Origin: Chryseobacterium lactis
GTDB taxonomy: Bacteria; Bacteroidota; Bacteroidia; Flavobacteriales; Weeksellaceae
Length of the DNA: 64,000 nucleotides
NCBI RefSeq assembly: GCF_003815875.1
Contig: NZ_CP033924.1
Location: forward strand, 5,456,001 to 5,520,000
Reading direction: 5' to 3'
Part shown: piece after piece, positions 1 to 64,000 of the stretch
Layout: each line of letters opens with the position of its first letter
How positions within the stretch are numbered: the stretch's first letter is position 1
Position numbers and translations under genes: made by a program
Notes under the pieces: model-generated
Database searches by the model: none
Seen by the model: only the letters and a program-made list of their open reading frames with translations
Told to the model about the DNA's origin: nothing

Positions 1-1
1 T

Positions 2-370
2 GCAGTGGCAAAATATCTTGAGACACACCCTGCTGTTGATAAAGTAATTTATCCCGGTTTGGAATCTCACCCTCAATATGAATTGGCAAAATCTCAGATG
101 AAGGAATCAGGAGGAATGGTATCATTCACTTTCAAGTCCGGAAAAAAAGAAGATGCTATTAAATTCTTAGAAAAAGTAAGAGTATTCACGCTAGCAGAAT
201 CTTTGGGAGGGGTAGAATCTTTAGCTAACCATCCTGCATTGATGACTCATGCTTCTATTCCGGCAGAAAAACGTGCAGAATTAGGGATCACCGATGATTT
301 GGTTCGTTTAAGCGTTGGTATTGAAGACGCAGAAGATCTTATTGCAGATTTGGAGAAAGCATTTTCTTAA
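2..370 (+). CDS. Cys/Met-metabolism PLP-dependent enzyme, C-terminal part (5' end outside window)
   Basis: The reading frame is open from the left edge, so only about the last 122 codons are seen. The sequence AESLGGVESLANHPA followed by MTHASIP is the signature of the C-terminal domain of the cystathionine gamma-synthase / beta-lyase / methionine gamma-lyase family, and the arginine in LVRLSVGIED is the family's substrate-carboxylate-binding residue. The PLP lysine lies in the missing part. These cytoplasmic enzymes make or break C-S bonds in transsulfuration. Which member this is cannot be told from the tail. The gene ends just before a hairpin terminator, so it is probably the last gene of its transcript. 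Confidence 0.85.
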   Translation, partial: AVAKYLETHPAVDKVIYPGLESHPQYELAKSQMKESGGMVSFTFKSGKKEDAIKFLEKVRVFTLAESLGGVESLANHPALMTHASIPAEKRAELGITDDLVRLSVGIEDAEDLIADLEKAFS

Positions 371-380
371 TATAAATAAC

Positions 381-412
381 AATGAGAAGGGTTTATAATA
401 ATCCTTCTCATT
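381..412 (+). terminator. Rho-independent terminator after the PLP-enzyme gene
   Basis: AATGAGAAGG (381-390) pairs with CCTTCTCATT (403-412) as a perfect 10-bp stem with a 12-base loop, followed by TTATTATA. It starts 11 bases after the stop codon. Confidence 0.75.
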
Positions 413-433
413 TTATTATACCACCAAATATAT

Positions 434-880
434 ATGAAAAATACAAGAAAAGCTACCATTTCCGATTTGCCTCAACTGGCAGAATTATTTGATCAGTACC
501 GGATTTTTTATCATAAAGAATCTGATGTTCCTGCTGCAAAAGATTTTCTTCAACAAAGGCTTGAGAATAAAGATTCTGAAATTTTTGTTGCCGAAGAAAA
601 TGAAGTATTGACAGGTTTCGTCCAGCTCTACCCTATTTTTTCATCCACAAGAATGCAACGTTACTGGTTACTGAATGATCTATATGTCAACGGAAATCAT
701 CGTGGAAAAGGATATTCAAAAGAGCTTATCGAAAAAGCTAAAGAATTGTGCATATCCACCAACGCTTGCGGAATTTTACTTGAAACAGGAAAAGGCAATG
801 ATGTAGGAAATCAGCTGTATCCTTCTTGTGGATTTAAGCTTTACGATTCGGTAAATTTCTATGAATGGAGCAATTCATGA
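434..880 (+). CDS. GNAT-family N-acetyltransferase
   Basis: A 148-residue protein with the fold signature of Gcn5-related acetyltransferases: a motif-A acetyl-CoA loop HRGKGYSKELIEKA around residues 94-107, preceded by the hydrophobic strand LLNDLYVN, and a C-terminal YPSCGFKLYDSVNFYE that resembles the usual 'YEKxGF' segment. It should move an acetyl group from acetyl-CoA to an amine in the cytosol; the substrate cannot be read from the sequence. Length is typical. It lies alone between the terminator at 381-412 and the DinB-like gene. Confidence 0.85.
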   Translation: MKNTRKATISDLPQLAELFDQYRIFYHKESDVPAAKDFLQQRLENKDSEIFVAEENEVLTGFVQLYPIFSSTRMQRYWLLNDLYVNGNHRGKGYSKELIEKAKELCISTNACGILLETGKGNDVGNQLYPSCGFKLYDSVNFYEWSNS

Positions 881-995
881 GTAATGGATAATTAGTATTG
901 AGTAATCATTTAAATCCTTATCTTATACTATTGAAAGTGTATATTCAATTTTGAAATGTTTCAAAAAAGACCTTTAACTTATAACTGAAAATACC

Positions 996-1508
996 ATGAC
1001 TGATTTTCAAAAATATATTCAAAGATATTTAGACCAGATTCCATCAGGAGATTGGTTGAAAGAATTAAAAATTTCCGGAGAAAAAACGTTAGGAATTTAT
1101 TCTAATCTTACCGAAGAACAATCCAAATTTTCTTACGCCGAAGGAAAATGGACATTGAAAGAACTTCTACTCCACCTATCAGACACGGAAAGAGTATTTC
1201 AATACAGAATGCTGGCTTTTGCACGAGGTGATAAAAATAACCTTCCAGGGTTTGATGAAAATGAATATGCCGAAAAGTCTTTTGCCAATGAAAGAACATT
1301 AGAATCATTGGTTGAAGAATATAAACTGGTAAGAAAATCATCTCAGATTTTATCAGAAACCCTTAATTCATCTGCTTTACAAACTACAGGTGTGGCCAAC
1401 GGTAATGAAATTACTGTGGAAACGATCGGAAAATTGATTGTAGGACACAACATTCACCACCTTAATATTATTGAAGAAAGATATTTACCGAAATTGGGAT
1501 GGATGTGA
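996..1508 (+). CDS. DinB-like (DinB_2) four-helix metal-binding protein
   Basis: A 170-residue, mostly helical protein. KWTLKELLLHLSDTERVFQYRMLAFARGD (H60) and VGHNIHHLNIIEERYL (H151, H154/H155) place three histidines as in the DinB/YfiT superfamily, where they bind a divalent metal between helices. Members are thiol-dependent transferases or hydrolases, or have no known activity. The ATG at 996 follows an AT-rich leader. The 3' end overlaps the next gene by 10 bases (ATGGATGTGA), which suggests translational coupling. The family call is firm; the reaction is unknown. Confidence 0.8.
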   Translation: MTDFQKYIQRYLDQIPSGDWLKELKISGEKTLGIYSNLTEEQSKFSYAEGKWTLKELLLHLSDTERVFQYRMLAFARGDKNNLPGFDENEYAEKSFANERTLESLVEEYKLVRKSSQILSETLNSSALQTTGVANGNEITVETIGKLIVGHNIHHLNIIEERYLPKLGWM

Positions 1509-1921
1509 GAAAATGGATTATTCCAGTGAGCTTAATTGTTTTTACCATTTCTTTATGTTTCAATGCATTTAAGGTTATAGAGGTAGAAGAAATTAAAGCT
1601 TATAGCTCCCTAGAAATACTTCTTGTAGGTCCTGTTAGTTTTCTTGGTGGAGGAATATTTGAATTTTTTATTTGGACCGCTAATATTTGGTTTTTGATCG
1701 CTCTTATTTTCATTTACAAAAAGCAATCCTATTCAAAAGCCTTTATACTAGGATTAATAGCCACAGTAATTTCAATTTCATTCCTATTTTGGAAAGAAAT
1801 TCTAATTGCAGAAAATGGAAGACAGGGGAAAATATATAGTTTGGAAGCAGGGTATTTCCTATGGTTAACGTCATTTTTATTTTTAACTATCTGTTCGTTT
1901 TTTTTTAATTATAAAATATAA
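1499..1921 (+). CDS. Small integral membrane protein, unknown function
   Basis: 140 residues, very hydrophobic, with about four membrane-spanning stretches (near residues 5-23, 38-72, 77-100 and 118-136) and short charged loops. No motif is recognised. The start overlaps the stop of the DinB-like gene, so the two are probably translated together. It is listed as a real gene because it fills the space between its neighbours in a continuous frame with membrane-protein composition. Confidence 0.6.
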   Translation: MDVRKWIIPVSLIVFTISLCFNAFKVIEVEEIKAYSSLEILLVGPVSFLGGGIFEFFIWTANIWFLIALIFIYKKQSYSKAFILGLIATVISISFLFWKEILIAENGRQGKIYSLEAGYFLWLTSFLFLTICSFFFNYKI

Positions 1922-1955
1922 ATTTAACAGAACTAAAATATTATCTTGATTTGCT

Positions 1956-2549
1956 ATGAGGCAATTAAAAAAGTTAAAAATTACAGAAAGTATTGAATCT
2001 GAAAAATTAATTTTCGAAGAAAATTGGTATGATAGGTTTGATACCTGGACAATCTATTTTGCTTCTTTAGCCATGATTGGAAGTAGTGTACTTTGTGTAA
2101 GAGAAATAAAACCTTCTCTAAATAACGGATTGGAGTATTTATTTTTCACTGTCATATTTACTTTTAGTTTATATGTTTTTTATTGCAAATCCACAGAAAA
2201 ATATTTGAAAGAAATTAAATTTAGTATTTCTAAAGATGAAGCTAAAAACAGGATTCTTGAATATGGTAAGAAATATAATTATAGGATAACCAAAGTTTCT
2301 ACCAATTTATTTTATTTAAATGAAACGGCTGATTTCTACAGCCCTGTTAACTATGAACAAACTACAATCATTTTCTTTAAAAACAATGCCATTCTTTATA
2401 CTGTAATTAAAGAATGCTCAAGGGCTAATTTTCCTGTTTTATTTTCTAAGTATCTTACCATATTTGATCTAAAAAAAATATTACATCAGAAAGAAGCTCA
2501 ACCACGTAAACGCTCGACATATTTTAGTTCATTTTTCCATGGATTATAA
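1956..2549 (+). CDS. Hypothetical two-helix membrane protein
   Basis: 197 residues. An N-terminal cytosolic stretch of about 30 residues is followed by two hydrophobic segments (roughly residues 31-50 and 60-78, the second ending in LYVFYCKS) and a soluble C-terminal domain of about 110 residues rich in lysine, aromatic residues and beta-type sequence. No family is recognised. The gene lies 34 bases after the preceding membrane protein and could share its transcript. Confidence 0.55.
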   Translation: MRQLKKLKITESIESEKLIFEENWYDRFDTWTIYFASLAMIGSSVLCVREIKPSLNNGLEYLFFTVIFTFSLYVFYCKSTEKYLKEIKFSISKDEAKNRILEYGKKYNYRITKVSTNLFYLNETADFYSPVNYEQTTIIFFKNNAILYTVIKECSRANFPVLFSKYLTIFDLKKILHQKEAQPRKRSTYFSSFFHGL

Positions 2550-2600
2550 TCTTTATAAATTTTGATTAAATCAAAATACCATTTCATTTAATCCCTAATT

Positions 2601-2633
2601 TTTTGTCTAAAAAACATAGATTTTCTACCTTTA
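2601..2633 (+). promoter_or_regulatory. Candidate Bacteroidota promoter for tsaC
   Basis: TTTTG at 2601-2605 and TACCTTTA at 2626-2633 match the Bacteroidota -33 (TTG) and -7 (TAnnTTTG, one mismatch) elements with a 20-base spacer. The predicted start would leave a leader of about 20 bases before the ATG at 2660. Confidence 0.4.
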
Positions 2634-2659
2634 TCAACTGATTTGAATTCGATACCATT

Positions 2660-3208
2660 ATGGAGCATATTATAGAAGTATTAAAATCCGGCGGAACTAT
2701 TCTTTACCCTACTGATACCATCTGGGGAATAGGTTGTGATGCCACCAATATAGAAGCAGTCAATAAAATTTTTGACATTAAAAAACGTGAAAAAAATAAA
2801 TCCATGATTATTCTGGTAGAGTCTGAAAAAAGACTTCAGGATTTGGTGGATGTTCCGGAAATGGCCTGGGAAATCATTGATCTGAGTGAAAAACCGGTTA
2901 CTATGGTTTATGAGAATCCAAAAGGTCTTCCTAAAGAATTGCTTGCTGAAGACGGTAGTATCGGGATCCGATTGGTAAAAAATGATTTTTGCAAAAAGCT
3001 GATTACAAAGCTTAATAAACCGTTGGTATCTACATCCGCTAATTTTAGTGGAGAAAAAAGTCCATTGAAATTTTCTGATATTTCTGAAGAGATGATTAAT
3101 CTTGTTGATTATGCGGTAGAAGAAGACAGAGAAAAGGTTTCAAAATATTCAGGTTCTTCGGTGATCAAAATCTGGAGTGATAACAGAATAAAAGTTCTTC
3201 GTGAATAA
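2660..3208 (+). CDS. tsaC: L-threonylcarbamoyladenylate synthase (TsaC/Sua5/YrdC family)
   Basis: 182 residues, the length of a TsaC-type protein with the YrdC domain only. Seen: LYPTDTIWGIGCDA near the N-terminus, KKREKNKSM (the K-x-R/S-x-x-N-type ATP/threonine pocket around residues 41-49), and PLVSTSANFSG near residue 150. The enzyme makes threonylcarbamoyl-AMP from threonine, bicarbonate and ATP, the first step of the t6A37 modification of ANN-decoding tRNAs, in the cytoplasm. The C-terminal linker domain of longer Sua5 proteins is absent. A second, longer Sua5 homologue elsewhere in the genome cannot be excluded. Confidence 0.9.
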   Translation: MEHIIEVLKSGGTILYPTDTIWGIGCDATNIEAVNKIFDIKKREKNKSMIILVESEKRLQDLVDVPEMAWEIIDLSEKPVTMVYENPKGLPKELLAEDGSIGIRLVKNDFCKKLITKLNKPLVSTSANFSGEKSPLKFSDISEEMINLVDYAVEEDREKVSKYSGSSVIKIWSDNRIKVLRE

Positions 3209-3278
3209 TATCATCCGAAGATCTTTTTATTTTTAGAGTCTTGTCTGTGTGTACCGGCAGGATTTCTTTTTTTAATTC

Positions 3279-3286
3279 TATCTTTG
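3279..3286 (+). promoter_or_regulatory. -7 promoter element TATCTTTG before the NTF2-like gene
   Basis: An exact match to TAnnTTTG, 28 bases before the ATG at 3315. No good TTG lies at the expected -33 distance, so only the -7 part is supported. Confidence 0.4.
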
Positions 3287-3314
3287 CAAAACTTCAACTC
3301 ATAAAATACATGCT

Positions 3315-3659
3315 ATGAACCATCAACAATTTGCTCAGCTATGGGTAGATGCCTGGAACTCTCATGATTTGGAAGATATTCTTTCTCATTATTCTGAAGA
3401 TATCGACATAACAACGCCAATGATAGCTCTGGCTACGGGCGGAAAGGAAAGTTCATTAAAAGGGAAAGATGCAGTTCGTGAATATTGGAGAAAAGCACTG
3501 GATAAATTTCCGGATCTTCACTTTGATTTGATTCATTCAACGGCTGGAGTTGATTCTGTGGCATTATTTTATAAGTCTATTATGGATAAACATGCTGTTG
3601 AGGTTATGTTTTTTAATGAAGAAGGAAAAATTAGTAGGATGTATGCTCATTATGATTAA
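3315..3659 (+). CDS. NTF2-like / SnoaL-like family protein
   Basis: 114 residues. The opening QLWVDAWNSHDLEDILSHYSEDIDITTP and the later GKDAVREYWRKALDKFPDLHFD are typical of the SnoaL/NTF2-like fold, a small cone-shaped alpha+beta barrel used by many small enzymes and ligand-binding proteins. The pocket residues do not reveal a substrate. It lies between tsaC and cca; a 37-base gap to cca makes co-transcription with cca possible. Confidence 0.75.
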   Translation: MNHQQFAQLWVDAWNSHDLEDILSHYSEDIDITTPMIALATGGKESSLKGKDAVREYWRKALDKFPDLHFDLIHSTAGVDSVALFYKSIMDKHAVEVMFFNEEGKISRMYAHYD

Positions 3660-3696
3660 TGAGTGACATTGGTAGAAATTGACACTATTATAAACG

Positions 3697-5115
3697 ATGA
3701 AAATTAATCTTAATCAAAATAAAAATTTAAAACTTTTCAAAATAATTTCTGAAGCTGCAGAAAGGAATAACCAATCCGTATATATCGTGGGTGGTTATGT
3801 GAGAGATCTTCTGATGAAGAGGAAAGCTTCTACAGACATTGACTTTGTCACAGAGCAAAGTGGTATTGAGCTGGCGCAAAATGTAGCAGCCGATATTGAT
3901 CCAAAATTAAAGGTTTCTGTATTCAAAACCTATGGAACGGCTATGATCAAGTATAAGGAACTTGAACTGGAGTTTGTGGGTGCCAGAAAGGAAAGCTACA
4001 CCGAAAACAGCCGAAAACCCGAAGTAGAAGGCGGAACCCTTGAAGATGATCAAAAGAGACGGGATTTTACCATCAATGCGATGGCCATTTCTTTAAATAA
4101 AGATAATTTCGGAGAACTCATTGATCCATTTAATGGTATCGAAGATCTTGAAAAAGAAATCTTAAGAACACCATTAGAACCTGCACAAACCTATTCTGAT
4201 GATCCGTTGAGAATGATGAGAGCCTTACGTTTTGCATCGACTCTCAATTTCACTGTTGAAGAGCATTCTTTACAGGCCATCCAACAGGAGGCAGAAAGAA
4301 TCAAGATTGTTTCTATGGAAAGGATTATGGTGGAATTTAATAAAATCATGCTTTCCGAAAAACCTTCTGTAGGATTAAGATTAATGGAACAGACCGGTCT
4401 TTTAAAACTCATTATTCCTGAGCTGCTTGAGCTTAAAGGTGTAGAGGAAGTGGAAGGGCAAACGCATAAGGACAATTTTTACCATACGTTGGAAGTAGTA
4501 GATAATATTTCTGTAAATACAGACAATCTATGGTTACGCTGGTCTGCATTACTTCACGATATAGGAAAAGCGCCAACTAAAAAATTTGTAGAAGGAACAG
4601 GCTGGACTTTCCATGGGCATGAATTTTTAGGATCTAAAATGGTAAAAACTCTCTTCCAGAGACTCAAATTGCCATTAGGAAGTGATATGAAATATGTACA
4701 AAAGATGGTAAAACTTTCATCCAGACCCATCGCTTTGATTACAGATGATGCTTCAGACTCTGCATTAAGAAGGCTTTTATTCGATGCCGGTGAAAACCTT
4801 GAAGATCTTTTCACTCTTTGTAAAGCGGATATTACCACTAAAAATTCTAAAAAACAGGAGAAATTTAAACGAAATTTCGAATATGTTGCGGTCAAGATCA
4901 AGGAAGTAGAAGAAAAAGATCAGGTAAGAAATTTCCAGCCTCCCATTACCGGTGAAGAGATTATGGAAATGTTTAATCTGAAACCTGGACGCGAAATTGG
5001 TATCTTAAAGGAAAAGGTAAAAGAAGCGATTCTTGAAGGCGAGATTCCTAATGAAAAAGAAGAAGCTACCCAATTTGTGATTGCAGAAGCAGAAAAACTG
5101 GGATTAAAAATATAA
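3697..5115 (+). CDS. cca: CCA tRNA nucleotidyltransferase with HD domain
   Basis: 472 residues, the usual length for a Bacteroidota CCA enzyme. The class II nucleotidyltransferase head has VGGYVRDLL (residues 31-39) and the metal-binding pair in STDIDFVT (D47, D49). EDDQKRRDFTINAMAI and DDPLRMMRALRFA are the conserved basic motifs that select CTP and ATP. A central HD domain shows LLHDIGKAPT (H287, D288). The enzyme adds or repairs the 3' CCA of tRNAs in the cytoplasm; the HD domain may add phosphohydrolase activity. A strong terminator follows directly, so this gene ends the transcript. Confidence 0.93.
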   Translation: MKINLNQNKNLKLFKIISEAAERNNQSVYIVGGYVRDLLMKRKASTDIDFVTEQSGIELAQNVAADIDPKLKVSVFKTYGTAMIKYKELELEFVGARKESYTENSRKPEVEGGTLEDDQKRRDFTINAMAISLNKDNFGELIDPFNGIEDLEKEILRTPLEPAQTYSDDPLRMMRALRFASTLNFTVEEHSLQAIQQEAERIKIVSMERIMVEFNKIMLSEKPSVGLRLMEQTGLLKLIIPELLELKGVEEVEGQTHKDNFYHTLEVVDNISVNTDNLWLRWSALLHDIGKAPTKKFVEGTGWTFHGHEFLGSKMVKTLFQRLKLPLGSDMKYVQKMVKLSSRPIALITDDASDSALRRLLFDAGENLEDLFTLCKADITTKNSKKQEKFKRNFEYVAVKIKEVEEKDQVRNFQPPITGEEIMEMFNLKPGREIGILKEKVKEAILEGEIPNEKEEATQFVIAEAEKLGLKI

Positions 5116-5139
5116 GTATAGCACAGCTATATTGTCAAA

Positions 5140-5170
5140 AGCTCCGGCGGGATTTCATCCCGCCGGAGCT
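5140..5170 (+). terminator. Strong terminator after cca
   Basis: A perfect 14-bp GC-rich stem: AGCTCCGGCGGGAT (5140-5153), TTC loop, then the complement at 5157-5170, followed by TTTTATTTTC. Confidence 0.9.
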
Positions 5171-5202
5171 TTTATTTTCAATCTAATTTATTGAAAATAA
5201 AG

Positions 5203-5229
5203 CCGGCCGGTTTCTTCGAAACCGGCCGG
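5203..5229 (-). terminator. Terminator of the cobalamin-receptor operon
   Basis: CCGGCCGGTTTC (5203-5214) and GAAACCGGCCGG (5218-5229) form a perfect 12-bp stem with a 3-base loop. Read on the minus strand it is followed by CTTTATTTTC. It lies about 60 bases after the stop of the lipoprotein gene. Confidence 0.8.
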
Positions 5230-5290
5230 AAAAAAACACAAATGATGAAAAAAAATAAAAAATTATTGAGTGTACGCCGAAGCGTAACTT

Positions 5291-6352
5291 TTAGTTTTTA
5301 TAGAAACCGTTAGTACCGATTCCTGCGGTAAAGTTTAACAATAAAGTACCACTGGTAGCATTGTAAATATTTACTTTACTGTCTGCTGTAAAGCTTGCAT
5401 CAGAGGCAAAAATCTTACCGTCAATAACGTCAAATCCGTATACATTCCCTGTTGCCGTTACGATAGGAACTGTTGGAAGAGTTGTTGTTCCAATTGTCAT
5501 TCCGTAGATTTTATTGGTATCGGTGATGAAATAGAACTTGTTATCAGCTGCTCTTAGCTTTTGAACCTTTGGAATAGCTGTAAGAGTTGTTGTAGTATAT
5601 GTTCCATCCGCTGTATTCAGCTTATAAATATATGAATTGGTATTATCAGAAGCCAATGCATAAGCATTTCCCTGATAGGAAATAAGATCTCTGATAATTC
5701 CGTTTGTCGGAAGATTAATCACCTGACTTACGGTATTTGAAGATGGGTTTACCACAGTTACAGTGTATCCCGTTGGGATTGGGTTCCAGCTTGCATCATA
5801 TCCTATTCCGTCAGTTTGTACAACAATTTTCCCTGCTGCTTCCACTACTTTTTCTGCAGCATTAGTAAAATCAATACTTTTCACAAAAGAGTTGTCAGCA
5901 ACGTTATACACGTTAAGCTTTCTTTTTCCTGTATCAAAATTATTGTTGGTTACATAATATTGATTCCCGGAAAAAGCAATACCTCTGGCACCATCAAGAT
6001 TAGTTGTTACTGTAGTTTGTTTTTTGAAAGTATAACGGTTTACAATATCAATTTTATTAGGAATATTAGAAACCAGATAGGCATTACTTCCGTTGAACCC
6101 AATCGTCTGAAGTACTTTTCCTAATTGTTCGTTATTTGCTGTTGAATACACTTTATTAAACCCATAAGACAGATTATTACTTACAAAAGAAACATCTGCA
6201 GTAGGAGTAGTAAATCCACCTTCATTAGAAATAAGAACTCCGTTTTCAAGAGTGGTTGGCATCGTAATCATTTCGCTGCTATCTGAGCTACAAGACACAT
6301 TGAAAAGTAACATAGAAGCAAACGCAAGAGGTAAAATTTTTCTGATATTCAT
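5291..6352 (-). CDS. btuG: BtuG-like surface lipoprotein, beta-propeller (YncE/DUF5074 type)
   Basis: 353 residues. The N-terminus is a lipoprotein signal with lipobox FNVSC (Cys21) followed by SSDSS. The rest is a chain of similar beta-rich units of about 40-45 residues, such as YKLNTADGTYTTTTL, KVNIYNATSGTL and LNVYNVADNSF, which is what a seven-bladed YncE-like propeller looks like. Known: in Bacteroides, BtuG is such a surface lipoprotein; it binds cobalamin very tightly and caps the BtuB receptor. Here the gene lies 16 bases after a TonB receptor controlled by a cobalamin riboswitch, so the same role is inferred. The propeller family is well supported; the ligand rests on context. Confidence 0.75.
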   Translation of the reverse strand: MNIRKILPLAFASMLLFNVSCSSDSSEMITMPTTLENGVLISNEGGFTTPTADVSFVSNNLSYGFNKVYSTANNEQLGKVLQTIGFNGSNAYLVSNIPNKIDIVNRYTFKKQTTVTTNLDGARGIAFSGNQYYVTNNNFDTGKRKLNVYNVADNSFVKSIDFTNAAEKVVEAAGKIVVQTDGIGYDASWNPIPTGYTVTVVNPSSNTVSQVINLPTNGIIRDLISYQGNAYALASDNTNSYIYKLNTADGTYTTTTLTAIPKVQKLRAADNKFYFITDTNKIYGMTIGTTTLPTVPIVTATGNVYGFDVIDGKIFASDASFTADSKVNIYNATSGTLLLNFTAGIGTNGFYKN

Positions 6353-6368
6353 ATCTAATTAATTTATT

Positions 6369-8207
6369 TTAAAAGTTGATATTGAGATTTACACTGTAAT
6401 TTCTTTGTGGTAAAGGATAAGAAAGCATCGTGTAATAAGTTGTATTAAAAATATTATTCACCTTAAAGCCCAGCGTATAATTTTTATAAAATGTGAAACC
6501 GGCACCAGCATTCATTACAAAATATGGATCAAGTGCAGCACCTTTTGTTTCATTGGAATCTGTATAGGTACGTCCGTTAAACATTCCCTGTACATATACT
6601 TTCACAAAATCATATTGATAATCAATACTTCCTGTAAATTTGTGATAAGGTACGTACATCAGCTGTTTTTTAATACTAAGATCTGTAGATTTGGTATAAG
6701 AATATCCCAGATTCGATTTCAAAATATGTTTTCCAAACTTTTTTTCGTATCCCAACTGTGACTCCAACCCGTAAGATTCTACTTTTGCAGTATTAAATGC
6801 TGCATAATATCCGGCAAGTGTCGGAAGCCATCTGATCATGTCCCGGATATTCATATAGTACGGAATTACAGAAAGTTTAAAATCTCCTGCCATAAATTGG
6901 TTTCTCCATTCAAACTGATAGGATGTTTCAGGCTTCAGATCTTTATTTCCACCTTGTCCCCAGTACAGGTCATTGAATGTTGAAAATTTGAAATTTCTGG
7001 AAACATCCAACCCTACATGATACCAATCTACAGCATTCCATTTTCCTGAAAAAGAAAATAAAACGGGTGAACTTATATCCTCCACAAAATCCTTCTTTAT
7101 TCCTGCCTCAAAACGCAAATCTTTTGTGGTGAAGTATCTTAATAATCCGGAAACAGAACCTATATTTCTGTGAACGTCTCCCACCATTGAAGTTCCTTCT
7201 CCGTTTCCTTTATTCAGCTGATATTCCGCGATGATATTGATATTCCATTTCGGATGTACGAAATAATTGAAATCATTTTTCACGATATAGTTTTTCCCGG
7301 TTCCTCCACTGGTATAAGGTTTGTCAATATTGCTGAAATATTGGAAATTCTCTTCCGTGTAAGCGGCTTTGAATGAGTTGCTGAATTTGGATTCATTCCA
7401 ATCCCAGGAAACAAGACTTCGGATATTCTGAGTATGATACTTCGTTTTCGTTTCAAGATCTCCAAAAAAAACAGGATAATGCTGTCTTCCATTAAAGAAT
7501 TCAGAAATCCATGAAATCTGATGATGAGGGGCAATTTTATAAGCTGTAGCTATATTGAAATTGGTATTATAATACTGTCCGTTATCGTTTGTATACGTTT
7601 TCCCTTCGTTTTCTACCTTATAATTATTCTCACTTGCTGAATAATTTCCGGAAGCCTTAAAGCTGAATTTATCATTACTGTAAGACCCTTTAACAAAGTT
7701 ATTATAGGTACTAAAAGAAGCTGCTTCTGAAAATAAAGAACCATGAAATCCTTTGTTAAAATTCAGATCATTATTCAAATGAATACTTCCCCCGATGGCT
7801 CCACTTCCATAAATTACACTTCCTCCTCCAGCTTTTATTCCGATCTGATCATAGCCAAATAAGGAAATATTATTGATATCTCCCTGCCCTAAAAACATAG
7901 AATTTATATTGATCCCGTTCCAGACAAAAGCAGTCTGCTGGGCCGTGGTCCCCCTGAACGATGGAGAAGAAACAGCACCTCGTCCGTTTTCTTTAATATA
8001 GAGTTGTGACTGAAATCTCAGCAGGTCAGAAAGATTGGTGGAGTTTTTTTCGGCATCTTCAGTCGTAATGGTCTTTACAGGATGAAAAAGCTTTACTTTA
8101 TTCATCTGACTGTCGAAAATATAAATAGTATCAATGGCCTTCTCCTGTCCAAAAAGAAAACAACCATACGATGAAAAAAGCAGTACTAAAGATCTTTTTA
8201 TATCCAT
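6369..8207 (-). CDS. btuB: TonB-dependent cobalamin receptor (BtuB-like)
   Basis: 612 residues, the size of BtuB. A signal peptide (residues 1-20, ending FLFGQ) precedes a plug domain with VKLFHPVKTITTEDAEKNS and SFRGTTAQQTAFVWNGINI. A 22-strand-type barrel follows and ends in the aromatic outer-membrane signature NLNINF. It should carry vitamin B12 across the outer membrane using TonB energy. The ligand is inferred from the cobalamin riboswitch 45 bases upstream and the BtuG-like gene downstream. No inner-membrane BtuCDF genes are in the window. The ATG at 8205-8207 is the first start after the riboswitch. Confidence 0.85.
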   Translation of the reverse strand: MDIKRSLVLLFSSYGCFLFGQEKAIDTIYIFDSQMNKVKLFHPVKTITTEDAEKNSTNLSDLLRFQSQLYIKENGRGAVSSPSFRGTTAQQTAFVWNGININSMFLGQGDINNISLFGYDQIGIKAGGGSVIYGSGAIGGSIHLNNDLNFNKGFHGSLFSEAASFSTYNNFVKGSYSNDKFSFKASGNYSASENNYKVENEGKTYTNDNGQYYNTNFNIATAYKIAPHHQISWISEFFNGRQHYPVFFGDLETKTKYHTQNIRSLVSWDWNESKFSNSFKAAYTEENFQYFSNIDKPYTSGGTGKNYIVKNDFNYFVHPKWNINIIAEYQLNKGNGEGTSMVGDVHRNIGSVSGLLRYFTTKDLRFEAGIKKDFVEDISSPVLFSFSGKWNAVDWYHVGLDVSRNFKFSTFNDLYWGQGGNKDLKPETSYQFEWRNQFMAGDFKLSVIPYYMNIRDMIRWLPTLAGYYAAFNTAKVESYGLESQLGYEKKFGKHILKSNLGYSYTKSTDLSIKKQLMYVPYHKFTGSIDYQYDFVKVYVQGMFNGRTYTDSNETKGAALDPYFVMNAGAGFTFYKNYTLGFKVNNIFNTTYYTMLSYPLPQRNYSVNLNINF

Positions 8208-8251
8208 ACTCTTTTACTTTTCCTCCGAAAGCAATATGTTTTTTTGATTAT

Positions 8252-8402
8252 GATTCTGGCAGGTCTCCTGACTTTCGCTTTCTGTGCCTTCCCGTTTCAG
8301 ACAGTGGCTTTTTACAGAAACTTTTGTTGCGATTTACAGTTGCGGGGACAGTCCGGGGGTTACACCCGATTCCCTTTTCATTCCAATATCCTGGAAACCA
8401 AA
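8252..8402 (-). ncRNA. Cobalamin riboswitch
   Basis: Read on the minus strand, the conserved core is plain: GAATGAAAAGGGAATCGGGTG, then GTCCCCGCAACTGTAAATCG, then the B12 box region GCCACTGTCTGAAACGGGAAGG, and near the 3' end CAGGAGACCTGCC. These segments occur in the order and spacing of the cobalamin (AdoCbl) riboswitch family. It ends about 45 bases before the receptor's ATG, so binding of cobalamin should shut off the btuB-btuG operon. Boundaries are approximate by about 10 bases. Confidence 0.96.
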
Positions 8403-8409
8403 ATTTTTG

Positions 8410-8439
8410 CAAAGATAGCTTTTTAAATGTATTAGACAA
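8410..8439 (-). promoter_or_regulatory. Promoter of the cobalamin riboswitch operon
   Basis: On the minus strand, TTTTTG (its TTG is the complement of 8437-8439) and TATCTTTG (complement of 8410-8417, exact TAnnTTTG) are 19 bases apart. Transcription would begin just inside the 5' edge of the riboswitch. Confidence 0.7.
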
Positions 8440-8496
8440 AAAGGAGAATATAGCTTGCCATACTCCGGATATTTACTGATCGGTAACAATAAAAAA

Positions 8497-8520
8497 GCTG
8501 CCTTCAATACTGAAAGCAGC
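8497..8520 (-). terminator. Terminator of pafA
   Basis: GCTGC/GCAGC plus TTCA/TGAA form a stem with one mismatch and a 4-base loop. On the minus strand it is followed by TTTTTTATTG. Confidence 0.75.
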
Positions 8521-8547
8521 CATTATAAAGTATATATCTTTTTTAAA

Positions 8548-10194
8548 TTATTTACCTATAACTTCTGTAATTGGATTTCCAACATTTCCACTTGGGAACT
8601 GGATTTTCAATAAAGAAGAAACCGTAGGTGCAATATCCGTCATATGATAAGCTTTATTGCTTTCTCCGTGCTGCACTCCCCATCCCATAAAGATTAACGG
8701 AATGTGTGAATCATAAGAATTCCACACGCTGTGTGTTGTTCCCGTTTTAGAATATGGAGGAAGCATAGAGTCGTGAGAAATCAATTGAATATCTCCGCTT
8801 CTTTGTCTGTTGATTCCGTTGATGATTCTTTGTTTAATAGGCTCCGGAATACTTGACTCCTGCACTTTATCTACAGAAACAGCATATAAAACAGTAGGAT
8901 CTTTTTCCAGTTCTTTTACCGCAAAATTTCTTACATCATCCAATTCCAGTTTACTATCTGCCAATACTTTTCTGTCAAAATATATCTGATAGTTATCAAT
9001 AGCATTGATTAATTTATCTGCTCCAAACTTATCTTTCAGCTTTTGGTTAAGATTTTTTTCTGCACCTTCACCAAAGAAACCGGTGGTGATTTTATGCTCT
9101 TTAAGGAATCCTACAGAATGTGCTCCTCCGTGGTCAGCAGAAAGGAAAACAGTATACTCCCCTTTTCCTACTTTGGAATCAAGATATTTGAAAAACTCTG
9201 CTAAATCCTGATCCAGTCTGATATACACATCTTCTACCTCAATAGAATTAGGTCCGAATTTATGTCCTGCATAATCTGTGGAAGCCAGGTTGATGGCTAA
9301 GAAATCCGTAATATTATCTCCACCCAGTTTTTCACCTTCTACAGAAGCTTCCGCCAATTTCAAGGTCAATGTATTTCCAAAAGGAGTGTAACGAATATTA
9401 TCTTTTTTTGTCTGATAATCCTGAGCTAAATTGCTGTAAGGGAATGTAGGGGTTTTTGCACTTCCCAGTAATCCTTCCCAGGCAGAATTATCAGGTGAAC
9501 TTTCCGTATACTGATTGATCGGAAGTAAGGTATTCCAACCGTTTGAAACCAATTTTTCAGGCAAATTCTGAGAGTTGAATGATTTTACCCATTGAGGAAG
9601 ATCATTCATATACCATGTACTGGTAATAAAATTTCCTGTACTGTCATCAAACCAGAAAGCCCCGTTTGGAGTATGTCCCGCAGGAAGAATAGAAGCACGG
9701 TCCTTCAAAGAAACCCCGATTACTTTCCCTTGGAAATTAGTGGCTAATCTCAATTCGTCAGTTACTGTGGTAGACCAAAGGTTTTTCGGAGAATGGCTTC
9801 CGATTTTAGCATTGGTAGTTCCTACAGGCTGCACACTTTCGTCTGCCGTACAATAAACTCCCTTACCTGTTTCCTTATCCGTCCAGTCGTTTCCGGCTAT
9901 TCCGTGGATTGCAGGTACAGATCCTGTATAGATACATGTATGTCCCAAAGCCGTAATGGTAGGAACATAAGGAATATGTACATTGTTTAAAGAATATCCT
10001 GTGTTCAAAAGTCTTTTGAAACCATCATTTCCATACTTCCCGTAAAAACGGTACAAATAATCCCAACGCATCTGATCTACGACCAGACCTACGACTAATT
10101 TCGGTCTTTCAAGTTGGGTATTTTTGTTCTTCTGTGCATTGATTGTAACTACGGACAAGAAAGTAGCTGCCGCAATTGAAATGTTCCTAAGCAT
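8548..10194 (-). CDS. pafA: PafA-type alkaline phosphatase, periplasmic
   Basis: 548 residues from the ATG at 10194; this start gives the signal peptide MLRNISIAAATFLSVVTINAQ. A longer frame to 10287 would add 31 residues without signal character and would run through the divergent gene's promoter. The protein closely follows the PafA phosphatase of Elizabethkingia meningoseptica: PKLVVGLVVDQMRWDYLYRF, the nucleophile region TITALGHTCIYTGS with threonine, SLKDRASILPAGH (Lys and Arg of the active site), LASTDYAGHKFGPNS, FLSADHGGAHS and TTHSVWNSYDSHIP (metal ligands). Known: PafA is a zinc phosphomonoesterase with little phosphate inhibition. It is probably a single-gene transcript. Confidence 0.95.
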   Translation of the reverse strand: MLRNISIAAATFLSVVTINAQKNKNTQLERPKLVVGLVVDQMRWDYLYRFYGKYGNDGFKRLLNTGYSLNNVHIPYVPTITALGHTCIYTGSVPAIHGIAGNDWTDKETGKGVYCTADESVQPVGTTNAKIGSHSPKNLWSTTVTDELRLATNFQGKVIGVSLKDRASILPAGHTPNGAFWFDDSTGNFITSTWYMNDLPQWVKSFNSQNLPEKLVSNGWNTLLPINQYTESSPDNSAWEGLLGSAKTPTFPYSNLAQDYQTKKDNIRYTPFGNTLTLKLAEASVEGEKLGGDNITDFLAINLASTDYAGHKFGPNSIEVEDVYIRLDQDLAEFFKYLDSKVGKGEYTVFLSADHGGAHSVGFLKEHKITTGFFGEGAEKNLNQKLKDKFGADKLINAIDNYQIYFDRKVLADSKLELDDVRNFAVKELEKDPTVLYAVSVDKVQESSIPEPIKQRIINGINRQRSGDIQLISHDSMLPPYSKTGTTHSVWNSYDSHIPLIFMGWGVQHGESNKAYHMTDIAPTVSSLLKIQFPSGNVGNPITEVIGK

Positions 10195-10239
10195 CCAAGT
10201 AAAATTTTTATTGATCACAAATTTAAGCGTTTTGAAAGT

Positions 10240-10268
10240 TTTGGAGTGTGAAATTTTATTTAATTTTG
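10240..10268 (+). promoter_or_regulatory. Promoter of the hypothetical gene at 10299
   Basis: TTTG (10240-10243) and TAATTTTG (10261-10268, exact TAnnTTTG) are 17 bases apart. Transcription would start near 10275, which supports the ATG at 10299 over the upstream ATG at 10248. Confidence 0.6.
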
Positions 10269-10298
10269 ATATTTTACAACCGATCAACTTATTTTGCT

Positions 10299-11078
10299 AT
10301 GGTTTTAGGAGTCTACTGGTATTTTAAATTTCCTGAAAATTTATATCATTTCAATTTTTTTAAATTCTTTGAAGGCTTCGGAGGCCACGCTGATAATGAT
10401 GCTGAATTGATCGCAAAGGTCCGGGTTGATCATATTGATCATTTTATCCAAAAACTGGAAACTTTAAAAGAACATTTCAAAAGAACCTTTTTACAACTGA
10501 ACATTGATGGAAACCAGCTTATCATAAGTATAGGAGACCATCAGCTTTTTGATTATCACTTCCAGTTTGCTCTTGAAATTGAAAATTTACTTAGTCGTGA
10601 AAATGCTGTATTGATAGAACCTGGCGATCCTTTTAAAATTCAAAATACCAAAGTCTATCATCCGGAAAGAGAGCAATTTAAAAGAATTGAATATAATTTC
10701 ATCCAGATCGTTGGGTCAGACTTTAAAAAAAACAACGCAGAAATTCTTTCCATCAGAATCGACTGTAATTTACCCTTAGTATCTAAAAAGGATTTCCTTC
10801 ATGACGTTGTCTTAATTTGTAAGGATGAAAACCTCAATATCTTTTATTACAACGATTACGATTTTGAAGATCAATGCAACCTGATGTTATTTTTCACTAA
10901 TGGAAGGCAGTATAAAGACGGTATTCAAACCATTGATATCAATTCATTCGGGAATAAAATAAGATCTCTTACCCAAAAATATCAGTTTCATTTTGGCCAT
11001 TTTGGTGGGTTAAAATACTATCCTCTTAACGGGCCTCATATTGAATTGATGGAGGATGAAAATTTTATTTTAAATTAA
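10299..11078 (+). CDS. Hypothetical protein, 259 residues, cytoplasmic
   Basis: Begins MVLGVYWYFKFPENLYHF. The frame is open 51 bases further upstream, but the promoter at 10240-10268 overlaps that part. The protein has no signal peptide or membrane helix and alternates beta-type and charged stretches, including GGHADNDAELIAKVRVDHIDHFIQKL and a C-terminal HFGHFGGLKYYPLNGPHIEL. No family is recognised. The next gene starts 22 bases downstream, so it may begin a small operon with the VOC and acetyltransferase genes. Confidence 0.7.
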   Translation: MVLGVYWYFKFPENLYHFNFFKFFEGFGGHADNDAELIAKVRVDHIDHFIQKLETLKEHFKRTFLQLNIDGNQLIISIGDHQLFDYHFQFALEIENLLSRENAVLIEPGDPFKIQNTKVYHPEREQFKRIEYNFIQIVGSDFKKNNAEILSIRIDCNLPLVSKKDFLHDVVLICKDENLNIFYYNDYDFEDQCNLMLFFTNGRQYKDGIQTIDINSFGNKIRSLTQKYQFHFGHFGGLKYYPLNGPHIELMEDENFILN

Positions 11079-11100
11079 TAATAATCAACACAGTATCACT

Positions 11101-11493
11101 ATGATTACATTCAAATATGTTATCCTGTACGTAGAAAACGTAGAACAATCTATGAATTTTTATAAAAACACCTTTAATACCGAAATAAAATTCATCACTC
11201 CGGAAAAAGATTATGGAGAGCTTATTACGGGAGACACAAGTCTTTCATTTGCTTCCATTGAGCTCGCCGGTTCAAATTTGAAACAAGGATTTTTAACCTC
11301 CAAAACCCACGCTAAACCTTTCGGAATTGAACTTGGATTTGTAACTGATGATGTTGAAGCCCTGGTGGAAAAAGCCATTCAAAACGGAGCCACTTTATAT
11401 GAAGACATTACCTTGAAGCCATGGGGACAGAAAACAGCCTACGTTCAGGATCCTGATCATTATCTCATTGAAATCTGTACTGAGATTCAGTAA
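11101..11493 (+). CDS. VOC-superfamily (glyoxalase/bleomycin-resistance fold) protein
   Basis: 130 residues with the two beta-alpha-beta-beta-beta modules of the vicinal oxygen chelate fold. Seen: ITFKYVILYVENVEQSMNFYKNTF at the start (module 1), GIELGFVTDDVEALVEKAIQNGATLYED (start of module 2) and the ending AYVQDPDHYLIEICTEI, where DPDHYLIEI gives the usual metal-ligand Glu. Members are lyases, dioxygenases or drug-binding proteins; this one is not assigned. It lies 9 bases before the acetyltransferase, so the two are probably co-transcribed. Confidence 0.85.
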   Translation: MITFKYVILYVENVEQSMNFYKNTFNTEIKFITPEKDYGELITGDTSLSFASIELAGSNLKQGFLTSKTHAKPFGIELGFVTDDVEALVEKAIQNGATLYEDITLKPWGQKTAYVQDPDHYLIEICTEIQ

Positions 11494-11502
11494 TATTAAT
11501 CT

Positions 11503-12039
11503 ATGGAAATAAAAAAACTACAAAAATTAGCCGTTAATTCCAGCCTTAATTGGGGACATAACGGCTATACAACAGACAGAATATATTCCGTTTCTTCGAT
11601 TGAATATGCAGGTTCGTTTGAATTTACCATAAGGGAAAAGTCATTGTCTTATACCAAAGTCTGGGAAACCGGTTCTGAGGATATTGATGAACTTAATCTT
11701 CTTATTGAAAAAGGACAATCCTTTGGAGCTTATCACAAGGATGAACTTGTCGGATGGATCATCTGTGAACAAAGAACATGGAACAACAGTTTCTACATTG
11801 AAAATATTCTGATTGATGAAAAATACAGAAGACAAGGCATCGGCATTATGTTGATTAAAAATGCGATCAAAGAAGCCAGAAGATTAAATTGTAGAGTTAT
11901 TGAGCTTGAAACCCAGAATACCAACTACCCTGCCATACAATTTTATCGAAGAATGGGATTTAATATTACAGGGCTCAACACCAGACTATACGAAAACTCT
12001 GAGGAAATCGCCTTGTTTATGACTTTGGATATTGAATAA
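11503..12039 (+). CDS. GNAT-family N-acetyltransferase
   Basis: 178 residues. The acetyl-CoA loop is YRRQGIGIMLIKNAIKEAR (about residues 108-126), followed by the typical NYPAIQFYRRMGFNITG. The N-terminal half (SIEYAGSFEFTIREKSLSYTKVW) is longer than in minimal GNAT proteins. The substrate is not evident. The gene follows the VOC gene after 9 bases. Confidence 0.88.
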   Translation: MEIKKLQKLAVNSSLNWGHNGYTTDRIYSVSSIEYAGSFEFTIREKSLSYTKVWETGSEDIDELNLLIEKGQSFGAYHKDELVGWIICEQRTWNNSFYIENILIDEKYRRQGIGIMLIKNAIKEARRLNCRVIELETQNTNYPAIQFYRRMGFNITGLNTRLYENSEEIALFMTLDIE

Positions 12040-12081
12040 AATCAAAAAATAGACTTTCAAACATTTTTAATATTAAAACAC

Positions 12082-12112
12082 TTTGAAGTGTCTTAATAAT
12101 TTTATACATTAG
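12082..12112 (+). promoter_or_regulatory. Candidate promoter of the bacteriocin-like gene
   Basis: TTTG (12082-12085) and TACATTAG (12105-12112, one mismatch to TAnnTTTG), spaced 19 bases. The leader to the ATG at 12140 would be about 20 bases. The TTTG lies inside a weak hairpin (12078-12091). Confidence 0.35.
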
Positions 12113-12139
12113 TAATCAATAAATTAAAAACAAATTACT

Positions 12140-12391
12140 ATGAAAAATTTAAAAAAGTTAAAAAGAAACCAATTGGTATTGATTGCCGGAGGGGATACTC
12201 CTTATGCATTATGTGACCTTGATGGCAATTGCCCTCCTACAGCAGGTTCATCCTACTGCAACGACGGTACTTGCTATAGAGTTACCGGAGGTGGCGGAGG
12301 CAATCCTGGCGGCGGCGGTGGTGGTATCATCTGTCATGAGCCTATGCGTTTCTGCCAGGAATGGGAAACAGGATGCGGATGTGTTTATTAA
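12140..12391 (+). CDS. Bacteriocin-like peptide with GG leader, cysteine- and glycine-rich
   Basis: 83 residues. The first 18, MKNLKKLKRNQLVLIAGG, form a double-glycine leader of the kind removed by C39-peptidase ABC exporters. The remaining 65-residue core has eight cysteines (CDLDGNC, YC, TC, IIC, FC, GCGC) and two glycine runs (GGGGG and GGGGGG) separated by NP. This fits the leader-type peptides common in Chryseobacterium; whether the product is antimicrobial, a signal or a modified peptide is unknown. No C39 transporter or modifying enzyme lies nearby. A terminator follows 22 bases after the stop, so it is transcribed alone. Confidence 0.8.
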   Translation: MKNLKKLKRNQLVLIAGGDTPYALCDLDGNCPPTAGSSYCNDGTCYRVTGGGGGNPGGGGGGIICHEPMRFCQEWETGCGCVY

Positions 12392-12412
12392 AATATGTTG
12401 TCAGATAAATTT

Positions 12413-12433
12413 AGAGCGGTTTTTTACCGCTTT
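12413..12433 (+). terminator. Terminator of the bacteriocin-like gene
   Basis: AGCGGT / ACCGCT stem (extended by one wobble and one A-T pair) with a TTTTT loop, followed by TTTTGTTTTG. Confidence 0.8.
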
Positions 12434-12484
12434 TTTGTTTTGAAAAGATGCATCTTTGTAGTATGACTAATAATTAGAAACTTC

Positions 12485-13555
12485 ATGTTACGAACAATCT
12501 ATTTTATAATCGCTATAACTGCTTTTTCTCTAGCAAATGCGCAAACAAAAACTTTTAAGTGCCAGGAAATCCATCGTGCCATCCAGTTAATTGATGATGA
12601 AAAATATGATGAAGGTATTGCCATATTGAAAGACTGCGAAAAAAAAGATCCACAGGATTATACCTATCCTTACGAAATTGCTTTTGCATATATAAAAAAG
12701 AAGGATTATAAAAACGCTATATCTCAGTTAGAAAAGGTTGAAGGCTATTCTAATATTGATGACTATTATTATGCCCTTCTGGGAAGTGCATATGACCTTT
12801 CAAATAATCCGAATCAAGCCCTGAAAGTTTATGATGAAGGCTTAAAGAGATTCCCTGCTTCAGGAAAACTATATCTGGAAAAAGGAGTGGTATTGGAACT
12901 GGAAAAGAAAATCAGTAATGCAATAGAAAGCTACGAGGCCGGAATAAAAGCTGATCCCTCTTACCCTTCGAATTACTATCGGGTATCCAGGCTATACTTA
13001 GATTCAAATGATCTTCTATCCGGTCTTATGTATGGGGAAATATTCATCAACCTTGAAAGAACAACACCAAGATCACAAGAAATCAGTCAGTTATTATATA
13101 ATGGATATAAAAAGGCTGTGAAATTTGATAATAATCAGGTACAAGTAGACTTTTGCCCTGCCATTATTGATGCCCAAGAATACGATAAGAATAACAAACT
13201 GTCATGGTGTATTATTTTTGCTAAAAACTTTGCACTTTCTGCCCTTAACACAAAAGAGATCAATCTTGACATTCTGTCTTCTGTAAGACGACAATTTCTT
13301 AAAGAATATTATGTCAAAGATTATAAAGACTATCCTAATGTTTTAATGGATTATCATAAAACTATGGAAAATAACAAAGTATTCGATGCTTACAATCACT
13401 ACATTTTTCAGATAGGAGATCAGGAAGCGTTCAAGGATTGGAAAGTTAAAAATGGAAAAGAGTACAATACCTTTGTAGAATGGTATACAGCAGATAAAAA
13501 TGTACTTAAGATCGATCGCAACAATATCTATATATCTGATCAAATAAAGAAATAA
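12485..13555 (+). CDS. Secreted tetratricopeptide-repeat protein
   Basis: 356 residues with a signal peptide (MLRTIYFIIAITAFSLANAQ). Helical repeats of TPR type follow from about residue 25 to 190: IAFAYIKKKDYKNAISQLEKVEG, LLGSAYDLSNNPNQALKVYDEGL, LYLEKGVVLELEKKISNAIESYEAG. The last 150 residues are less repetitive. TPR domains bind protein partners; this one should act in the periplasm or at the surface. It lies 10 bases before a Crp-type regulator, so the two probably share a transcript. A CATCTTTG element at 12451-12458 could be its -7. Confidence 0.82.
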   Translation: MLRTIYFIIAITAFSLANAQTKTFKCQEIHRAIQLIDDEKYDEGIAILKDCEKKDPQDYTYPYEIAFAYIKKKDYKNAISQLEKVEGYSNIDDYYYALLGSAYDLSNNPNQALKVYDEGLKRFPASGKLYLEKGVVLELEKKISNAIESYEAGIKADPSYPSNYYRVSRLYLDSNDLLSGLMYGEIFINLERTTPRSQEISQLLYNGYKKAVKFDNNQVQVDFCPAIIDAQEYDKNNKLSWCIIFAKNFALSALNTKEINLDILSSVRRQFLKEYYVKDYKDYPNVLMDYHKTMENNKVFDAYNHYIFQIGDQEAFKDWKVKNGKEYNTFVEWYTADKNVLKIDRNNIYISDQIKK

Positions 13556-13565
13556 TTTCCGGTCA

Positions 13566-14138
13566 ATGCAAAATCTACTTACAAACCTCCAATCTCTTAT
13601 TCCATTTTCTAACGAAAGCTGGACTCTTCTTCAACCCGCACTTTCTAAAAGATCGTATCTAAAAAACGAACTTATGTTGAAAGAATGGGAAATATGTCAT
13701 TCATTATTCTTTATTGAAAAGGGATTTTGTAAAAGCTATTACGAGATAGATGGTGTAACAAAAAACACCGGCTTTTTCTTTGAAAATGAGATTGCAACTA
13801 ATATCACCAGTTTTGGAAGCGGGCAAAAATCTGAGTTCAATATTGCAGCTTGTGAAACCTTAGAAACCATCGTTTTTGATAAAGAAAAATTATTTGAACT
13901 CGCAAAGCAATCTCCGGAAATAGAAGCATTAGGCCGGAGCTGTATTCGTAGATTTGCAACAAAACAGGAAGAATTTGCGAATCTGTTTAAACTCTATTCA
14001 GCACAGGAAAGATTAGAATATCTCGAAAATAAATACCCTGAAATGCTTCAACGCGTATCACTGTCCCAACCCGCATCATTCCTTGGAGTTGCAAGGGAAA
14101 CGTTGAGCAGAATCAGAAAACGAAGAGTCTCTCAATAA
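13566..14138 (+). CDS. Crp/Fnr-family transcriptional regulator
   Basis: 190 residues. The N-terminal cyclic-nucleotide-binding-type fold shows LFFIEKGFCKSYYEIDGVTKNTGFFFENEI, a pattern shared by many Bacteroidota Crp-like regulators; the arginine that grips cAMP in true CRP is not evident, so another ligand or none is likely. The C-terminus has a short helix-turn-helix-like SQPASFLGVARETLSRIRKRR. It should bind DNA as a dimer. It follows the TPR gene by 10 bases. Confidence 0.85.
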   Translation: MQNLLTNLQSLIPFSNESWTLLQPALSKRSYLKNELMLKEWEICHSLFFIEKGFCKSYYEIDGVTKNTGFFFENEIATNITSFGSGQKSEFNIAACETLETIVFDKEKLFELAKQSPEIEALGRSCIRRFATKQEEFANLFKLYSAQERLEYLENKYPEMLQRVSLSQPASFLGVARETLSRIRKRRVSQ

Positions 14139-14229
14139 ATTTTATTTAATCAATTCATCACCAATCTATAATGAATGAATTTTGGGATGATGAAGATGAA
14201 GGTTAATTTTAATTTTAAAGAACAACACT

Positions 14230-14249
14230 AAGACACCCTAAGGTGTCTT
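14230..14249 (+). terminator. Terminator after the Crp-family gene
   Basis: AAGACACC (14230-14237) and GGTGTCTT (14242-14249) form a perfect 8-bp stem with loop CTAA, followed by TTTCTATTT. Confidence 0.8.
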
Positions 14250-14289
14250 TTTCTATTTCCATTTTAACTTTCCTTTTTAATATATATTA

Positions 14290-14323
14290 CGACACCTTCT
14301 GTCGCTCTCTCATATTAATTTTG
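14290..14323 (+). promoter_or_regulatory. Promoter and dyad upstream of the Rhs locus
   Basis: TAATTTTG at 14316-14323 is an exact -7 element. Where the -33 should be there is instead a dyad, CGACA-CCTTC-TGTCG (14290-14304), which could be a regulator's binding site. The leader to the first Rhs gene is about 245 bases and carries the gene remnant at 14428-14571. Confidence 0.45.
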
Positions 14324-14427
14324 CAATACAAGTTTAAACCACGTATAAAATTCTCAACAAAGGGAGGTACAAAAAGTAATATCTTAGCGATCTCAGAAAT
14401 AAAAATTAATAAACAAACAACACAGCC

Positions 14428-14571
14428 ATGAAAAAACTCTATGCGGGTGCATTATTCTTATGTGCTACTTCAATACTATATTCTCAGGAAATGATTTGGT
14501 AAAAAGACATTAAGTCTTCTACACAAGATTCCTTAAGCCAAACGGCAAATACTAAATTGATTAAAAAATAA
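14428..14571 (+). pseudogene. Remnant of a secreted-protein gene (signal peptide, in-frame stop, truncated body)
   Basis: The ATG at 14428 encodes a good signal peptide (MKKLYAGALFLCATSILYSQ) then EMIW and a TAA at 14500-14502. The same frame continues as KDIKSSTQDSLSQTANTKLIKK to a second stop at 14569-14571. From memory of related Chryseobacterium proteins, the expected sequence here is W-Q-K-D-I-K-S-S-T-Q-D, so the TAA would be a C-to-T change of CAA; this comparison is not checked. What remains is only the 5' stub of a larger gene, with a deletion joining it to the Rhs gene. It might still act as a short leader peptide. Confidence 0.6.
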
Positions 14572-14576
14572 ACACG

Positions 14577-17500
14577 ATGAAAAAAATATTTTTATTATCC
14601 ATCTTCATTTTAAATATTGGAAAAGCTCAGAACATATCTAATCCTGAAAGTAATAGCTATACGCCTAAAGATCTTCCAAGCTCCCCAACTACTGCTTCGT
14701 TAATGAAGTTTGAGGAAATTCCTGTAGACAACTATACAGGAGTTCCTGATATTGGTATTCCGATTACCAGCATGAGTATAGATAGAGGATTAAATCTGGA
14801 TGTAAGTCTGAAATACCATCCAGCTTCTATTGCGGTTGAAGAAAAAGCCAGTGATGTCGGTTTAGGATGGAACTTAATAGCCGGAGGAACAATTACCCGA
14901 ACTGTAAAAGGACTTCCTGATGAATATAAATTTGACGGGAATTATACCCGCAGAGGTATCTACAGAAAAGATGAACAATCTTATCCTAACAAATATGGTG
15001 AAGTATATGACATTCTTAAAAATCAACAATTTGGCTATGATGATCTGGTTCGATATGACAAATACAATGAATTCGCATGGGAGACTTACTTTAAAAGCAC
15101 TTATGACAGTCAGTACGATTTGTATCAATATAACTTTTTCGGAAATACAGGACGATTTATTATCAAAAGAAATGATAATGGTGAATTTATTGTCAAAAAA
15201 CTCGATGAAAATAACCTGAGAATTCAATATATCAATAATACTAACTTTGAGCCTGTCAAATTTACTATCACAGATGAAAATGGCTACGTTTATATTTTTG
15301 ATATTATAGAGCGATCCGATTCTAATGATGTCACTTTTTCATCTGGTTTAGACGGTATAGGAAGTTCATCCATTACCAGAACGATCAGTTATAACAGTGC
15401 TTTTCATTTAAGTCGTATTGAGGACACCAACAACAGATTATTAATGGCTGCATCTTTCGAAGAGCCAAGTAAAGAAATAGTCATTATAAACAACTCTACC
15501 AACTATGCATTTAGTTCCGGTTATGAAACTACTTTGGATGATATCCGTATGCGGCAATGTGAAGATCAGATATTTCCTTATTTGAACCCTGTGAATAGAA
15601 CAAGTACTAATCAGATTATAAGCTATACCCGCAAACTGAAAGAAATTAATATTATTGGAAAAGCTATTATAAAATTTGAGTTTCAAACAGGAAGAAGTGA
15701 TACAAACCTTCATAACCCTTCTGAATCAAGATTCCTTAAAAAAATCACCGTTAACGATCCCAATTCTCATCAGTCAAAAAGTTATGTTTTAAACCAGCTG
15801 TACAGAGAGAGTATATACAAACGAATGTTCCTTTCCAAAGTAGATGTTCTTGATCAAAATAATGCTTTCTTATATAATTATCAACTGTCTTACAGTGATA
15901 TTACAGGCAATATTATTTCACAAAATATAGGGAAAGACTACTGGGGTTATTTGAATGCCAGACCTATATATTCTTTTTCGGGCGAATACAGGGAAGTTAC
16001 CCCGGGAATTACAAACGTTGATGTTCTCTCAAAGATGACACTGCCTACATCAGGCAGTATAGATTTCACCTACGAAAACAATACCTATTCATACAGCTCT
16101 CTGTACAACACTACCGAAACTCTTACGAACTGGGATGATAATATTAATAATTGGGATGAACAATATATTGTTTCAGATTTTAATCAAACAGATAAAAACA
16201 AGCCCCAAAAATATGCTTTTACTCTACAAGAAGCAGCTGATGTATCTTTCGTTGTTGAAAATTCATTTGGCCCAAACCCACCTTCAGACTGGCGATATCT
16301 TTTGTATACAAGCCCAACAGGAATCGCAGGGGAAACACTTATTGCTCAAAATTCTGACACAGAAAGTAAGAAGACCCTTTCTCTCCAACCAGGAAATTAT
16401 TATCTGAAGTACAGTTCAATGAATATAGGGGCTACTCAGCCTTTTACTTCTTCTGTAAACATTTTTTATAAGACCAAAAAGTCAATAGTACAGAAATATG
16501 TCTTTGGTGGTGGAATAAGAATCAAAAAGGTAACCTATAAAGAAAGTAACAGCAACACCGCAAAAGAAACAGAATACAGTTATCAAAATCTTGATAATAC
16601 AGAGCTGAGCAGTGGTTCTTTATCCGTTCCGAAGCCAATTTATACTTATAAGGAATACTCTACAAAAAAAGGACTCAAATGTGTCCACAGAAGCCCTGTG
16701 GGAGCCCTTTTAGGAGTTTTTGGCTATGACTATCCTGTTTATGATGTCATAACAACATCGAACATTGTGCCCTCCCAAAAATTAAAAGGAGAGATTGGAT
16801 ACAAAAATGTAGTGGTAAAAGAAATCGGTAAAGGACAACAAAATTACACCTATTCTTCCCCGATTGATATTCCAAATAATTATATCCCTGCCAGTGCCCC
16901 TCCCATTCTTTTTTATGAAACTCCGGATTATAAAAGAGGATTGCTAAAAAAAGCGGCCATCTTAGATGATCAAGGGCGGATTTTAAAAAGTTCAACCCAG
17001 GAATATTCATATACTGATCATATTGAAAATATAGGTATTACTTATTTCTCCAGTCAACTCTCTACTTCAGCATATTATCCGATGTTTAAAAAGTATGGTG
17101 ATTTCTTACTCCATATCAGAGGTTGTTCCCAACATGTGGAACCTGCGCACTCCAATACCCAGAATTATGTAGGCGTGAAAGAGTATTTTTATGATGATTT
17201 GAATGTTACGCCTCCTCAATGTGCCTTTTATGGTGGAGAAACGCCTAATATGGTCAGACATCATTTTGATAATGAAATCATAGGAAAAGCCAACTTAATC
17301 AAACAAGAAGATACAGAATTCTTACAAGGTCAAAACAGTGTGAAAACGGTGAAAAACATAGTGTACAATAATTTAAACTACCCTATACAACAGAATGTTA
17401 TTTACCCTGATGGAACAAGCCATCAAACCACATATCAATATGCCGGGGAAAAAGGAAATCAAAAACTGATCAATGCTAATATGATAGGTATTCCATTAGA

Positions 17501-18053
17501 GACAGAGCTAAAAAAGGATTCTAAAACAATCTCAAAAACAGAAACCAGGTACGATGATCCTGCTACCTTATTACCTACTTCCACATTATCCTTTGATCTT
17601 CAAAATACTGGTACTTCAACAACAGAAGTAACCTACGATAAATACGATGCTAAGGGAAACCTTCAACAATACACTACCAAAGATGGTATTTCAACAACAA
17701 TCATCTGGGGATACAACAATACTCAGCCGATTGCCAAAATTGAGAACGCAACATTAGCAGCTATTAATTCTTCCTTTATCAATGCTATTGTCAGTGCTTC
17801 TGATACGGATGCAATAGCTGGGACTAATAACGATGAAACTGATTTACTGAACGCTTTTAAAACATTTAAAAACAATTTATCAGGTTACAAAATCACTACC
17901 TACAGCTATGATCCGCTGATCGGAGTCAGAAGTATCATTCCTCCTTCGGGAATCAAGGAAAGTTATCTCTATGATTCCGCAGGAAGACTTGAAAAAGTAA
18001 TCAATGCAGATGGAAAGATTTTGAAGGAAATGAAGTACAACTATAAAAACTAA
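14577..18053 (+). CDS. Rhs/YD-repeat-type secreted protein, first subunit
   Basis: 1158 residues with signal peptide MKKIFLLSIFILNIGKAQ. Near the N-terminus, DIGIPITSMSIDRGLNLDVSLKYHPASIAVEEKASDVGLGWNL is the SpvB/Rhs-type N-terminal motif. The C-terminal third carries YD-like repeats (EVTYDKYDAKGNLQQY, IKESYLYDSAGRLEKVINADGKI) and ends there with no toxin tip. Six bases separate it from the second Rhs gene, and both have signal peptides. Known: in Tc toxins the B and C proteins jointly build one Rhs shell that encloses a toxin; inferred: these two may do the same. The AT content and codon use match the neighbours. Confidence 0.8.
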   Translation: MKKIFLLSIFILNIGKAQNISNPESNSYTPKDLPSSPTTASLMKFEEIPVDNYTGVPDIGIPITSMSIDRGLNLDVSLKYHPASIAVEEKASDVGLGWNLIAGGTITRTVKGLPDEYKFDGNYTRRGIYRKDEQSYPNKYGEVYDILKNQQFGYDDLVRYDKYNEFAWETYFKSTYDSQYDLYQYNFFGNTGRFIIKRNDNGEFIVKKLDENNLRIQYINNTNFEPVKFTITDENGYVYIFDIIERSDSNDVTFSSGLDGIGSSSITRTISYNSAFHLSRIEDTNNRLLMAASFEEPSKEIVIINNSTNYAFSSGYETTLDDIRMRQCEDQIFPYLNPVNRTSTNQIISYTRKLKEINIIGKAIIKFEFQTGRSDTNLHNPSESRFLKKITVNDPNSHQSKSYVLNQLYRESIYKRMFLSKVDVLDQNNAFLYNYQLSYSDITGNIISQNIGKDYWGYLNARPIYSFSGEYREVTPGITNVDVLSKMTLPTSGSIDFTYENNTYSYSSLYNTTETLTNWDDNINNWDEQYIVSDFNQTDKNKPQKYAFTLQEAADVSFVVENSFGPNPPSDWRYLLYTSPTGIAGETLIAQNSDTESKKTLSLQPGNYYLKYSSMNIGATQPFTSSVNIFYKTKKSIVQKYVFGGGIRIKKVTYKESNSNTAKETEYSYQNLDNTELSSGSLSVPKPIYTYKEYSTKKGLKCVHRSPVGALLGVFGYDYPVYDVITTSNIVPSQKLKGEIGYKNVVVKEIGKGQQNYTYSSPIDIPNNYIPASAPPILFYETPDYKRGLLKKAAILDDQGRILKSSTQEYSYTDHIENIGITYFSSQLSTSAYYPMFKKYGDFLLHIRGCSQHVEPAHSNTQNYVGVKEYFYDDLNVTPPQCAFYGGETPNMVRHHFDNEIIGKANLIKQEDTEFLQGQNSVKTVKNIVYNNLNYPIQQNVIYPDGTSHQTTYQYAGEKGNQKLINANMIGIPLETELKKDSKTISKTETRYDDPATLLPTSTLSFDLQNTGTSTTEVTYDKYDAKGNLQQYTTKDGISTTIIWGYNNTQPIAKIENATLAAINSSFINAIVSASDTDAIAGTNNDETDLLNAFKTFKNNLSGYKITTYSYDPLIGVRSIIPPSGIKESYLYDSAGRLEKVINADGKILKEMKYNYKN

Positions 18054-18059
18054 CAACCG

Positions 18060-21000
18060 ATGAAAAAACTTATAATCCCTGTAGGAATGCTATTGGCAAC
18101 AGGTGCTCTGAAGGCACAGCTCAGCCCGATTCCTGCTACAGAAAATTACGTTCAGACCAAAACATATCTCGATTATAATGGAAGCCAGCCTACCAAATCA
18201 TCAGAAACTGTTCAGTATTTTGACGGATTGGGAAGGCCGAAACAAGTTGTGGGAATAAAAGCTTCTCCACAAGGAAAAGATGTGGTCACTCATATTGAAT
18301 ATGATGCATTTGGAAGACAGGTAAAAGACTATCTTCCTATCCCGCAATCCGGAACCCAGAATGGAGCGATATATACTTCACCATTAGGAAATGCCTCTTC
18401 TATCTATGGTGGAGAGAAAATATTTTCTGAAAAGATATTAGAGAATTCACCACTCGATAGAATCCAGCAACAGATCCAGGTGGGTAATGACTGGGGTTCC
18501 AAGCCTGTTAAATTTGATTATGAGGCAGTTACCATAGCTGATGGAGTAAGAAAGTTTATTACCACTACGAGCTGGGTAAACGGAGCTACCCAATCTGTAT
18601 TGGCTGAAGATTGGTTGTACAGAGACGGGCAGTTATTTAAAAATACAATTACCGATGAGGACGGCAACAAAACTGTTGAGTTTAAAAATAGTAGAGGACA
18701 AACGGTGGTCGTTAGAAAAATTGTAAATGGAGAATATGCAGATACCCACTATGTATATAACGAATATGACCAACTGGCATTTGTATTGCCTCCGTTAGCC
18801 AGTATTAGAGGTGATATTGTGGCCAATACTGTAAAACATGATGAGTTGTGCTATCAGTACCACTACGATGGAAGAAATCGTTTGGTAGAAAAGAAGCTTC
18901 CCGGAAAAGGTTGGGAATACATGGTCTATGACAAGCAAGACAGATTAGTAGCTACACAGGATGCTAATCTCAATGCAAAAGGTCAATGGATCTATACAAA
19001 ATATGATGAACTGGGAAGAGTGGCCATTACAGGAATTGCAACTGGAAGTGACAGAAGTCAGGAACAGGCTATTGTGAACGGATATGGTTCAAATAATGTC
19101 ACCAGGCTCAACACAGTTTTGTTTAACAGACAAGGAATGGATGTCTATTACGGAAATCCGGATAACACGTATCCCAATTCTACCAAATGGGTGAGTTTAT
19201 TATCTTTAAATTATTATGATTCTTATCCCGGATACAGCTTCAATCCTTCATTTCCTGCAACAATACAAGGCGAGCCTACTTTAACACCAACACCTTCTTC
19301 TGACGGAAGAAGTACAAACAGCCTTCCTCTTGTCAGCCTGGTGAAAAATATTGAAGATGACAACTGGACTAAAAATTATACCTACTATGATTTAAAAGGA
19401 AGAGCAATAGGAAGCTATTCCATCAATCATTTGGGTGGGTATACCAAAACAGAATCTAAGCTGAATTTCTCCGGAACTCAGCAAATGGCTGTCACCAGAC
19501 ATAAAAGACTTACTACAGATACGGAAAAAATAATTACTGAGAATTTTGAATATGATCATCAAAACAGGTTACTTGTACATAAGCATCAGGTAGACAGTAA
19601 CCCTGTTGAGATTTTAACCCAGAATACCTATAATGAGCTTTCGCAGGTTTCGAATAAAAAAGTAGCCAATAACCTTCAGAGCATTGACTATGCCTACAAT
19701 ATCCGTGGATGGATGACCAAAATCAATGATCCTGCTAATCTGAATGGAAAGCTGTTTGGATACGAGCTCAGGTATAATAATCCTCCTTATACGAATATAG
19801 CCACCGGAAAATACAACGGAAATATCGCAGAGATCGATTGGAGAAACGCTTCAGAAGATGTTCTGAAAAGATATTCCTATTCTTATGATGCGCTAAACAG
19901 ATTAAAAGATGCCATTTATACCGAACCAGGTACAACAAATCCTTATAACAATAATTTCAATGAAAATCTCACCTACGATCTGAACGGAAATATCCTGACC
20001 CTGAAAAGAAATGCTGTCCCGGTAACAGGTACAACGGCTACCCAGGTAGACGATCTGCAGTATCAGTACACCGGAAATCGCCTGAACCAGGTTATAGAAA
20101 ATGCAATGAATAACACGGGCTATGAAGGAGGAAATAATATCATTGATTATGATCCAAATGGTAATATGATCAATATGAAGGATAAAGGAATTCAGTCCAT
20201 TGTTTATAATTACCTGAATTTACCCAACGCCATAGGAATTACCCAGGTGAATCCTGCGGGAAAAGTAAGCACGACCAACATCGCTCATATGTATCGGGCT
20301 GATGGCATAAAGCTCCGTAAGACATTTGTTCAATCAGCTTATATGGGACTTCCTATACAGCGCATGACAGATTATCTTGACGGGTTTCAGTATTCATATA
20401 TAGATAACGGAACAGGGTGTTTTACCTGCAAAACGGAAAATGCCTATGAAGAACAGGCTTACAGAAAAATCATTATTCCGGTCATCCCCGGAGACCCAAA
20501 ATGGATCCTGGATTTTGTACCTACTGCAGAAGGCTTTTATAGTTTCACAGAAAACCGTTATATTTATCAGTACAAAGATCACCTTGGAAATGCCAGGGTA
20601 AGTTTTGCCAAAAACAGCGCAGGCGTTCTGGAAGTAACCGATACCAACAGCTATTACCCGTTTGGATTAAACCATATCGGAGGGTTTAAAGGACTTTTAA
20701 GTGGGTATTATAATTACAAGTACAATGGGAAGGAGTTGCAGGAGACTGGGATGTATGATTATGGAGCGAGGATGTATATGCCTGATTTGGGTAGATGGGG
20801 CGTGGTGGATCCGTTGGCGGAAACTTCAAGAAGATGGAGTCCTTATACTTATGCTTTTAATAATCCTATAAGATTTATTGATCCGGATGGCAGACAAGCA
20901 ACGGATATATACAAAATGGATAAAAGTGGCAATCTTACATGGATGGCTGAATCTAAAACGGATGTGATTTATACTGAAAAGAATTTTGATAGTAGTGGAA

Positions 21001-21557
21001 ATCTAAAGACTGAAAATGATGGTGGATTTGAAGTTGGTGAAAAAGGCTTTATCAAAGGGAATACTCATCAATATTCAACAACTGGAGAGACATATTTGGA
21101 CTTTAAAGGAGATGAAGCAAAAGGTCTGGATTATCTTAATCAAGTAGGAGATTGGATGAAATCGGGAGAAGTAAATGTGGAATTTGGAATACAAACAGCT
21201 GAAGTAAATGGTAAAGATAATACTGTTGTATATACATCTAATCAGGAAACGTCTACAAGTCCCGTTTATGATGGAAATAATGTTAAATTACAAGGACATT
21301 TGCATCCTGGGACATGGAATCCCGAACAAATTTCAGGCCCCTTAAATCCTAGTGGGTTTCGAATGTCAAAATTTCCACTAAAAGAAAATGGCTTTACCTC
21401 TAAGATAATGAGTAAAACTAATCGTGGAGATAGAGTGTCTGCAGAAACTATGCCTAATGCAGTGAATTTTATTTACGCTCCGGCACACAATACAACCATT
21501 ATATATAATAGTTCTCAAATAATTAAAGCTTATGAAGGAAAATTTAAAAAAAATTAA
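18060..21557 (+). CDS. DUF6443-type Rhs protein with variable C-terminal toxin-like tip
   Basis: 1165 residues. A signal peptide (residues 1-19) is followed by a DUF6443-like segment (TVQYFDGLGRPKQVVGI, IEYDAFGRQVKDYLPIP), many YD repeats, and the Rhs core KYNGKELQETGMYDYGARMY ... GRWGVVDPLAE ... YTYAFNNPIRFIDPDGR, which ends near residue 945. The last 220 residues are different in base use (more AT) and carry GHLHPGTW followed by GPLNPSG, which recalls the HxHP and PS parts of JAB-like toxin domains; the assignment is tentative because the last metal-ligand Asp is not clear. An overlapping lipoprotein gene follows and is the likely immunity gene. Confidence 0.85.
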   Translation: MKKLIIPVGMLLATGALKAQLSPIPATENYVQTKTYLDYNGSQPTKSSETVQYFDGLGRPKQVVGIKASPQGKDVVTHIEYDAFGRQVKDYLPIPQSGTQNGAIYTSPLGNASSIYGGEKIFSEKILENSPLDRIQQQIQVGNDWGSKPVKFDYEAVTIADGVRKFITTTSWVNGATQSVLAEDWLYRDGQLFKNTITDEDGNKTVEFKNSRGQTVVVRKIVNGEYADTHYVYNEYDQLAFVLPPLASIRGDIVANTVKHDELCYQYHYDGRNRLVEKKLPGKGWEYMVYDKQDRLVATQDANLNAKGQWIYTKYDELGRVAITGIATGSDRSQEQAIVNGYGSNNVTRLNTVLFNRQGMDVYYGNPDNTYPNSTKWVSLLSLNYYDSYPGYSFNPSFPATIQGEPTLTPTPSSDGRSTNSLPLVSLVKNIEDDNWTKNYTYYDLKGRAIGSYSINHLGGYTKTESKLNFSGTQQMAVTRHKRLTTDTEKIITENFEYDHQNRLLVHKHQVDSNPVEILTQNTYNELSQVSNKKVANNLQSIDYAYNIRGWMTKINDPANLNGKLFGYELRYNNPPYTNIATGKYNGNIAEIDWRNASEDVLKRYSYSYDALNRLKDAIYTEPGTTNPYNNNFNENLTYDLNGNILTLKRNAVPVTGTTATQVDDLQYQYTGNRLNQVIENAMNNTGYEGGNNIIDYDPNGNMINMKDKGIQSIVYNYLNLPNAIGITQVNPAGKVSTTNIAHMYRADGIKLRKTFVQSAYMGLPIQRMTDYLDGFQYSYIDNGTGCFTCKTENAYEEQAYRKIIIPVIPGDPKWILDFVPTAEGFYSFTENRYIYQYKDHLGNARVSFAKNSAGVLEVTDTNSYYPFGLNHIGGFKGLLSGYYNYKYNGKELQETGMYDYGARMYMPDLGRWGVVDPLAETSRRWSPYTYAFNNPIRFIDPDGRQATDIYKMDKSGNLTWMAESKTDVIYTEKNFDSSGNLKTENDGGFEVGEKGFIKGNTHQYSTTGETYLDFKGDEAKGLDYLNQVGDWMKSGEVNVEFGIQTAEVNGKDNTVVYTSNQETSTSPVYDGNNVKLQGHLHPGTWNPEQISGPLNPSGFRMSKFPLKENGFTSKIMSKTNRGDRVSAETMPNAVNFIYAPAHNTTIIYNSSQIIKAYEGKFKKN

Positions 21558-22005
21558 AATAGTTCTCTTATTATGCATTCTTTTATTGAATTTTGGTTGC
21601 TCTGCTCAGACTCACCAAAAGAAGGATTTTTATAATTACATAGAAAAAATAATTGGTGAAAAGGAGTTTGCTTTTTTTGAAATAAGCTTAATTAAAAAAT
21701 GTAACAATCAATATCTGTTCGGCTTTGCAAAAATGAATTATAATGATAATCTCTCTAACAGGATTAAGACTTATAACTATAAAGGCTCTTTAATAATCTT
21801 TGACTTGGGTGAAGAAAAAGATAAGCAGATTATCAATTTTTTCGATTCTTTTTTTGAGAAAACAAATCAAGATATATCTAATTTAAAGAAAGGCAGGCAA
21901 TCAACAATTGATGAAAGAGCACTCTATTTCGTAGATAAAAAATTCATTCCAGATTTTAATAGAACTCAGATTTTTATGGAGAGCGACTGCGATAAAAGCG
22001 AATAG
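21532..22005 (+). CDS. Putative immunity lipoprotein for the Rhs tip
   Basis: 157 residues. The ATG lies inside the last 26 bases of the Rhs gene in another frame. The N-terminus MKENLKKIKIVLLLCILLLNFGC is a lipoprotein signal with lipobox LNFGC (Cys23), then SAQTHQKKDFYNYIEKIIGEKEF. The body is charged and of mixed alpha/beta type, with no family recognised. Immunity genes always follow the toxin tip closely, and periplasm-facing anchoring would suit a toxin that acts outside the cytoplasm. Base composition is AT-rich like the tip, which suggests both arrived together. Confidence 0.65.
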   Translation: MKENLKKIKIVLLLCILLLNFGCSAQTHQKKDFYNYIEKIIGEKEFAFFEISLIKKCNNQYLFGFAKMNYNDNLSNRIKTYNYKGSLIIFDLGEEKDKQIINFFDSFFEKTNQDISNLKKGRQSTIDERALYFVDKKFIPDFNRTQIFMESDCDKSE

Positions 22006-22061
22006 GATATTTTTTAATCCTCCCGCTAACATACGATTATCGTGTGGTAGATAAAATAAAT

Positions 22062-22078
22062 CCTCGCATTTTGCGAGG
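22062..22078 (+). terminator. Terminator of the Rhs locus
   Basis: CCTCGCA (22062-22068), TTT loop, TGCGAGG (22072-22078), then GTTTTGTGTTTTC. Confidence 0.8.
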
Positions 22079-22277
22079 GTTTTGTGTTTTCTATTGTTCC
22101 GTTTTGTATTAGAAAACAGAACAATAATAATTTTCAGGATTATGTTTAGGGATAGAATAAAAGGGTTGAATTTTTTATATTTGTGGTCATAAATAAAACC
22201 TCGCAGCAGCACAAATTCTTTGTGGCATTTTTATTATAAATCTTTCAGTAAACTACCTTATTTTATATCAATATTGA

Positions 22278-22370
22278 CGATGTAGAAATTATAAATATAG
22301 CACTGCAATTGATTATTCTCACAAAAAAGAACTTTTAGATGAGATTGCAGTTTTTAGAATGTTTGATTAA
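22278..22370 (+). pseudogene. Possible orphan gene tail (displaced immunity gene?)
   Basis: After a TGA at 22275-22277 the frame is open for 30 codons, ending ...STAIDYSHKKELLDEIAVFRMFD then TAA (22368-22370). It lacks a start codon and has protein-like composition. Fragments of older immunity genes are common downstream of Rhs tips; this could be one, but 30 codons can also arise by chance. Confidence 0.25.
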
Positions 22371-22394
22371 TAGTTTTTTAACCACATAAAAAAC

Positions 22395-22425
22395 AAAGGC
22401 TGTCACCACAAAGTTGACAGCCTTT
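22395..22425 (-). terminator. Terminator of the L-fucose/lactate operon
   Basis: AAAGGCTGTCA (22395-22405) pairs with TGACAGCCTTT (22415-22425), 11 bp with a 9-base loop; on the minus strand it is followed by GTTTTTTATG. It lies 43 bases past the last gene. Confidence 0.85.
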
Positions 22426-22467
22426 CCTTTGAAAAAAGTAAATGCTAATATAATAAATGTGTTTTTT

Positions 22468-23247
22468 TTATAAAGCTCTGTCCAGATGTACATAGCCACC
22501 ATCCACATGGATAAGCTGGCCTGTGGTATGGCTGGATTTTTCCGAAAGTAAAAAAGCCACCATATGGGCAATTTCTTCCGTTTTAGTCATTCTTTTTTCA
22601 AAGGGTATTTTATCGGTTATCTTTTTCAGTTGGCCTTGCGGGTCTTCAAAAGTGCTGATCCATTTTTCGTATAATGGGGTATAAGCTTCTGCAACGATGA
22701 CGGCATTCACTCGAATATGATAAGGCAACAATTCTACAGCCCATTCTCTGGTTAATGCATTCCTTCCTCCATTGGCTGCCGCATAGGCTGATGTTCCTCC
22801 CTGTCCTGTTTCGGCGGTTTTGCTTCCGATATTAACAATACTTCCCTTGCTTTTCTTCAAAGCCGGAAGAACGTAATGAGCCAGAAGATAATAATGAACA
22901 AGATTTTTATGCAGCGATTCCATAAAAGCTTCATAGTTTCCATCCTCCAACCCGATGCCATCATTTTCTCCTGCATTGTTGACAAGCCCGTCTATTCTGT
23001 TAAATTTTGTCATCACCTCATCAATGGCTTTCCTGCATTCTTCAGGATTCGTAAGTTCTGCCGTTATCTCGTGAGCCGTCAGATTTTCTGATGTCAGAAA
23101 ATCGATTAATTGCTGATTATCTTCCCTGTTTCTGCCAATAATTACAGGAATAGCTTTTTCCCTCGCGAGCACTTTTACAATACCTTCTCCTATTCCTTTA
23201 GCTCCACCGCTTACGATAATAATCTTATTTTCGAGTTGTAAATCCAT
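22468..23247 (-). CDS. SDR-family sugar dehydrogenase, probably L-fucose dehydrogenase
   Basis: 259 residues, last gene of the operon. Rossmann motif VSGGAKGIG (residues 12-20), NNAGENDG (90-97), Ser142 and Tyr155 at SDR spacing. The active-site Y-x-x-x-K is YAAAN here: the lysine is replaced by Asn159 (codon AAT at 22773-22771). Since the rest of the active site is kept, the enzyme is probably active with a variant proton relay. In this operon it would oxidise the free sugar to the 1,5-lactone with NAD(P). The second SDR of the operon has the normal lysine, so the two are not interchangeable. It starts 3 bases after the lactonase. Confidence 0.8.
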   Translation of the reverse strand: MDLQLENKIIIVSGGAKGIGEGIVKVLAREKAIPVIIGRNREDNQQLIDFLTSENLTAHEITAELTNPEECRKAIDEVMTKFNRIDGLVNNAGENDGIGLEDGNYEAFMESLHKNLVHYYLLAHYVLPALKKSKGSIVNIGSKTAETGQGGTSAYAAANGGRNALTREWAVELLPYHIRVNAVIVAEAYTPLYEKWISTFEDPQGQLKKITDKIPFEKRMTKTEEIAHMVAFLLSEKSSHTTGQLIHVDGGYVHLDRAL

Positions 23248-23250
23248 AGA

Positions 23251-24072
23251 TTATAAATTATAAAAATGAATAGCATTTTCTTCAAGAATCTGTTGTTGCT
23301 CCTCTCTGCTCAATTGCTGTATATATTCTTTTACAAGTTGCAGCCACTCAGAATAGTTTGTATTCAAAAGCATAACGGGCCAGTCACTTCCAAACAGAAT
23401 TCTCGAGGTTCCAAAATATGTGAATACAATATCCAGATAAGGCTCCAGCATTTCTTTTGTCCATTTTCCCTTTGCCGCTTCAGTCACCAATCCGGAAAGT
23501 TTACAATGTACATTCTCTGACCGTGCTAAAGCGATAATATTTTTCTTCCATGTTTCAATCTCCAGATTTTTTATATCAGGTTTTCCCATATGGTCCAAAA
23601 TCAGCTTCTGATCCTGAACTTGTCTTACAAACTGAATCACTTCTTCCATCTGAGAATGGTAGATTAAAATATCATACGTATATCCATAAGCCTGAAGTTT
23701 TCTGATATTACCCACAAATTGAGGTTGGGAAAGAAAACCTTTCGGCTCAGCCTGAACAATATGACGCCAGCCTTTTATTACAGGATATTCTTTAAATTTC
23801 TGCAATTGATCTTCAAAATCATGGCTCAGAAAATCTATCCAGCCCACAACTCCTTTGATCTTTGGATATTTTTCTGCCAATTTCAGTAGAAATCGGGTCT
23901 CTTCCAAGCTTTGATCTGCCTGAACTGCGACAATTCCATGAATATGATGATCCACCAGTATTCCATCAATATCTGATGGCAAAAAATCCTGCCGGATTGC
24001 GGTCATGCTGTCATCGATCCAGGAATCCCGAACCTTATCATATTTCCAGAAATGTACGTGAGCATCAATCAT
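23251..24072 (-). CDS. Amidohydrolase-family sugar lactonase, probably L-fucono-1,5-lactonase
   Basis: 273 residues. The N-terminal metal motif is DAHVHFWKYD (H5, H7), followed by VKGWRHIVQAEP, LILDHMGKPDI (His) and the C-terminal LFGSDWPVMLLNT with the catalytic Asp. This arrangement is that of the COG3618 lactonases, which include L-fuconolactonase, and the length is typical. It should hydrolyse the lactone made by the neighbouring dehydrogenase to the open aldonate. It lies 3 bases after the mutarotase and 3 bases before the SDR gene, deep in one operon. Confidence 0.85.
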   Translation of the reverse strand: MIDAHVHFWKYDKVRDSWIDDSMTAIRQDFLPSDIDGILVDHHIHGIVAVQADQSLEETRFLLKLAEKYPKIKGVVGWIDFLSHDFEDQLQKFKEYPVIKGWRHIVQAEPKGFLSQPQFVGNIRKLQAYGYTYDILIYHSQMEEVIQFVRQVQDQKLILDHMGKPDIKNLEIETWKKNIIALARSENVHCKLSGLVTEAAKGKWTKEMLEPYLDIVFTYFGTSRILFGSDWPVMLLNTNYSEWLQLVKEYIQQLSREEQQQILEENAIHFYNL

Positions 24073-24075
24073 TTT

Positions 24076-24405
24076 TTATAGATTAAAAATTTTATCCATG
24101 GTAATCCATTTCTCTCCCGGTTGAGAATGTGGTAATGCCTGCTGATATTTCCACATTAATGTTTCCCATTCCTGAACTTTTGCGTTGGATTTATCTGCTT
24201 TTACCTTACTTTCAAAAGAGAAATTATCTTCCACTTCCATGATCATAAAAAGACGGTTTCCGGTACGGTATATTTCCATATTCAAAATTCCTGAAGCCTT
24301 TATACTGTCAAGAATTTCCGGCCATACTTTCTGATGATATTCTTCATATTCGCGGATCAGATGTTCATCATCTTTAAGGTCCAAAGCCAGCACATATCTT
24401 TTCAT
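24076..24405 (-). CDS. L-rhamnose/L-fucose mutarotase (RhaM/FucU-like dimeric barrel)
   Basis: 109 residues, the standard length. Seen: LALDLKDDEHLIREYEEYHQKVWPEILDSIKASGI, with the His and Trp-Pro-Glu of the RhaM family, then NMEIYRTGNRLFMIMEVEDNFSFE and WETLMWKYQQALP. The family interconverts alpha and beta anomers of L-rhamnose, and close members act on L-fucose. Here it would supply the anomer needed by the sugar dehydrogenase. Its start codon shares one base with the stop of the upstream hydrolase gene, so translation is coupled. Confidence 0.88.
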   Translation of the reverse strand: MKRYVLALDLKDDEHLIREYEEYHQKVWPEILDSIKASGILNMEIYRTGNRLFMIMEVEDNFSFESKVKADKSNAKVQEWETLMWKYQQALPHSQPGEKWITMDKIFNL

Positions 24406-25253
24406 TAAGAATAAGATTTAATGTTTTGCTTACTTGTTCCCAGCCCCTCAATACCTAGTTCTACCACATCACCAGGTTGTAAATACCACGCTTTAGGTTT
24501 CTGCCCCATTCCTACTCCGGCCGGAGTACCGGTTGAAATAACATCTCCCGGCAATAAAGTCATAAACTGGCTGATATAGCTGACGATATAAGCTACATCA
24601 AAAATAAAGTTGGAAGTATTCCCGTTTTGCATTAAAGTACCATTCACTTTCAACCAAAGCTTCAAATTGTTGACATTCTCTATCTCATCTTTTGTAGCAA
24701 TGAAAGGCCCTATCGGAGCAAAAGTATCGGCACTTTTCCCTTTCACCCACTGTCCGTTTCTTTCAATCTGAAAAGCTCTTTCACTATAATCATTGTGCAA
24801 AGCATAACCTGCAATATGATCAAAAGCATCCTCTGGTTCTACATAGCTGGCTTTTTTGCCAATGATGATCGCCAGTTCCACTTCCCAATCGGTTTTTGTA
24901 CTGTTTTTAGGAATAATTACATCATCATCAGGGCCTACAATTGCTGAAGTAGCTTTAAAAAACAAAATTGGCTCAGAAGGAATCGGCATATTGGTTTCTG
25001 CAGCATGATCTTTATAATTGAGTCCTACACATACAATCTTCGATGGTCTTGCCAATGGCGCTCCTAATCTCACATCTTTATTAATTTCCTGAAGATTTCC
25101 TTCCGCAATTTTTTGTTTCAATTCTTCAATCGCATTACCGGAAAAAAACTGCTCATCGTATTCATTAACCAAATGAGAGACATCATAGTATTTTTCGCCT
25201 ATGATGACTCCCGGTTTTTCCTGACCTTCTGCTCCGTATCTTATTAGTTTCAT
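24405..25253 (-). CDS. Fumarylacetoacetate-hydrolase-family protein, probably 2,4-diketo-3-deoxy-L-fuconate hydrolase
   Basis: 282 residues with a short N-terminal domain and a C-terminal FAH fold. Seen: KIVCVGLNYKDHAAETNMPIPSEPILFFKATSAIVGPDDDV, then TDWEVELAIIIGKKASYV (metal-binding Glu residues), YALHNDYSERAFQ and GDVISTGTPAGVGMGQKP. FAH enzymes cleave C-C bonds of diketo acids with Mg2+. In the non-phosphorylating L-fucose route described in Xanthomonas, an FAH enzyme splits 2,4-diketo-3-deoxy-L-fuconate to pyruvate and L-lactate. The flanking lactonase, dehydratase and dehydrogenase genes make that role likely here. Confidence 0.85.
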   Translation of the reverse strand: MKLIRYGAEGQEKPGVIIGEKYYDVSHLVNEYDEQFFSGNAIEELKQKIAEGNLQEINKDVRLGAPLARPSKIVCVGLNYKDHAAETNMPIPSEPILFFKATSAIVGPDDDVIIPKNSTKTDWEVELAIIIGKKASYVEPEDAFDHIAGYALHNDYSERAFQIERNGQWVKGKSADTFAPIGPFIATKDEIENVNNLKLWLKVNGTLMQNGNTSNFIFDVAYIVSYISQFMTLLPGDVISTGTPAGVGMGQKPKAWYLQPGDVVELGIEGLGTSKQNIKSYS

Positions 25254-25286
25254 ATCAATTATATAAGTTTATTTTTTCTACTTAAT

Positions 25287-26054
25287 TTAATTATTCAAAG
25301 TCGTAAAACCTCCATCGATCGGATAATCGCATCCCGTTATAAAAGACGCCTCATCACTGCATAAATATAACGCTAATGCAGCAATTTCCTTCGGATAGGC
25401 CATTCTTCCTATGGGTTGTGTTTTAGAAAGGTTCTGAAACATCTCTTCCACATTATCCGGATAGTTTTTTTGTAAAAATCCATCTACAAAAGGCGTATGA
25501 ACCCTTGCCGGAGAAATAGAATTACAGCGGATATTTTCATGGATATAGTCTCTGGCCACGCTCATTGTCATTGCTTTCACAGCTCCTTTCGCGGTACTGT
25601 AGGCAAATCTGTCGGGGATTCCCACCAAAGCAGCGATAGAAGCCAGGTTTAGCACTACTCCATTCCCGGATTTTTTAAGATGTGGAATGGCAGCGTGCAA
25701 ACAATTGTATACTCCTTTTATATTAACAGAAATTATTTTGTCAAAATCTTCTTCTGAAGTGGTATCAGCTTTTCCCACATGGGCAATACCGGCATTATTT
25801 ACCAGAATATGAAGCGCTCCGATTTCCGTAAACACCTTTTTTACCTGCTGATGATCAGAAACATCAGAGGCATGAACAAAGGCTTTTCCTCCTTGATTTT
25901 CTATGCTTGATAAAACCTCAGCTCCATTCATTTCATTGAGTTCCAGAATATGAACTTCAGCACCCTGCTCAGCAAACAGTTCGGAAATGGCTTTTCCGAT
26001 TCCACTACCGCCTCCGGTAATGACTGCCTTTTTATTTTTTAATGAAAACATCAT
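25287..26054 (-). CDS. SDR-family dehydrogenase, probably 2-keto-3-deoxy-L-fuconate dehydrogenase
   Basis: 255 residues with all classical SDR motifs: TGGGSGIGKA, NNAGIAHVGK, NLASIAA (Ser), YSTAKGAV (Tyr-x-x-x-Lys), and the closing CDYPIDGGFTTLNN. It should oxidise the C4 hydroxyl of the 2-keto-3-deoxy acid made by the adjacent dehydratase, giving the 2,4-diketo acid used by the FAH enzyme. The position between dehydratase and hydrolase genes matches the order of the reactions. Which deoxy sugar acid is used (fuconate or rhamnonate) cannot be told from the sequence. Confidence 0.85.
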   Translation of the reverse strand: MMFSLKNKKAVITGGGSGIGKAISELFAEQGAEVHILELNEMNGAEVLSSIENQGGKAFVHASDVSDHQQVKKVFTEIGALHILVNNAGIAHVGKADTTSEEDFDKIISVNIKGVYNCLHAAIPHLKKSGNGVVLNLASIAALVGIPDRFAYSTAKGAVKAMTMSVARDYIHENIRCNSISPARVHTPFVDGFLQKNYPDNVEEMFQNLSKTQPIGRMAYPKEIAALALYLCSDEASFITGCDYPIDGGFTTLNN

Positions 26055-26067
26055 ATCTTTTTTAAAA

Positions 26068-27705
26068 TTATAAACTCACTCCTTTTTTCCATGGAATAAA
26101 ATCATCCTGATTTAATAATACTGCCTTCGGTATCGCTCTTCCACTTGCGACTTCGATGCAATAGTTTAATATATCCTCGCCCATTTCGGCAATTGTTTTT
26201 TCTCCCTCTATGATCGGCCCTGTATCAATATCAATAATATCAGCCATTCTTACAGCCAACGCTGAATTGGTTGCCACTTTTATAGTCGGACAAACGGGAT
26301 TTCCTGTTGGCGTACCCAATCCTGTTGTAAATAATATCAAGGTAGCTCCTGCAGCAGCTTTTCCTGTTGTTGCTTCTACATCATTTCCCGGCGTACATAC
26401 CAGATTGAGTCCAGACTGAGTTGCTTTCTCCGTATAATCAAGAACATCCGTAACCGGTGAAAGACCTCCTTTTCTGGCTGCTCCAACAGATTTTATAGCA
26501 TCTGTAATCAATCCGTCTTTAATATTTCCGGGGGAAGGATTCATATAAAAACCTGAACCTGCTTGATGAGCCAGAGCATCATATTCTGTCATCAACCGAA
26601 TAAATTTCTCTGCGATTTCCCTACTTACTGACCTGTCAATCATTTCCTGTTCGGCACCGCAAAGTTCCGGGAACTCAGCCAGCAAAACTTTTCCGCCAAG
26701 GCTTACCAGTAAATCGGCAGTATATCCCACCGCCGGATTCGCAGAAATCCCGCTAAATCCGTCACTTCCACCACATTTTACTCCCAAAACAAGTTTCTCT
26801 AGTCCTGCAGGTTTTCGTTCCATCTTATTTATTTCAATCAATCCGATAAAAGTATCATGAATAGCTTGTTTGATTAAAGTCTCTTCACTTTGTGCTGTCT
26901 GTTGTTCAAATACGAACAAGGGTTTATCAAAATCAGGATTTCTTTCCTGTAAATCTTTTTTTAAATTCTCCACCTGAAGATGCTGGCAACCCAGACTTAG
27001 AACGGTAACTCCGGCCACATTCGGATGATCGGCATAAGCCGCTAACAGTTTACTCAATAGAGCAGAGTCCTGTCTTGTTCCTCCACAACCTCCGCTATGA
27101 TTTAAAAATTTAATTCCATCAATATTTTTAAAAACCCTTTCCTTAGGTTCTATCACCGGGGCTAATGAAATATTCCCCAAATCCTCTCCTTTTTGAAAAG
27201 CTCCCAGTAAATGGTGGGTATATTCTTTATATTTATCACCTACAGCATAGCCTAATTCGTTGTGTAAGGCTTCTTTAATAATATCCAGGTTTCGGTTTTC
27301 ACAAAAAACAGCAGGGATAAAAAGCCAGTAATTGGCAGTTCCTACTTCCCCGTTGCTTCGATAATACCCGTCGAATGTTCTGCCTTTAAATTGAGAAATA
27401 TCAGGAGCTGTCCAATGATAGTCTTTGGCTCTGTACGCATAAGGTTCTGCTGCATGTTTTGTATTTCCCACACTCATTCGTTCGCCTTTTTTCACCTCAA
27501 ATTCTGTCTTTCCCACCAAAATGCCATACATCAATACATCGCTTCCCTTTGGAAGATTCTCGATGAAGAATTTATGTTTGGCCGGAATATTTTCCATCAC
27601 TTCATAGTGTTGTCCTTCAAACCGGATTTTTTCTCCAATTTGAATATCCTGCAATGCCACCAGGACATTATCTTTTGGGTTGATTTTTAAAACTTTATTT
27701 TTCAT
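26068..27705 (-). CDS. UxaA-family (altronate/galactarate dehydratase-like) sugar-acid dehydratase
   Basis: 545 residues. An N-terminal SAF domain (about residues 1-95, VGKTEFEVKKGERMSVGNTKHAAEPY) precedes the large dehydratase domain with NHSGGCGGTRQDS, SLGCQHLQVENL, LGVKCGGSDGFSGISANPAVG, CGAEQEM and CTPGNDVEATTGKAAAGAT. UxaA-type enzymes are iron-dependent dehydratases of sugar acids. The best-known L-fuconate dehydratase belongs to the enolase superfamily, and no such gene is in this operon, so a UxaA-type enzyme seems to do this step. The start overlaps the permease stop by 4 bases. Confidence 0.85.
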   Translation of the reverse strand: MKNKVLKINPKDNVLVALQDIQIGEKIRFEGQHYEVMENIPAKHKFFIENLPKGSDVLMYGILVGKTEFEVKKGERMSVGNTKHAAEPYAYRAKDYHWTAPDISQFKGRTFDGYYRSNGEVGTANYWLFIPAVFCENRNLDIIKEALHNELGYAVGDKYKEYTHHLLGAFQKGEDLGNISLAPVIEPKERVFKNIDGIKFLNHSGGCGGTRQDSALLSKLLAAYADHPNVAGVTVLSLGCQHLQVENLKKDLQERNPDFDKPLFVFEQQTAQSEETLIKQAIHDTFIGLIEINKMERKPAGLEKLVLGVKCGGSDGFSGISANPAVGYTADLLVSLGGKVLLAEFPELCGAEQEMIDRSVSREIAEKFIRLMTEYDALAHQAGSGFYMNPSPGNIKDGLITDAIKSVGAARKGGLSPVTDVLDYTEKATQSGLNLVCTPGNDVEATTGKAAAGATLILFTTGLGTPTGNPVCPTIKVATNSALAVRMADIIDIDTGPIIEGEKTIAEMGEDILNYCIEVASGRAIPKAVLLNQDDFIPWKKGVSL

Positions 27706-28994
27706 AGTCTTTTTACAATATGATCAACCGGTTTCCAGCCGTACATTCCGAATACAAATACAACTATAAAGCATATGAATGGTACAATATAACCGTATTG
27801 TATATTTTGGGTAACGTCTGAAATATATCCCAATCCAAGTGGTAAAATGGCTCCGCCCACAATAGACATCACGATGAGTGAAGAAGCCATTTTAGTATCT
27901 TTTCCCAAACCGGCAATTCCCAGAGAAAAAATAGTCGGAAACATCACAGACATAAAAAAAGCAACTCCTATTAATGCATAGATCGTAATGGTTCCGGTTC
28001 CGAATATGGCAACTAAAGTCAATACCATGCTTAGAACAGCGTATATCATCAATAATTTATTGGGTTTTATATACTTCATTAAAAAGGTTCCGGCGAAACG
28101 TCCTACCATAAAGGCTAAGCCCGCCAATCCGGAATAAAAGGCAGCATTTTTTTCTGTAATTCCTGCAGAGACAACAATAAAACGGATAAAAAAACTGAGT
28201 ACGCAGACCTGAGCACCTACATAAAAGAACTGAGCAACAACAGCCCACCTCAGATGTTTATGTTTCCAAGCATCAGAAATTTTGGTAGGATTTCCTTCAT
28301 CTTCATGTTTTATATCCGGTAGTTTGGTAAAAACAAATAGCAACATAACCACCACGATGATTATTCCCAAAATCAGGTAAGGCCCCTTCACACTGGCAGA
28401 TTCATGGGTAATATACATTTCCAGATCCTGTGGAGAAAGTGCTTTGATCTGTGCATCCGTAAGGGATTGCCCGGTAAGAATATATTTTCCACCTATAATC
28501 GGGGCAATAAAAGCGGCAAGCCCATTGAAAGATTGTGAGAAATTAAGTCTGCGGGTGGCTGTTTCTGCCGGTCCTAATATCGTTACGTAAGGATTAGCAG
28601 CCGTTTCCAGGAATGCGAGTCCGCAAGCGATTATAAAAAGTGCTCCCAAAAAGAAAATATACATTCTTGTATTGGCTGCAGGAATGAAAAGGAAAGCACC
28701 CAATGCAAACAGGCACAATCCGAATATAATTCCACTTTTGTAGCCATATTTTCGCATCATATTTCCGGCAGGAATTGCCATCAGAAAATAGGCAATAAAT
28801 ATGGAAAAATCTACAAGGGAAGATTCCAGATCGGTTAATTGAAATGCTTTTCTCAGATGAGGAATCAGCACAGGATCCAAATTATGGACAAAGCCCCAAA
28901 AAAAGAAAAGGCTGGTCACCAGTATCAATGGAAAAAGATAACTTTTCCTTTCTGATGAAACGGACGTGGATTGTTCCGGTGGTATATTTTGCAT
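27702..28994 (-). CDS. fucP: MFS sugar permease, FucP family
   Basis: 430 residues with 12 predicted membrane helices. The pattern FFFWGFVHNLDPVLIPHLRKAFQLTD near the N-terminus, FLETAANPYVTILGP (residues about 126-140) and RLNFSQSFNGL are the FucP/GluP-type signature of proton-coupled L-fucose or hexose symporters. It should bring the sugar across the inner membrane. The 3' end overlaps the dehydratase gene by 4 bases, so permease and enzyme are translated together. Confidence 0.9.
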   Translation of the reverse strand: MQNIPPEQSTSVSSERKSYLFPLILVTSLFFFWGFVHNLDPVLIPHLRKAFQLTDLESSLVDFSIFIAYFLMAIPAGNMMRKYGYKSGIIFGLCLFALGAFLFIPAANTRMYIFFLGALFIIACGLAFLETAANPYVTILGPAETATRRLNFSQSFNGLAAFIAPIIGGKYILTGQSLTDAQIKALSPQDLEMYITHESASVKGPYLILGIIIVVVMLLFVFTKLPDIKHEDEGNPTKISDAWKHKHLRWAVVAQFFYVGAQVCVLSFFIRFIVVSAGITEKNAAFYSGLAGLAFMVGRFAGTFLMKYIKPNKLLMIYAVLSMVLTLVAIFGTGTITIYALIGVAFFMSVMFPTIFSLGIAGLGKDTKMASSLIVMSIVGGAILPLGLGYISDVTQNIQYGYIVPFICFIVVFVFGMYGWKPVDHIVKRL

Positions 28995-29053
28995 AGTTTG
29001 ATAGGTTATATCCTCTTCATTATCTCAGTCTACATATGTTGTTTTAAGTTAAG

Positions 29054-29641
29054 TTATTTTAGAATAAATAAATGATGACTTCTTGCTCCATGAGCCCCAA
29101 TGACTAATGATTGTTCAATATCAGCTGTTTTAGACGGACCGGAAATAAAAAGAGAAAACCCGTCTTCAACCTTTGTTATTTTATAGGCATCATGTAGTAA
29201 GGGAACTATTGAATCTGCTTTCAGCATTACAAATAAGTGCTGTGTAATAAAGGGCAAAACCCGATACTTCATTTGATTTTCCGTAATCCAGACTGCCGCG
29301 TTTTCTGCTACGCCTATACTTCCTTCTATCACGGCGACATCTACACTTTCCAACTTATGAGGATCATTGATGTATTGATCTTCCAGTTCTTCATTTTCAT
29401 CTTCAAATCCTTTAATATTAAAAATGATTCTTTCGTCAGAGGCAATATTTTCAGTGATATAATTAATAATCTCCTTTTCATCTTCTATTAATGTTACTTG
29501 TGAACCATTGCTTTGAGCTGCTGCCACAAAGGTTTCTAGCAGGTTCTCGGCTGTGGAAATAAATGAAAAATCAGTTGGCAGTTCATTTTCTGCCGGTTTT
29601 GCTTTTTTTATTTTAGTTAAAATATCTTCCCTACTTCCCAT
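29054..29641 (-). CDS. lutC: L-lactate utilization protein LutC (LUD domain)
   Basis: 195 residues of the LUD/YkgG fold. Seen: TLIEDEKEIINYITENIA, SVDVAVIEGSIGVAENAAVWITE (the conserved segment of the family) and LFISGPSKTADIEQSLVIGAHGARSHHLFIL at the C-terminus. LutA, LutB and LutC together oxidise L-lactate to pyruvate in bacteria such as Bacillus subtilis. It overlaps the 3' end of lutB by 11 bases and sits 59 bases before the permease gene, which keeps it in the operon. Confidence 0.9.
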   Translation of the reverse strand: MGSREDILTKIKKAKPAENELPTDFSFISTAENLLETFVAAAQSNGSQVTLIEDEKEIINYITENIASDERIIFNIKGFEDENEELEDQYINDPHKLESVDVAVIEGSIGVAENAAVWITENQMKYRVLPFITQHLFVMLKADSIVPLLHDAYKITKVEDGFSLFISGPSKTADIEQSLVIGAHGARSHHLFILK

Positions 29642-31001
29642 CGCTTATATTTTTTTGATACCATTCTTTAAAACTTTCCTTTGGCATTTCCGGCATTTCT
29701 CTATGCTTATACCACGGATTTATTTTATTTTTCAATAAAAATGGGGTGTAACGATAGCCCCATTTTACTGTTCGTTTAAACTTTTCATATTTTTTTATAT
29801 TGCTTAAAGATCTCGCCATCATTTTCATAGAAAACCCTTTTATTGATTCTCCTGACCCTGATGCAATAATTTCCTGTCTTAATTCATACAATTGATTATG
29901 CAGATCGATTTTTACAGGACAGACATTGGTACAGGAACCACACAAGGTAGAAGCAAAAGGCAGATCTTTGTAGTCTTCCCTATTCCGTATTGGATTTAAA
30001 ATTGATCCGATAGGACCGGCAACCGCTGTATGATAGCTATGTCCGCCGCTTCGTCTATATACTGGACAGGTATTGAAACAGGCTCCGCATCGAATACATT
30101 TCAAGGAATTTCTGAACTTTTCCTTACCCAAATGTTCTGATCTTCCGTTATCCACAATAATAATATGCATATCCTGCCCGGCACGCGGTTTCCTAAAGTG
30201 ACTGGAATAAGTCGTAATAGACTGTCCGGTACCACTTCTGGCAAGCAGACGAAGAAAAATGCCTAAATGTTCACGCTTCGGAATTATTTTCTCCAATCCC
30301 ATACAGGCAATATGTACGTTAGCCAGATGAGTTCCCATATCTGCGTTTCCTTCATTGGTGCAGACTACAAATTCTCCTGTTTCTGCCACGGCAAAATTAA
30401 TCCCTGTTAAAGCTGCCTGACTTTGTAAAAACTTCTTTCTCAAATCCTGTCTTGCGATTTCAGTCAGCTGTTGAGGATCGGAAAGTCCTTCCGGTGCGTT
30501 GAGGTGCTTATGAAAAATTTCTCCAATCTCTTCTTTCTTTTTGTGAATGCAGGGTAAAACGACGTGACTCGGCGGTTCTTTAGCCAACTGAACAATCCTT
30601 TCTCCGAGATCAGTATCGGTTACTTCAATTCCATTTTTTTCCAGATATTCATTCAGATGGCATTCTTCCGTCAGCATGGATTTGCTCTTTACCATGTATT
30701 TTACCTGGTGATCTTTTAAAATAGAAAGGACAATTTCGTTGTGCTCTTCGGCATCTTTAGCCCAATGTATCTGAATACCATTCGCTAAGGCATTTTTCTC
30801 AAATTCCATTAAATAGGTATCCAGATTGGAAAGAACGTTGAGTTTTATTTTTGACGCGATTTCCCTCAATTTTTCCCAATCAGGCACCTGATGACTTTGC
30901 TTGTCTCTTTTCTCACGAACAAACCACAAGGTTTTATTATGCCAGTCGACCCGATTTTCATCGAGATTAAACTGTTCGGCTAAAGAGGCATGGTTTCTCA
31001 T
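29631..31001 (-). CDS. lutB: L-lactate utilization iron-sulfur protein LutB
   Basis: 456 residues. A LUD-type N-terminal half with INFAVAETGEFVVCTNEGNADMG is followed by two ferredoxin-like clusters, KCIRCGACFNTCPVYRR and LCGSCTNVCPVKIDLHNQL, and a C-terminal tail. It carries electrons from lactate in the LutABC complex, probably at the inner face of the membrane towards quinone. The start overlaps lutA by 4 bases (ATGA type) and the end overlaps lutC by 11 bases. Length matches the family. Confidence 0.93.
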   Translation of the reverse strand: MRNHASLAEQFNLDENRVDWHNKTLWFVREKRDKQSHQVPDWEKLREIASKIKLNVLSNLDTYLMEFEKNALANGIQIHWAKDAEEHNEIVLSILKDHQVKYMVKSKSMLTEECHLNEYLEKNGIEVTDTDLGERIVQLAKEPPSHVVLPCIHKKKEEIGEIFHKHLNAPEGLSDPQQLTEIARQDLRKKFLQSQAALTGINFAVAETGEFVVCTNEGNADMGTHLANVHIACMGLEKIIPKREHLGIFLRLLARSGTGQSITTYSSHFRKPRAGQDMHIIIVDNGRSEHLGKEKFRNSLKCIRCGACFNTCPVYRRSGGHSYHTAVAGPIGSILNPIRNREDYKDLPFASTLCGSCTNVCPVKIDLHNQLYELRQEIIASGSGESIKGFSMKMMARSLSNIKKYEKFKRTVKWGYRYTPFLLKNKINPWYKHREMPEMPKESFKEWYQKNISDGK

Positions 31002-31750
31002 TGCTCAGCGTTTTGGGTATTCAGAATTTCTGCGATGTGAATGACTTTTACATGGCTCTTTTCTCTGTTGGCAATGCCCTCCAGGTGCATCAGACAAGAC
31101 ATATCACATGCTGTAATATATTCTGCTCCGTTTTTCTCATGATCTGCTAACCGGTCTTTTCCCATTTTTGAGGAAACGGTTTCTTCGGTAACACAAAAAG
31201 TTCCGCCAAAGCCACAACATTCGTCCTTTTTATCCAGCTTAACCCATTCAATCCCTTCAACTTGTTGTAATAATTGTTCCGGCTTTGAAAAATAAGGAGC
31301 TGTCAATTCGCTCATGCCAGAAAGGTGCAAACCTCTTTGGCCATGGCAACTTTGATGAAATCCTACCTTATGAGGAAAGGATGCTTTCAGGTTTTCTACC
31401 TTTACAACATCCGTTAAAAACTCGGTCAGTTCATAGATATTGTTTTGAATATGCAGTGCCTGATTTTTTTCAAGATCACTTTCACCTTTCAGATGTTCTT
31501 TTATATGCAGGACACAACTTCCTGAAGGAGCAACAATCTTATCAAATTCTTTGAATTGTTGAATAAAGTTCTTATTGGTTCCACAAGCCAGATATTCATA
31601 CCCCGAATTAGCCATAGGTTGTCCGCAACATGTTTGTCCCATCGGATAGACGATATCGACTTTGAGCCTTTTTAACAAAGTATAAGTCGCTATTCCTACC
31701 TGAGGATACAGTACATCTATATAACATGGTATAAATAAGCCTACTTTCAT
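30998..31750 (-). CDS. lutA: L-lactate utilization protein LutA (CCG-domain)
   Basis: 250 residues with two CCG cysteine motifs: GQTCCGQPMANSGYE (around residues 40-54) and DKKDECCGFGGTFCV (around 178-192), which bind an unusual Fe-S cluster in LutA, GlpC and HdrB-type subunits. It opens the operon: the ATG at 31750 is the first gene after the AraC intergenic region. As the first gene under a sugar-responsive promoter it suggests that lactate is expected as soon as the sugar is used. Confidence 0.93.
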   Translation of the reverse strand: MKVGLFIPCYIDVLYPQVGIATYTLLKRLKVDIVYPMGQTCCGQPMANSGYEYLACGTNKNFIQQFKEFDKIVAPSGSCVLHIKEHLKGESDLEKNQALHIQNNIYELTEFLTDVVKVENLKASFPHKVGFHQSCHGQRGLHLSGMSELTAPYFSKPEQLLQQVEGIEWVKLDKKDECCGFGGTFCVTEETVSSKMGKDRLADHEKNGAEYITACDMSCLMHLEGIANREKSHVKVIHIAEILNTQNAEQ

Positions 31751-31795
31751 ATCAATTCAATAAAAATTTAAATAAATATTTATATTTTATTCATC

Positions 31796-31862
31796 CAAAT
31801 TAGACTTTCTGCTGAGAATAAAATTCCATCATTTTATCCAATGATTAAGTTATTTTATCCAA
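31796..31862 (-). promoter_or_regulatory. AraC-type operator (two direct repeats) and promoter region of the lut-fuc operon
   Basis: ATTTTATCCAA occurs at 31831-31841 and again at 31852-31862, an exact 11-base direct repeat with starts 21 bases apart (two helix turns), the layout of AraC-family half-sites. On the minus strand a TAATTTG, one base short of the -7 consensus, lies at the complement of 31796-31802, so the repeats would sit just upstream of the -33 region, as for an activator. The region also lies in front of the AraC gene itself. Confidence 0.6.
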
Positions 31863-31905
31863 AAAAGTTATATTTTTATGTTTCATCTGATGAAATAGCT
31901 AAGTA

Positions 31906-32772
31906 TTGAAACCGCAGTTTCTGAAAATATCGTCCCATACTTTACATTCTTTCAATGCTAGAAAGGACGTGATGCCTGATGTGAATAATAAATGGCATTA
32001 TCATATGGTGCTGGAACTTATTTATTTCCGGAAAGGTTCGGGAACACAGTATGTAGGAAACACGATTGAACGGTTCAGAGAAGGTGATGTAGCCTTGATT
32101 GGAAAAAATTTGCCCCATTACTGGCAGTTTGACCCGAAATATTTTGAAAACAACAAGAGAAATAAGGTTGAAGTCTTTGTGATCCATTTCGATGAAAATT
32201 TCTGTGGTGAAGAGTTTTTAAAGCTACCTGAGAATCACGAGTTGAAAAAGATGCTTCTTGCAAGTTCAAGGGGACTACAAATCAAAGGAGAAACCCGCGA
32301 AAAGCTGGTACAACTCATCCCTGAGATCATTAACAATACCGGAACTCTCAAAATTATTAAATTACTGGAGGCTTTATCTTTCATCAGCACTTCATTGGAT
32401 TGTGATTTTCTGGCTTCATCTCATTTCAAATGTCATTTTAATGAAGATGAAAAACAGCGGATTCAGGAAATTTACAATTATACATTATCACGGTATACGG
32501 AAAAGATTACTCTGGAAGAAATTGCAAGAATTGCCAGTCTTAATCCCAATTCCTTTTGTAAATTTTTTAAATCTAAAACCGGGAAAACCTATACTCAATT
32601 TGTCAATGAAATACGGATCGGAGATGCCTGTCAAAAATTAATTGAAGATCAAATGTCAGTCAAAGAAATCTGTTTTGCCAGTGGCTTCAACAATTTTACC
32701 AGCTTTCATGAATGTTTTAAAACCATTACCGGCAAAAGTCCTTTAAAGTACCAGCAATTGTATAGAAAGTAA
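31906..32772 (+). CDS. AraC-family transcriptional regulator of the sugar operon
   Basis: 288 residues with a TTG start at 31906 (a TAA lies two codons upstream, and no earlier start exists); an in-frame ATG comes only at residue 18, inside the domain. The N-terminal cupin domain has NKWHYHMVLELIYFRKGSGTQYVGNTIERFREGDVALIGKNLPHYW. The C-terminal domain has two helix-turn-helix parts, TLEEIARIASLNPNSFCKFFKSKTGKTYTQFVNEIR and VKEICFASGFNNFTSFHECFKTITGKSP. It is divergent to the lut-fuc operon, with a likely operator between them, so it probably activates it in response to the sugar. Confidence 0.9.
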   Translation: MKPQFLKISSHTLHSFNARKDVMPDVNNKWHYHMVLELIYFRKGSGTQYVGNTIERFREGDVALIGKNLPHYWQFDPKYFENNKRNKVEVFVIHFDENFCGEEFLKLPENHELKKMLLASSRGLQIKGETREKLVQLIPEIINNTGTLKIIKLLEALSFISTSLDCDFLASSHFKCHFNEDEKQRIQEIYNYTLSRYTEKITLEEIARIASLNPNSFCKFFKSKTGKTYTQFVNEIRIGDACQKLIEDQMSVKEICFASGFNNFTSFHECFKTITGKSPLKYQQLYRK

Positions 32773-32827
32773 AATAAAAGACACTCATTTCAAGTAATAG
32801 AAACTCTTTTATAAATGTTATTATAGT

Positions 32828-33739
32828 ATGAAAACACTCTTATTACTTATCTGTTTCTTTATATCATTCGCCGATATTTCAGCCCAAAACAACGGGACAT
32901 TTTTTGAAACTTCAGATCATGTGAGAATACAATATAAAATCTCGGGAAAAGGAGAAGCTTGTATTTATGTTCCGGGAGGTCCGGGGCAAGGATATCCATC
33001 TTTTGAACTTATGGGAGGCAGTAGCCTGGAAAAGAATCTTAAGATGATTTACATGGATCAGCGTGGCTCAGGAACTTCCGGCACTTCTGGGAATTATCAT
33101 CTGGATAAAATGGTTCAGGATATTGAAGAATTGAGGCTTCATCTGAAATTAAAAAAAGTATTCTTACTGGCACATTCCTTTGGAGGTATTATTGCGGTCG
33201 GTTATGCGAAAAAATATCCGCAGCATACGAAAGGGTTAATCCTTACCAATATTACTCTTCACTTCCTGAATAATGAGTCTCTCCAAGAACAGATTGAATA
33301 CGGAAATAGCCTTCTGCAACAACCTAACAAAAACATTCCTAAAGACAGCCTTTCTTCTGAGCTCTCAAAAATCAGCAGCGCATTGAGAAAAAAAAGAATT
33401 GGCTATAAATTTCTTACCGATGATATTGAAACGATAAAACAAACTGATAAAATAGATTCTCTTCACCCAAGGATCATCGACTTCGGCATGGCCGTCATTT
33501 CCAGACCTAAAGAATTTCCGGAATATTATACCGATTATGCTCCGGCAACAAAGGATATTCATGTTCCGGTGTTAATCATCACCGGAAAAAAGGATAAAGC
33601 TGTGGGAACTCAACATTATAAAACATTTCAGTTTCCTGATCAAAAAGTGGTTTCCATTGATGGTGGACATCTTTTATATTATGAGAAAAATAGGGAGTTT
33701 GTGGAAGCTGTGAGGCGTTTTACTTCCGGAATAAGGTAA
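32828..33739 (+). CDS. Secreted alpha/beta hydrolase (prolyl-aminopeptidase-like)
   Basis: 303 residues with signal peptide [20 protein letters not shown]. The oxyanion motif VPGGPGQG (residues 48-55, like HGGPG of prolyl aminopeptidases), [10 protein letters not shown], the nucleophile elbow LLAHSFGG (Ser117), [13 protein letters not shown] (Asp) and [11 protein letters not shown] (His) form a full catalytic triad. It should act in the periplasm or outside on a small ester or peptide; the substrate is not evident. It follows the AraC gene but probably ends its own transcript at the strong terminators. Confidence 0.87.
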
Positions 33740-33745
33740 TTGAAT

Positions 33746-33794
33746 TATTTTTAAGGTTCGGCGCGGCCTCCGGCCGCGCCGAACCTTAAAAATA
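33746..33794. terminator. Bidirectional terminator, 23-bp stem
   Basis: The arms 33746-33768 and 33772-33794 are perfectly complementary (core TTCGGCGCGGCC) with a 3-base loop and A/T-rich ends on both sides, so it can work in both directions between the converging hydrolase and mdh genes. Confidence 0.9.
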
Positions 33795-33826
33795 AAGAAC
33801 CCGCGCCCTTCGGGCGCGGGTTCTTT
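33794..33826. terminator. Second terminator hairpin between hydrolase and mdh
   Basis: AAAGAACCCGCGCCC (33794-33808), TTC loop, complement at 33812-33826: a perfect 15-bp stem back to back with the previous one. Confidence 0.88.
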
Positions 33827-33845
33827 TTATATAAAATTCTGTAAA

Positions 33846-34772
33846 TTAGAATTTAAGATCTCCATTCACTTCTCTTACTGCGTTAGCAGCTTCAGCGAAT
33901 TTCAATTGCTCTTCAGCAGTAAGTGTTACGTTTACGATTTTCTCTACTCCGTTGGCTCCAATGATTGCTGGAACTCCTAAGCAGATATCGTTTTGACCGT
34001 ATTCTCCTTCAAGCATCAAAGAACAAGGAATCATTTTCTTTTGGTCGCATGCAATTGCCTGAACCATTACAGAAACAGCTGCACCTGGTGCATACCATGC
34101 AGAAGTTCCTAATAATTTAGTAAGGGTTGCTCCTCCTACTTTAGTTTCTTCAATTACATATTTTTGTTGCTCTTCATCAAGGAATTCAGTTACAGGAACC
34201 CCGTTTCTTGTTGCTTTGCTTAATAATGGAAGCATTCCTGTATCACTGTGAGCAGCAATTACCATTCCGTCAACATCAGAAATTGGAGATTCCAATGCTT
34301 CAGCCAATCTGTATTTGAATCTTGCAGAGTCTAATGCACCACCCATTCCGATGATTTTGTGCTTAGGAAGACCTGAAGTTTTGTGTACTAAATAAGCCAT
34401 AGTATCCATAGGGTTAGAAACCACGATGATGATTACTTCCGGAGAATGTTTTACTAAGTTTTCAGTAACTTCTTTTACGATACCTGCGTTGATACCGATT
34501 AATTCTTCTCTTGTCATTCCAGGTTTTCTAGGAATACCTGAAGTGATTACTGCTACATGAGAACCTGCAGTTTTGCTGTAATCTCCTGTTGTTCCGGTAA
34601 TTTTTGTATCAAACCCGTTAAGAGATGCAGTTTGCATCAAATCCATTGCTTTACCTTCAGCAAACCCTTCTTTAATATCTACCAAAACTACTTCTGAACA
34701 GAAGTTCTTCATCGCGATGTATTCTGCACAGCTTGCTCCTACAGCGCCTGCACCTACTACAGTTACTTTCAT
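33846..34772 (-). CDS. mdh: NAD-dependent malate dehydrogenase (LDH-like type)
   Basis: 308 residues, the usual length. The N-terminal Rossmann motif is VGAGAVGAS. VITSGIPRKPGMTREEL holds the arginine that selects malate over lactate, followed by VVSNPMD and the catalytic His in IAAHSDTGMLP. It interconverts malate and oxaloacetate in the TCA cycle, in the cytosol. It is a single gene with its own promoter (34827-34857), which lies in and next to the terminator of the upstream heme oxygenase gene. Confidence 0.96.
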   Translation of the reverse strand: MKVTVVGAGAVGASCAEYIAMKNFCSEVVLVDIKEGFAEGKAMDLMQTASLNGFDTKITGTTGDYSKTAGSHVAVITSGIPRKPGMTREELIGINAGIVKEVTENLVKHSPEVIIIVVSNPMDTMAYLVHKTSGLPKHKIIGMGGALDSARFKYRLAEALESPISDVDGMVIAAHSDTGMLPLLSKATRNGVPVTEFLDEEQQKYVIEETKVGGATLTKLLGTSAWYAPGAAVSVMVQAIACDQKKMIPCSLMLEGEYGQNDICLGVPAIIGANGVEKIVNVTLTAEEQLKFAEAANAVREVNGDLKF

Positions 34773-34826
34773 ATTGTTACTTTTTAAAATTATTTTTTGT
34801 TAGTTAAGTTTAAATTTGAAACTCTC

Positions 34827-34857
34827 CAAATTTAACAATTCCTGAAAAAATGCGCAA
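34827..34857 (-). promoter_or_regulatory. Promoter of mdh
   Basis: On the minus strand, TTG (complement of 34855-34857) and TAAATTTG (complement of 34827-34834, exact -7) are 20 bases apart. Predicted transcription starts near 34820, leaving a leader of about 48 bases. Confidence 0.65.
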
Positions 34858-34870
34858 TTTTTCAGGAATT
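34837..34870 (-). terminator. Terminator of the bphP-bphO pair
   Basis: AATTCCTGAAAAA (34837-34849) and TTTTTCAGGAATT (34858-34870): 13-bp stem with an 8-base loop; the mdh -33 element lies in the loop. The trailing sequence on the minus strand, AATTGTTAAATT, is only partly T-rich. Confidence 0.6.
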
Positions 34871-34889
34871 TAATTAGAATTAAAATAAA

Positions 34890-35441
34890 TTAGTTGACGT
34901 TCAGTAAAAACGTATAAAGTTTTTTAGCTCCGGAAAGCACCTCATTATAGTTTTCTTCAGCGACTTCAGTATCCAGAACCTCTTTAAAATTCTTCCACAT
35001 TGGCCCCGTATTCTCCCGGTAACATCCGAAGAAATTAAAAGTCACCTCATCAAAACCTTCTGTTTTTGAAAGCTGCTTGGCGATGACATTTCCTCCCAAC
35101 GTTGAACCTTCGATCACATACATTGCTCCCAAGGCTTCATGTTCGTTATCAAACTCAAGATGATGATCAGCAGTCTGATTTTCCAAAGAAAGACTTTTAA
35201 GATCCTTTTCAATCAGCGAAAGTTTCTTTCTCTCATCAAGCTGGAGCTTTTCCGCATACTTATCAGAAAGACTGTTGAAGATTTTATCTTCACTGTGAAG
35301 CAGCATCAGATAATTGGTATGAATGATTTTCTTATAATCCTCTAAAGTGAAGGTTTTATTAAAAATTTTTTCAGAATTAAAAAGCTTTTCAGCTGCATCG
35401 TGATAGTCTGCCGTATTTTGTTTAAGATATTCTGATACCAT
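34890..35441 (-). CDS. bphO: Biliverdin-producing heme oxygenase (BphO-like)
   Basis: 183 residues, all-helical. The N-terminal EYLKQNTADYHDAAEKL supplies His14 as proximal heme ligand; LGAMYVIEGSTLGGNVIAKQL is the distal helix with the conserved glycine-rich bend. It should open heme to biliverdin, CO and iron. It starts 20 bases after the bacteriophytochrome gene stops, in the same direction. Biliverdin is the chromophore of bacteriophytochromes, so the pair makes functional sense. A heme-iron scavenging role alone is less likely given the neighbour. Confidence 0.88.
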   Translation of the reverse strand: MVSEYLKQNTADYHDAAEKLFNSEKIFNKTFTLEDYKKIIHTNYLMLLHSEDKIFNSLSDKYAEKLQLDERKKLSLIEKDLKSLSLENQTADHHLEFDNEHEALGAMYVIEGSTLGGNVIAKQLSKTEGFDEVTFNFFGCYRENTGPMWKNFKEVLDTEVAEENYNEVLSGAKKLYTFLLNVN

Positions 35442-35461
35442 AATAACGTTTTAAAAGTTTC

Positions 35462-37660
35462 TCAAATGTAAGGCTTTTTGAACGTTAAAATGAAAGAAGT
35501 ACCGTCTTTATTACTCTCATAATCCACGTTTCCACCTATTCTTTTCATAATCCGATGGACGATAGATAAGCCTATTCCGTTTCCTTTAAACTTTTTTGCA
35601 TTATCCATTCTGTTGAAAATCTTAAACATTTTATGTTTTTCTTCCTCAGGAATACCAATTCCGTTGTCTGAAATTTTATAAATAATAGTCTGTCCATCTT
35701 CCGTTCCTTCAATCTGTACTTTAGGCTGATCTTTGTGGGAAGAATATTTTACTGCATTATTGATAATATTTAAAAATACCTGATGAAGCATGGTCTTATC
35801 TGCCAGTACATCCGGGCAGTCTTTGATAATAATTTGACTATTCGGACTTCCATAAGTCATTTTTGCATTATCAGAAATCTTTTGAATTGTTTGGGCCGTC
35901 TTAAGGCTTTCAAGCTGCAGATCACTGTGTTTGGCACGGCTGAGCTGCAAAACATCCTGCATCATTTCAGCCATATTGTCAATTTCCTCAATGATCGTAT
36001 TGATCTTGGTTTTGCTTTTGTCTGAGCCATCCGTAAGATTTCCCAAAAGCATTTGAGCATTCAGCTTCATAACCGTTAAAGGCGTACCCAGATCATGAGA
36101 TATCGTATATGAAAAACTATCAAGCTCTTCGTTCACTTTTTTAAGCTCATCATTAAGCCTCTTGATTGCATTATAATTTTTATGGGATGTTTCTAAAATC
36201 AGGTCTCTGATAGCCTGTACAGCGCTACTGTTTCTGGAATTCCATCTTTTAGAATGTCCTTTAATATTTTCTGTAAAAATTCTGAAAGACGTTCTTGGAG
36301 ATACCATCTGTTTATTTTCCCCATTTTGAGAAAATACACCAATCTTTTTTTCAGGATTTCCTGCCCAGTTGATATGCTCATCAAATTCTTTTCTGAACCA
36401 GATCAACAATTCGTTCTTCTCTCTTTCAATAAAATAGATGACGATTCCTGCTGCATTGTCAGACAATCCCAACTCTTTCCCATACTCTTTAAGAAAGCTC
36501 CGGTTGATATAAATGCGATCCTGGGTATGCTCTAACGCCCATTCTGCAATTTTATGAATACAATCAAAAGTTGGAGTAATTCCTTCCGTCACAATATTTT
36601 CATCGGAAATAATAGCAAGACCATCTGCTTCCGGTAAAATTCTGATTTCAGTTTTGTTATCAATCAGAGAATCAAATAAATTGTTGTGTTTCAAAAATTC
36701 CGTTTTCAACTGAGATATTTTTTCATTCAGTTCCAGACGGTAATTTAATTCACTTTTGGATTTAAATGAAGAATAGGCATTAGCAGCCAGAGTTGTAAAA
36801 ATCCCGGCCTGCACCCGGTCTTCAAGGTCAATATGTTTGGGTTCTATATTCTGGCAAGTGACTAATCCCCACAAATGATCATCAATAATAATGGAGACAC
36901 TGAAACTAGAAGAAACACCAAAATTTTTGAGATACTGTCCATGAACAGGCGACATTCCTCTTGAACCGGAAAAAGTAAGATTAATTGTTTTTTCTTTTTT
37001 GCTTAAAATCGGAACCGTCTCAGCATATACATTGCTGAATATCCTTTTTCTTTTTTTAAGATAAAGCTCACGAGCCTGTTTAGGAATATCGGACTCAGGA
37101 TAATGGAGACCCAAAAAGCTTTCCATATCCTCATTCTTCCTTTCCGCAATCACTTTTCCGGATCCATCCATCATAAATTTATAAACCATCATCCGGTCAT
37201 AGCTCACAACCCTTGAAAGGGTTTCCAACAGATGATTCCAGAGTTCTTTTTCATTATCTATGATGTAAAAATTATCATATTTATTGGAGATTCGTTTATC
37301 GGGATTGACCAAAACTTCTTCAAATTCCAGAAAAATTGAAGTTCCATTTTTAAAAACAGAAAAATGATACTCTTTTCCTTCAATAAAAATTTTATCAAAG
37401 TAGGTCTCATTGTCTCGTCTGGTAAACCGGTCTAAAGAGGTATAGATATCAGAATCAATAATACTTTGAAAGCTTTCAGGAAAATCACTAAGCTTCCTGT
37501 CGAAAAGTTTTTCTGCACTATCGATTTTAAAAATATCCGAAATATTCCTGCTGAAAAAAGTAATGGAACGGGATTCCGCATCAATGCCAATCAAATAACC
37601 AAAACTTTGTATATACCCGGGAATATGGATGGGCTCTTCATGGCATTCTACAAAATTCAT
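35462..37660 (-). CDS. bphP: Bacteriophytochrome histidine kinase
   Basis: 732 residues from the ATG at 37660 (MNFVECHEEP); the longer frame to 37771 is rejected because an exact -7 element, TATATTTG, lies inside it (complement of 37682-37689). Order: PAS with chromophore Cys6 and EEPIHIPGYIQ; GAF with PESDIPKQARELY (188-200) and SPVHGQYLKNFGV (His240); PHY with the tongue motif PRTSF (455-459); HisKA with SHDLGTPLTV (His522); HATPase with NIINNAVKYS, DNGIGIP and GNGIGLSIV. One change: the usual CHH after the LWGL strand is C-Q-N (269-271), at the residue that contacts the bilin D-ring. It should sense red/far-red light and signal by phosphotransfer; no response regulator is adjacent. Confidence 0.95.
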   Translation of the reverse strand: MNFVECHEEPIHIPGYIQSFGYLIGIDAESRSITFFSRNISDIFKIDSAEKLFDRKLSDFPESFQSIIDSDIYTSLDRFTRRDNETYFDKIFIEGKEYHFSVFKNGTSIFLEFEEVLVNPDKRISNKYDNFYIIDNEKELWNHLLETLSRVVSYDRMMVYKFMMDGSGKVIAERKNEDMESFLGLHYPESDIPKQARELYLKKRKRIFSNVYAETVPILSKKEKTINLTFSGSRGMSPVHGQYLKNFGVSSSFSVSIIIDDHLWGLVTCQNIEPKHIDLEDRVQAGIFTTLAANAYSSFKSKSELNYRLELNEKISQLKTEFLKHNNLFDSLIDNKTEIRILPEADGLAIISDENIVTEGITPTFDCIHKIAEWALEHTQDRIYINRSFLKEYGKELGLSDNAAGIVIYFIEREKNELLIWFRKEFDEHINWAGNPEKKIGVFSQNGENKQMVSPRTSFRIFTENIKGHSKRWNSRNSSAVQAIRDLILETSHKNYNAIKRLNDELKKVNEELDSFSYTISHDLGTPLTVMKLNAQMLLGNLTDGSDKSKTKINTIIEEIDNMAEMMQDVLQLSRAKHSDLQLESLKTAQTIQKISDNAKMTYGSPNSQIIIKDCPDVLADKTMLHQVFLNIINNAVKYSSHKDQPKVQIEGTEDGQTIIYKISDNGIGIPEEEKHKMFKIFNRMDNAKKFKGNGIGLSIVHRIMKRIGGNVDYESNKDGTSFILTFKKPYI

Positions 37661-38039
37661 ATTTATCTTCAGTCTATCAATCAAATATACCGCTTTTTTG
37701 AACAGCTTCCTATTTTGTGGTATTTTAATTATTGAATGGCTTTTAAGACAGATTGAGCGATGTTTTACCAAAAATGAAAACCAAAAAAATTAAAGCATTC
37801 ATGTTTTTTACCGCTTTTTGATAGCATTTATCTAAAATATACGAAAAAAAATCCAATAATTATGTTTTTCATCATTTAACCATGATTCATAACATGATTT
37901 ACATATTATTAATCCGAATAATGGTATTCTTTAAACAAATTTTGTTAAATTTATATCACCAAATAATGAATATGAAGACAAATACATTGAATTATTCACA
38001 ATAAATTCAATATAAATTTTAAATTCAAATAATACTATT
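37661..38039. other. Divergent promoter gap between bphP and the amidase gene
   Basis: 379 AT-rich bases with no gene. For bphP there is a -7 TATATTTG (complement of 37682-37689). Before the amidase gene a dyad TTGAATT (37987-37993) / AATTCAA (38004-38010) lies about 30 bases upstream of the ATG and could be an operator. No other structure stands out. Confidence 0.5.
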
Positions 38040-39089
38040 ATGAAAAAGTTCCCATTAATTTTATTTTCTTTGATGCTCTCCGTAGGATTATGGAATCCAT
38101 CGGAAGCCTGTACAAGAGTCGTCTACAAAGGTCCTCAAAACACCGTGATCACCGCCCGATCTATGGACTGGCGTGATGAAATCCCCGCCAACTTATGGGT
38201 TTTCCCAAAAGGAATTGACCGTACGGGACAAACCGGGCCGAAATCTGTAAAATGGACCTCTAAATACGGTAGCCTCATTAGTTCTTCATGGGACATCGCT
38301 TCAGCAGATGGAATGAACGAAAAAGGATTGGTTGCCAACCTGCTGTGGCTTGGAGAATCTCAATATCCGAAATTCGATCCTAAAGGAGGTAAAAAGGGAC
38401 TTGCCATCTCATTATGGGCACAGTATTTTCTTGATAATTTTGCAACCGTAAAAGAAGCGGTAGAATTTTCCCGAAAAGAACCGTTTGTTGTTGTAAGCGA
38501 TTATATTCCGGGAACAGAAAGATTTACAACCGTTCACCTTTCCATTTCTGATGCATCAGGAGACAACGCCGTATTTGAATATATCAACGGTAAACTGGTC
38601 ATTCACCACGATCCGTCTTATACCGTAATGACCAATTCTCCTATTTTCGAAGAACAATTGGCCCTTAACAACTACTGGAAAGGAATTCCGGGAACGGTAA
38701 TGCTTCCGGGAACCAACCGTGCAGCAGACCGGTTCGTAAGAGCTTCCTACTATATTAATTCCATTCCTCAAACGGCAGATACCCGCACAGCTGTAGCCAG
38801 TGTATTCAGTGTCATCAGAAACTGCTCTGTCCCTTATGGAATTACCTCAGCTACAGAACCCAATATTTCTTCTACAAGATGGCGCTCTGTTTCAGATCAA
38901 AAAAACCTTGTATATTATTTCGAAACAGTATTTACCCCAAATACTTTTTGGGTTGACCTTAAGGATTTCGATTTAAGTTCTAAAGGAAAAGTAATGAAAC
39001 TGGACCTGAGCAACAATCATACTTATAATGGTAAATCGAACGCAGATTTTAAAGAATCCGCACCGTTTACATTCTTAGGATTAAAATAA
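38040..39089 (+). CDS. Periplasmic Ntn-hydrolase, choloylglycine hydrolase / penicillin V acylase family
   Basis: 349 residues. The signal peptide ends in WNPSEA and the mature protein would start at Cys24 (CTRVVYKGPQNTVITARSMDW), exactly as needed for an N-terminal-nucleophile linear amide hydrolase. The Asp in SMDW (Asp43) and the Asn in VMTNSPIF are the other family residues. Members split linear amides such as bile-salt conjugates, penicillin V or acyl-homoserine lactones. The substrate cannot be read; quorum-signal degradation and bile-salt hydrolysis are both possible. It is followed by 158 bases with no gene. Confidence 0.9.
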   Translation: MKKFPLILFSLMLSVGLWNPSEACTRVVYKGPQNTVITARSMDWRDEIPANLWVFPKGIDRTGQTGPKSVKWTSKYGSLISSSWDIASADGMNEKGLVANLLWLGESQYPKFDPKGGKKGLAISLWAQYFLDNFATVKEAVEFSRKEPFVVVSDYIPGTERFTTVHLSISDASGDNAVFEYINGKLVIHHDPSYTVMTNSPIFEEQLALNNYWKGIPGTVMLPGTNRAADRFVRASYYINSIPQTADTRTAVASVFSVIRNCSVPYGITSATEPNISSTRWRSVSDQKNLVYYFETVFTPNTFWVDLKDFDLSSKGKVMKLDLSNNHTYNGKSNADFKESAPFTFLGLK

Positions 39090-39247
39090 ATATTTACCAC
39101 AAAAGATGCTTACACTTAGTAAAATAATCTGCCTCCAGCAGATGAAAGGATCTAAGTATGCCTCATTGTAGTTGAATGGATGACCACTCCCCTCTGATGG
39201 ATGGATAGATGGTTAATAGTAATCTCAATAAAAAAACAAAAATAGAT

Positions 39248-40414
39248 ATGGCCTTTTTTTCAATCAAAAAGAGAAGCCTGCTACTCTGCATTCTCACCTG
39301 CTGGTTATCAGCTCATGCACAGATACAGGATTCTCTTCAGACCCAAGCACCCCAACAGGAAGAAGACAATGTAAAATATCCGCAACTTCAGATCAAAGGC
39401 CTTTTCCAGGCTCGTTATCTGGTCGGAATGTCTAAAGATGTAGATGTAAACGGAGTTCATCATGCTGACGGTTCCGGTACCGACAACAATTTTATGCTCA
39501 AGTACATGAGAGTACAGGTACGGGCACAAATCAGCAAACGTACAGAAGTGGTTGTTTTGGCCAACCTGGCGGATTTTAAAAATGATCCCAAAAGCAGAGT
39601 TCTTGAAAATGCTTATCTAAAATACTCTTTCAGTCCGAAATTAGCCATTACGGTAGGTCAGTTCAGACCATGGTTTGGTATTGAGGAAACCTACCCGATT
39701 GACATTATCAAGTCCCTGGACTGGTCCAATCAATATACTGAATTCGGAAAACTGGGTTGGACAAGTTTCCAGATCGGAATGTCTGCCACAGGGCAACTTC
39801 AACTTGGTGAAATTCCTTTCCAATATGCAGTTTCTGTAGTGAACGGAAATGGAAAAAATCAAATCAATGACAATGATAACGGCAAACAATATTCTACCAG
39901 GTTGGTTTTTGGACTTTCAAAAAAATACAATTTCAACGTTGGCCTGAATGGTGGTATCGGAGAAGTCTTCAGCAAAAAAGTATACGCTGTGGGAGTTGAT
40001 TTAAGTTCTCTGATCAAGTTTGATCCAAAATGGAGTCTTGATATGCAACTGGAAGCCAAGCAGGCTACCAATCATATCCTTTACAACTCCATCGATCCGG
40101 AAATCAGGCCATCGAATCCAGATCAATACCTGGTACGTGGCGCCTATTTCCTGCCCAATCTGAGATATGAAATTAACCATAAAAACCTCAGTGCTTTTGA
40201 ACTGTCTTGCCGATACGAATATCTTGACACCAATTTCAGAATGGCTTCCAATCCAAGACAAACCATTACCCCAATGTTCGGACTGGAATTCCTGAAAAAT
40301 TACGGAGCAAGAATTCAGCTGGGGGTCCAGTTTGACCGCTACAAACATCAGGTAGAAAATACATCACAATACAACAACAATCTATTCATTGTGCAGGTGC
40401 AGAGTAGGTTCTAA
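39248..40414 (+). CDS. Outer-membrane porin (phosphate-selective porin O/P type)
   Basis: 388 residues from the ATG at 39248, which gives the signal peptide MAFFSIKKRSLLLCILTCWLSAHAQ; the frame is open to 39209 but without signal features. The body is a beta-barrel: LQIKGLFQARYLVG, FMLKYMRVQVRAQISKRTEVVVLANLADF, LAITVGQFRPWFGIEE (the typical porin OprO/P segment), and it ends in IVQVQSRF with the C-terminal Phe. It should let small anions through the outer membrane. The DASS carboxylate permease starts 20 bases downstream, so dicarboxylates are a likely cargo. Confidence 0.85.
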   Translation: MAFFSIKKRSLLLCILTCWLSAHAQIQDSLQTQAPQQEEDNVKYPQLQIKGLFQARYLVGMSKDVDVNGVHHADGSGTDNNFMLKYMRVQVRAQISKRTEVVVLANLADFKNDPKSRVLENAYLKYSFSPKLAITVGQFRPWFGIEETYPIDIIKSLDWSNQYTEFGKLGWTSFQIGMSATGQLQLGEIPFQYAVSVVNGNGKNQINDNDNGKQYSTRLVFGLSKKYNFNVGLNGGIGEVFSKKVYAVGVDLSSLIKFDPKWSLDMQLEAKQATNHILYNSIDPEIRPSNPDQYLVRGAYFLPNLRYEINHKNLSAFELSCRYEYLDTNFRMASNPRQTITPMFGLEFLKNYGARIQLGVQFDRYKHQVENTSQYNNNLFIVQVQSRF

Positions 40415-40434
40415 CAGAATAAACAGAAAGTATC

Positions 40435-41865
40435 ATGAAAGAAATTAATATTAAAAATGTAGCGATCACATTTGCCGTTGCATTAGTTATATGGTTCATT
40501 CCTGCTCCGGATGGCGTTGCGGAGAATGCCTGGCATTTGTTTGCCATCTTTGCAGCAACCATTTTAGGAATTATCTTAAAAGCAGCTCCTATGGGCACCA
40601 TGTGTATGATGGCTATTGGTTTTACCGCATTAACGCAGGTTGTTGCTCCGGGAGATGCCGGAAAATCAATTACAAAAGCGCTTTCCGGATTTGGAGATAA
40701 AGTCATCTGGCTGATCGGAATTTCCTTCTTTATAGCAAGAGGATTTATCAAAACAGGGCTGGGAAACCGTATTGCGTTTTTATTCATCAGGGTTTTCGGT
40801 AAAAGTTCATTAGGGCTGGCGTATGGATTAGGACTTGCTGACGTTTGTCTCGCACCGGCTATTCCAAGTAATACGGCAAGAGGTGGAGGAATTATCTACC
40901 CTATCATGAAATCGATGGCCATCAGCTTTGATTCCGTTCCGGAAAAACCGGAAACCCATAGAAAACTGGGATCATTTTTAACATTGAACAGTTATTATAT
41001 GAACCTCATCGCTTCATCCATGTTCCTTACTGGGACAGCGAGTAATCCGATGTGTCAGAAATTTGCGGCCAACCTCGGTATTGATATTACCTGGATGTCC
41101 TGGGCAGCGGCAGGGTTTATTCCCGGTGCAGTAGCTTTCTTTGTCGTTCCTTTAGTTCTTTATAAACTCTATCCGCCGGAATTGAAAAAAACCGGTGATG
41201 CTCCTAAAATGGCTGCTCAAAAACTGAAAGAAATGGGTCCTATCTCCAGAAATGAATGGCTGATGTTATTGGCATTCTTTATTCTTTTAGCCCTTTGGAT
41301 ATTTGGTGGAGCCCTTTCTATCGATGCTACGACTACTGCTTTCATCGGATTAACTTTATTATTGTTGACATCCGTGTTAACCTGGGAAGATGTAAAAAGT
41401 GAAAAAGGAGCATGGGATACGATCGTTTGGTTTGCGGTACTGGTGATGATGGCAAGTTCTTTGAATGAGCTGGGATTCATTGGCTGGTTCAGTAACCTGA
41501 TCAAAATACAAATCGGAGGTCTGAGCTGGCAGGTAGCCTTCCCTGTTATCATTGTCGTTTACTTCTTCAGTCACTATATTTTTGCAAGTGCTACCGCTCA
41601 CGTTGCCGCAATGTACGCCGCTTTATTGGGTGTAGGGGTTTCCTTGGGAATTCCTCCTATGTTGCTGGCAATGATGCTGGGTTTCATGGGTTCAATTTAT
41701 GGAGTACTTACTCATTACGGCCACGGTCCGGCACCGGTATTCTTCGGAAGCGGATATGTCGATCTGAAAATCTGGTGGCTGAGAGGTCTTGAGATCGGGA
41801 TTGTATTATTAATAATCTACATGGTTGTCGGAGGATTATGGATGAAAGTTTTAGGATATTATTAA
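40435..41865 (+). CDS. DASS-family anion/dicarboxylate transporter (CitT/2-oxoglutarate translocator type)
   Basis: 476 residues with about 12 membrane segments. Seen: AIPSNTARGGGIIYPIMKSMA, which carries the SNT motif of DASS transporters, LTGTASNPMCQKFA, a second SNP-like motif, and LASAT-like ASATAHVAAMYAAL. The family takes up C4-dicarboxylates, citrate or 2-oxoglutarate with Na+ or by exchange. It stands between the porin and the succinate dehydrogenase genes, so succinate, fumarate or malate uptake is the natural reading. Confidence 0.88.
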   Translation: MKEINIKNVAITFAVALVIWFIPAPDGVAENAWHLFAIFAATILGIILKAAPMGTMCMMAIGFTALTQVVAPGDAGKSITKALSGFGDKVIWLIGISFFIARGFIKTGLGNRIAFLFIRVFGKSSLGLAYGLGLADVCLAPAIPSNTARGGGIIYPIMKSMAISFDSVPEKPETHRKLGSFLTLNSYYMNLIASSMFLTGTASNPMCQKFAANLGIDITWMSWAAAGFIPGAVAFFVVPLVLYKLYPPELKKTGDAPKMAAQKLKEMGPISRNEWLMLLAFFILLALWIFGGALSIDATTTAFIGLTLLLLTSVLTWEDVKSEKGAWDTIVWFAVLVMMASSLNELGFIGWFSNLIKIQIGGLSWQVAFPVIIVVYFFSHYIFASATAHVAAMYAALLGVGVSLGIPPMLLAMMLGFMGSIYGVLTHYGHGPAPVFFGSGYVDLKIWWLRGLEIGIVLLIIYMVVGGLWMKVLGYY

Positions 41866-41882
41866 TTATTTAAATCAACTCT

Positions 41883-42539
41883 ATGTTATCAACATTGTCA
41901 AGAAAAATGCTGATGTGTCTTACGGGACTTTTTCTGGGATTCTTCCTTCTGATTCATTTTCTGGGAAACCTCCAGTTGTTTCTGCCACAGGAACAGGCAC
42001 ATCTTCAGTTCAACGCGTATTCTCATTTTTTATCAGGAAATATCATTATCAAAATAGTGTCTTATGTCTTGTATGCCAGTATTATCCTGCATGCTGTAGA
42101 TGGCCTGATCATTACGTTAAAAAACAAAAAAACAGGAGGAAGTTACCAGTCTGATAAACGTGGAAGAGCCAGCCAATGGGCTTCCAGAAATATGGGAATT
42201 CTTGGAACATTGATTCTTATTTTCCTTGTGATTCACTTTCAGAATTTCTGGTATATCTACAAATTCGGGAATCCGCCTTTGGATGAGAATGGAAATAAAG
42301 ATTTATACATTCTGGTAGTAACTGTCTTCAAAGAATGGTGGTACGTTCTCATTTATATTATATCGATGATTGCGTTATGCTACCACCTGATTCACGGATT
42401 ATACAGTTCCGTAAGAACTCTTGGATTATACCATCCTAAGTTCGTGAAATGGGTTAAAATCATTGGAACAGCCTACTCTATCATTATCAGCTTAGGTTTT
42501 GCCCTGATGCCGGTTTATGTATTCTTTACTTATCATTAA
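41883..42539 (+). CDS. sdhC: Succinate dehydrogenase cytochrome b subunit
   Basis: 218 residues with five membrane helices, the di-heme type B architecture. Seen: [24 protein letters not shown] (heme-binding His), [39 protein letters not shown] and [22 protein letters not shown]. It anchors SdhAB and passes electrons to the quinone pool. The gene begins 17 bases after the transporter and 11 bases before sdhA. Confidence 0.92.
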
Positions 42540-42550
42540 ACAGAACAATC

Positions 42551-44467
42551 ATGATTTTAAATTCAAAAATACCACAAGGCCCGTTAGAGCATAAATGGGC
42601 GTATTATAAAAAGAAAGCCAAACTCGTGAATCCTGCCAATCGTAAAAAGCTGGATGTGATTGTCGTAGGAACAGGCCTCGCAGGAAGTTCTATTGCGGCT
42701 TCATTGGGAGAAATGGGATATAATGTTAAATCATTTTGTTTCCAGGACAGTCCACGAAGAGCACACTCTGTAGCTGCACAAGGAGGAGTAAATGCTGCCA
42801 AAAATTATAAAAATGATGGCGACAGCGTTTACAGAATGTTTGTAGACACCTTGAAGGGAGGAGATTTCAGAGCCCGTGAAGCAAATGTTTACCGAATGGC
42901 TGAATGTTCTTTAAACCTCATCGATCAATCAGTCGCTCAGGGAGTACCTTTTGGACGTGAATATGGAGGATATCTCAATAACCGTTCATTCGGGGGAGTT
43001 CAGGTAAGCCGGACTTTTTATGCGAGGGGTCAAACCGGACAACAGCTACTCCTTGGTGCTTATCAGGCCTTGATGAGACAGGTTGGAAAAGGTTCTGTAC
43101 AGCTGTTTTCAAGACACGAAATGCTTGATCTGGTTGTTATTGACGGCAAGGCAAGGGGAATTATTGTAAGAAATCTGGACACAGGAGAAATTGAAAGACA
43201 TGCCGCACATGCTGTAGTATTGGCGACCGGTGGCTATGGAAAGATCTATTACCTTTCCACCTTAGCGATGGGTTGTAATGGTTCCGCAATCTGGAGAGCC
43301 CATAAAAAAGGGGCGTTAATGGCTTCTCCAAGCTGGATTCAGGTGCACCCTACTTCCCTTCCTCAATCCGGAGATTATCAATCCAAATTAACCTTGATGT
43401 CCGAGTCATTGCGTAATGACGGAAGAATCTGGGTTCCTTTACAACAAAACGAAAACAGAGCACCCAACGACATTCCGGAAAACGAAAGAGACTACTATCT
43501 GGAAAGAAGATATCCAGCATTTGGAAATTTGGCTCCAAGAGATATTTCTTCCCGTGCAGCAAAAGAAAGAATTGATGCCGGATTTGGAATTGGTCCTCTC
43601 AAAAATGCGGTTTATCTTGATTTTTCCAAAGCGATCAAAGAGCAGGGAAAAGATAAAATCAAGGAAAAATATGGAAATTTATTTGACATGTATCTTAAAA
43701 TTACAGGATATGATGCTTATAATGAACCGATGATGATCTCTCCTTCTGCCCACTTTTCTATGGGAGGACTTTGGGTAGATTATGAATTGATGACCACCGT
43801 TCCGGGATTATTTGCATTAGGAGAAGCCAATTTTGCCGATCATGGAGCCAACAGACTGGGAGCCAATTCATTGCTACAAGCCTCCGTAGATGGTTATTTT
43901 ATTGCTCCATATACTATTGCCAATTATCTGGCGGATGAAATTCACACCGGAAAAATTTCATCGGATACTCCGGAATTTGAACAGGCTGAAAATACTGTTA
44001 AAAATCAGATCCAGGATTTAATCAATATCAAAGGAACTAAGACTGTTGATCATTTTCATAAAACGTTAGGAAAACTGCTCTATGACTATTGTGGACTGGC
44101 AAGAAATGAAGAGGGACTGAAATATGCTATCCAGGAAATCAGGAAACTGAAACAGGAATTTTATAAGGATGTCCGAATTTCTGGACAAGGAGATAAAATG
44201 AATACGGAATTGGAAAAAGCCGGCCGTGTTGCCGATTATTTTGAAATCGGTGAACTGATGTGCTACGATGCCTTAACCCGCAATGAGTCCTGTGGTGCTC
44301 ATTTCCGGGAAGAATTCCAGACACCGGATGGTGAAGCGATGAGAAATGATGAGGACTATCAATTCATTTCTGCATGGGCATGGACAGGCAAGAATGGCGG
44401 GCCTGAACTGATTAAGGAACCACTGATCTTTGAAGAAATTCAGCCAACGGTAAGAAGTTATAAATAG
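42551..44467 (+). CDS. sdhA: Succinate dehydrogenase/fumarate reductase flavoprotein subunit
   Basis: 638 residues. FAD site [13 protein letters not shown] (around 38-50), covalent FAD His72 in [15 protein letters not shown], substrate site [12 protein letters not shown] with [15 protein letters not shown], and the active-site arginine in [31 protein letters not shown] closes the flavin domain. This is the usual Bacteroidota SdhA pattern, but at 638 residues somewhat short compared with the ~670 I expect for flavobacterial SdhA. It oxidises succinate to fumarate (or the reverse). Linkage to a porin and a carboxylate transporter suggests an inducible second copy; whether another copy exists cannot be seen here. 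Confidence 0.94.
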
Positions 44468-44480
44468 AAAAACAAAAATT

Positions 44481-45230
44481 ATGGATTTACATCTTAAGAT
44501 ATGGAGACAGAAAGATAGAAAAGGCGAAGGGAAACTGGTAGATTATGATCTGAAAGGATTGAATTCCCATATGTCTTTCCTTGAAATGCTGGATACTTTA
44601 AATGAAAAACTCATCACAGAAGGCGATGAACCCGTAGAATTCGACCACGACTGCCGTGAAGGAATCTGTGGACAGTGCGGAATGATGATTAACGGTATTG
44701 CGCATGGTCCTTTAAAACATACAACAACCTGCCAGCTTCACCTGCGATCTTTCAAGGATGGTGAGACTATTTTGATAGAACCTTTCAGAGCGGAAGCTTT
44801 TCCTGTAAAAAAGGATTTAAAAGTCGATCGTTCTGCTTTTGACCGGATTATTTCATCAGGAGGATTTGTATCTGTGAATACCGGTCAGGCTCCCGATGCT
44901 ACGGCAATTCCCATCACTCACCAGACTGCAGAAGAAGCTTTTGATTCTGCAGCGTGTATCGGATGCGGAGCTTGTGTTGCTACCTGTAAAAATGGAAGTG
45001 CCGCATTATTTACTTCTGCAAAAATCACTCATATGGCTATACTTCCTCAAGGTAAGGAGGAAAGAAGTAAACGGGTAATGGATATGGTGGCTCAAATGGA
45101 CACTGAATTATTCGGACATTGCTCCAACACGGAAGCTTGTGAGGTAGAATGCCCGCAAGGAATTTCAGTACTGAATATTGCCAGAATGAATTTTGAATAC
45201 AACAGAGCTTTGTTTTTTAACAAAAAATAA
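44481..45230 (+). CDS. sdhB: Succinate dehydrogenase iron-sulfur subunit
   Basis: 249 residues. The N-terminal 2Fe-2S motif is CREGICGQCGMMINGIAHGP with the last Cys in TTTCQLHLRSF. The C-terminal half holds CIGCGACVATCKNG and CSNTEACEVECPQGI for the 4Fe-4S and 3Fe-4S clusters. It passes electrons from FAD to the quinone site. It is the last gene of the operon: the terminator at 45258-45295 follows 27 bases after the stop. Confidence 0.95.
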   Translation: MDLHLKIWRQKDRKGEGKLVDYDLKGLNSHMSFLEMLDTLNEKLITEGDEPVEFDHDCREGICGQCGMMINGIAHGPLKHTTTCQLHLRSFKDGETILIEPFRAEAFPVKKDLKVDRSAFDRIISSGGFVSVNTGQAPDATAIPITHQTAEEAFDSAACIGCGACVATCKNGSAALFTSAKITHMAILPQGKEERSKRVMDMVAQMDTELFGHCSNTEACEVECPQGISVLNIARMNFEYNRALFFNKK

Positions 45231-45257
45231 AAGAATTCCCAGCTTATAAGTATTGAG

Positions 45258-45295
45258 AAAAGGGCAGATTTGCAGATAAGCGGATTTGCCCTTTT
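45258..45295 (+). terminator. Terminator of the sdhCAB operon (copy 1 of a dispersed element)
   Basis: AAAAGGGCA (45258-45266) pairs with TGCCCTTTT (45287-45295), and the stem continues inwards through wobble pairs to 45273/45280; T's follow. The element is nearly the same as the terminator at 49889-49926. Confidence 0.8.
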
Positions 45296-45309
45296 TCAAT
45301 TGTTCCTTT

Positions 45310-45339
45310 TTGTTTTTAATCCCATTTTCCCTTCCTTTG
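45310..45339 (+). promoter_or_regulatory. Candidate promoter of the cyclase gene
   Basis: TTG (45310-45312) and TTCCTTTG (45332-45339, one mismatch to TAnnTTTG) with a 19-base spacer. It ends five bases before the ATG at 45344, so the mRNA could be leaderless. Confidence 0.35.
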
Positions 45340-45343
45340 TCTT

Positions 45344-46114
45344 ATGAAAACACCAATTATCGATTTATCCAAACCCATTCAATATAATGCAGGTGATCCC
45401 TGGTTTATGAGGGTTAAAATTAAGCATAAGCCTCATAAAAAATCACATTGGCTGATCCGCTTGGCGTTGAATCTTCCTTTCAGACTTTTTCCCAAAAACT
45501 GGATAGGATGGGCAGATGACACCATTAAAAATATGGGACTGCATGCCACCACTCATATTGATGCACCATGGCATTATGGTCCTGTAGTAGAAGGAAAACC
45601 GGCGAAAACAATTGACCAGATTCCATTGGAATGGTGCTATGGAAACGGAATTGTAATCGACTGCACCCACAAAGAAGATTTTGTAGCCATTACCGTTGAT
45701 GATCTGAAAAAGGATCTTGATAAAAATGGAATTACCATTCAGCAAGGAAATATTGTCCTGATCAGAACGGATCGTGACCGATTGATGGGAACGCCTGATT
45801 TTGTAGAAAAAGGAACAGGAATGAGCCGGGAAGCTACAGAATGGCTGATTGACCAAGGGGTAAAAGTAATGGGAATAGATCAATGGGGATGGGATCTTCC
45901 CTTAAAATATATGGCAAAAAAAGCCAAAGAGCTTAATGATCCGGAATATTTCTGGGAAGGTCATCGTGTAGGAATTGAAAAAGAGTATCTGCATATAGAA
46001 CAGCTTACCAATCTCAGTGCCCTGCCTCCTTCAGGATTTAAGATCTGTGTATTTCCTCTAAAAATTGTGGGTGGTTCTGCAGCTCCGGCGAGAGTTGTAG
46101 CCATTATGGACTAG
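45344..46114 (+). CDS. Cyclase-family hydrolase (kynurenine-formamidase-like)
   Basis: 256 residues. The metal motif HATTHIDAPWHYG (H-x-T-x-H-x-D-x-P, around residue 67) is the hallmark of the PF04199 'cyclase' family. The first line IDLSKPIQYNAGDPWF and GIDQWGWDLP are also family-like. Known members hydrolyse N-formylkynurenine or isatin, and others are of unknown use. The gene is separated from sdhB by a terminator and has its own candidate promoter, so it is probably not part of that operon. It converges on the next minus-strand gene with 16 bases between the two stops. Confidence 0.87.
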   Translation: MKTPIIDLSKPIQYNAGDPWFMRVKIKHKPHKKSHWLIRLALNLPFRLFPKNWIGWADDTIKNMGLHATTHIDAPWHYGPVVEGKPAKTIDQIPLEWCYGNGIVIDCTHKEDFVAITVDDLKKDLDKNGITIQQGNIVLIRTDRDRLMGTPDFVEKGTGMSREATEWLIDQGVKVMGIDQWGWDLPLKYMAKKAKELNDPEYFWEGHRVGIEKEYLHIEQLTNLSALPPSGFKICVFPLKIVGGSAAPARVVAIMD

Positions 46115-46130
46115 CGAAAGAGAAATCAAA

Positions 46131-47093
46131 TTAAAAAATCTTAGGAATCATAATCTTCTTAGGATCATTCTCATCATATAAAACCTCTATACTTCCATTT
46201 TTGGGAACGGAGGAAAGGTGTAAAAGACTGATAATCTTTTTATAGACGGCGATGTGTTCATTCCCTCTAAAATCTTTAAAACTCACCTGAAACATGATCT
46301 GAGGTTGGTCATTAACAGTCAGTCCCGTTTGGCTTACACTGATAATCGTAGCTTTTGTATTTCTTCCGGCGAATAAGATATATTCGTCTTTTTTATTTTT
46401 CACAAACTTTCCTACAATATAATTAACGATCAGTATCGTTAAAAAAAACATGATACCACTGAAAATAATGGGATGCATAAACGTCAGAAATCTCCATCCG
46501 AAATCAAAAGATTCTCTTATATAAAAATACCCGTAAAGTCCGATCACATAAGCAATCAGAAAAGCAATAAACAAAACTCTTACCAACAAATTATTGACTT
46601 TAAATTTAGTCTGGCTCCCACTCAAAATATAATGAGGTTCCTTTGATGGGGAAGGATTCAAAAGGACTTTGATAGTGTTACCGGCATCAAATCTTTTCTC
46701 CTGCGGTTTTGTATCATAAAACATCATTTCCTGTTGGATCAGGGTATTTTTGAGATTCCGAAAAGAAAAAGTAATATGAATCATATTGGTCTTGGTCTTC
46801 GGACTGTATTTTACCAGCTTATAATTCGTAATTTCTGCATCTCTGGGAATTCCGTTTTGCATGATATTACTGATGGCATTCTTCTCTTTAAACGTTTTCA
46901 CCAGAAGGTTATTGATCATAAAAAAAAGAACATACAACCAGATAAGAATAGAAAAACCGAGATAGACATAGCTGATGGCTAATGAATTTCTCGGTTCTGT
47001 ACTTATGTCTTCGATCATCACATACAAGAAAATAGGAAACGGTATGCAGAAAACCAGCATATAAAGTGTCCAGAAAATGATCATAAATTTCAT
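46131..47093 (-). CDS. Membrane protein with DUF3592-like soluble parts, unknown function
   Basis: 320 residues. Two pairs of membrane helices (about 4-27 and 43-63; about 175-192 and 208-230) alternate with two soluble segments that resemble each other: GIPRDAEITNYKLVKYSPKTKTNMIHITFSF ... GNTIKVLLNPSPSKEP and GRNTKATIISVSQTGLTVNDQPQIMFQVSF ... GSIEVLYDENDPKKIMIP. The repeat of a strand-rich domain ending in 'V L/Y x (N/D) P x x P' after each helix pair suggests an internal duplication of a DUF3592-type unit. Function is unknown. It is probably transcribed alone, as the next gene starts over 60 bases away. Confidence 0.65.
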   Translation of the reverse strand: MKFMIIFWTLYMLVFCIPFPIFLYVMIEDISTEPRNSLAISYVYLGFSILIWLYVLFFMINNLLVKTFKEKNAISNIMQNGIPRDAEITNYKLVKYSPKTKTNMIHITFSFRNLKNTLIQQEMMFYDTKPQEKRFDAGNTIKVLLNPSPSKEPHYILSGSQTKFKVNNLLVRVLFIAFLIAYVIGLYGYFYIRESFDFGWRFLTFMHPIIFSGIMFFLTILIVNYIVGKFVKNKKDEYILFAGRNTKATIISVSQTGLTVNDQPQIMFQVSFKDFRGNEHIAVYKKIISLLHLSSVPKNGSIEVLYDENDPKKIMIPKIF

Positions 47094-47154
47094 AACTGTT
47101 ATTTTGCAGTGCTTGATAAAGTTATGATATTATTATTTACCGGAAGTTTATTTC

Positions 47155-48168
47155 CTATACTTCTTTTTCGAAGTATAATCTATAGTATTTTCCTTTGTCA
47201 TCTTCTCCGGTTTCAATTTTTTGTCGGTCACCGTGGATGTAAATGTGAAAATTTTTATCAAGTTTAATGATACTTTTAAAATGTCTCTGGGTTTTCTTTA
47301 CCGCCGCTTCACTGATCGGGAATTCTTCGGCAATATTTACCTGCATATCCTGTTCATAATCGGTTTTGAAATTAACGAAGCTTTCAATCACATGCTCATC
47401 TCCCAACACTTCTTTGGCAAAATCATCCAGTTTGAATTCTTCCTTTTCTTTAAAGAAATTAATAGATTTATTTAAAAAATCTGCCTGGTCTGCTTTGGAT
47501 ACTTCAAATTCCTGTGGAAGCTGTTTGGTGATATAGTCTTTGTAAACCATTAAAGCTTCTTGCGTGTGGAAATATTCATCGTCACGTTGTTTTACTTTCA
47601 GGAAATCTTCAAACCAGTAATACATATCACCGTTTTTGTTGTTATCCACTACGGAAAGTACATACCCGGTTTCTTTATCATTATTGTAGATTAAAGCAGC
47701 TTTATCGATTTTAGATAATCCGATTCCCTGATCTTTTTCAATATCAAATGTTTCTTCGGCAGGATTTATTTTAAGGAAAGATTCTCTTTTCTCAGTTTTA
47801 AAAATACCGATTTTATCTACTTTGTTCGGGCGATCGCTTTCATCTTCAAAAAGTACGATGAACAACTCTCCACTTTGAACTCTAGGGTTTTCTGCTGCTT
47901 CGAATAAGTGCTTTGCAATATTTTCAGATTCCCATATAAATTTGGACTTATCATCAAAAATTTCAGATACAGCACTGTAAACCGGGTTATTTACCAGATA
48001 GGTGTCACTGTAAAAATGAAAAGTTTCTTCTGACTTGAATGATCCTAAAAAATAATCCTCAAGCAATTCTGCCATTCCTTCCTCCAGCTTCAATTCCTCC
48101 TGGGAAAGCGTTAAGGTATCTCCATTGATCTTATTTCCGACTCTGTGTACTATAATTTTTGAAAACAT
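47155..48168 (-). CDS. Nucleoid-associated protein (NdpA/YejK family)
   Basis: 337 residues from the ATG at 48168 (MFSKIIVHRVGNKINGDTL). A longer frame to 48201 is rejected: an exact -7 element TATCTTTG lies at the complement of 48189-48196, inside the added part. The order of segments, LEEGMAELLEDYFLGSFKSEETFHF and IFDDKSKFIWESENIAKHLFEAAENPRVQSGELFIV, and the C-terminal DYEQDMQVNIAEEFPISEAAVKKTQRHFKSIIKLDKNFHIYIHG match the NA37/NdpA family that binds DNA in the nucleoid of E. coli. Its role in Bacteroidota is not worked out. Confidence 0.8.
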   Translation of the reverse strand: MFSKIIVHRVGNKINGDTLTLSQEELKLEEGMAELLEDYFLGSFKSEETFHFYSDTYLVNNPVYSAVSEIFDDKSKFIWESENIAKHLFEAAENPRVQSGELFIVLFEDESDRPNKVDKIGIFKTEKRESFLKINPAEETFDIEKDQGIGLSKIDKAALIYNNDKETGYVLSVVDNNKNGDMYYWFEDFLKVKQRDDEYFHTQEALMVYKDYITKQLPQEFEVSKADQADFLNKSINFFKEKEEFKLDDFAKEVLGDEHVIESFVNFKTDYEQDMQVNIAEEFPISEAAVKKTQRHFKSIIKLDKNFHIYIHGDRQKIETGEDDKGKYYRLYFEKEV

Positions 48169-48201
48169 TTTTCTGAATATTTGGACTGCAAAGATATTCA
48201 T

Positions 48202-48580
48202 TCTATCCTTTACACGAAACTTAAAATGGGATCGATTTTGTTCCGGATTGTATCAAACTTTTAAACCATAAAAGTTTTTATTTAAAAATATTTTAGTTCA
48301 ATTTAGAATGTTTATTAGGCTAGATTCCTGCGGAATGACAATGTTTCTATGCATCATATTATTTGGTGATATCAACTTCTTTTTGTCATTCCGAAGGAAT
48401 CTAAATATAGCAGGTTTATTAAACCATCCTCTCCCAATTTGATAAACTCCTTATCATTTTGACATGCTTTTTTACTCAAAAAATTAAATCACAAAACCAT
48501 AACTATTTAAATATAAACACATTAAACAGAATCCACATTCAAAGGTACACCATTGGCATCATGATTTGAAAACATAGAAA
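48202..48580. other. Intergenic gap with a dispersed inverted repeat
   Basis: 379 bases between divergent genes. It holds the inverted repeat at 48321-48403 described separately and otherwise AT-rich sequence. No clear promoter for the small-protein genes was seen. Confidence 0.5.
48321..48403. repeat. Inverted repeat, REP-like (GATTCCT-CGGAATGACAA)
   Basis: TAGATTCCTGCGGAATGACAA (48321-48341) and the right arm (48383-48403) match as an inverted repeat with one mismatch, 41 bases apart. It contains a GGAATGACA-type word that I associate with dispersed repeats in Chryseobacterium genomes; that comparison is memory only. Confidence 0.6.
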
Positions 48581-48745
48581 ATGGACTTAAAGACTTTAAA
48601 CAGAATAGATAAATTAAGAAGATTAAAAAGCAGAGGACCGAAAACGCCTTCATGGCTAAAGCCTTACCATATGCTCTTCTTTGCTTTTTTGATTGTTTTC
48701 ATCTTTGGAGCTCTCATGAAAGTACTGGAAATCAACCACATTTAA
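48581..48745 (+). CDS. Tiny single-pass membrane protein, first module copy
   Basis: 54 residues. A basic N-terminal half (MDLKTLNRIDKLRRLKSRG, then PKTPSWLKPYH) is followed by one hydrophobic helix (about residues 31-48, MLFFAFLIVFIFGALMKV) and a short tail. The basic side should stay in the cytosol. The next gene begins 11 bases after its stop, and a second pair of the same layout follows at 49196. Its shortness hides it from many gene finders; the coupling to the next gene and the module duplication argue it is real. Function unknown. Confidence 0.65.
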   Translation: MDLKTLNRIDKLRRLKSRGPKTPSWLKPYHMLFFAFLIVFIFGALMKVLEINHI

Positions 48746-48756
48746 AATATAATACG

Positions 48757-49113
48757 ATGAACTATTTACAAGCCGTACAGGAAATCACAGACGTGGTTCC
48801 CGATTTTGAAAATGAAGTGAAAGAAATTAAAATTCAAAACTCTTATAACATCATCCGGACATTTACAGGATGTATAAAAAATATGATCCGCCAGAATGAC
48901 AGAAATCTGTTGTTTAAGAGTTTACAAAAAATGGACAAAATTTACACGAACGGAGATGTCATGTTAAAAAATGCAATTGAGACTACATTTATCTATTCTC
49001 TGGACAATTGTACAGCATTTTGCAGTGAAGAATACAAAAAACTGATATTTAGTCACATTTCCCCTACTCTTCAGACGACCTATTCGAGACAAATTTACAG
49101 TCATGGCATATAA
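48757..49113 (+). CDS. Small helical protein, first module copy (DUF7674-like)
   Basis: 118 residues from the ATG at 48757 (MNYLQAVQEITDVVPDFE); a longer frame from 48652 would run across the preceding small gene and gives an unlikely N-terminus. The protein is mostly helical, with KMDKIYTNGDVMLKNAIETTFIYSLDN in the middle, matched by LMDALYTNGNSYVRTMIENIFVRSFES in the gene at 49379. From memory it resembles the DUF7674 family of Bacteroidota; this is not certain. Function unknown. Confidence 0.7.
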   Translation: MNYLQAVQEITDVVPDFENEVKEIKIQNSYNIIRTFTGCIKNMIRQNDRNLLFKSLQKMDKIYTNGDVMLKNAIETTFIYSLDNCTAFCSEEYKKLIFSHISPTLQTTYSRQIYSHGI

Positions 49114-49195
49114 AGTCTTTGTTACATTATTTACCTGTTTCATTACAAAGTGTTTAAATTAAACAAAATTAAAAATAACTCACAATCAATGGATT

Positions 49196-49327
49196 ATGAA
49201 AAATAAAATCAGAAGAATTTCAGACTGGAAAACCTGGAAAAACACCACTACCAAGCACAATACAGAGATATTACTCACTCACATCGCAGTGATTGTAGGG
49301 GTGTTTATTTTTGCAGCCTGTCTTTAA
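49196..49327 (+). CDS. Tiny single-pass membrane protein, second module copy
   Basis: 43 residues: a basic N-terminus (MKNKIRRISDWKTWKNTTTK) then one hydrophobic helix (HIAVIVGVFIFAACL) at the very end. It has the same layout as the 54-residue protein at 48581: basic segment with Trp, then a single helix. It sits in front of the second helical protein gene (51 bases apart). Sequence identity between the two small proteins is low, so the shared design rather than sequence supports the pairing. Confidence 0.55.
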   Translation: MKNKIRRISDWKTWKNTTTKHNTEILLTHIAVIVGVFIFAACL

Positions 49328-49378
49328 ATTTTGGTATACATTTCGCTGCAATAAAAAGTGTTTGAAAAATTCTTAATT

Positions 49379-49774
49379 ATGATGAAAGTACAAATGCAAA
49401 CTATTAATCAAAAAATAGCTGTTGAATACTTAAAATTTTTCTATCCTAGACTTCGCAATGAAATCACACAGTTATCTGTTCAGGATAATTTTGCAGGAAT
49501 CATGCAGGCTACCGTTAATTATCTGAAAGGGCTGCTGCAGGAAGCAAAGATCAACATCATTGCCCATCACATTAAATTAATGGATGCACTCTATACGAAT
49601 GGAAATTCTTATGTAAGAACAATGATTGAAAATATTTTTGTAAGATCTTTTGAAAGCTTTAAAAAGCATGCTAAGATCCAGCATTGGAAACTCTTGTATC
49701 AGTATATGCCTGTAAGCTTCCAGATTATTTATAACGACCAGCAAAAGCAGGATCAGATGTATTTTGGGAAATAA
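49379..49774 (+). CDS. Small helical protein, second module copy (DUF7674-like)
   Basis: 131 residues from the ATG at 49379 (MMKVQMQTINQK); a GTG at 49358 would add 7 residues. It is a paralogue of the protein at 48757: the segment MD-x-x-YTNG-x6-IE-x-x-F-x-x-S aligns without gaps and the rest follows a similar helical pattern ending IIYNDQQKQDQ. Duplication of both the small and the helical gene suggests the module works as a unit. Function unknown. Confidence 0.75.
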   Translation: MMKVQMQTINQKIAVEYLKFFYPRLRNEITQLSVQDNFAGIMQATVNYLKGLLQEAKINIIAHHIKLMDALYTNGNSYVRTMIENIFVRSFESFKKHAKIQHWKLLYQYMPVSFQIIYNDQQKQDQMYFGK

Positions 49775-49888
49775 GACAAAGAAGCAAAGGATAAAAAGGC
49801 AAGATGCAATAAGGCAATATATTTAAAGCTCTCAAAAGCTTGATTTATTGAATGACTTTTGCCAGAACGCCAAAAAATAATTATAGTG

Positions 49889-49926
49889 AAAAGGGCAAAT
49901 TTGCAAGTGTGCGAATTTGCCCTTTT
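49889..49926 (+). terminator. Terminator after the small-protein modules (copy 2 of a dispersed element)
   Basis: AAAAGGGCAAATT (49889-49901) pairs with AATTTGCCCTTTT (49914-49926), extending inwards to 49904/49911; GTTTTC follows. Nearly the same as the element at 45258-45295, with compensating changes in the stem. The terminator is 115 bases past the last gene. Confidence 0.8.
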
Positions 49927-50006
49927 GTTTTCTCAGCTTCTATGCTCTTTTCTCCTGCCCCGATTTCGTCAATACACACAAAAGCCCTATTTTTGTAAAA
50001 AAACCA

Positions 50007-50600
50007 ATGAAATACTCTTTGTATGCCGCCCTGGCATTACTATCATTCATCTCATGCGGGAATAATGACAATACGATTGATGACCCCAGACCCGTAGATA
50101 AAAAAGCTTATCATTTCGAGTTTAAAAATTACCATGTTACCAATACAGTCCTTTACAAAGGCACTCAAAAATCAAATCCTGATGAATCTCTCCTGAATAC
50201 ATACTGGCCTTTATACCAAGAGCCTGCATGGATGAAAATAAACCTGGATTTGCAAAATAATTCTATTCAGTTGGTCGCAGAATCTACTACCGACTTTACC
50301 TATAATTTTAAAATGTCCAATGATTCTGTCTTCATCAATGAAAATGGCAGCAATAAACCTAGCTATATAGGTAATTTTAATAAAAACGAAGCTTCTTTTA
50401 CTTTAAAAAGAACGTTCCAATATATAAAAAGGGTACCCAGAGAGGATAACGACGGGTTATTGATTACCCAAACTACGCTATTTGGAACCACAAAACCAGA
50501 AAACATTTTTGGAAAGGTTTTTAAGACTCCTTCAGAAATGACGAAATCAGAAGATCAGGTTTTATGGAGTAATATTGAGTATTATTATAAGGCCTTGTAG
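50007..50600 (+). CDS. Hypothetical lipoprotein
   Basis: 197 residues from the ATG at 50007, chosen because it starts a lipoprotein signal (MKYSLYAALALLSFISCGNN, lipobox FISC, Cys17); the frame is open back to 49917 without signal features. The mature part is beta-rich with many Asn and Thr (QNNSIQLVAESTTDFTYNFKMSNDSV), like the small envelope lipoproteins of Bacteroidota. An exact -7 element TATTTTTG (49988-49995) lies 11 bases upstream. No function can be assigned. Confidence 0.75.
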   Translation: MKYSLYAALALLSFISCGNNDNTIDDPRPVDKKAYHFEFKNYHVTNTVLYKGTQKSNPDESLLNTYWPLYQEPAWMKINLDLQNNSIQLVAESTTDFTYNFKMSNDSVFINENGSNKPSYIGNFNKNEASFTLKRTFQYIKRVPREDNDGLLITQTTLFGTTKPENIFGKVFKTPSEMTKSEDQVLWSNIEYYYKAL

Positions 50601-50624
50601 GTTCATTTTTGACACTAATATTCA

Positions 50625-50673
50625 AATAAAAACAAATCCCCGGAAAATAGATCTTCGGGGATTTGTTTTTATT
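50625..50673. terminator. Bidirectional terminator between lipoprotein and thioredoxin genes
   Basis: An 18-bp perfect stem (50625-50642 / 50656-50673, core AAATCCCCG) with a 13-base loop and A/T-rich ends. The core matches the hairpin at 53693-53719. Confidence 0.88.
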
Positions 50674-50684
50674 ACTGGGAAGTT

Positions 50685-51197
50685 TTATTTCTTCATAAAT
50701 ACTTTTTGAATGGTTGCACTTTCTTCTTTATTGAGCTTAGAAGCTTTTCCAAGTTTTGCAATGAAAGCAGAAACTTCTTCTGAAGTAGCCGGTGAACCTA
50801 AATTTTCGCCCTTAGCATTAAAAGAATCTGCAAGCACCTCACCTTTAGGATTAAGAACCAACCAGAAAGGTAGTCCGGCATTTTCACCCTTGTATTTATT
50901 CATCAATTCCTGTCCGCCCGGATTTTCAAGACTTTTCTTTTCACCTCTTTCCTGAACATCTACATAGGCAGTAACAAATCTTTTATTGAAAATAGGTTTG
51001 GTCTCCGGAAGATCCATATTCTTTTCCATCATTTTACACCATTTGCACCATGAAGCATGAAATACCAATAAGACATTTTTCTTGCTTGTTTTCGCTTCTG
51101 TAAGAGCCTTGTTGAGTACCACACTTGCTTTTTCCTGTGCCAGACTTAATTGAAAAAACAATAAAGCAGCCACGACAATAATTCTGGAATATTTCAT
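50685..51197 (-). CDS. Secreted thioredoxin-like protein
   Basis: 170 residues from the ATG at 51197 (signal peptide MKYSRIIVVAALLFFQLSLAQ); an upstream start at 51251 is open but spoils the signal peptide. The active site is FHASWCKWCKMMEKN (C-x-x-C), followed by FNKRFVTAYVDVQERGEK and the cis-Pro region GLPFWLVLNPKGEVLADSF. It is a DsbD-gamma/thioredoxin_7-like domain that would reduce disulfides in the periplasm. No partner gene is adjacent. Confidence 0.87.
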   Translation of the reverse strand: MKYSRIIVVAALLFFQLSLAQEKASVVLNKALTEAKTSKKNVLLVFHASWCKWCKMMEKNMDLPETKPIFNKRFVTAYVDVQERGEKKSLENPGGQELMNKYKGENAGLPFWLVLNPKGEVLADSFNAKGENLGSPATSEEVSAFIAKLGKASKLNKEESATIQKVFMKK

Positions 51198-51292
51198 TCG
51201 AATCTTTTTTATTTTATACGAATGTAGACATTTAGAAAGAAATACAATCATTAGGATATTTTAATTACTTTTAAATCAGCAATAACCCGATC

Positions 51293-51865
51293 ATGTTTAA
51301 ACCTCTTTCCAGCCTATTATTAACAGTTAATTTCTTATGGTTCAACGCTCAACTTTCTGACAAAGTAAAAGAATTGGCAAAACCTTTAGATAGTATTTCT
51401 TATGCAGAATCATCTCGTATTGGAGTCGGTGGAGAAGAAAGTGAAATTTATAATCAATTCAGACAATTAGCAAAAGTTGCAAGTAATGATGAACTATATT
51501 ATTTTGCGAAGAATGGAAGTAATGCCTTAAGAGTTTATTCAGCTGAGGAATTATGGAAAAGGAATGATAAAAGATTTTTTGATATCTACACATTTTATTC
51601 TCAAAATCCCAGGATCATTAAGTATACAAAGGGATGCTTAGGTGATCACAAAAATATTGCAGAATTTATGAAAGATGAAGTATATTTTACCAAAGAGATT
51701 ATTTCCTTTAAAAATGTTTTACTGGCGAAAAAGAAATCTTCAGATCCTATTATTAAAATACAATTACAACAAATTAAAGATCTGGGATATAGTGGAATTA
51801 CAGTTAAAAGTATCACTTATGCAGTAAAACAGATGGATGAAATAGATACTAAATTTCAAAATTAG
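51293..51865 (+). CDS. Hypothetical secreted helical protein
   Basis: 190 residues with a signal peptide ending near FNAQ (MFKPLSSLLLTVNFLWFNAQ). The rest is helical and charged (LAKPLDSISYAESSR, YNQFRQLAKVASNDELYYFAKNGSNALRVYSAEELWKR, IKIQLQQIKDLGYSG). The segment NDELYYFAKNGSNALRVYSAEELWKRND resembles a HEAT-like helical repeat. No family is recognised. The gene is divergent from the thioredoxin-like gene and about 70 bases from the next AraC gene. Confidence 0.7.
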   Translation: MFKPLSSLLLTVNFLWFNAQLSDKVKELAKPLDSISYAESSRIGVGGEESEIYNQFRQLAKVASNDELYYFAKNGSNALRVYSAEELWKRNDKRFFDIYTFYSQNPRIIKYTKGCLGDHKNIAEFMKDEVYFTKEIISFKNVLLAKKKSSDPIIKIQLQQIKDLGYSGITVKSITYAVKQMDEIDTKFQN

Positions 51866-51934
51866 TTATCAGATCTTTTGTAACTTACCACTTATAAATT
51901 CAAATCAATATTTGATATATACTGTCCAAAAAAT

Positions 51935-52726
51935 ATGATTGAAATAAAGAGATATTCAAACGAAACAGGCCATTCCGAACCACGACGGGTAATAAAATAT
52001 ACTCTTTTTTGGTGCCATTCCGGAAATGCCGAAATTCTGATTGATGAAAATATTTTTATCATGAACGCTCATCAAACGGTGACCATCACTTCAGGACAAT
52101 TTCACCAATTGATCAGTGTAGACGGTGAGTTGACCGCACTGGAATTTACCCTGGATTTTTTCAGTAAAAGCGACAGTGATATTGAATTGATTTTCCACAA
52201 CGGACTCTTCTGCCATTTTGGGATGAACGAGAAGATCACCGTTCAAAATGCTTCCTTCTTTTCTGAAACACTCAGCCTGATTGAAAAGGAGATCGATGAA
52301 AAACCTTATCAATACCTGATTTCAACCCATTCTCTGGTTTCATTATTATTAATAGAAATCAATCGCAGCAAAATTGCAAACGGCGATGAAATCTGGAAAC
52401 CTGACGCTTTATTTTTAAAATTTCTGGAAAGTATCCGCCATCACTTCACAGAAAATTTCCCTGTATCCCGATTTGCAGATATATTGAGCACTACCGAAGC
52501 CAAACTGAATGAAGTTTCTAAACTTCACACCAATAAAACGGCACAGAATGTTATCTATAGTCTGATCGTCTCTGAAGCAAAAAGGTTGCTTCTTTATGAG
52601 AAATTAACCGTCAAAGAAATTGCCTACCAGCTTGGTTTCAACGATCCCTTTTATTTTTCAAATTTTTTCAAAAAGCATACTTCACTTTCTCCCAAAGATT
52701 ACCAAAAGACGCTAAGGAAGGTATAG
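51935..52726 (+). CDS. AraC-family transcriptional regulator
   Basis: 263 residues. The N-terminal cupin-like domain includes FWCHSGNAEILIDENIFIMNAHQTVTITSGQFHQL. The C-terminal two helix-turn-helix units are SRFADILSTTEAKLNEVSKLHTNKTAQNVIYSLIVSEAKRLL and VKEIAYQLGFNDPFYFSNFFKKHTSLSPKDYQ. It precedes DoxX and cupin genes in the same direction (142 bases to DoxX), a common Bacteroidota arrangement, so it may control them. Its inducer is unknown. Confidence 0.9.
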   Translation: MIEIKRYSNETGHSEPRRVIKYTLFWCHSGNAEILIDENIFIMNAHQTVTITSGQFHQLISVDGELTALEFTLDFFSKSDSDIELIFHNGLFCHFGMNEKITVQNASFFSETLSLIEKEIDEKPYQYLISTHSLVSLLLIEINRSKIANGDEIWKPDALFLKFLESIRHHFTENFPVSRFADILSTTEAKLNEVSKLHTNKTAQNVIYSLIVSEAKRLLLYEKLTVKEIAYQLGFNDPFYFSNFFKKHTSLSPKDYQKTLRKV

Positions 52727-52867
52727 GCGGAGCTTGTATCAGAACAAGATTTTTCCTGATTTTAACTTCTATCAAATATTATATGCTTTTCCCGGAATTG
52801 TCTATTCTTTAGGCGACGGTTTTCGCTGAACTTTGTACTTGTAATTGAAACCATAAAAATTATAAGT

Positions 52868-53278
52868 ATGAAAACCAAACAAGATATAGCCGTTTTTTTA
52901 TTAAGAATAGCATTGGCAACAGGCTTTCTATCGGCAGTAGCCAGCAGACTGGGTTTTTGGGGTTCCAAATCATCAGGCTGGAAAAATTTTGTACAGTATA
53001 CCACTGATACCAACTCATTTTTGCCTTCATCCTGGGCACCCGGTATTGCTGTAGGCTCAACAGTCGCAGAATTATCCATTGGCATCTTACTTCTCATTGG
53101 CTATAAGGTAGGCAAAACCTCTCTGTGTGCCTCTGCTCTCACCTTCTTGTTTGCCATCGCCATGAGTATTTCTTTTGGATTCAAAGAACCTCTTGATTAC
53201 TCGGTCTTTGTTTTCAGCGCCGGAGCATTTTTACTCAGTACTTTTCCCCAGCATACATGGACTATTGAACAAATTTAA
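52868..53278 (+). CDS. DoxX-family membrane protein
   Basis: 136 residues with four predicted membrane helices: AVFLLRIALATGFLSAVASRLGFWG, SWAPGIAVGSTVAELSIGILLLIGY, TSLCASALTFLFAIAMSISFGF and YSVFVFSAGAFLLSTFP. Seen: LRIALATGFLSAVASRLGFW, the usual N-terminal DoxX segment. Members are small quinone- or thiol-linked membrane proteins of poorly known role. A cupin gene follows 31 bases downstream, so the two are probably an operon. Confidence 0.88.
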   Translation: MKTKQDIAVFLLRIALATGFLSAVASRLGFWGSKSSGWKNFVQYTTDTNSFLPSSWAPGIAVGSTVAELSIGILLLIGYKVGKTSLCASALTFLFAIAMSISFGFKEPLDYSVFVFSAGAFLLSTFPQHTWTIEQI

Positions 53279-53309
53279 AATCTATAAATAACAATTAAAA
53301 ATAATTATT

Positions 53310-53663
53310 ATGAATACCAACATCCACGATTATATCGTAAAAACAGAACAAAAAGAATGGCAGCCATTAATTGAAAAAGGAATTCATTATGAAGGCATTT
53401 TTGTAAAATCTTTAAAATTTGATGCGGAGCAAAACCGCTCTACCACTATTCTTTTAAAATTTGACCCCGGTGCAAGCTATCCGTATCATAATCATCCCGC
53501 AGGCGAAGAGCTTTTTATTATGGAAGGAGATGCGTTGATTGCCGGTGCTCATTTAGAAAAAGGAGATTATTTGTATACTCCGCCCGGCTTCAAACATTCC
53601 GTAAAGTCTGAAAACGGCTGTTTAATCCTTTTTGTTATTCCGGAAGAGGTGGAAATTCTATAA
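53310..53663 (+). CDS. Cupin-domain protein (ChrR-like)
   Basis: 117 residues. The metal motif is YPYHNHPAGEELFIMEGDALIAGAHLEKGDYLYTPPGFKHSVKSENGC: G(X)5HXH(X)3-4E(X)6G with two His and a Glu, then PXG(X)2HX3N-like second motif. It resembles the ChrR cupin domain that binds zinc, but it lacks the N-terminal anti-sigma part. It follows DoxX, and together they may respond to a small oxidised compound; this is inference. Confidence 0.88.
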   Translation: MNTNIHDYIVKTEQKEWQPLIEKGIHYEGIFVKSLKFDAEQNRSTTILLKFDPGASYPYHNHPAGEELFIMEGDALIAGAHLEKGDYLYTPPGFKHSVKSENGCLILFVIPEEVEIL

Positions 53664-53692
53664 ATCCTGTAGGACAATATTTATAAACACCA

Positions 53693-53719
53693 AAATCCCC
53701 GGAAAAGATCCGGGGATTT
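53693..53719. terminator. Terminator between cupin and peroxidase genes
   Basis: AAATCCCCGG (53693-53702) / CCGGGGATTT (53710-53719), 10 bp with a 7-base loop, between converging genes. Same core as the hairpin at 50625-50673. Confidence 0.8.
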
Positions 53720-53725
53720 CTATAA

Positions 53726-54895
53726 TTATGGATTAGATTTTGGTAATTCCGGTGGACGCATTTTGTATTTGTAACTGTTCAAAGTCTTTAAAAAAGCAAC
53801 AATATCAAACACTTCGTCATCTGTTAAATTAAGCTTTTCAATCATTCCCGATTTATGCGGAAATTTTGGATCGTTGATCTGTTCACCTTTTGGAGTTTCT
53901 CTTCCCATTCCGGCATTATACATCATGACAATATTAGCCAGCTCAGGAAAAAGTCCATTATGCATATAAGGTTTATTTTCCGAAACCTCCCTAAGCGTAG
54001 GCGTCTTGAACTTTCCTACATCTTCATTTTTTTGAGTAACGATATACCTTCCTAAATCTTCATATTTTCTTCCATAATAGGTAAGCCCCAAATTGTGGAA
54101 TTTCTGATCTGAGAAATAAGGAGTGTTATGGCAGTTGATACAATTCGCTTTGGTACGGAATAAATGAAGTCCATTCAGTTCCGAATCATTTAAAGCATCT
54201 TTTTTCCCTGAAACAAATTTATCAAATTTTGACGGCGGGCTTATCAGAGAGCGTTCGAAAGTAGCAATTGCTTTTGCAATTTTCTCTTCTGTAATATCTT
54301 CATTTCCGAAGGCCTTCACAAAGAAAGGTTTATACTCTTTAATTTTTCTGATATTTTTAGCAGCCAGAGACATATGGAGATTCATTTCCACAGGGTTTTC
54401 TATGGGAGCTTTCACCTGTTCTTCCAGAGTTGCTGCACGACCATCCCAAAAGAAAGTTTTAGCATATCCGATATTGACTAATGTAGGGGCATTTCTGGTT
54501 CCTGTCTGGCGATCGTGTCCGAAAGAAACCCGGCTTCCGTCTGACCATCCTATTTCCGGATTATGGCAGTTGGCACAGGAAATTTGTCCGCTTTTAGAAA
54601 GTCTCGGATCAAAGAAAAGCATTTTCCCGAGTTCCATTTTATCTTCGGAATAAGGATTATTTTCAGGAAATTTCATGTTAGGTAATGATCCTATATCCTG
54701 AAAACCTTCTTTAGCTTCATCAAATAAATGAGCTGAAGGCCATTTCGACTGGTCTCCGCTACTATATAATGTACGCAATTCCTCCAGGGTGTAACCTGTA
54801 GGATCACCAGAGGTATAACTTAATAAACAAACGGCTCCAATAATCGCCAGAAAGGCGAGATATCTGTCTTTCATTTCTCTTTTAGTAATAAACAT
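53726..54895 (-). CDS. Di-heme cytochrome c peroxidase (MauG/CcpA family)
   Basis: 389 residues from the ATG at 54895, or 382 from the ATG at 54874 (MKDRYLAFLAIIGAVCLLSY); the second fits a signal peptide better and does not overlap the previous gene. Two heme-c motifs: CANCH (107, 110, 111 in the long version) and CINCH (252, 255, 256), with FDPRLSKSGQISC, RQTGTRNAPTLVNIGY and FWDGRAATLEEQ of the family. It works in the periplasm, reducing hydrogen peroxide or oxidising a protein or metal. It is the last gene of a TonB-receptor operon, which is unusual for a plain peroxide defence gene. Confidence 0.9.
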   Translation of the reverse strand: MFITKREMKDRYLAFLAIIGAVCLLSYTSGDPTGYTLEELRTLYSSGDQSKWPSAHLFDEAKEGFQDIGSLPNMKFPENNPYSEDKMELGKMLFFDPRLSKSGQISCANCHNPEIGWSDGSRVSFGHDRQTGTRNAPTLVNIGYAKTFFWDGRAATLEEQVKAPIENPVEMNLHMSLAAKNIRKIKEYKPFFVKAFGNEDITEEKIAKAIATFERSLISPPSKFDKFVSGKKDALNDSELNGLHLFRTKANCINCHNTPYFSDQKFHNLGLTYYGRKYEDLGRYIVTQKNEDVGKFKTPTLREVSENKPYMHNGLFPELANIVMMYNAGMGRETPKGEQINDPKFPHKSGMIEKLNLTDDEVFDIVAFLKTLNSYKYKMRPPELPKSNP

Positions 54896-56474
54896 TTAGC
54901 CCAACAGAAGCAATCTGATTGGCTCTTCCATTATAGTCTGCTGCATTTTTGTAAGTTCCGTTCATCAACCAGATCTGGGTAAAGGAACCGAATAGCTCAT
55001 ACCTTATTTTATTTTTATCAAAAAGATAACTTGCATTAAAATTCATCCCGAATTTAGGTGTTGAATCATAGGCAAAATCAGGCTGGGCGATCTTAGTTAC
55101 AAAGATATTCTCTTTTGAGCTTTGATACGGCTGATAATCGAATTCTTTTTTCAATGGAATATAAAGACTTTGTGTAATACCCACAGATAGTTTGTGGGAA
55201 GGCATTATGGCAAATTCCTTTTGTGCGCCGAGACGATAATTAAAAAATGAAAGTTTTCTATCCATAACTACAGATAAATCTCTTACATGATTGCTTCCAT
55301 AATCTGCATCGAAAAGAACTTTAAATGCTTCATTTCTATGGTTGAACCAGGTCACACTGTTTTGCCAGGTAAAATTTTGTTGCGCCAGACGATAGGTTCT
55401 GTATTCTAAAGGATAATTATAATTGGTATCCAGCTGATCCTGATACGTCACTGAAGAAGCCCATTTTTTTCCGTTATAATTTCCTAAAAAATTCATGTAG
55501 AAACTATGAAGATCCGTTTTCAATCCGGAATATTTTACATAATCTCTGTGCCAGATAAATTTAGCATCCTGATATTCAAAAACCTTATAAAAACGTTCAA
55601 TTACATTTTTATAATCGTATCCGGCAGAAAAATGGGTATTTTTATTATTGAATGCATATTCTCCACCCCAGATATAGCCTCCCATTTTATATTCGGAAGT
55701 TCGGAATTGGGTATTTCCTATATACTGATTACCATATCCTTCATTGTACCTGATATAAATACTGTCATTGGCCGGGACATTTCCTCCTGGACTCACAAAC
55801 AAAATATCATTATTCTTGTAATTGTTGACATAGCTCAGTTTACCGAAAACAGAATGTTGTCTCCATTTTAACCCCAGTTTGGCAAAAGCTCTGTATTGGT
55901 AATTGTCTACTTTTGGCCTTGGATCAGCATTTTGCCGGTAAGATTTAGCATATTTTCCTTCTCCTCCTATTTGAATAATAACAGGTTTTATAGGATTATA
56001 AGCCAGCTGGCCATTGATAAAGTAACTCTGTTTCTGCCACCTTCCTGAACGGGGAGCCCAGTAATAAGAAGGATTATAAATGAAGGAAGAATTGGTTGTT
56101 CTCTCATCATTCAGTATATAAGGAACATTCTCTTCGTTGGTTTTATCCGCCTGAAGTTTTCCTGAAAGTGCTATTTTATCATTAAGTTGATAAACACCTT
56201 GAGATTGGAAGGTAAAACTTCCGGTTTCCTCCGGAGTCTGAACCCTTTTAAAGTTCTGTTTTACATTGGAATACTGAAAACTTGTTTGAGAAAAATCCAA
56301 AGGTTGAAAAAAAGAAATATAGGGATCATTTATCCTGATATTTTTCTCTACTGAACTGATTGTAATACTGTCTAAATGAGCCGTCTGAGCATGGAAGAAC
56401 TGGCTGCTCAATGCAGCCAGTCCCAACATACTGTATTGGAAAATTTTCACTGTTCTCTTTTTTTTATTTTGCAT
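54882..56474 (-). CDS. DUF6850-like outer-membrane beta-barrel protein
   Basis: 530 residues from the ATG at 56474 (MQNKKKRTVKIFQYSMLGL, signal peptide ending FFHAQ); a start at 56495 is also open. Beyond the signal, the protein is a series of aromatic-rich beta strands (SYYWAPRSGRWQKQSYFINGQLAYNP, YQYRAFAKLGLKWRQHSVFGKLSYVNNY) that ends in QIASVGLNVYY with an aromatic C-terminus. This matches the DUF6850 outer-membrane barrel family as I remember it. It overlaps the DUF4876-like gene by 11 bases. Function unknown; it may form a pore or sensor for the same receptor system. Confidence 0.7.
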   Translation of the reverse strand: MQNKKKRTVKIFQYSMLGLAALSSQFFHAQTAHLDSITISSVEKNIRINDPYISFFQPLDFSQTSFQYSNVKQNFKRVQTPEETGSFTFQSQGVYQLNDKIALSGKLQADKTNEENVPYILNDERTTNSSFIYNPSYYWAPRSGRWQKQSYFINGQLAYNPIKPVIIQIGGEGKYAKSYRQNADPRPKVDNYQYRAFAKLGLKWRQHSVFGKLSYVNNYKNNDILFVSPGGNVPANDSIYIRYNEGYGNQYIGNTQFRTSEYKMGGYIWGGEYAFNNKNTHFSAGYDYKNVIERFYKVFEYQDAKFIWHRDYVKYSGLKTDLHSFYMNFLGNYNGKKWASSVTYQDQLDTNYNYPLEYRTYRLAQQNFTWQNSVTWFNHRNEAFKVLFDADYGSNHVRDLSVVMDRKLSFFNYRLGAQKEFAIMPSHKLSVGITQSLYIPLKKEFDYQPYQSSKENIFVTKIAQPDFAYDSTPKFGMNFNASYLFDKNKIRYELFGSFTQIWLMNGTYKNAADYNGRANQIASVGLNVYY

Positions 56475-57813
56475 ATCCTCTTGGGTTCGCATCAATCGTT
56501 ATAAAATCATTAGCAGAATTATTGGTATCCTGCAGCACAACACGATTATTAATAATTTCCTTCGTTTTACGAATTACAGAGAGCCCCGTAAAGGTAGCTT
56601 CTGCCAATCCATCTTTATTGACGATGAAAGTTCTTGATGCATCAATGTCAGAAGGAAAATCTTTAGGTGCTTTTTGTTCTTTATCTGTAATGTCAATACC
56701 ATCAATAATATATTTCTTCGGAATTTGCAGAAATAATGTCCCGTTCGGATCTTTAGGAGCGGCTACTCTTTTCCAGCTTGCCACTTCGGCATCTGTAGCT
56801 CTCAGAATTCCTACACCCAACATAGAAGTAACGTTGAGAACCAAATCATTGGAGGCAATACTCCAATATGTAACCAGCATGTCCGGCACCATAATATTCT
56901 GAATATCCCATGCAAAAGGTTTTTTACCGATACTGGTATTATAGGTTCCCATATAAGTCTCAAAATCAGCCTGGCTCAAATCAATCGTTTTGCCTGGATC
57001 CTGTATAGCGATCGATTTCCCATTGATATCATCATAAGGAGCTTTGTGGTTAACCGCTGTTTGAGCTATAACAATACTTTTACCCGGTAGAATAGGATAC
57101 TGGCTACCATTTCCCGGGATTTTAATAAATATATTACAGTATACAAAATCTGTATTGGCCGCAGTTCCGCCACCGGCAGTCAAACTCCAGTCGTATTGCC
57201 CGCTTGGCAAGGTATAATTAGTGACATTATTATTCACATTCCCTTCAAGAAATACCAGATGCAAGCCATCTGCATAAATAGTCTGATCCGAATTGTTATG
57301 GATTTCAATAAACTGGTCTCTGATATTGGCTCCCACATTCTTGTCTGAACCCGCATAATAGTATTGTTTGATCACAAGATCACCCAGATTTCCACTTGAA
57401 ATTCTTACCAGGGTCGAAGATATATTAGCATTAACCGTTACTTTTTCCTGTAATCCTCCAAAATGTACAGTTTCATAACTGGTTGTTTCCCCGATTTCCT
57501 GTTCATACTGACTTTTCTTCATTTGTAGTTCTGCCTGTACATTATAACTTCCGGGAAGTACAGCAGTCAGTTTAAGGTCTCCGTTGGCATCTGTTTTCCC
57601 GGTAATTTTATCACCTGTCGCTTTATTTTCAAGTGTAATGGTTACATTGGCTACTCCTTTATCAGCAACCTGAGGATATTTTGAAGCATCATATTTAATA
57701 TTGACGGTAAATGGCACAGGTTTAATTTCATTGTTTTTGCCAAAATCATCATCTCTGTTACACCCTACAAAGGTCAGGATGGGGATGATCAACAGTAGTA
57801 TTATTCGTTTCAT
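56464..57813 (-). CDS. DUF4876-like lipoprotein
   Basis: 449 residues from the ATG at 57813; this gives a lipoprotein signal (MKRIILLLIIPILTFVGC, lipobox TFVGC, Cys18). The frame is open to 57909 but that part overlaps the receptor gene. The mature region begins with a CarboxypepD-type unit (VTITLENKATGDKITGKTDANGDLKLTAVLPGSYNVQ) and then a beta-rich domain, including IKQYYYAGSDKNVGANIRDQFIEIHNNSDQTIYADGLHLVFLEG, resembling the LTD/DUF4876 domain. It lies 22 bases after the receptor gene. It is probably anchored on the outer membrane next to the receptor. Confidence 0.75.
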   Translation of the reverse strand: MKRIILLLIIPILTFVGCNRDDDFGKNNEIKPVPFTVNIKYDASKYPQVADKGVANVTITLENKATGDKITGKTDANGDLKLTAVLPGSYNVQAELQMKKSQYEQEIGETTSYETVHFGGLQEKVTVNANISSTLVRISSGNLGDLVIKQYYYAGSDKNVGANIRDQFIEIHNNSDQTIYADGLHLVFLEGNVNNNVTNYTLPSGQYDWSLTAGGGTAANTDFVYCNIFIKIPGNGSQYPILPGKSIVIAQTAVNHKAPYDDINGKSIAIQDPGKTIDLSQADFETYMGTYNTSIGKKPFAWDIQNIMVPDMLVTYWSIASNDLVLNVTSMLGVGILRATDAEVASWKRVAAPKDPNGTLFLQIPKKYIIDGIDITDKEQKAPKDFPSDIDASRTFIVNKDGLAEATFTGLSVIRKTKEIINNRVVLQDTNNSANDFITIDANPRGYAK

Positions 57814-57835
57814 TGTTTTATTTTTATTCTTATTA

Positions 57836-60559
57836 TTAAAATTTGTAGGAAATATTAGCTCCAAATGAAGTAGAAGTAAAGTTGCCATATACTGAACCTC
57901 TTTCATCATATGCTTTTAAGTTGAAAACATTACTCACATATACTGAAAGTCTGAAACCGCTTAAAAAATCCTTTGTGACCCTCAAATGAACGTTATGCAA
58001 GGTTTTGTTGTAAAGACCGGAAAGCTTTTCTGCATCGGGTTTTAAAAATAAGCTCTGATATTTCGGGTTTGTTCTGTCATTTTCAGGAATCATTTGCAAT
58101 TCTCCGTCGTGTTTAAGATAACCTATCGGATAAATATCGTTGGCTCCCGTCAACGTTCTGTCTGAAAGGAAATGATCTGTTCTAAGGCCTATAATCAATC
58201 CTGCATTGGCAAGGTGATAGTCAAAACTAAAGCTTGCTCTGGCCATGGAGCTTTTATTTTTAGAATCATTATAAATCCCATATTGGAAGTCTTTGTCCAT
58301 AATTTCCGGTGCTTTGAATTTGTAAAGACCTTCATCCTTTCTACCAGAAGTTTCTACATAACTGGCATTGAACCCGATGACAAGATTAAGAGCTTCTATC
58401 TTTTTAAAGCTTGCCATTAATTCTAATCCTTTATCGGTAGATTCGAAGCCATTGACAATTCTGTTCTGGAGGTAATTAAACTTATCTGTTCCTACAATTT
58501 CAAAAGTCGGAATCTGCGTTCCGGAAATATTTACCTCTACCTTTGCTTTATCCATTATTTTAGGCACACTCATCGTAGTAAAACCGTCGAATAATCTGTT
58601 ATAATAAGCGGTAAGATTAAAGGTTGCAAAAGAGAATCTGTAGTCAACGCCAATTTCTGTCTTCCAGCTTCTTGAAGGTTTCAGATCTGAATTATCTCCC
58701 GGTGTAACTACCGTTTGCATAATAGCAGCGGAATAATATCCAGGTAAACGGTAATCTCCTAACAGGAAATCAAAATATCTGGGTGAGGTATACAGCTGAT
58801 TAAGGGATGGAGCTTTAGAAGTTAACCCAAATCCACCTCTTACTGAAAATTTTCCCATCTGGTAAGAGGTATTTACCCTGGGTGAAAATGTAGAATAAGA
58901 ATTCTGAAGATCATAACGAAGACCTAAATTGGCCCTGAAAATATGCTTATTAGCAAAACCTTTTGTAATATTATCCTGAATATAGAATGCATATTGTTTA
59001 CTGGAAAAGACATTATCTCTATAATTAAAATCTCTCATTCCGTTTGATCCCTGTCCTGCAGTGTTTATTGTAGTAAACTGCCCTGCCGTTCCGTATCTTC
59101 CTTTTCCAAAGTTGTTTCCGTATCGGAAATTAACTCCCATGCTATATATGTGAGCCCATTTGGAAGAAGTTAGTTTACCTCCGTTGATGCTAAAATTAGA
59201 ATAAATATTGAGAGGTTTTCCATCTGCAAAAGCCTGATTTTCATAACTTGGCGGTGTATACGGGGCATAGTAAACATCATTACCTGTGGCATTTCCGTAA
59301 GGGCGTGCCCCCTGGTTCAACCAATATCTTCTTTCTGTAAGCTGTGTTGCATAACTGATCCCAATGTCTGCAGTAATTGACCTGAAAAAAGGTTTCTTGT
59401 TGTTCTGAGCCAAATTATAAGTGATGTTATTTCCTAAGGAGAAGCTTTTATTATCCACATTAATAATCATTCCATTGGTATCATCCGGATCTCTTTTCCC
59501 TTTACTTGAATTGGTGGAAAATGAGGCAGACAGTTTATTACGGAAACCGTTTTTATTGCTTGACCAAAGCAAATTTACATTCGTTCTGTCATAGCCAACC
59601 AGATTTGATCTGGGGTCGGAAAGGGAATTCATATAATCTACAGATGCATTCAAAGCATTATTGTGATTGATTTTAAACCCTTTGGTAAGGCCTACCTGAT
59701 AAGTACCTTCCCTAAGAGAGGCATCCAGTCGTAAGGCAGAAGGTCTTGCTGTTGTTGTCACTTTAATAAGACCGGAAGTGAGGTCCCCGTATTTAGCATC
59801 AGGAACCCCCTGTACGACTTCTATACTCTCGATACTCTCAGTGGGTACTTCTCTTAAATCGACTCCATAATTGGGCTGTCCCGGAGTTAAGTTTCCTCCA
59901 CGGGTTGAAGTACTGAAATTGATACCGAAAGGGCTGCTGTTGGCAGAATCGTAGCTCTGCATGTTCTCATTATTGGATAAAGCAATATCGTTAACCATCA
60001 ATTGTACCCCGAATGCCCTGTTTCCAAAATCATCTCCACCCGGAGTATTTCCGGAACCGGTAACAGAAGATCCGCTCGCTGTTCTGAAAACAATATTTTT
60101 AAACTGGGTATTGTCAAATTGCTGTACATATTGACCGGGTAATTGCTGCAATACGTCCCCAAGAGAGAAAGACTGTAAATTTTGAAGCGCTTCCTGCTGG
60201 ATTGCAATTTCAGAAAACTGTTTTTTTCTTGCAGTAAGTTGTACGCCCTCAATTCTGATTTCTGATCTGTCACGAGGAATTATTTTACCTGAAAGAATTT
60301 TAAAACTCAGCTCCTCTCCTTCTTTTAAGATGATTGTTTCATCTTTTCTTGTTTCATCATTCAGAAAAGTAATCTTACATGTTCCTTTAAAAGACATTTT
60401 AAGGTCTTTTGTAAAAAGTCTCTTACACTTTCCCGTTGCTTCATCGTTGATAATAGAACCTTTTTTAAGTTGTCCATTATGAAAAAACTCTACTTTCTGA
60501 GCAGACATGAATCCGCTTGCCGTAAGAAAAACAACACCTGCTAATAACGATACTTTCAC
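57836..60559 (-). CDS. TonB-dependent receptor of the DUF4876/DUF6850 operon
   Basis: 907 residues with a GTG start at 60559 (signal peptide VKVSLLAGVVFLTASGFMSAQ; no ATG precedes it before a TAA at 60586). Residues 20-95 form an unusual N-terminal extension (FFHNGQLKKGSIINDEATGKCKRLF) before the plug with EGVQLTARKKQ, DVLQQLPGQYVQQ and SIESIEVVQGVPDAKYGDLTSGLIKV; a long barrel follows and ends FGANISYKF. The cargo is unknown. The di-heme peroxidase in the operon suggests metal, heme or a redox-active ligand. An exact -7 element TAATTTTG (complement of 60579-60586) lies about 20 bases before the GTG. Confidence 0.85.
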   Translation of the reverse strand: MKVSLLAGVVFLTASGFMSAQKVEFFHNGQLKKGSIINDEATGKCKRLFTKDLKMSFKGTCKITFLNDETRKDETIILKEGEELSFKILSGKIIPRDRSEIRIEGVQLTARKKQFSEIAIQQEALQNLQSFSLGDVLQQLPGQYVQQFDNTQFKNIVFRTASGSSVTGSGNTPGGDDFGNRAFGVQLMVNDIALSNNENMQSYDSANSSPFGINFSTSTRGGNLTPGQPNYGVDLREVPTESIESIEVVQGVPDAKYGDLTSGLIKVTTTARPSALRLDASLREGTYQVGLTKGFKINHNNALNASVDYMNSLSDPRSNLVGYDRTNVNLLWSSNKNGFRNKLSASFSTNSSKGKRDPDDTNGMIINVDNKSFSLGNNITYNLAQNNKKPFFRSITADIGISYATQLTERRYWLNQGARPYGNATGNDVYYAPYTPPSYENQAFADGKPLNIYSNFSINGGKLTSSKWAHIYSMGVNFRYGNNFGKGRYGTAGQFTTINTAGQGSNGMRDFNYRDNVFSSKQYAFYIQDNITKGFANKHIFRANLGLRYDLQNSYSTFSPRVNTSYQMGKFSVRGGFGLTSKAPSLNQLYTSPRYFDFLLGDYRLPGYYSAAIMQTVVTPGDNSDLKPSRSWKTEIGVDYRFSFATFNLTAYYNRLFDGFTTMSVPKIMDKAKVEVNISGTQIPTFEIVGTDKFNYLQNRIVNGFESTDKGLELMASFKKIEALNLVIGFNASYVETSGRKDEGLYKFKAPEIMDKDFQYGIYNDSKNKSSMARASFSFDYHLANAGLIIGLRTDHFLSDRTLTGANDIYPIGYLKHDGELQMIPENDRTNPKYQSLFLKPDAEKLSGLYNKTLHNVHLRVTKDFLSGFRLSVYVSNVFNLKAYDERGSVYGNFTSTSFGANISYKF

Positions 60560-60900
60560 CCTTAGAATATTTAGACCGCAAAATTAATTATAATTATTCT
60601 AAATAAAAAAAAGAATTTTAAAATTATTTTAGTTATTATTTCTTAAAACAAATAAAAGTACGTACACAATTCCCTATATAAAGAATAAAACAACAAATAA
60701 AAAAATTATAAAAATAAAAATGGGATAATAATACTTCTGATCGTCACAAAATTCATAACCTAAAATATCGGAGATGCTTTAAAAAAGTTTTCTAGCATAA
60801 ATTTCATTGAAGAAATATATTGTATTGATATCTTTTTTAGTTCATTAGAATAACAAAAGGGGGAATAATTTTTGTATTTTAGCTAAGTAAAATTACAAAA
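60560..60900. other. Divergent promoter gap between the TonB receptor and the toxin-antitoxin pair
   Basis: 341 very AT-rich bases. Left: -7 TAATTTTG for the receptor (complement of 60579-60586), with an AT-rich palindromic stretch just upstream (60584-60601) that could bind Fur or a similar regulator; this is a guess. Right: TTG (60806-60808) and TATCTTTT (60828-60835, one mismatch), 19 bases apart, as a promoter for the antitoxin gene. Confidence 0.45.
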
Positions 60901-61164
60901 ATGAGCAAAAGTAGAAGTGACTTAAGAAGCAGAATAAGGACAGCTCGCAAGAACAGTGCAAGAAAAGAACTTGCCAGCTTTGCTCTTATTGCATCACGAA
61001 ATGCTAAAAGATCATCCATTGCTTTAGGTATCCCATTTGAAATTATAAAAAATGGAGCAGTTTATCAATTCCAACATGGAAAAATGGTTAAAACAGCTTC
61101 ATTAAAAAAAATAGAATCTGATAGAAGCAAACTTACTAAAGGAAGCAAAATATGTCTAAAGTAA
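60901..61164 (+). CDS. Putative antitoxin of the zeta-type module
   Basis: 87 residues, strongly basic (over 25 Lys/Arg), beginning MSKSRSDLRSRIRTARKNSARKEL. It has a helical N-terminal half (KELASFALIASRNAKRSSIALGIPFEIIKNG) and a C-terminal tail rich in Lys. No known antitoxin family is recognised; classical epsilon antitoxins are acidic. Its role is inferred from position: it overlaps the zeta-like toxin gene by 13 bases. A basic antitoxin may bind DNA or the toxin's nucleotide pocket. Confidence 0.6.
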   Translation: MSKSRSDLRSRIRTARKNSARKELASFALIASRNAKRSSIALGIPFEIIKNGAVYQFQHGKMVKTASLKKIESDRSKLTKGSKICLK

Positions 61165-61901
61165 GAAGGTTGAGAATTTTTGCAGGGCCTAATGGTTCTG
61201 GCAAATCTACTCTGTTTGAAACCTTTCAGCAAAAAAATTATAAACCCGGAATTTTCATCAATTCCGATATAGTAGAAAAAGAAATCCTTGAAAAAGGATT
61301 TCTTGATTTATTACCGTATGGACTTGAGCTTACTCAGGATGATCTTATTCGTTTTAATAAAAGCCCTAATGGAAAAACACTTTTGGAAAAATCCGAAGAA
61401 GAAGGCCATAAAATTGATATTGAAATAAAAGAAAATATCATAGTAGATAAATCTCGCGATACCCATAGTTACGAAGCAGCATTCATCACAACCTTCATAA
61501 GAGAACATCTCCTAAAAAAAGGCATTTCTTATGCATTCGAAACAGTAATGAGCCATCCTTCAAAACTTAATGAAATTATTGAGGCTCAAAGAAATGGATA
61601 TAGAGTCTATTTATATTTTATTTGTTTAGATGAAGCTACCTTAAATATATCCAGAGTTAATGACCGGGTAAAAAAAGGAGGACATAATGTAGATCCTGAA
61701 AGAATAAAAAAAAGATATGTAAATACGCTTCAAAATCTTTATCCAGCCTTAAAACTTGTTGATAGGGCTTACTTATTTGATAACTCAGATGATATGCTGA
61801 TGATTGCTGAAAAAGATAATAGTGAACTCACCATTAGTGTTGATGAAGAACAGATTCCCAACTGGTTTATTCAATATGTAGTAAATAAAGCGGGAGCATA
61901 A
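61152..61901 (+). CDS. Zeta-toxin-like P-loop kinase
   Basis: 249 residues. A Walker A loop GPNGSGKST (residues 12-20) is followed by INSDIVEKEIL, FETVMSHPSKLNEI and a C-terminal RVNDRVKKGGHNVDPERIKKRYVNTLQNLYPAL, the pattern of zeta-toxin/UDP-N-acetylglucosamine kinase-like proteins (R-x-x-x-GG-H-x-V). Known zeta toxins phosphorylate UDP-GlcNAc and stop cell-wall growth; others phosphorylate other small molecules. It overlaps the 3' end of the putative antitoxin gene by 13 bases, an arrangement seen in toxin-antitoxin operons. A non-toxic kinase is possible. Confidence 0.8.
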   Translation: MSKVRRLRIFAGPNGSGKSTLFETFQQKNYKPGIFINSDIVEKEILEKGFLDLLPYGLELTQDDLIRFNKSPNGKTLLEKSEEEGHKIDIEIKENIIVDKSRDTHSYEAAFITTFIREHLLKKGISYAFETVMSHPSKLNEIIEAQRNGYRVYLYFICLDEATLNISRVNDRVKKGGHNVDPERIKKRYVNTLQNLYPALKLVDRAYLFDNSDDMLMIAEKDNSELTISVDEEQIPNWFIQYVVNKAGA

Positions 61902-61959
61902 TTACGCTCTATATTTAGAAAGTGTAGTAACTTGACAGTTTACTTTTAGTTATAAACAA

Positions 61960-61992
61960 AAATCGCGATAAACACTGTGTTTACCGCGATTT
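61960..61992. terminator. Terminator between the toxin gene and dnaK
   Basis: AAATCGCG (61960-61967) pairs with CGCGATTT (61985-61992), with further pairs inside up to 61973/61979 across one mismatch. On the minus strand it is followed by TTTGTTTAT; it can serve both converging genes. Confidence 0.75.
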
Positions 61993-62024
61993 CAATTATT
62001 AGTAATCGTTACCGATATCTCTTA

Positions 62025-63926
62025 TTACTTAACTTCTTCGAAGTCTGCATCCTGTACATCATCAGCACCTCCTGCATTACCTCCAGGGTTTTGAGCTCCA
62101 GCTCCTGCATCAGCACCAGGTTGTTGACCCGCTGCATATAATTCTTCAGAAGCGGCCATCCATGCTGCGTCTAATGCTTCAGTCTTAGCTTTTACATCAT
62201 CAACATTTTTAGCTTCAAAAGCAGTTTTCAATTCTCCGTGAGCTGCTTCGATTGCTGCTTTTTTGTCAGCAGAAAGTTTTTCACCGAATTCTTTCAATTG
62301 CTTTTCAGTCTGGAAGATCAATCCGTCAGCTTTGTTGAAAACTTCAACTTCTTCTTTTCTCTTAGCATCTGCTGCAGAGTTTTCCTGAGCTTCTTTTTTC
62401 ATTCTTTCGATTTCTTCGTCAGAAAGACCTGAAGAAGCCTGAATTTTGATAGTCTGCTCTTTACCAGTTCCTTTATCTTTAGCAGATACACTTAAGATAC
62501 CGTTAGCATCAATATCGAAAGTTACTTCGATTTGAGGAACTCCTCTTGGTGCAGGTGGAATATCAGCAAGATCAAATCTACCGATTTCTTTGTTATCGTT
62601 GAACATAGATCTTTCTCCCTGTCCTACTCTGATGCTTACAGCCGGCTGATTGTCAGAAGCTGTAGAGAATACTTCAGATTTTTTAGTTGGGATTGTGGTG
62701 TTCGCTTCAATTAATTTAGTGAATACAGAACCCATTGTTTCGATACCTAAAGAAAGTGGAGTAACGTCAAGAAGTAATACATCTTTTACATCACCTGTTA
62801 ATACACCTCCCTGGATAGCAGCACCAATAGCTACAACCTCATCAGGGTTCACTCCTTTAGATGGTTTTTTACCAAAGAATTTTTCAACTTCTTCCTGGAT
62901 GATCGGGATTCTTGTAGAACCACCTACCAGGATTACTTCGTCGATATCAGAAGTAGATAAACCTGCATCTTTTAATGCTTTAGCAACCGGCTCCATAGAT
63001 CTTCTTACAAGATCAGCAGATAATTGCTCGAATTTAGCTTTAGTTAAAGTCTTCACTAAGTGCTTAGGACCTGTAGCTGTAGCTGTGATATATGGTAAGT
63101 TGATTTCAGTTTGAGGAGAAGAAGATAATTCAATTTTTGCCTTTTCAGCAGCTTCTTTTAATCTTTGAAGAGCGATAGCGTCAGTTTTTAAATCTACACC
63201 TTCTTCAGCTTTGAATTCGTCTGCCATCCAGTTGATGATCACATCATCAAAGTCATCACCTCCTAAGTGAGTATCACCATTTGTAGATAATACTTCGAAT
63301 ACACCGTCTCCCAAATCAAGGATAGAGATATCGAAAGTACCACCACCAAGGTCATATACTGCGATTTTCTGATCTTTATGGTTTTTATCAAGACCGTAAG
63401 CTAACGCTGCAGCTGTAGGTTCGTTGATAATTCTTTCTACTTTAAGGCCTGCAATTTCACCAGCTTCTTTAGTAGCTTGTCTTTGTGCATCGTTGAAGTA
63501 AGCAGGAACAGTGATTACCGCTCTTGTTACCTCTTGTCCAAGATAATCTTCAGCAGTTTTCTTCATTTTCTGAAGTGTCATTGCAGAAATTTCCTGTGGT
63601 GTATATTCTCTATCGTCGATTTTTACTTTTACAGTATCGTTTGGTCCGGAAACTACTTTATAAGGTACTCTTGTGATTTCAGAAGCATCATCTTTAAAGT
63701 GCGTTCCAATAAATCTTTTGATAGAGTAAACAGTCTTTGTTGGATTCGTTACAGCCTGTCTTTTTGCAGGATCACCTACTTTTCTTTCACCGTCTTCTGT
63801 GAAAGCTACAATTGAAGGCGTTGTTCTTTTACCTTCTGCATTCGGGATAACAACAGGGTCTTTACCCTCCATTACAGCAACACAAGAGTTGGTTGTTCCT
63901 AAGTCAATTCCAATTATTTTACTCAT
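62025..63926 (-). CDS. dnaK: Chaperone DnaK (Hsp70)
   Basis: 633 residues, complete. ATPase domain with [16 protein letters not shown] (5-20), [17 protein letters not shown] and [19 protein letters not shown]; the linker [17 protein letters not shown] and substrate-binding domain follow, and the C-terminus ends in a Gly/Ala-rich tail and DADFEEVK. It folds proteins with DnaJ and GrpE in the cytosol. The promoter lies at the window edge: on the minus strand the window begins with TCTTTG (complement of 63995-64000), which could be the end of a TAnnTTTG element. No dnaJ is in the window. Confidence 0.98.
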
Positions 63927-64000
63927 AATATTTTATATTTTTTCTAATTTTTAAATTTAATTTACATTCTCAATTTCTCAATATCTATACCATTCAAAGA

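Follow-up and report, generated by a model that had tools for sequence, protein, structure and literature searches.

The window analyzed here, a stretch of 64,000 nucleotides from Chryseobacterium lactis (NZ_CP033924.1, positions 5,456,001 to 5,520,000), carries ten adjacent genes that very probably form an inducible operon for the complete, non-phosphorylating oxidation of L-fucose to two molecules of pyruvate. All ten open reading frames start with ATG and lie on the minus strand between positions 22468 and 31750, in the order lutA-lutB-lutC-fucP-dehydratase-SDR-FAH hydrolase-mutarotase-lactonase-fucose dehydrogenase; the preliminary description had reported ten genes, many of which overlap or almost do, and every reading frame and family was recovered at the positions it gave. 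The activities that we infer for their products would form one continuous route, in which FucP brings in L-fucose, the mutarotase provides the correct anomer, a first SDR (fucose dehydrogenase) produces L-fuconolactone, the amidohydrolase converts this to L-fuconate, the UxaA-type dehydratase forms 2-keto-3-deoxy-L-fuconate, a second SDR oxidizes it at C4, the resulting diketo acid is cleaved by the FAH hydrolase to give pyruvate plus L-lactate, and LutABC oxidizes L-lactate to the second pyruvate. The same route had been proposed in the preliminary description, and it stays the best reading from the protein families, SDR residues, dehydratase clade, and genome content. L-Fucose is a frequent terminal sugar of host and algal glycans, and the apparently complete gene set would take it to two pyruvates without ATP-dependent phosphorylation.

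The genes are tightly packed, with intergenic gaps of at most 59 nt. lutA and lutB overlap by 4 nt, lutB and lutC by 11 nt, fucP and the dehydratase gene by 4 nt, and the FAH hydrolase and mutarotase genes by 1 nt; the gaps are 59 nt (lutC-fucP), 13 nt (dehydratase-SDR), 33 nt (SDR-FAH hydrolase), and 3 nt on either side of the lactonase gene. A scan of the region listed no terminator-like site in any gap between operon genes. Over the whole region it listed 15 such sites against a shuffle mean of 7.7 (sd 2.7), eight of them on the minus strand within operon genes, where they are provisionally taken as chance or coding. Promoter-like sites show no excess in the region (27 against 32.5), and the 59-nt gap does not fold stably (-3.3 kcal/mol, z 0.22). 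Behind the last gene, a predicted intrinsic terminator with a hairpin and T-run was read by eye at 22395..22425 on the minus strand; it was missed by the scan, whose loop limit was 8, and the folding energy of the stretch 22388-22432 is -20.5 kcal/mol (z -4.83). A single transcript for the ten genes would fit this arrangement. Since the same ten genes occur in the same order in two Elizabethkingia loci (L005 and L006), the order is not due to chance; these loci also share the divergent AraC gene, with protein identities of 67-89% and no evident difference.

The first three genes show the LutABC/LldEFG layout, with a CCG protein, a LUD plus Fe-S protein, and a LUD protein adjacent in that order. 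lutA (30998..31750, minus strand) encodes the predicted cysteine-rich subunit for L-lactate oxidation, which matches PF02754 in two stretches (104.7 bits) and has CCG motifs at residues 41 and 178. lutB (29631..31001, minus strand) encodes the LUD and [4Fe-4S] subunit (PF02589, PF13183, and PF11870, LutB_C), with cysteine motifs at residues 302 and 354, and lutC (29054..29641, minus strand) a LUD-domain subunit (PF02589, 58.5 bits) that has no NCBIfam match. LutB scores 441.1 bits with the LutB/LldF equivalog TIGR00273, 3.7 below the cut-off of 444.8. As lutA adjoins 29 of 32 LutB matches below this cut-off and 9 of 30 above it in the sampled Bacteroidota, the cut-off fails to separate LutABC here, and with 21 of the 30 higher-scoring matches lacking an adjoining lutA it was rejected as a guide. 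The C. lactis genome has one full-length LutB, and none was found in 35 other genomes of the genus. Another lactate oxidase is possible, because FMN_dh gives two partial matches in the genome just above the cut-off (28.2 and 27.3 bits against 24.9).

The permease gene (27702..28994, minus strand) encodes an MFS protein above the TIGR00885 fucP cut-off (395.8 bits against 280.4), with an E value of 3e-97 to the Escherichia coli FucP structure 3o7q. It falls below the cut-off of a second fucP model, NF007524 (355.1 against 427), and is also above that of the gluP glucose/galactose subfamily TIGR01272 (233.9 against 202.55). A proline aligns with D46 of E. coli FucP, an aspartate stands one residue earlier (likewise in 20 of 22 related permeases, with asparagine in two), and the glutamate at E135 is kept. 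D46 and E135 are presumably functional residues of E. coli FucP, an L-fucose:H+ symporter, and as the aspartate is absent from the place aligned with D46, the protein is named fucP-type only. At the other end of the operon, the SDR gene at 22468..23247 (minus strand) encodes an L-fucose dehydrogenase on the basis of its match to the equivalog NF052481 (414.8 bits, cut-off 300). Four proteins miss their equivalog cut-offs, namely LutB and three of the remaining enzymes: the amidohydrolase (23251..24072, minus strand; PF04909, Amidohydro_2), a predicted L-fucono-lactonase whose sole NCBIfam match is NF052480 (252.6 bits, cut-off 400); the rhaM-family mutarotase (24076..24405, minus strand; PF05336, 110.6 bits), predicted to act on L-fucose, which has no fucose-specific model match and scores 34.9 bits with the L-rhamnose mutarotase model TIGR02625 (cut-off 99.6); and the FAH-family hydrolase (24405..25253, minus strand), a predicted 2,4-diketo-3-deoxy-L-fuconate hydrolase whose top NCBIfam match is the rhamnonate hydrolase model NF053535 (369.7 bits, cut-off 500). 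Queries for family and structure searches with minus-strand proteins lacked the start codon (one residue).

The dehydratase (26068..27705, minus strand; PF20629, PF04295) is a GD_AH (UxaA/GarD-type) protein, predicted to be an L-fuconate dehydratase. No model names L-fuconate for the GD_AH family, and the galactarate dehydratase model TIGR03248 is matched below its cut-off (280.9 against 730.85 bits). In phylogeny the protein falls in a clade of 14 fucose-linked sequences (SH-aLRT 99), and 37 uronate-linked dehydratases form a different group with nine others (support 87); three Chryseobacterium-named dehydratases with 88% identity are among its relatives. The second SDR (25287..26054, minus strand) has the S-Y-K triad and R148-R183-F192-T211, numbered from its second Met. 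This is the type-4 L-KDF dehydrogenase pattern in Table 5 of PMC11199699 (available in part), with positions matched by residue number and via the 4dqx alignment rather than against the sequence of the assayed type-4 enzyme, from Sphingobacterium mizutaii, and the protein is accordingly predicted to be a type-4 L-2-keto-3-deoxyfuconate 4-dehydrogenase. Among 29 aligned SDRs of at least 50% identity (the window, its own locus L115, and 27 others), 13 have R-R-F-T and 16 R-R-F-S. The second SDR also scores 222.5 bits with a glucose 1-dehydrogenase subfamily model, above the cut-off of 215, and no L-KDF model is listed.

Several parts of this arrangement have counterparts in known systems. The route III L-fucose pathway (FucM, A, B, C, F, and G) comprises the same reactions, and the residues of the C. 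lactis FucF counterpart match type 4 (PMC11199699, in part); a difference is the presence of lutABC within the C. lactis operon. The L-fuconate dehydratase of Xanthomonas is of the enolase type and the one predicted in C. lactis belongs to the UxaA/GarD family (PMC6336799, in part), and a 2019 title in the references available from PMC11199699 connects L-fucose pathways with proteins of the D-altronate dehydratase family. The fucose cluster of Campylobacter jejuni likewise has a FucX-type dehydrogenase, an amidohydrolase, a transporter, and an altronate-type dehydratase, together with genes for a dapA aldolase and an aldehyde dehydrogenase (PMC12566272, in part); in C. lactis, by contrast, the SDR and FAH hydrolase would yield lactate directly, and the operon includes lutABC. 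A parallel for the last step comes from 2013, when lldD/lldEFG were placed in rhamnose regulons that would finish at pyruvate, LutABC (= LldEFG) there too being added to a 6-deoxyhexose route (PMC3870299, in part). The regulons described in that part use the phosphorylating rhamnose route via RhaEW in Actinomycetales and Rhodobacterales, whereas the C. lactis operon would serve non-phosphorylating fucose catabolism in Bacteroidota; the genome has no RhaEW match over the cut-off. In our literature search, no publication described a non-phosphorylating fucose operon that contains lutABC, but as the pathway and lactate-oxidizing genes in deoxy-sugar operons are both known, the arrangement is less a surprise than a neat variation.

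L-Galactose and D-arabinose have the same configuration as L-fucose from C2 to C4 and may be handled by the same enzymes. An operon mainly for one of these sugars, with L-fucose as a side substrate and the FAH step giving glycolate or glycerate, is nevertheless unlikely: LutABC is a system for L-lactate, which would arise only from a 6-deoxy-L-sugar, the permease exceeds the TIGR00885 cut-off, the genome has five GH29 fucosidase matches above the cut-off (perhaps four genes), and among the best 80 of 565 loci fucosidase homologues occur in 5 of the 32 that are fucose-type and in 1 of the 48 that are not, one locus (L134) having two GH29 genes. Favoring these sugars, in the parts of the sources available, are the activity of C. 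jejuni FucX on both L-fucose and D-arabinose (PMC12566272), the acceptance of D-2-keto-3-deoxypentonate by an L-KDF dehydrogenase (PMC11199699), and a UxaA/GarD superfamily dehydratase of H. huttiense that prefers D-arabinonate (100%) to D-altronate (12%), L-fuconate (5.6%), and L-galactonate (2.4%), four substrates of the same C2-C4 configuration, and whose product from D-altronate (and L-fuconate) is described as not the expected one (PMC6336799). On Biolog plates, Elizabethkingia miricola Mich-1 metabolized L-fucose as well as L-galactonic acid lactone (PMC12283610, in part), and the ten-gene operon is present in another strain of that species (L006).

A non-phosphorylating L-rhamnose operon is very improbable, and rhamnose was rejected as substrate on the residue pattern of the 4-dehydrogenase and the family matches. 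That enzyme carries the type-4 L-KDF pattern, the fucose dehydrogenase matches its equivalog, and L-rhamnonate is unlike GD_AH substrates at C2. Points that would fit rhamnose are the rhaM family of the mutarotase, the nearest solved chain to the FAH hydrolase, which is the L-2,4-diketo-3-deoxyrhamnonate hydrolase 8gsr (E 1.9e-81), and the diketo intermediate common to both routes (PMC11199699, in part), as is the FAH step; yet Bacteroides thetaiotaomicron also has a rhaM-family mutarotase adjoining its L-fucose permease gene (PMC10434189, in part), and L-KDR dehydrogenase has the opposite stereoselectivity at C4. It is also quite unlikely that LutABC is a separate unit that precedes the fucose genes by chance and acts on external lactate, as the 59-nt lutC-fucP gap and a weak promoter-like match within it (29047-29019; such matches are not in excess) could suggest. 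A profile search for lactate permeases of family PF02652 found none in the genome, Elizabethkingia keeps the order, a putative regulator site precedes lutA, and lutABC occurs in 7 of 32 fucose-type but 0 of 48 other loci (Fisher p 0.001). As these are the best 80 of 565 loci, several of them incomplete, 7/32 is no prevalence; a locus counted as fucose-type with at least one of FucDH, SDR2, FAH, FucP, mutarotase, and lactonase (31 had at least two), and lutABC stands at differing positions.

Induction of the proposed L-fucose operon could be mediated by a divergent AraC-family regulator (31906..32772, plus strand, TTG start as called; PF12833, PF00165), counterparts of which are present in related loci. 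We infer that it would act through a predicted site at 31831..31862 (minus strand), a perfect 11-bp direct repeat, TTGGATAAAAT, with a 21-bp period, found by a repeat search without a preset motif. The 11-mer repeat arose in 0 of 300 shuffles, a circular result because the 11-mer was picked by eye from the window. In L005, 29 of 32 bases of the site are kept, against 90 of 123 in the remaining intergenic stretch. Against shuffles that preserve base composition only, the 32-mer does better at the 5% level in four of eight fucP-first loci with an AraC 50-57% identical (L016, L018, L019, and L056, of which L016 and L018 are near copies; not L007, L008, L023, or L067), in L012 (AraC 46% identical), and in 2 of 11 loci with an AraC 31-40% identical (L027 and L062, not the other nine). 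In five of nine fucP-first loci with an AraC 46-57% identical (L007, L008, L012, L016, and L018), fucP is preceded by the best match at a distance of 85-93 bp. Conservation of the operator beyond Elizabethkingia is suggestive only.

The placement of lutABC in a sugar operon had been considered unusual, and neighborhood counts contradict this. A sample of 296 Bacteroidota genomes contains 38 lutA-lutB loci, 26 of which lie within about 8.5 kb of L-rhamnose genes (22) or L-fucose genes (5), one of them being near both; three of the 62 LutB neighborhoods were shortened by contig ends to less than 12 kb (L090, L095, and L118). Together with the Elizabethkingia order and the lldEFG rhamnose regulons in the available part of PMC3870299, these counts led us to reject rarity. 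The further notion of a self-contained pathway is fair for the C. lactis operon and does not generalize: FucDH and the dehydratase lie within 15 kb of each other in 13 sampled genomes (drawn from 68 dehydratase and 47 dehydrogenase places), and LutB is within 15 kb of both only in C. lactis. Six of the 13 have lutA-lutB elsewhere, and six have none by this test; in G307 the pair lies about 17-20 kb from the fucose genes, inside a rhamnose operon. None of four Pedobacter loci without SDR2/FAH (L016, L018, L019, and L023) has lutABC, and the idea that lutABC is absent from aldolase-branch operons was not upheld, four loci being too few and no aldolase being among the neighbors checked.

Tentatively, and with slightly more doubt than belief, we propose that lutABC serves, across much of Bacteroidota, as a detachable final module for breaking down 6-deoxyhexoses, moving between rhamnose and fucose operons, rather than as a means of lactate foraging. 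It would follow that the lactate oxidase of a genome belongs to whichever deoxy-sugar operon carries lutABC. For annotation, when a Bacteroidota genome that lacks a lactate permease has lutABC beside deoxy-sugar genes, the three genes probably complete rhamnose or fucose catabolism, and such a match is probably no evidence for growth on lactate. Two findings are new here: an entry of lutABC into fucose operons that seems to have happened more than once, and a close lutA-lutB pair in one genome, G205. A single clade of fucose-linked LutB is rejected with nine sequences (p-AU 9.6e-10), with eight, L134 being left out (p-AU 0.003), and with six (p-AU 0.031), in a tree that includes L121 and leaves out L141 and L142, whose LutB frames were not called. 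Within G205, a DNA pair spanning lutA, lutB, and the start of lutC is 95.7% identical over 2172 bp, with one copy in a rhamnose cluster and the other in a fucose-type cluster.

The preliminary description read the ten minus-strand genes at 22468 to 31750 as a non-phosphorylating L-fucose pathway joined to LutABC and ending in two pyruvates. The coordinates of all ten reading frames hold, and the pathway reading is correct in outline, on better grounds than reading the sequence alone could give. Four neighboring pairs overlap, the largest gap is 59 nt (lutC to fucP), and a site scan detected no terminator-like sites in the intergenic gaps. The operon region as a whole has 15 such sites versus 7.7 expected, eight of them on the minus strand within operon genes, and a hairpin (11-bp stem and 9-nt loop, by eye) with a T-run lies 3' of the last gene. 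Pfam and NCBIfam models recognize LutA, LutB, LutC, a fucP-type permease, a GD_AH dehydratase, a short-chain dehydrogenase (SDR), an FAH hydrolase, a rhaM mutarotase, an amidohydrolase, and an L-fucose dehydrogenase. The fucose dehydrogenase model and one fucP model score above their NCBIfam cutoffs; the lactonase, FAH hydrolase, mutarotase, and LutB names fall below equivalog cutoffs. The second SDR scores above the cutoff of a subfamily named "glucose 1-dehydrogenase." For the permease (27702 to 28994, minus strand), the score is under the cutoff of a second fucP model but over that of a glucose/galactose subfamily. This protein and its Bacteroidota fucP-type relatives retain the glutamate of the LET(A/I)ANP motif; among 22 related permeases, the Asp near Escherichia coli FucP D46 sits one position upstream in 20, and 2 have Asn.

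The most telling gene for the substrate is that of the second-oxidation dehydrogenase. According to the available text of PMC11199699, L-2-keto-3-deoxyfuconate dehydrogenases form four types set by four residues, type 4 being R-R-F-T, with an assayed enzyme from Sphingobacterium mizutaii. The SDR in the window has R148, R183, F192, and T211 along with the S-Y-K triad (numbered from the second Met). Positions were matched by residue number and through an alignment with 4dqx, in which the two arginines named in that text line up with R148 and T211. Among 29 rows of at least 50% identity (the window, its own locus L115, and 27 others), R-R-F-T occurs in 13 and R-R-F-S in 16.

D-Altronate, galactarate, and L-fuconate share the same C2-C4 configuration in Fischer projection, from which L-rhamnonate differs. 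In a quick tree of 82 dehydratases, the window protein groups with fucose-linked genes in a clade of 14 rows (SH-aLRT 99), and another group (support 87) holds 37 rows adjoining uxaB- or uxaC-type genes plus 9 unassigned rows. Fucose-linked rows overall do not form one clade and require 3 changes on the tree. Searches of open-licence papers returned no match for fuconate dehydratase in Flavobacteria or for altronate with fuconate. The genome carrying the window has five GH29 matches above cutoff, two of which lie close together in frames of equal length and are perhaps one gene; no GH95 was found there. In the available part of PMC12283610, L-fucose and L-galactonic acid lactone are metabolized by Elizabethkingia miricola Mich-1 on Biolog GEN III plates; the word "rhamnose" is absent from that main text, and the substrate list opens with "including," so the absence proves nothing.

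The suggestion that lutABC is unusual in a sugar operon does not stand. A LutB search (E ≤ 1e-60) of 296 Bacteroidota genomes gave matches in 55 genomes at 62 places, all of whose neighborhoods were scored by tblastn, three being shortened by contig ends. LutA adjoins LutB at 38 of the 62, and 22 of these 38 have two or more of RhaI, RhaEW, and RhaK within about 8.5 kb. Fucose-route genes accompany five (one, L089, also has rhamnose genes), and 12 have neither; around the 24 LutB places without LutA, no rhamnose or fucose genes were detected. RhaEW identity rests on one representative that scored above cutoff for two NCBIfam equivalogs, RhaK identity on FGGY Pfam matches, and RhaI was below its cutoffs. 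Among the best 80 of 565 dehydratase loci, lutABC is present in 7 of 32 fucose-type loci (at least one fucose-route gene present) versus 0 of 48 others (Fisher p 0.001). According to the available text of PMC3870299, some Actinomycetales and Rhodobacterales have lldD and lldEFG in their rhamnose regulons, where these genes probably extend the pathway to pyruvate. A search of open-licence papers turned up no description of lutABC within a fucose operon of the non-phosphorylating kind.

LutB-like LUD/4Fe-4S proteins of a second Bacteroidota class occur without adjoining lutA at 21 of loci L085 to L114. They score above the TIGR00273 cutoff in recurring neighborhoods, and two neighbor families examined, Peptidase_M28 and CNNM/CorC, are not sugar genes; the curated TIGR00273 name may be wrong for this class.

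Two Elizabethkingia loci share the ten-gene order exactly. The lutABC genes follow the SDR gene in Flavobacterium granuli, F. cutihirudinis (where an extra reading frame separates lutA from lutB), and F. daemonense, and precede fucP in F. subsaxonicum and the dehydratase gene in a Sphingobacterium MAG. In two other Chryseobacterium loci, L009 and L010, the fucose genes are present but lutABC is missing. In L089 (genome G281) and L092 (G340), genes for fucose dehydrogenase and the FAH protein adjoin lutABC on the opposite strand; L089 has a rhamnose operon on the far side, so that a single lutABC stands between rhamnose and fucose genes.

With labels assigned from context before tree building, rhamnose- and fucose-linked rows are mixed in a 44-row LutB tree with modest support at several forks. 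A single clade of nine fucose-linked rows is rejected (p-AU 9.6e-10; L092 and L089 outside the set, locus L141 outside the tree). On quick trees, with sets picked after the tree, the constraint is rejected without L134 (p-AU 0.003) and weakly rejected without L134, L062, and L011 (p-AU 0.031). In genome G205, a 2172-bp segment that comprises lutA, lutB, and the beginning of lutC is present twice, at 95.7% DNA identity. One copy, L136, is inside a rhamnose operon; the other, L134, lies between a dehydratase gene and GH29, FAH, and GH29 genes, and its dehydratase, a long branch, joins the fucose-linked rows at SH-aLRT 90 to 92.

The LutABC of the operon most likely serves lactate produced inside the cell, because the genome has one full-length LutB and no match to the PF02652 lactate permease. 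FMN_dh gave four partial matches there (two slightly above cutoff), and a lactate oxidase or carrier of another family may be present. A nearby Ldh_1 gene (33846 to 34772) looks, by eye, like malate dehydrogenase.

A divergent AraC-family gene (31906 to 32772) lies in front of the operon, and between it and lutA, about 80 bp before the latter, is a perfect 11-bp direct repeat of 21-bp period (31831 to 31862). Of the 32 bases in this element, 29 are conserved in the Elizabethkingia locus L005, versus 90 of 123 across the remaining intergenic stretch; conservation outside Elizabethkingia appears mixed, with 7 of 20 loci beating shuffles. In the available text of PMC3870299, AraC-family rhamnose regulators of several groups have direct repeats of 21-bp period.

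Elsewhere in the window, a heme oxygenase gene adjoins a phytochrome histidine kinase gene (PAS_2, GAF, PHY, HisKA) at 34890 to 37771 on the minus strand, the pair being a bacteriophytochrome and its chromophore-making enzyme. Past the 3' end of the operon, the gene for an RHS-repeat protein that has DUF6443 at its N terminus (18060 to 22005, plus strand) is overlapped by a 157-aa reading frame that has no Pfam match and that we would guess to be its partner gene.
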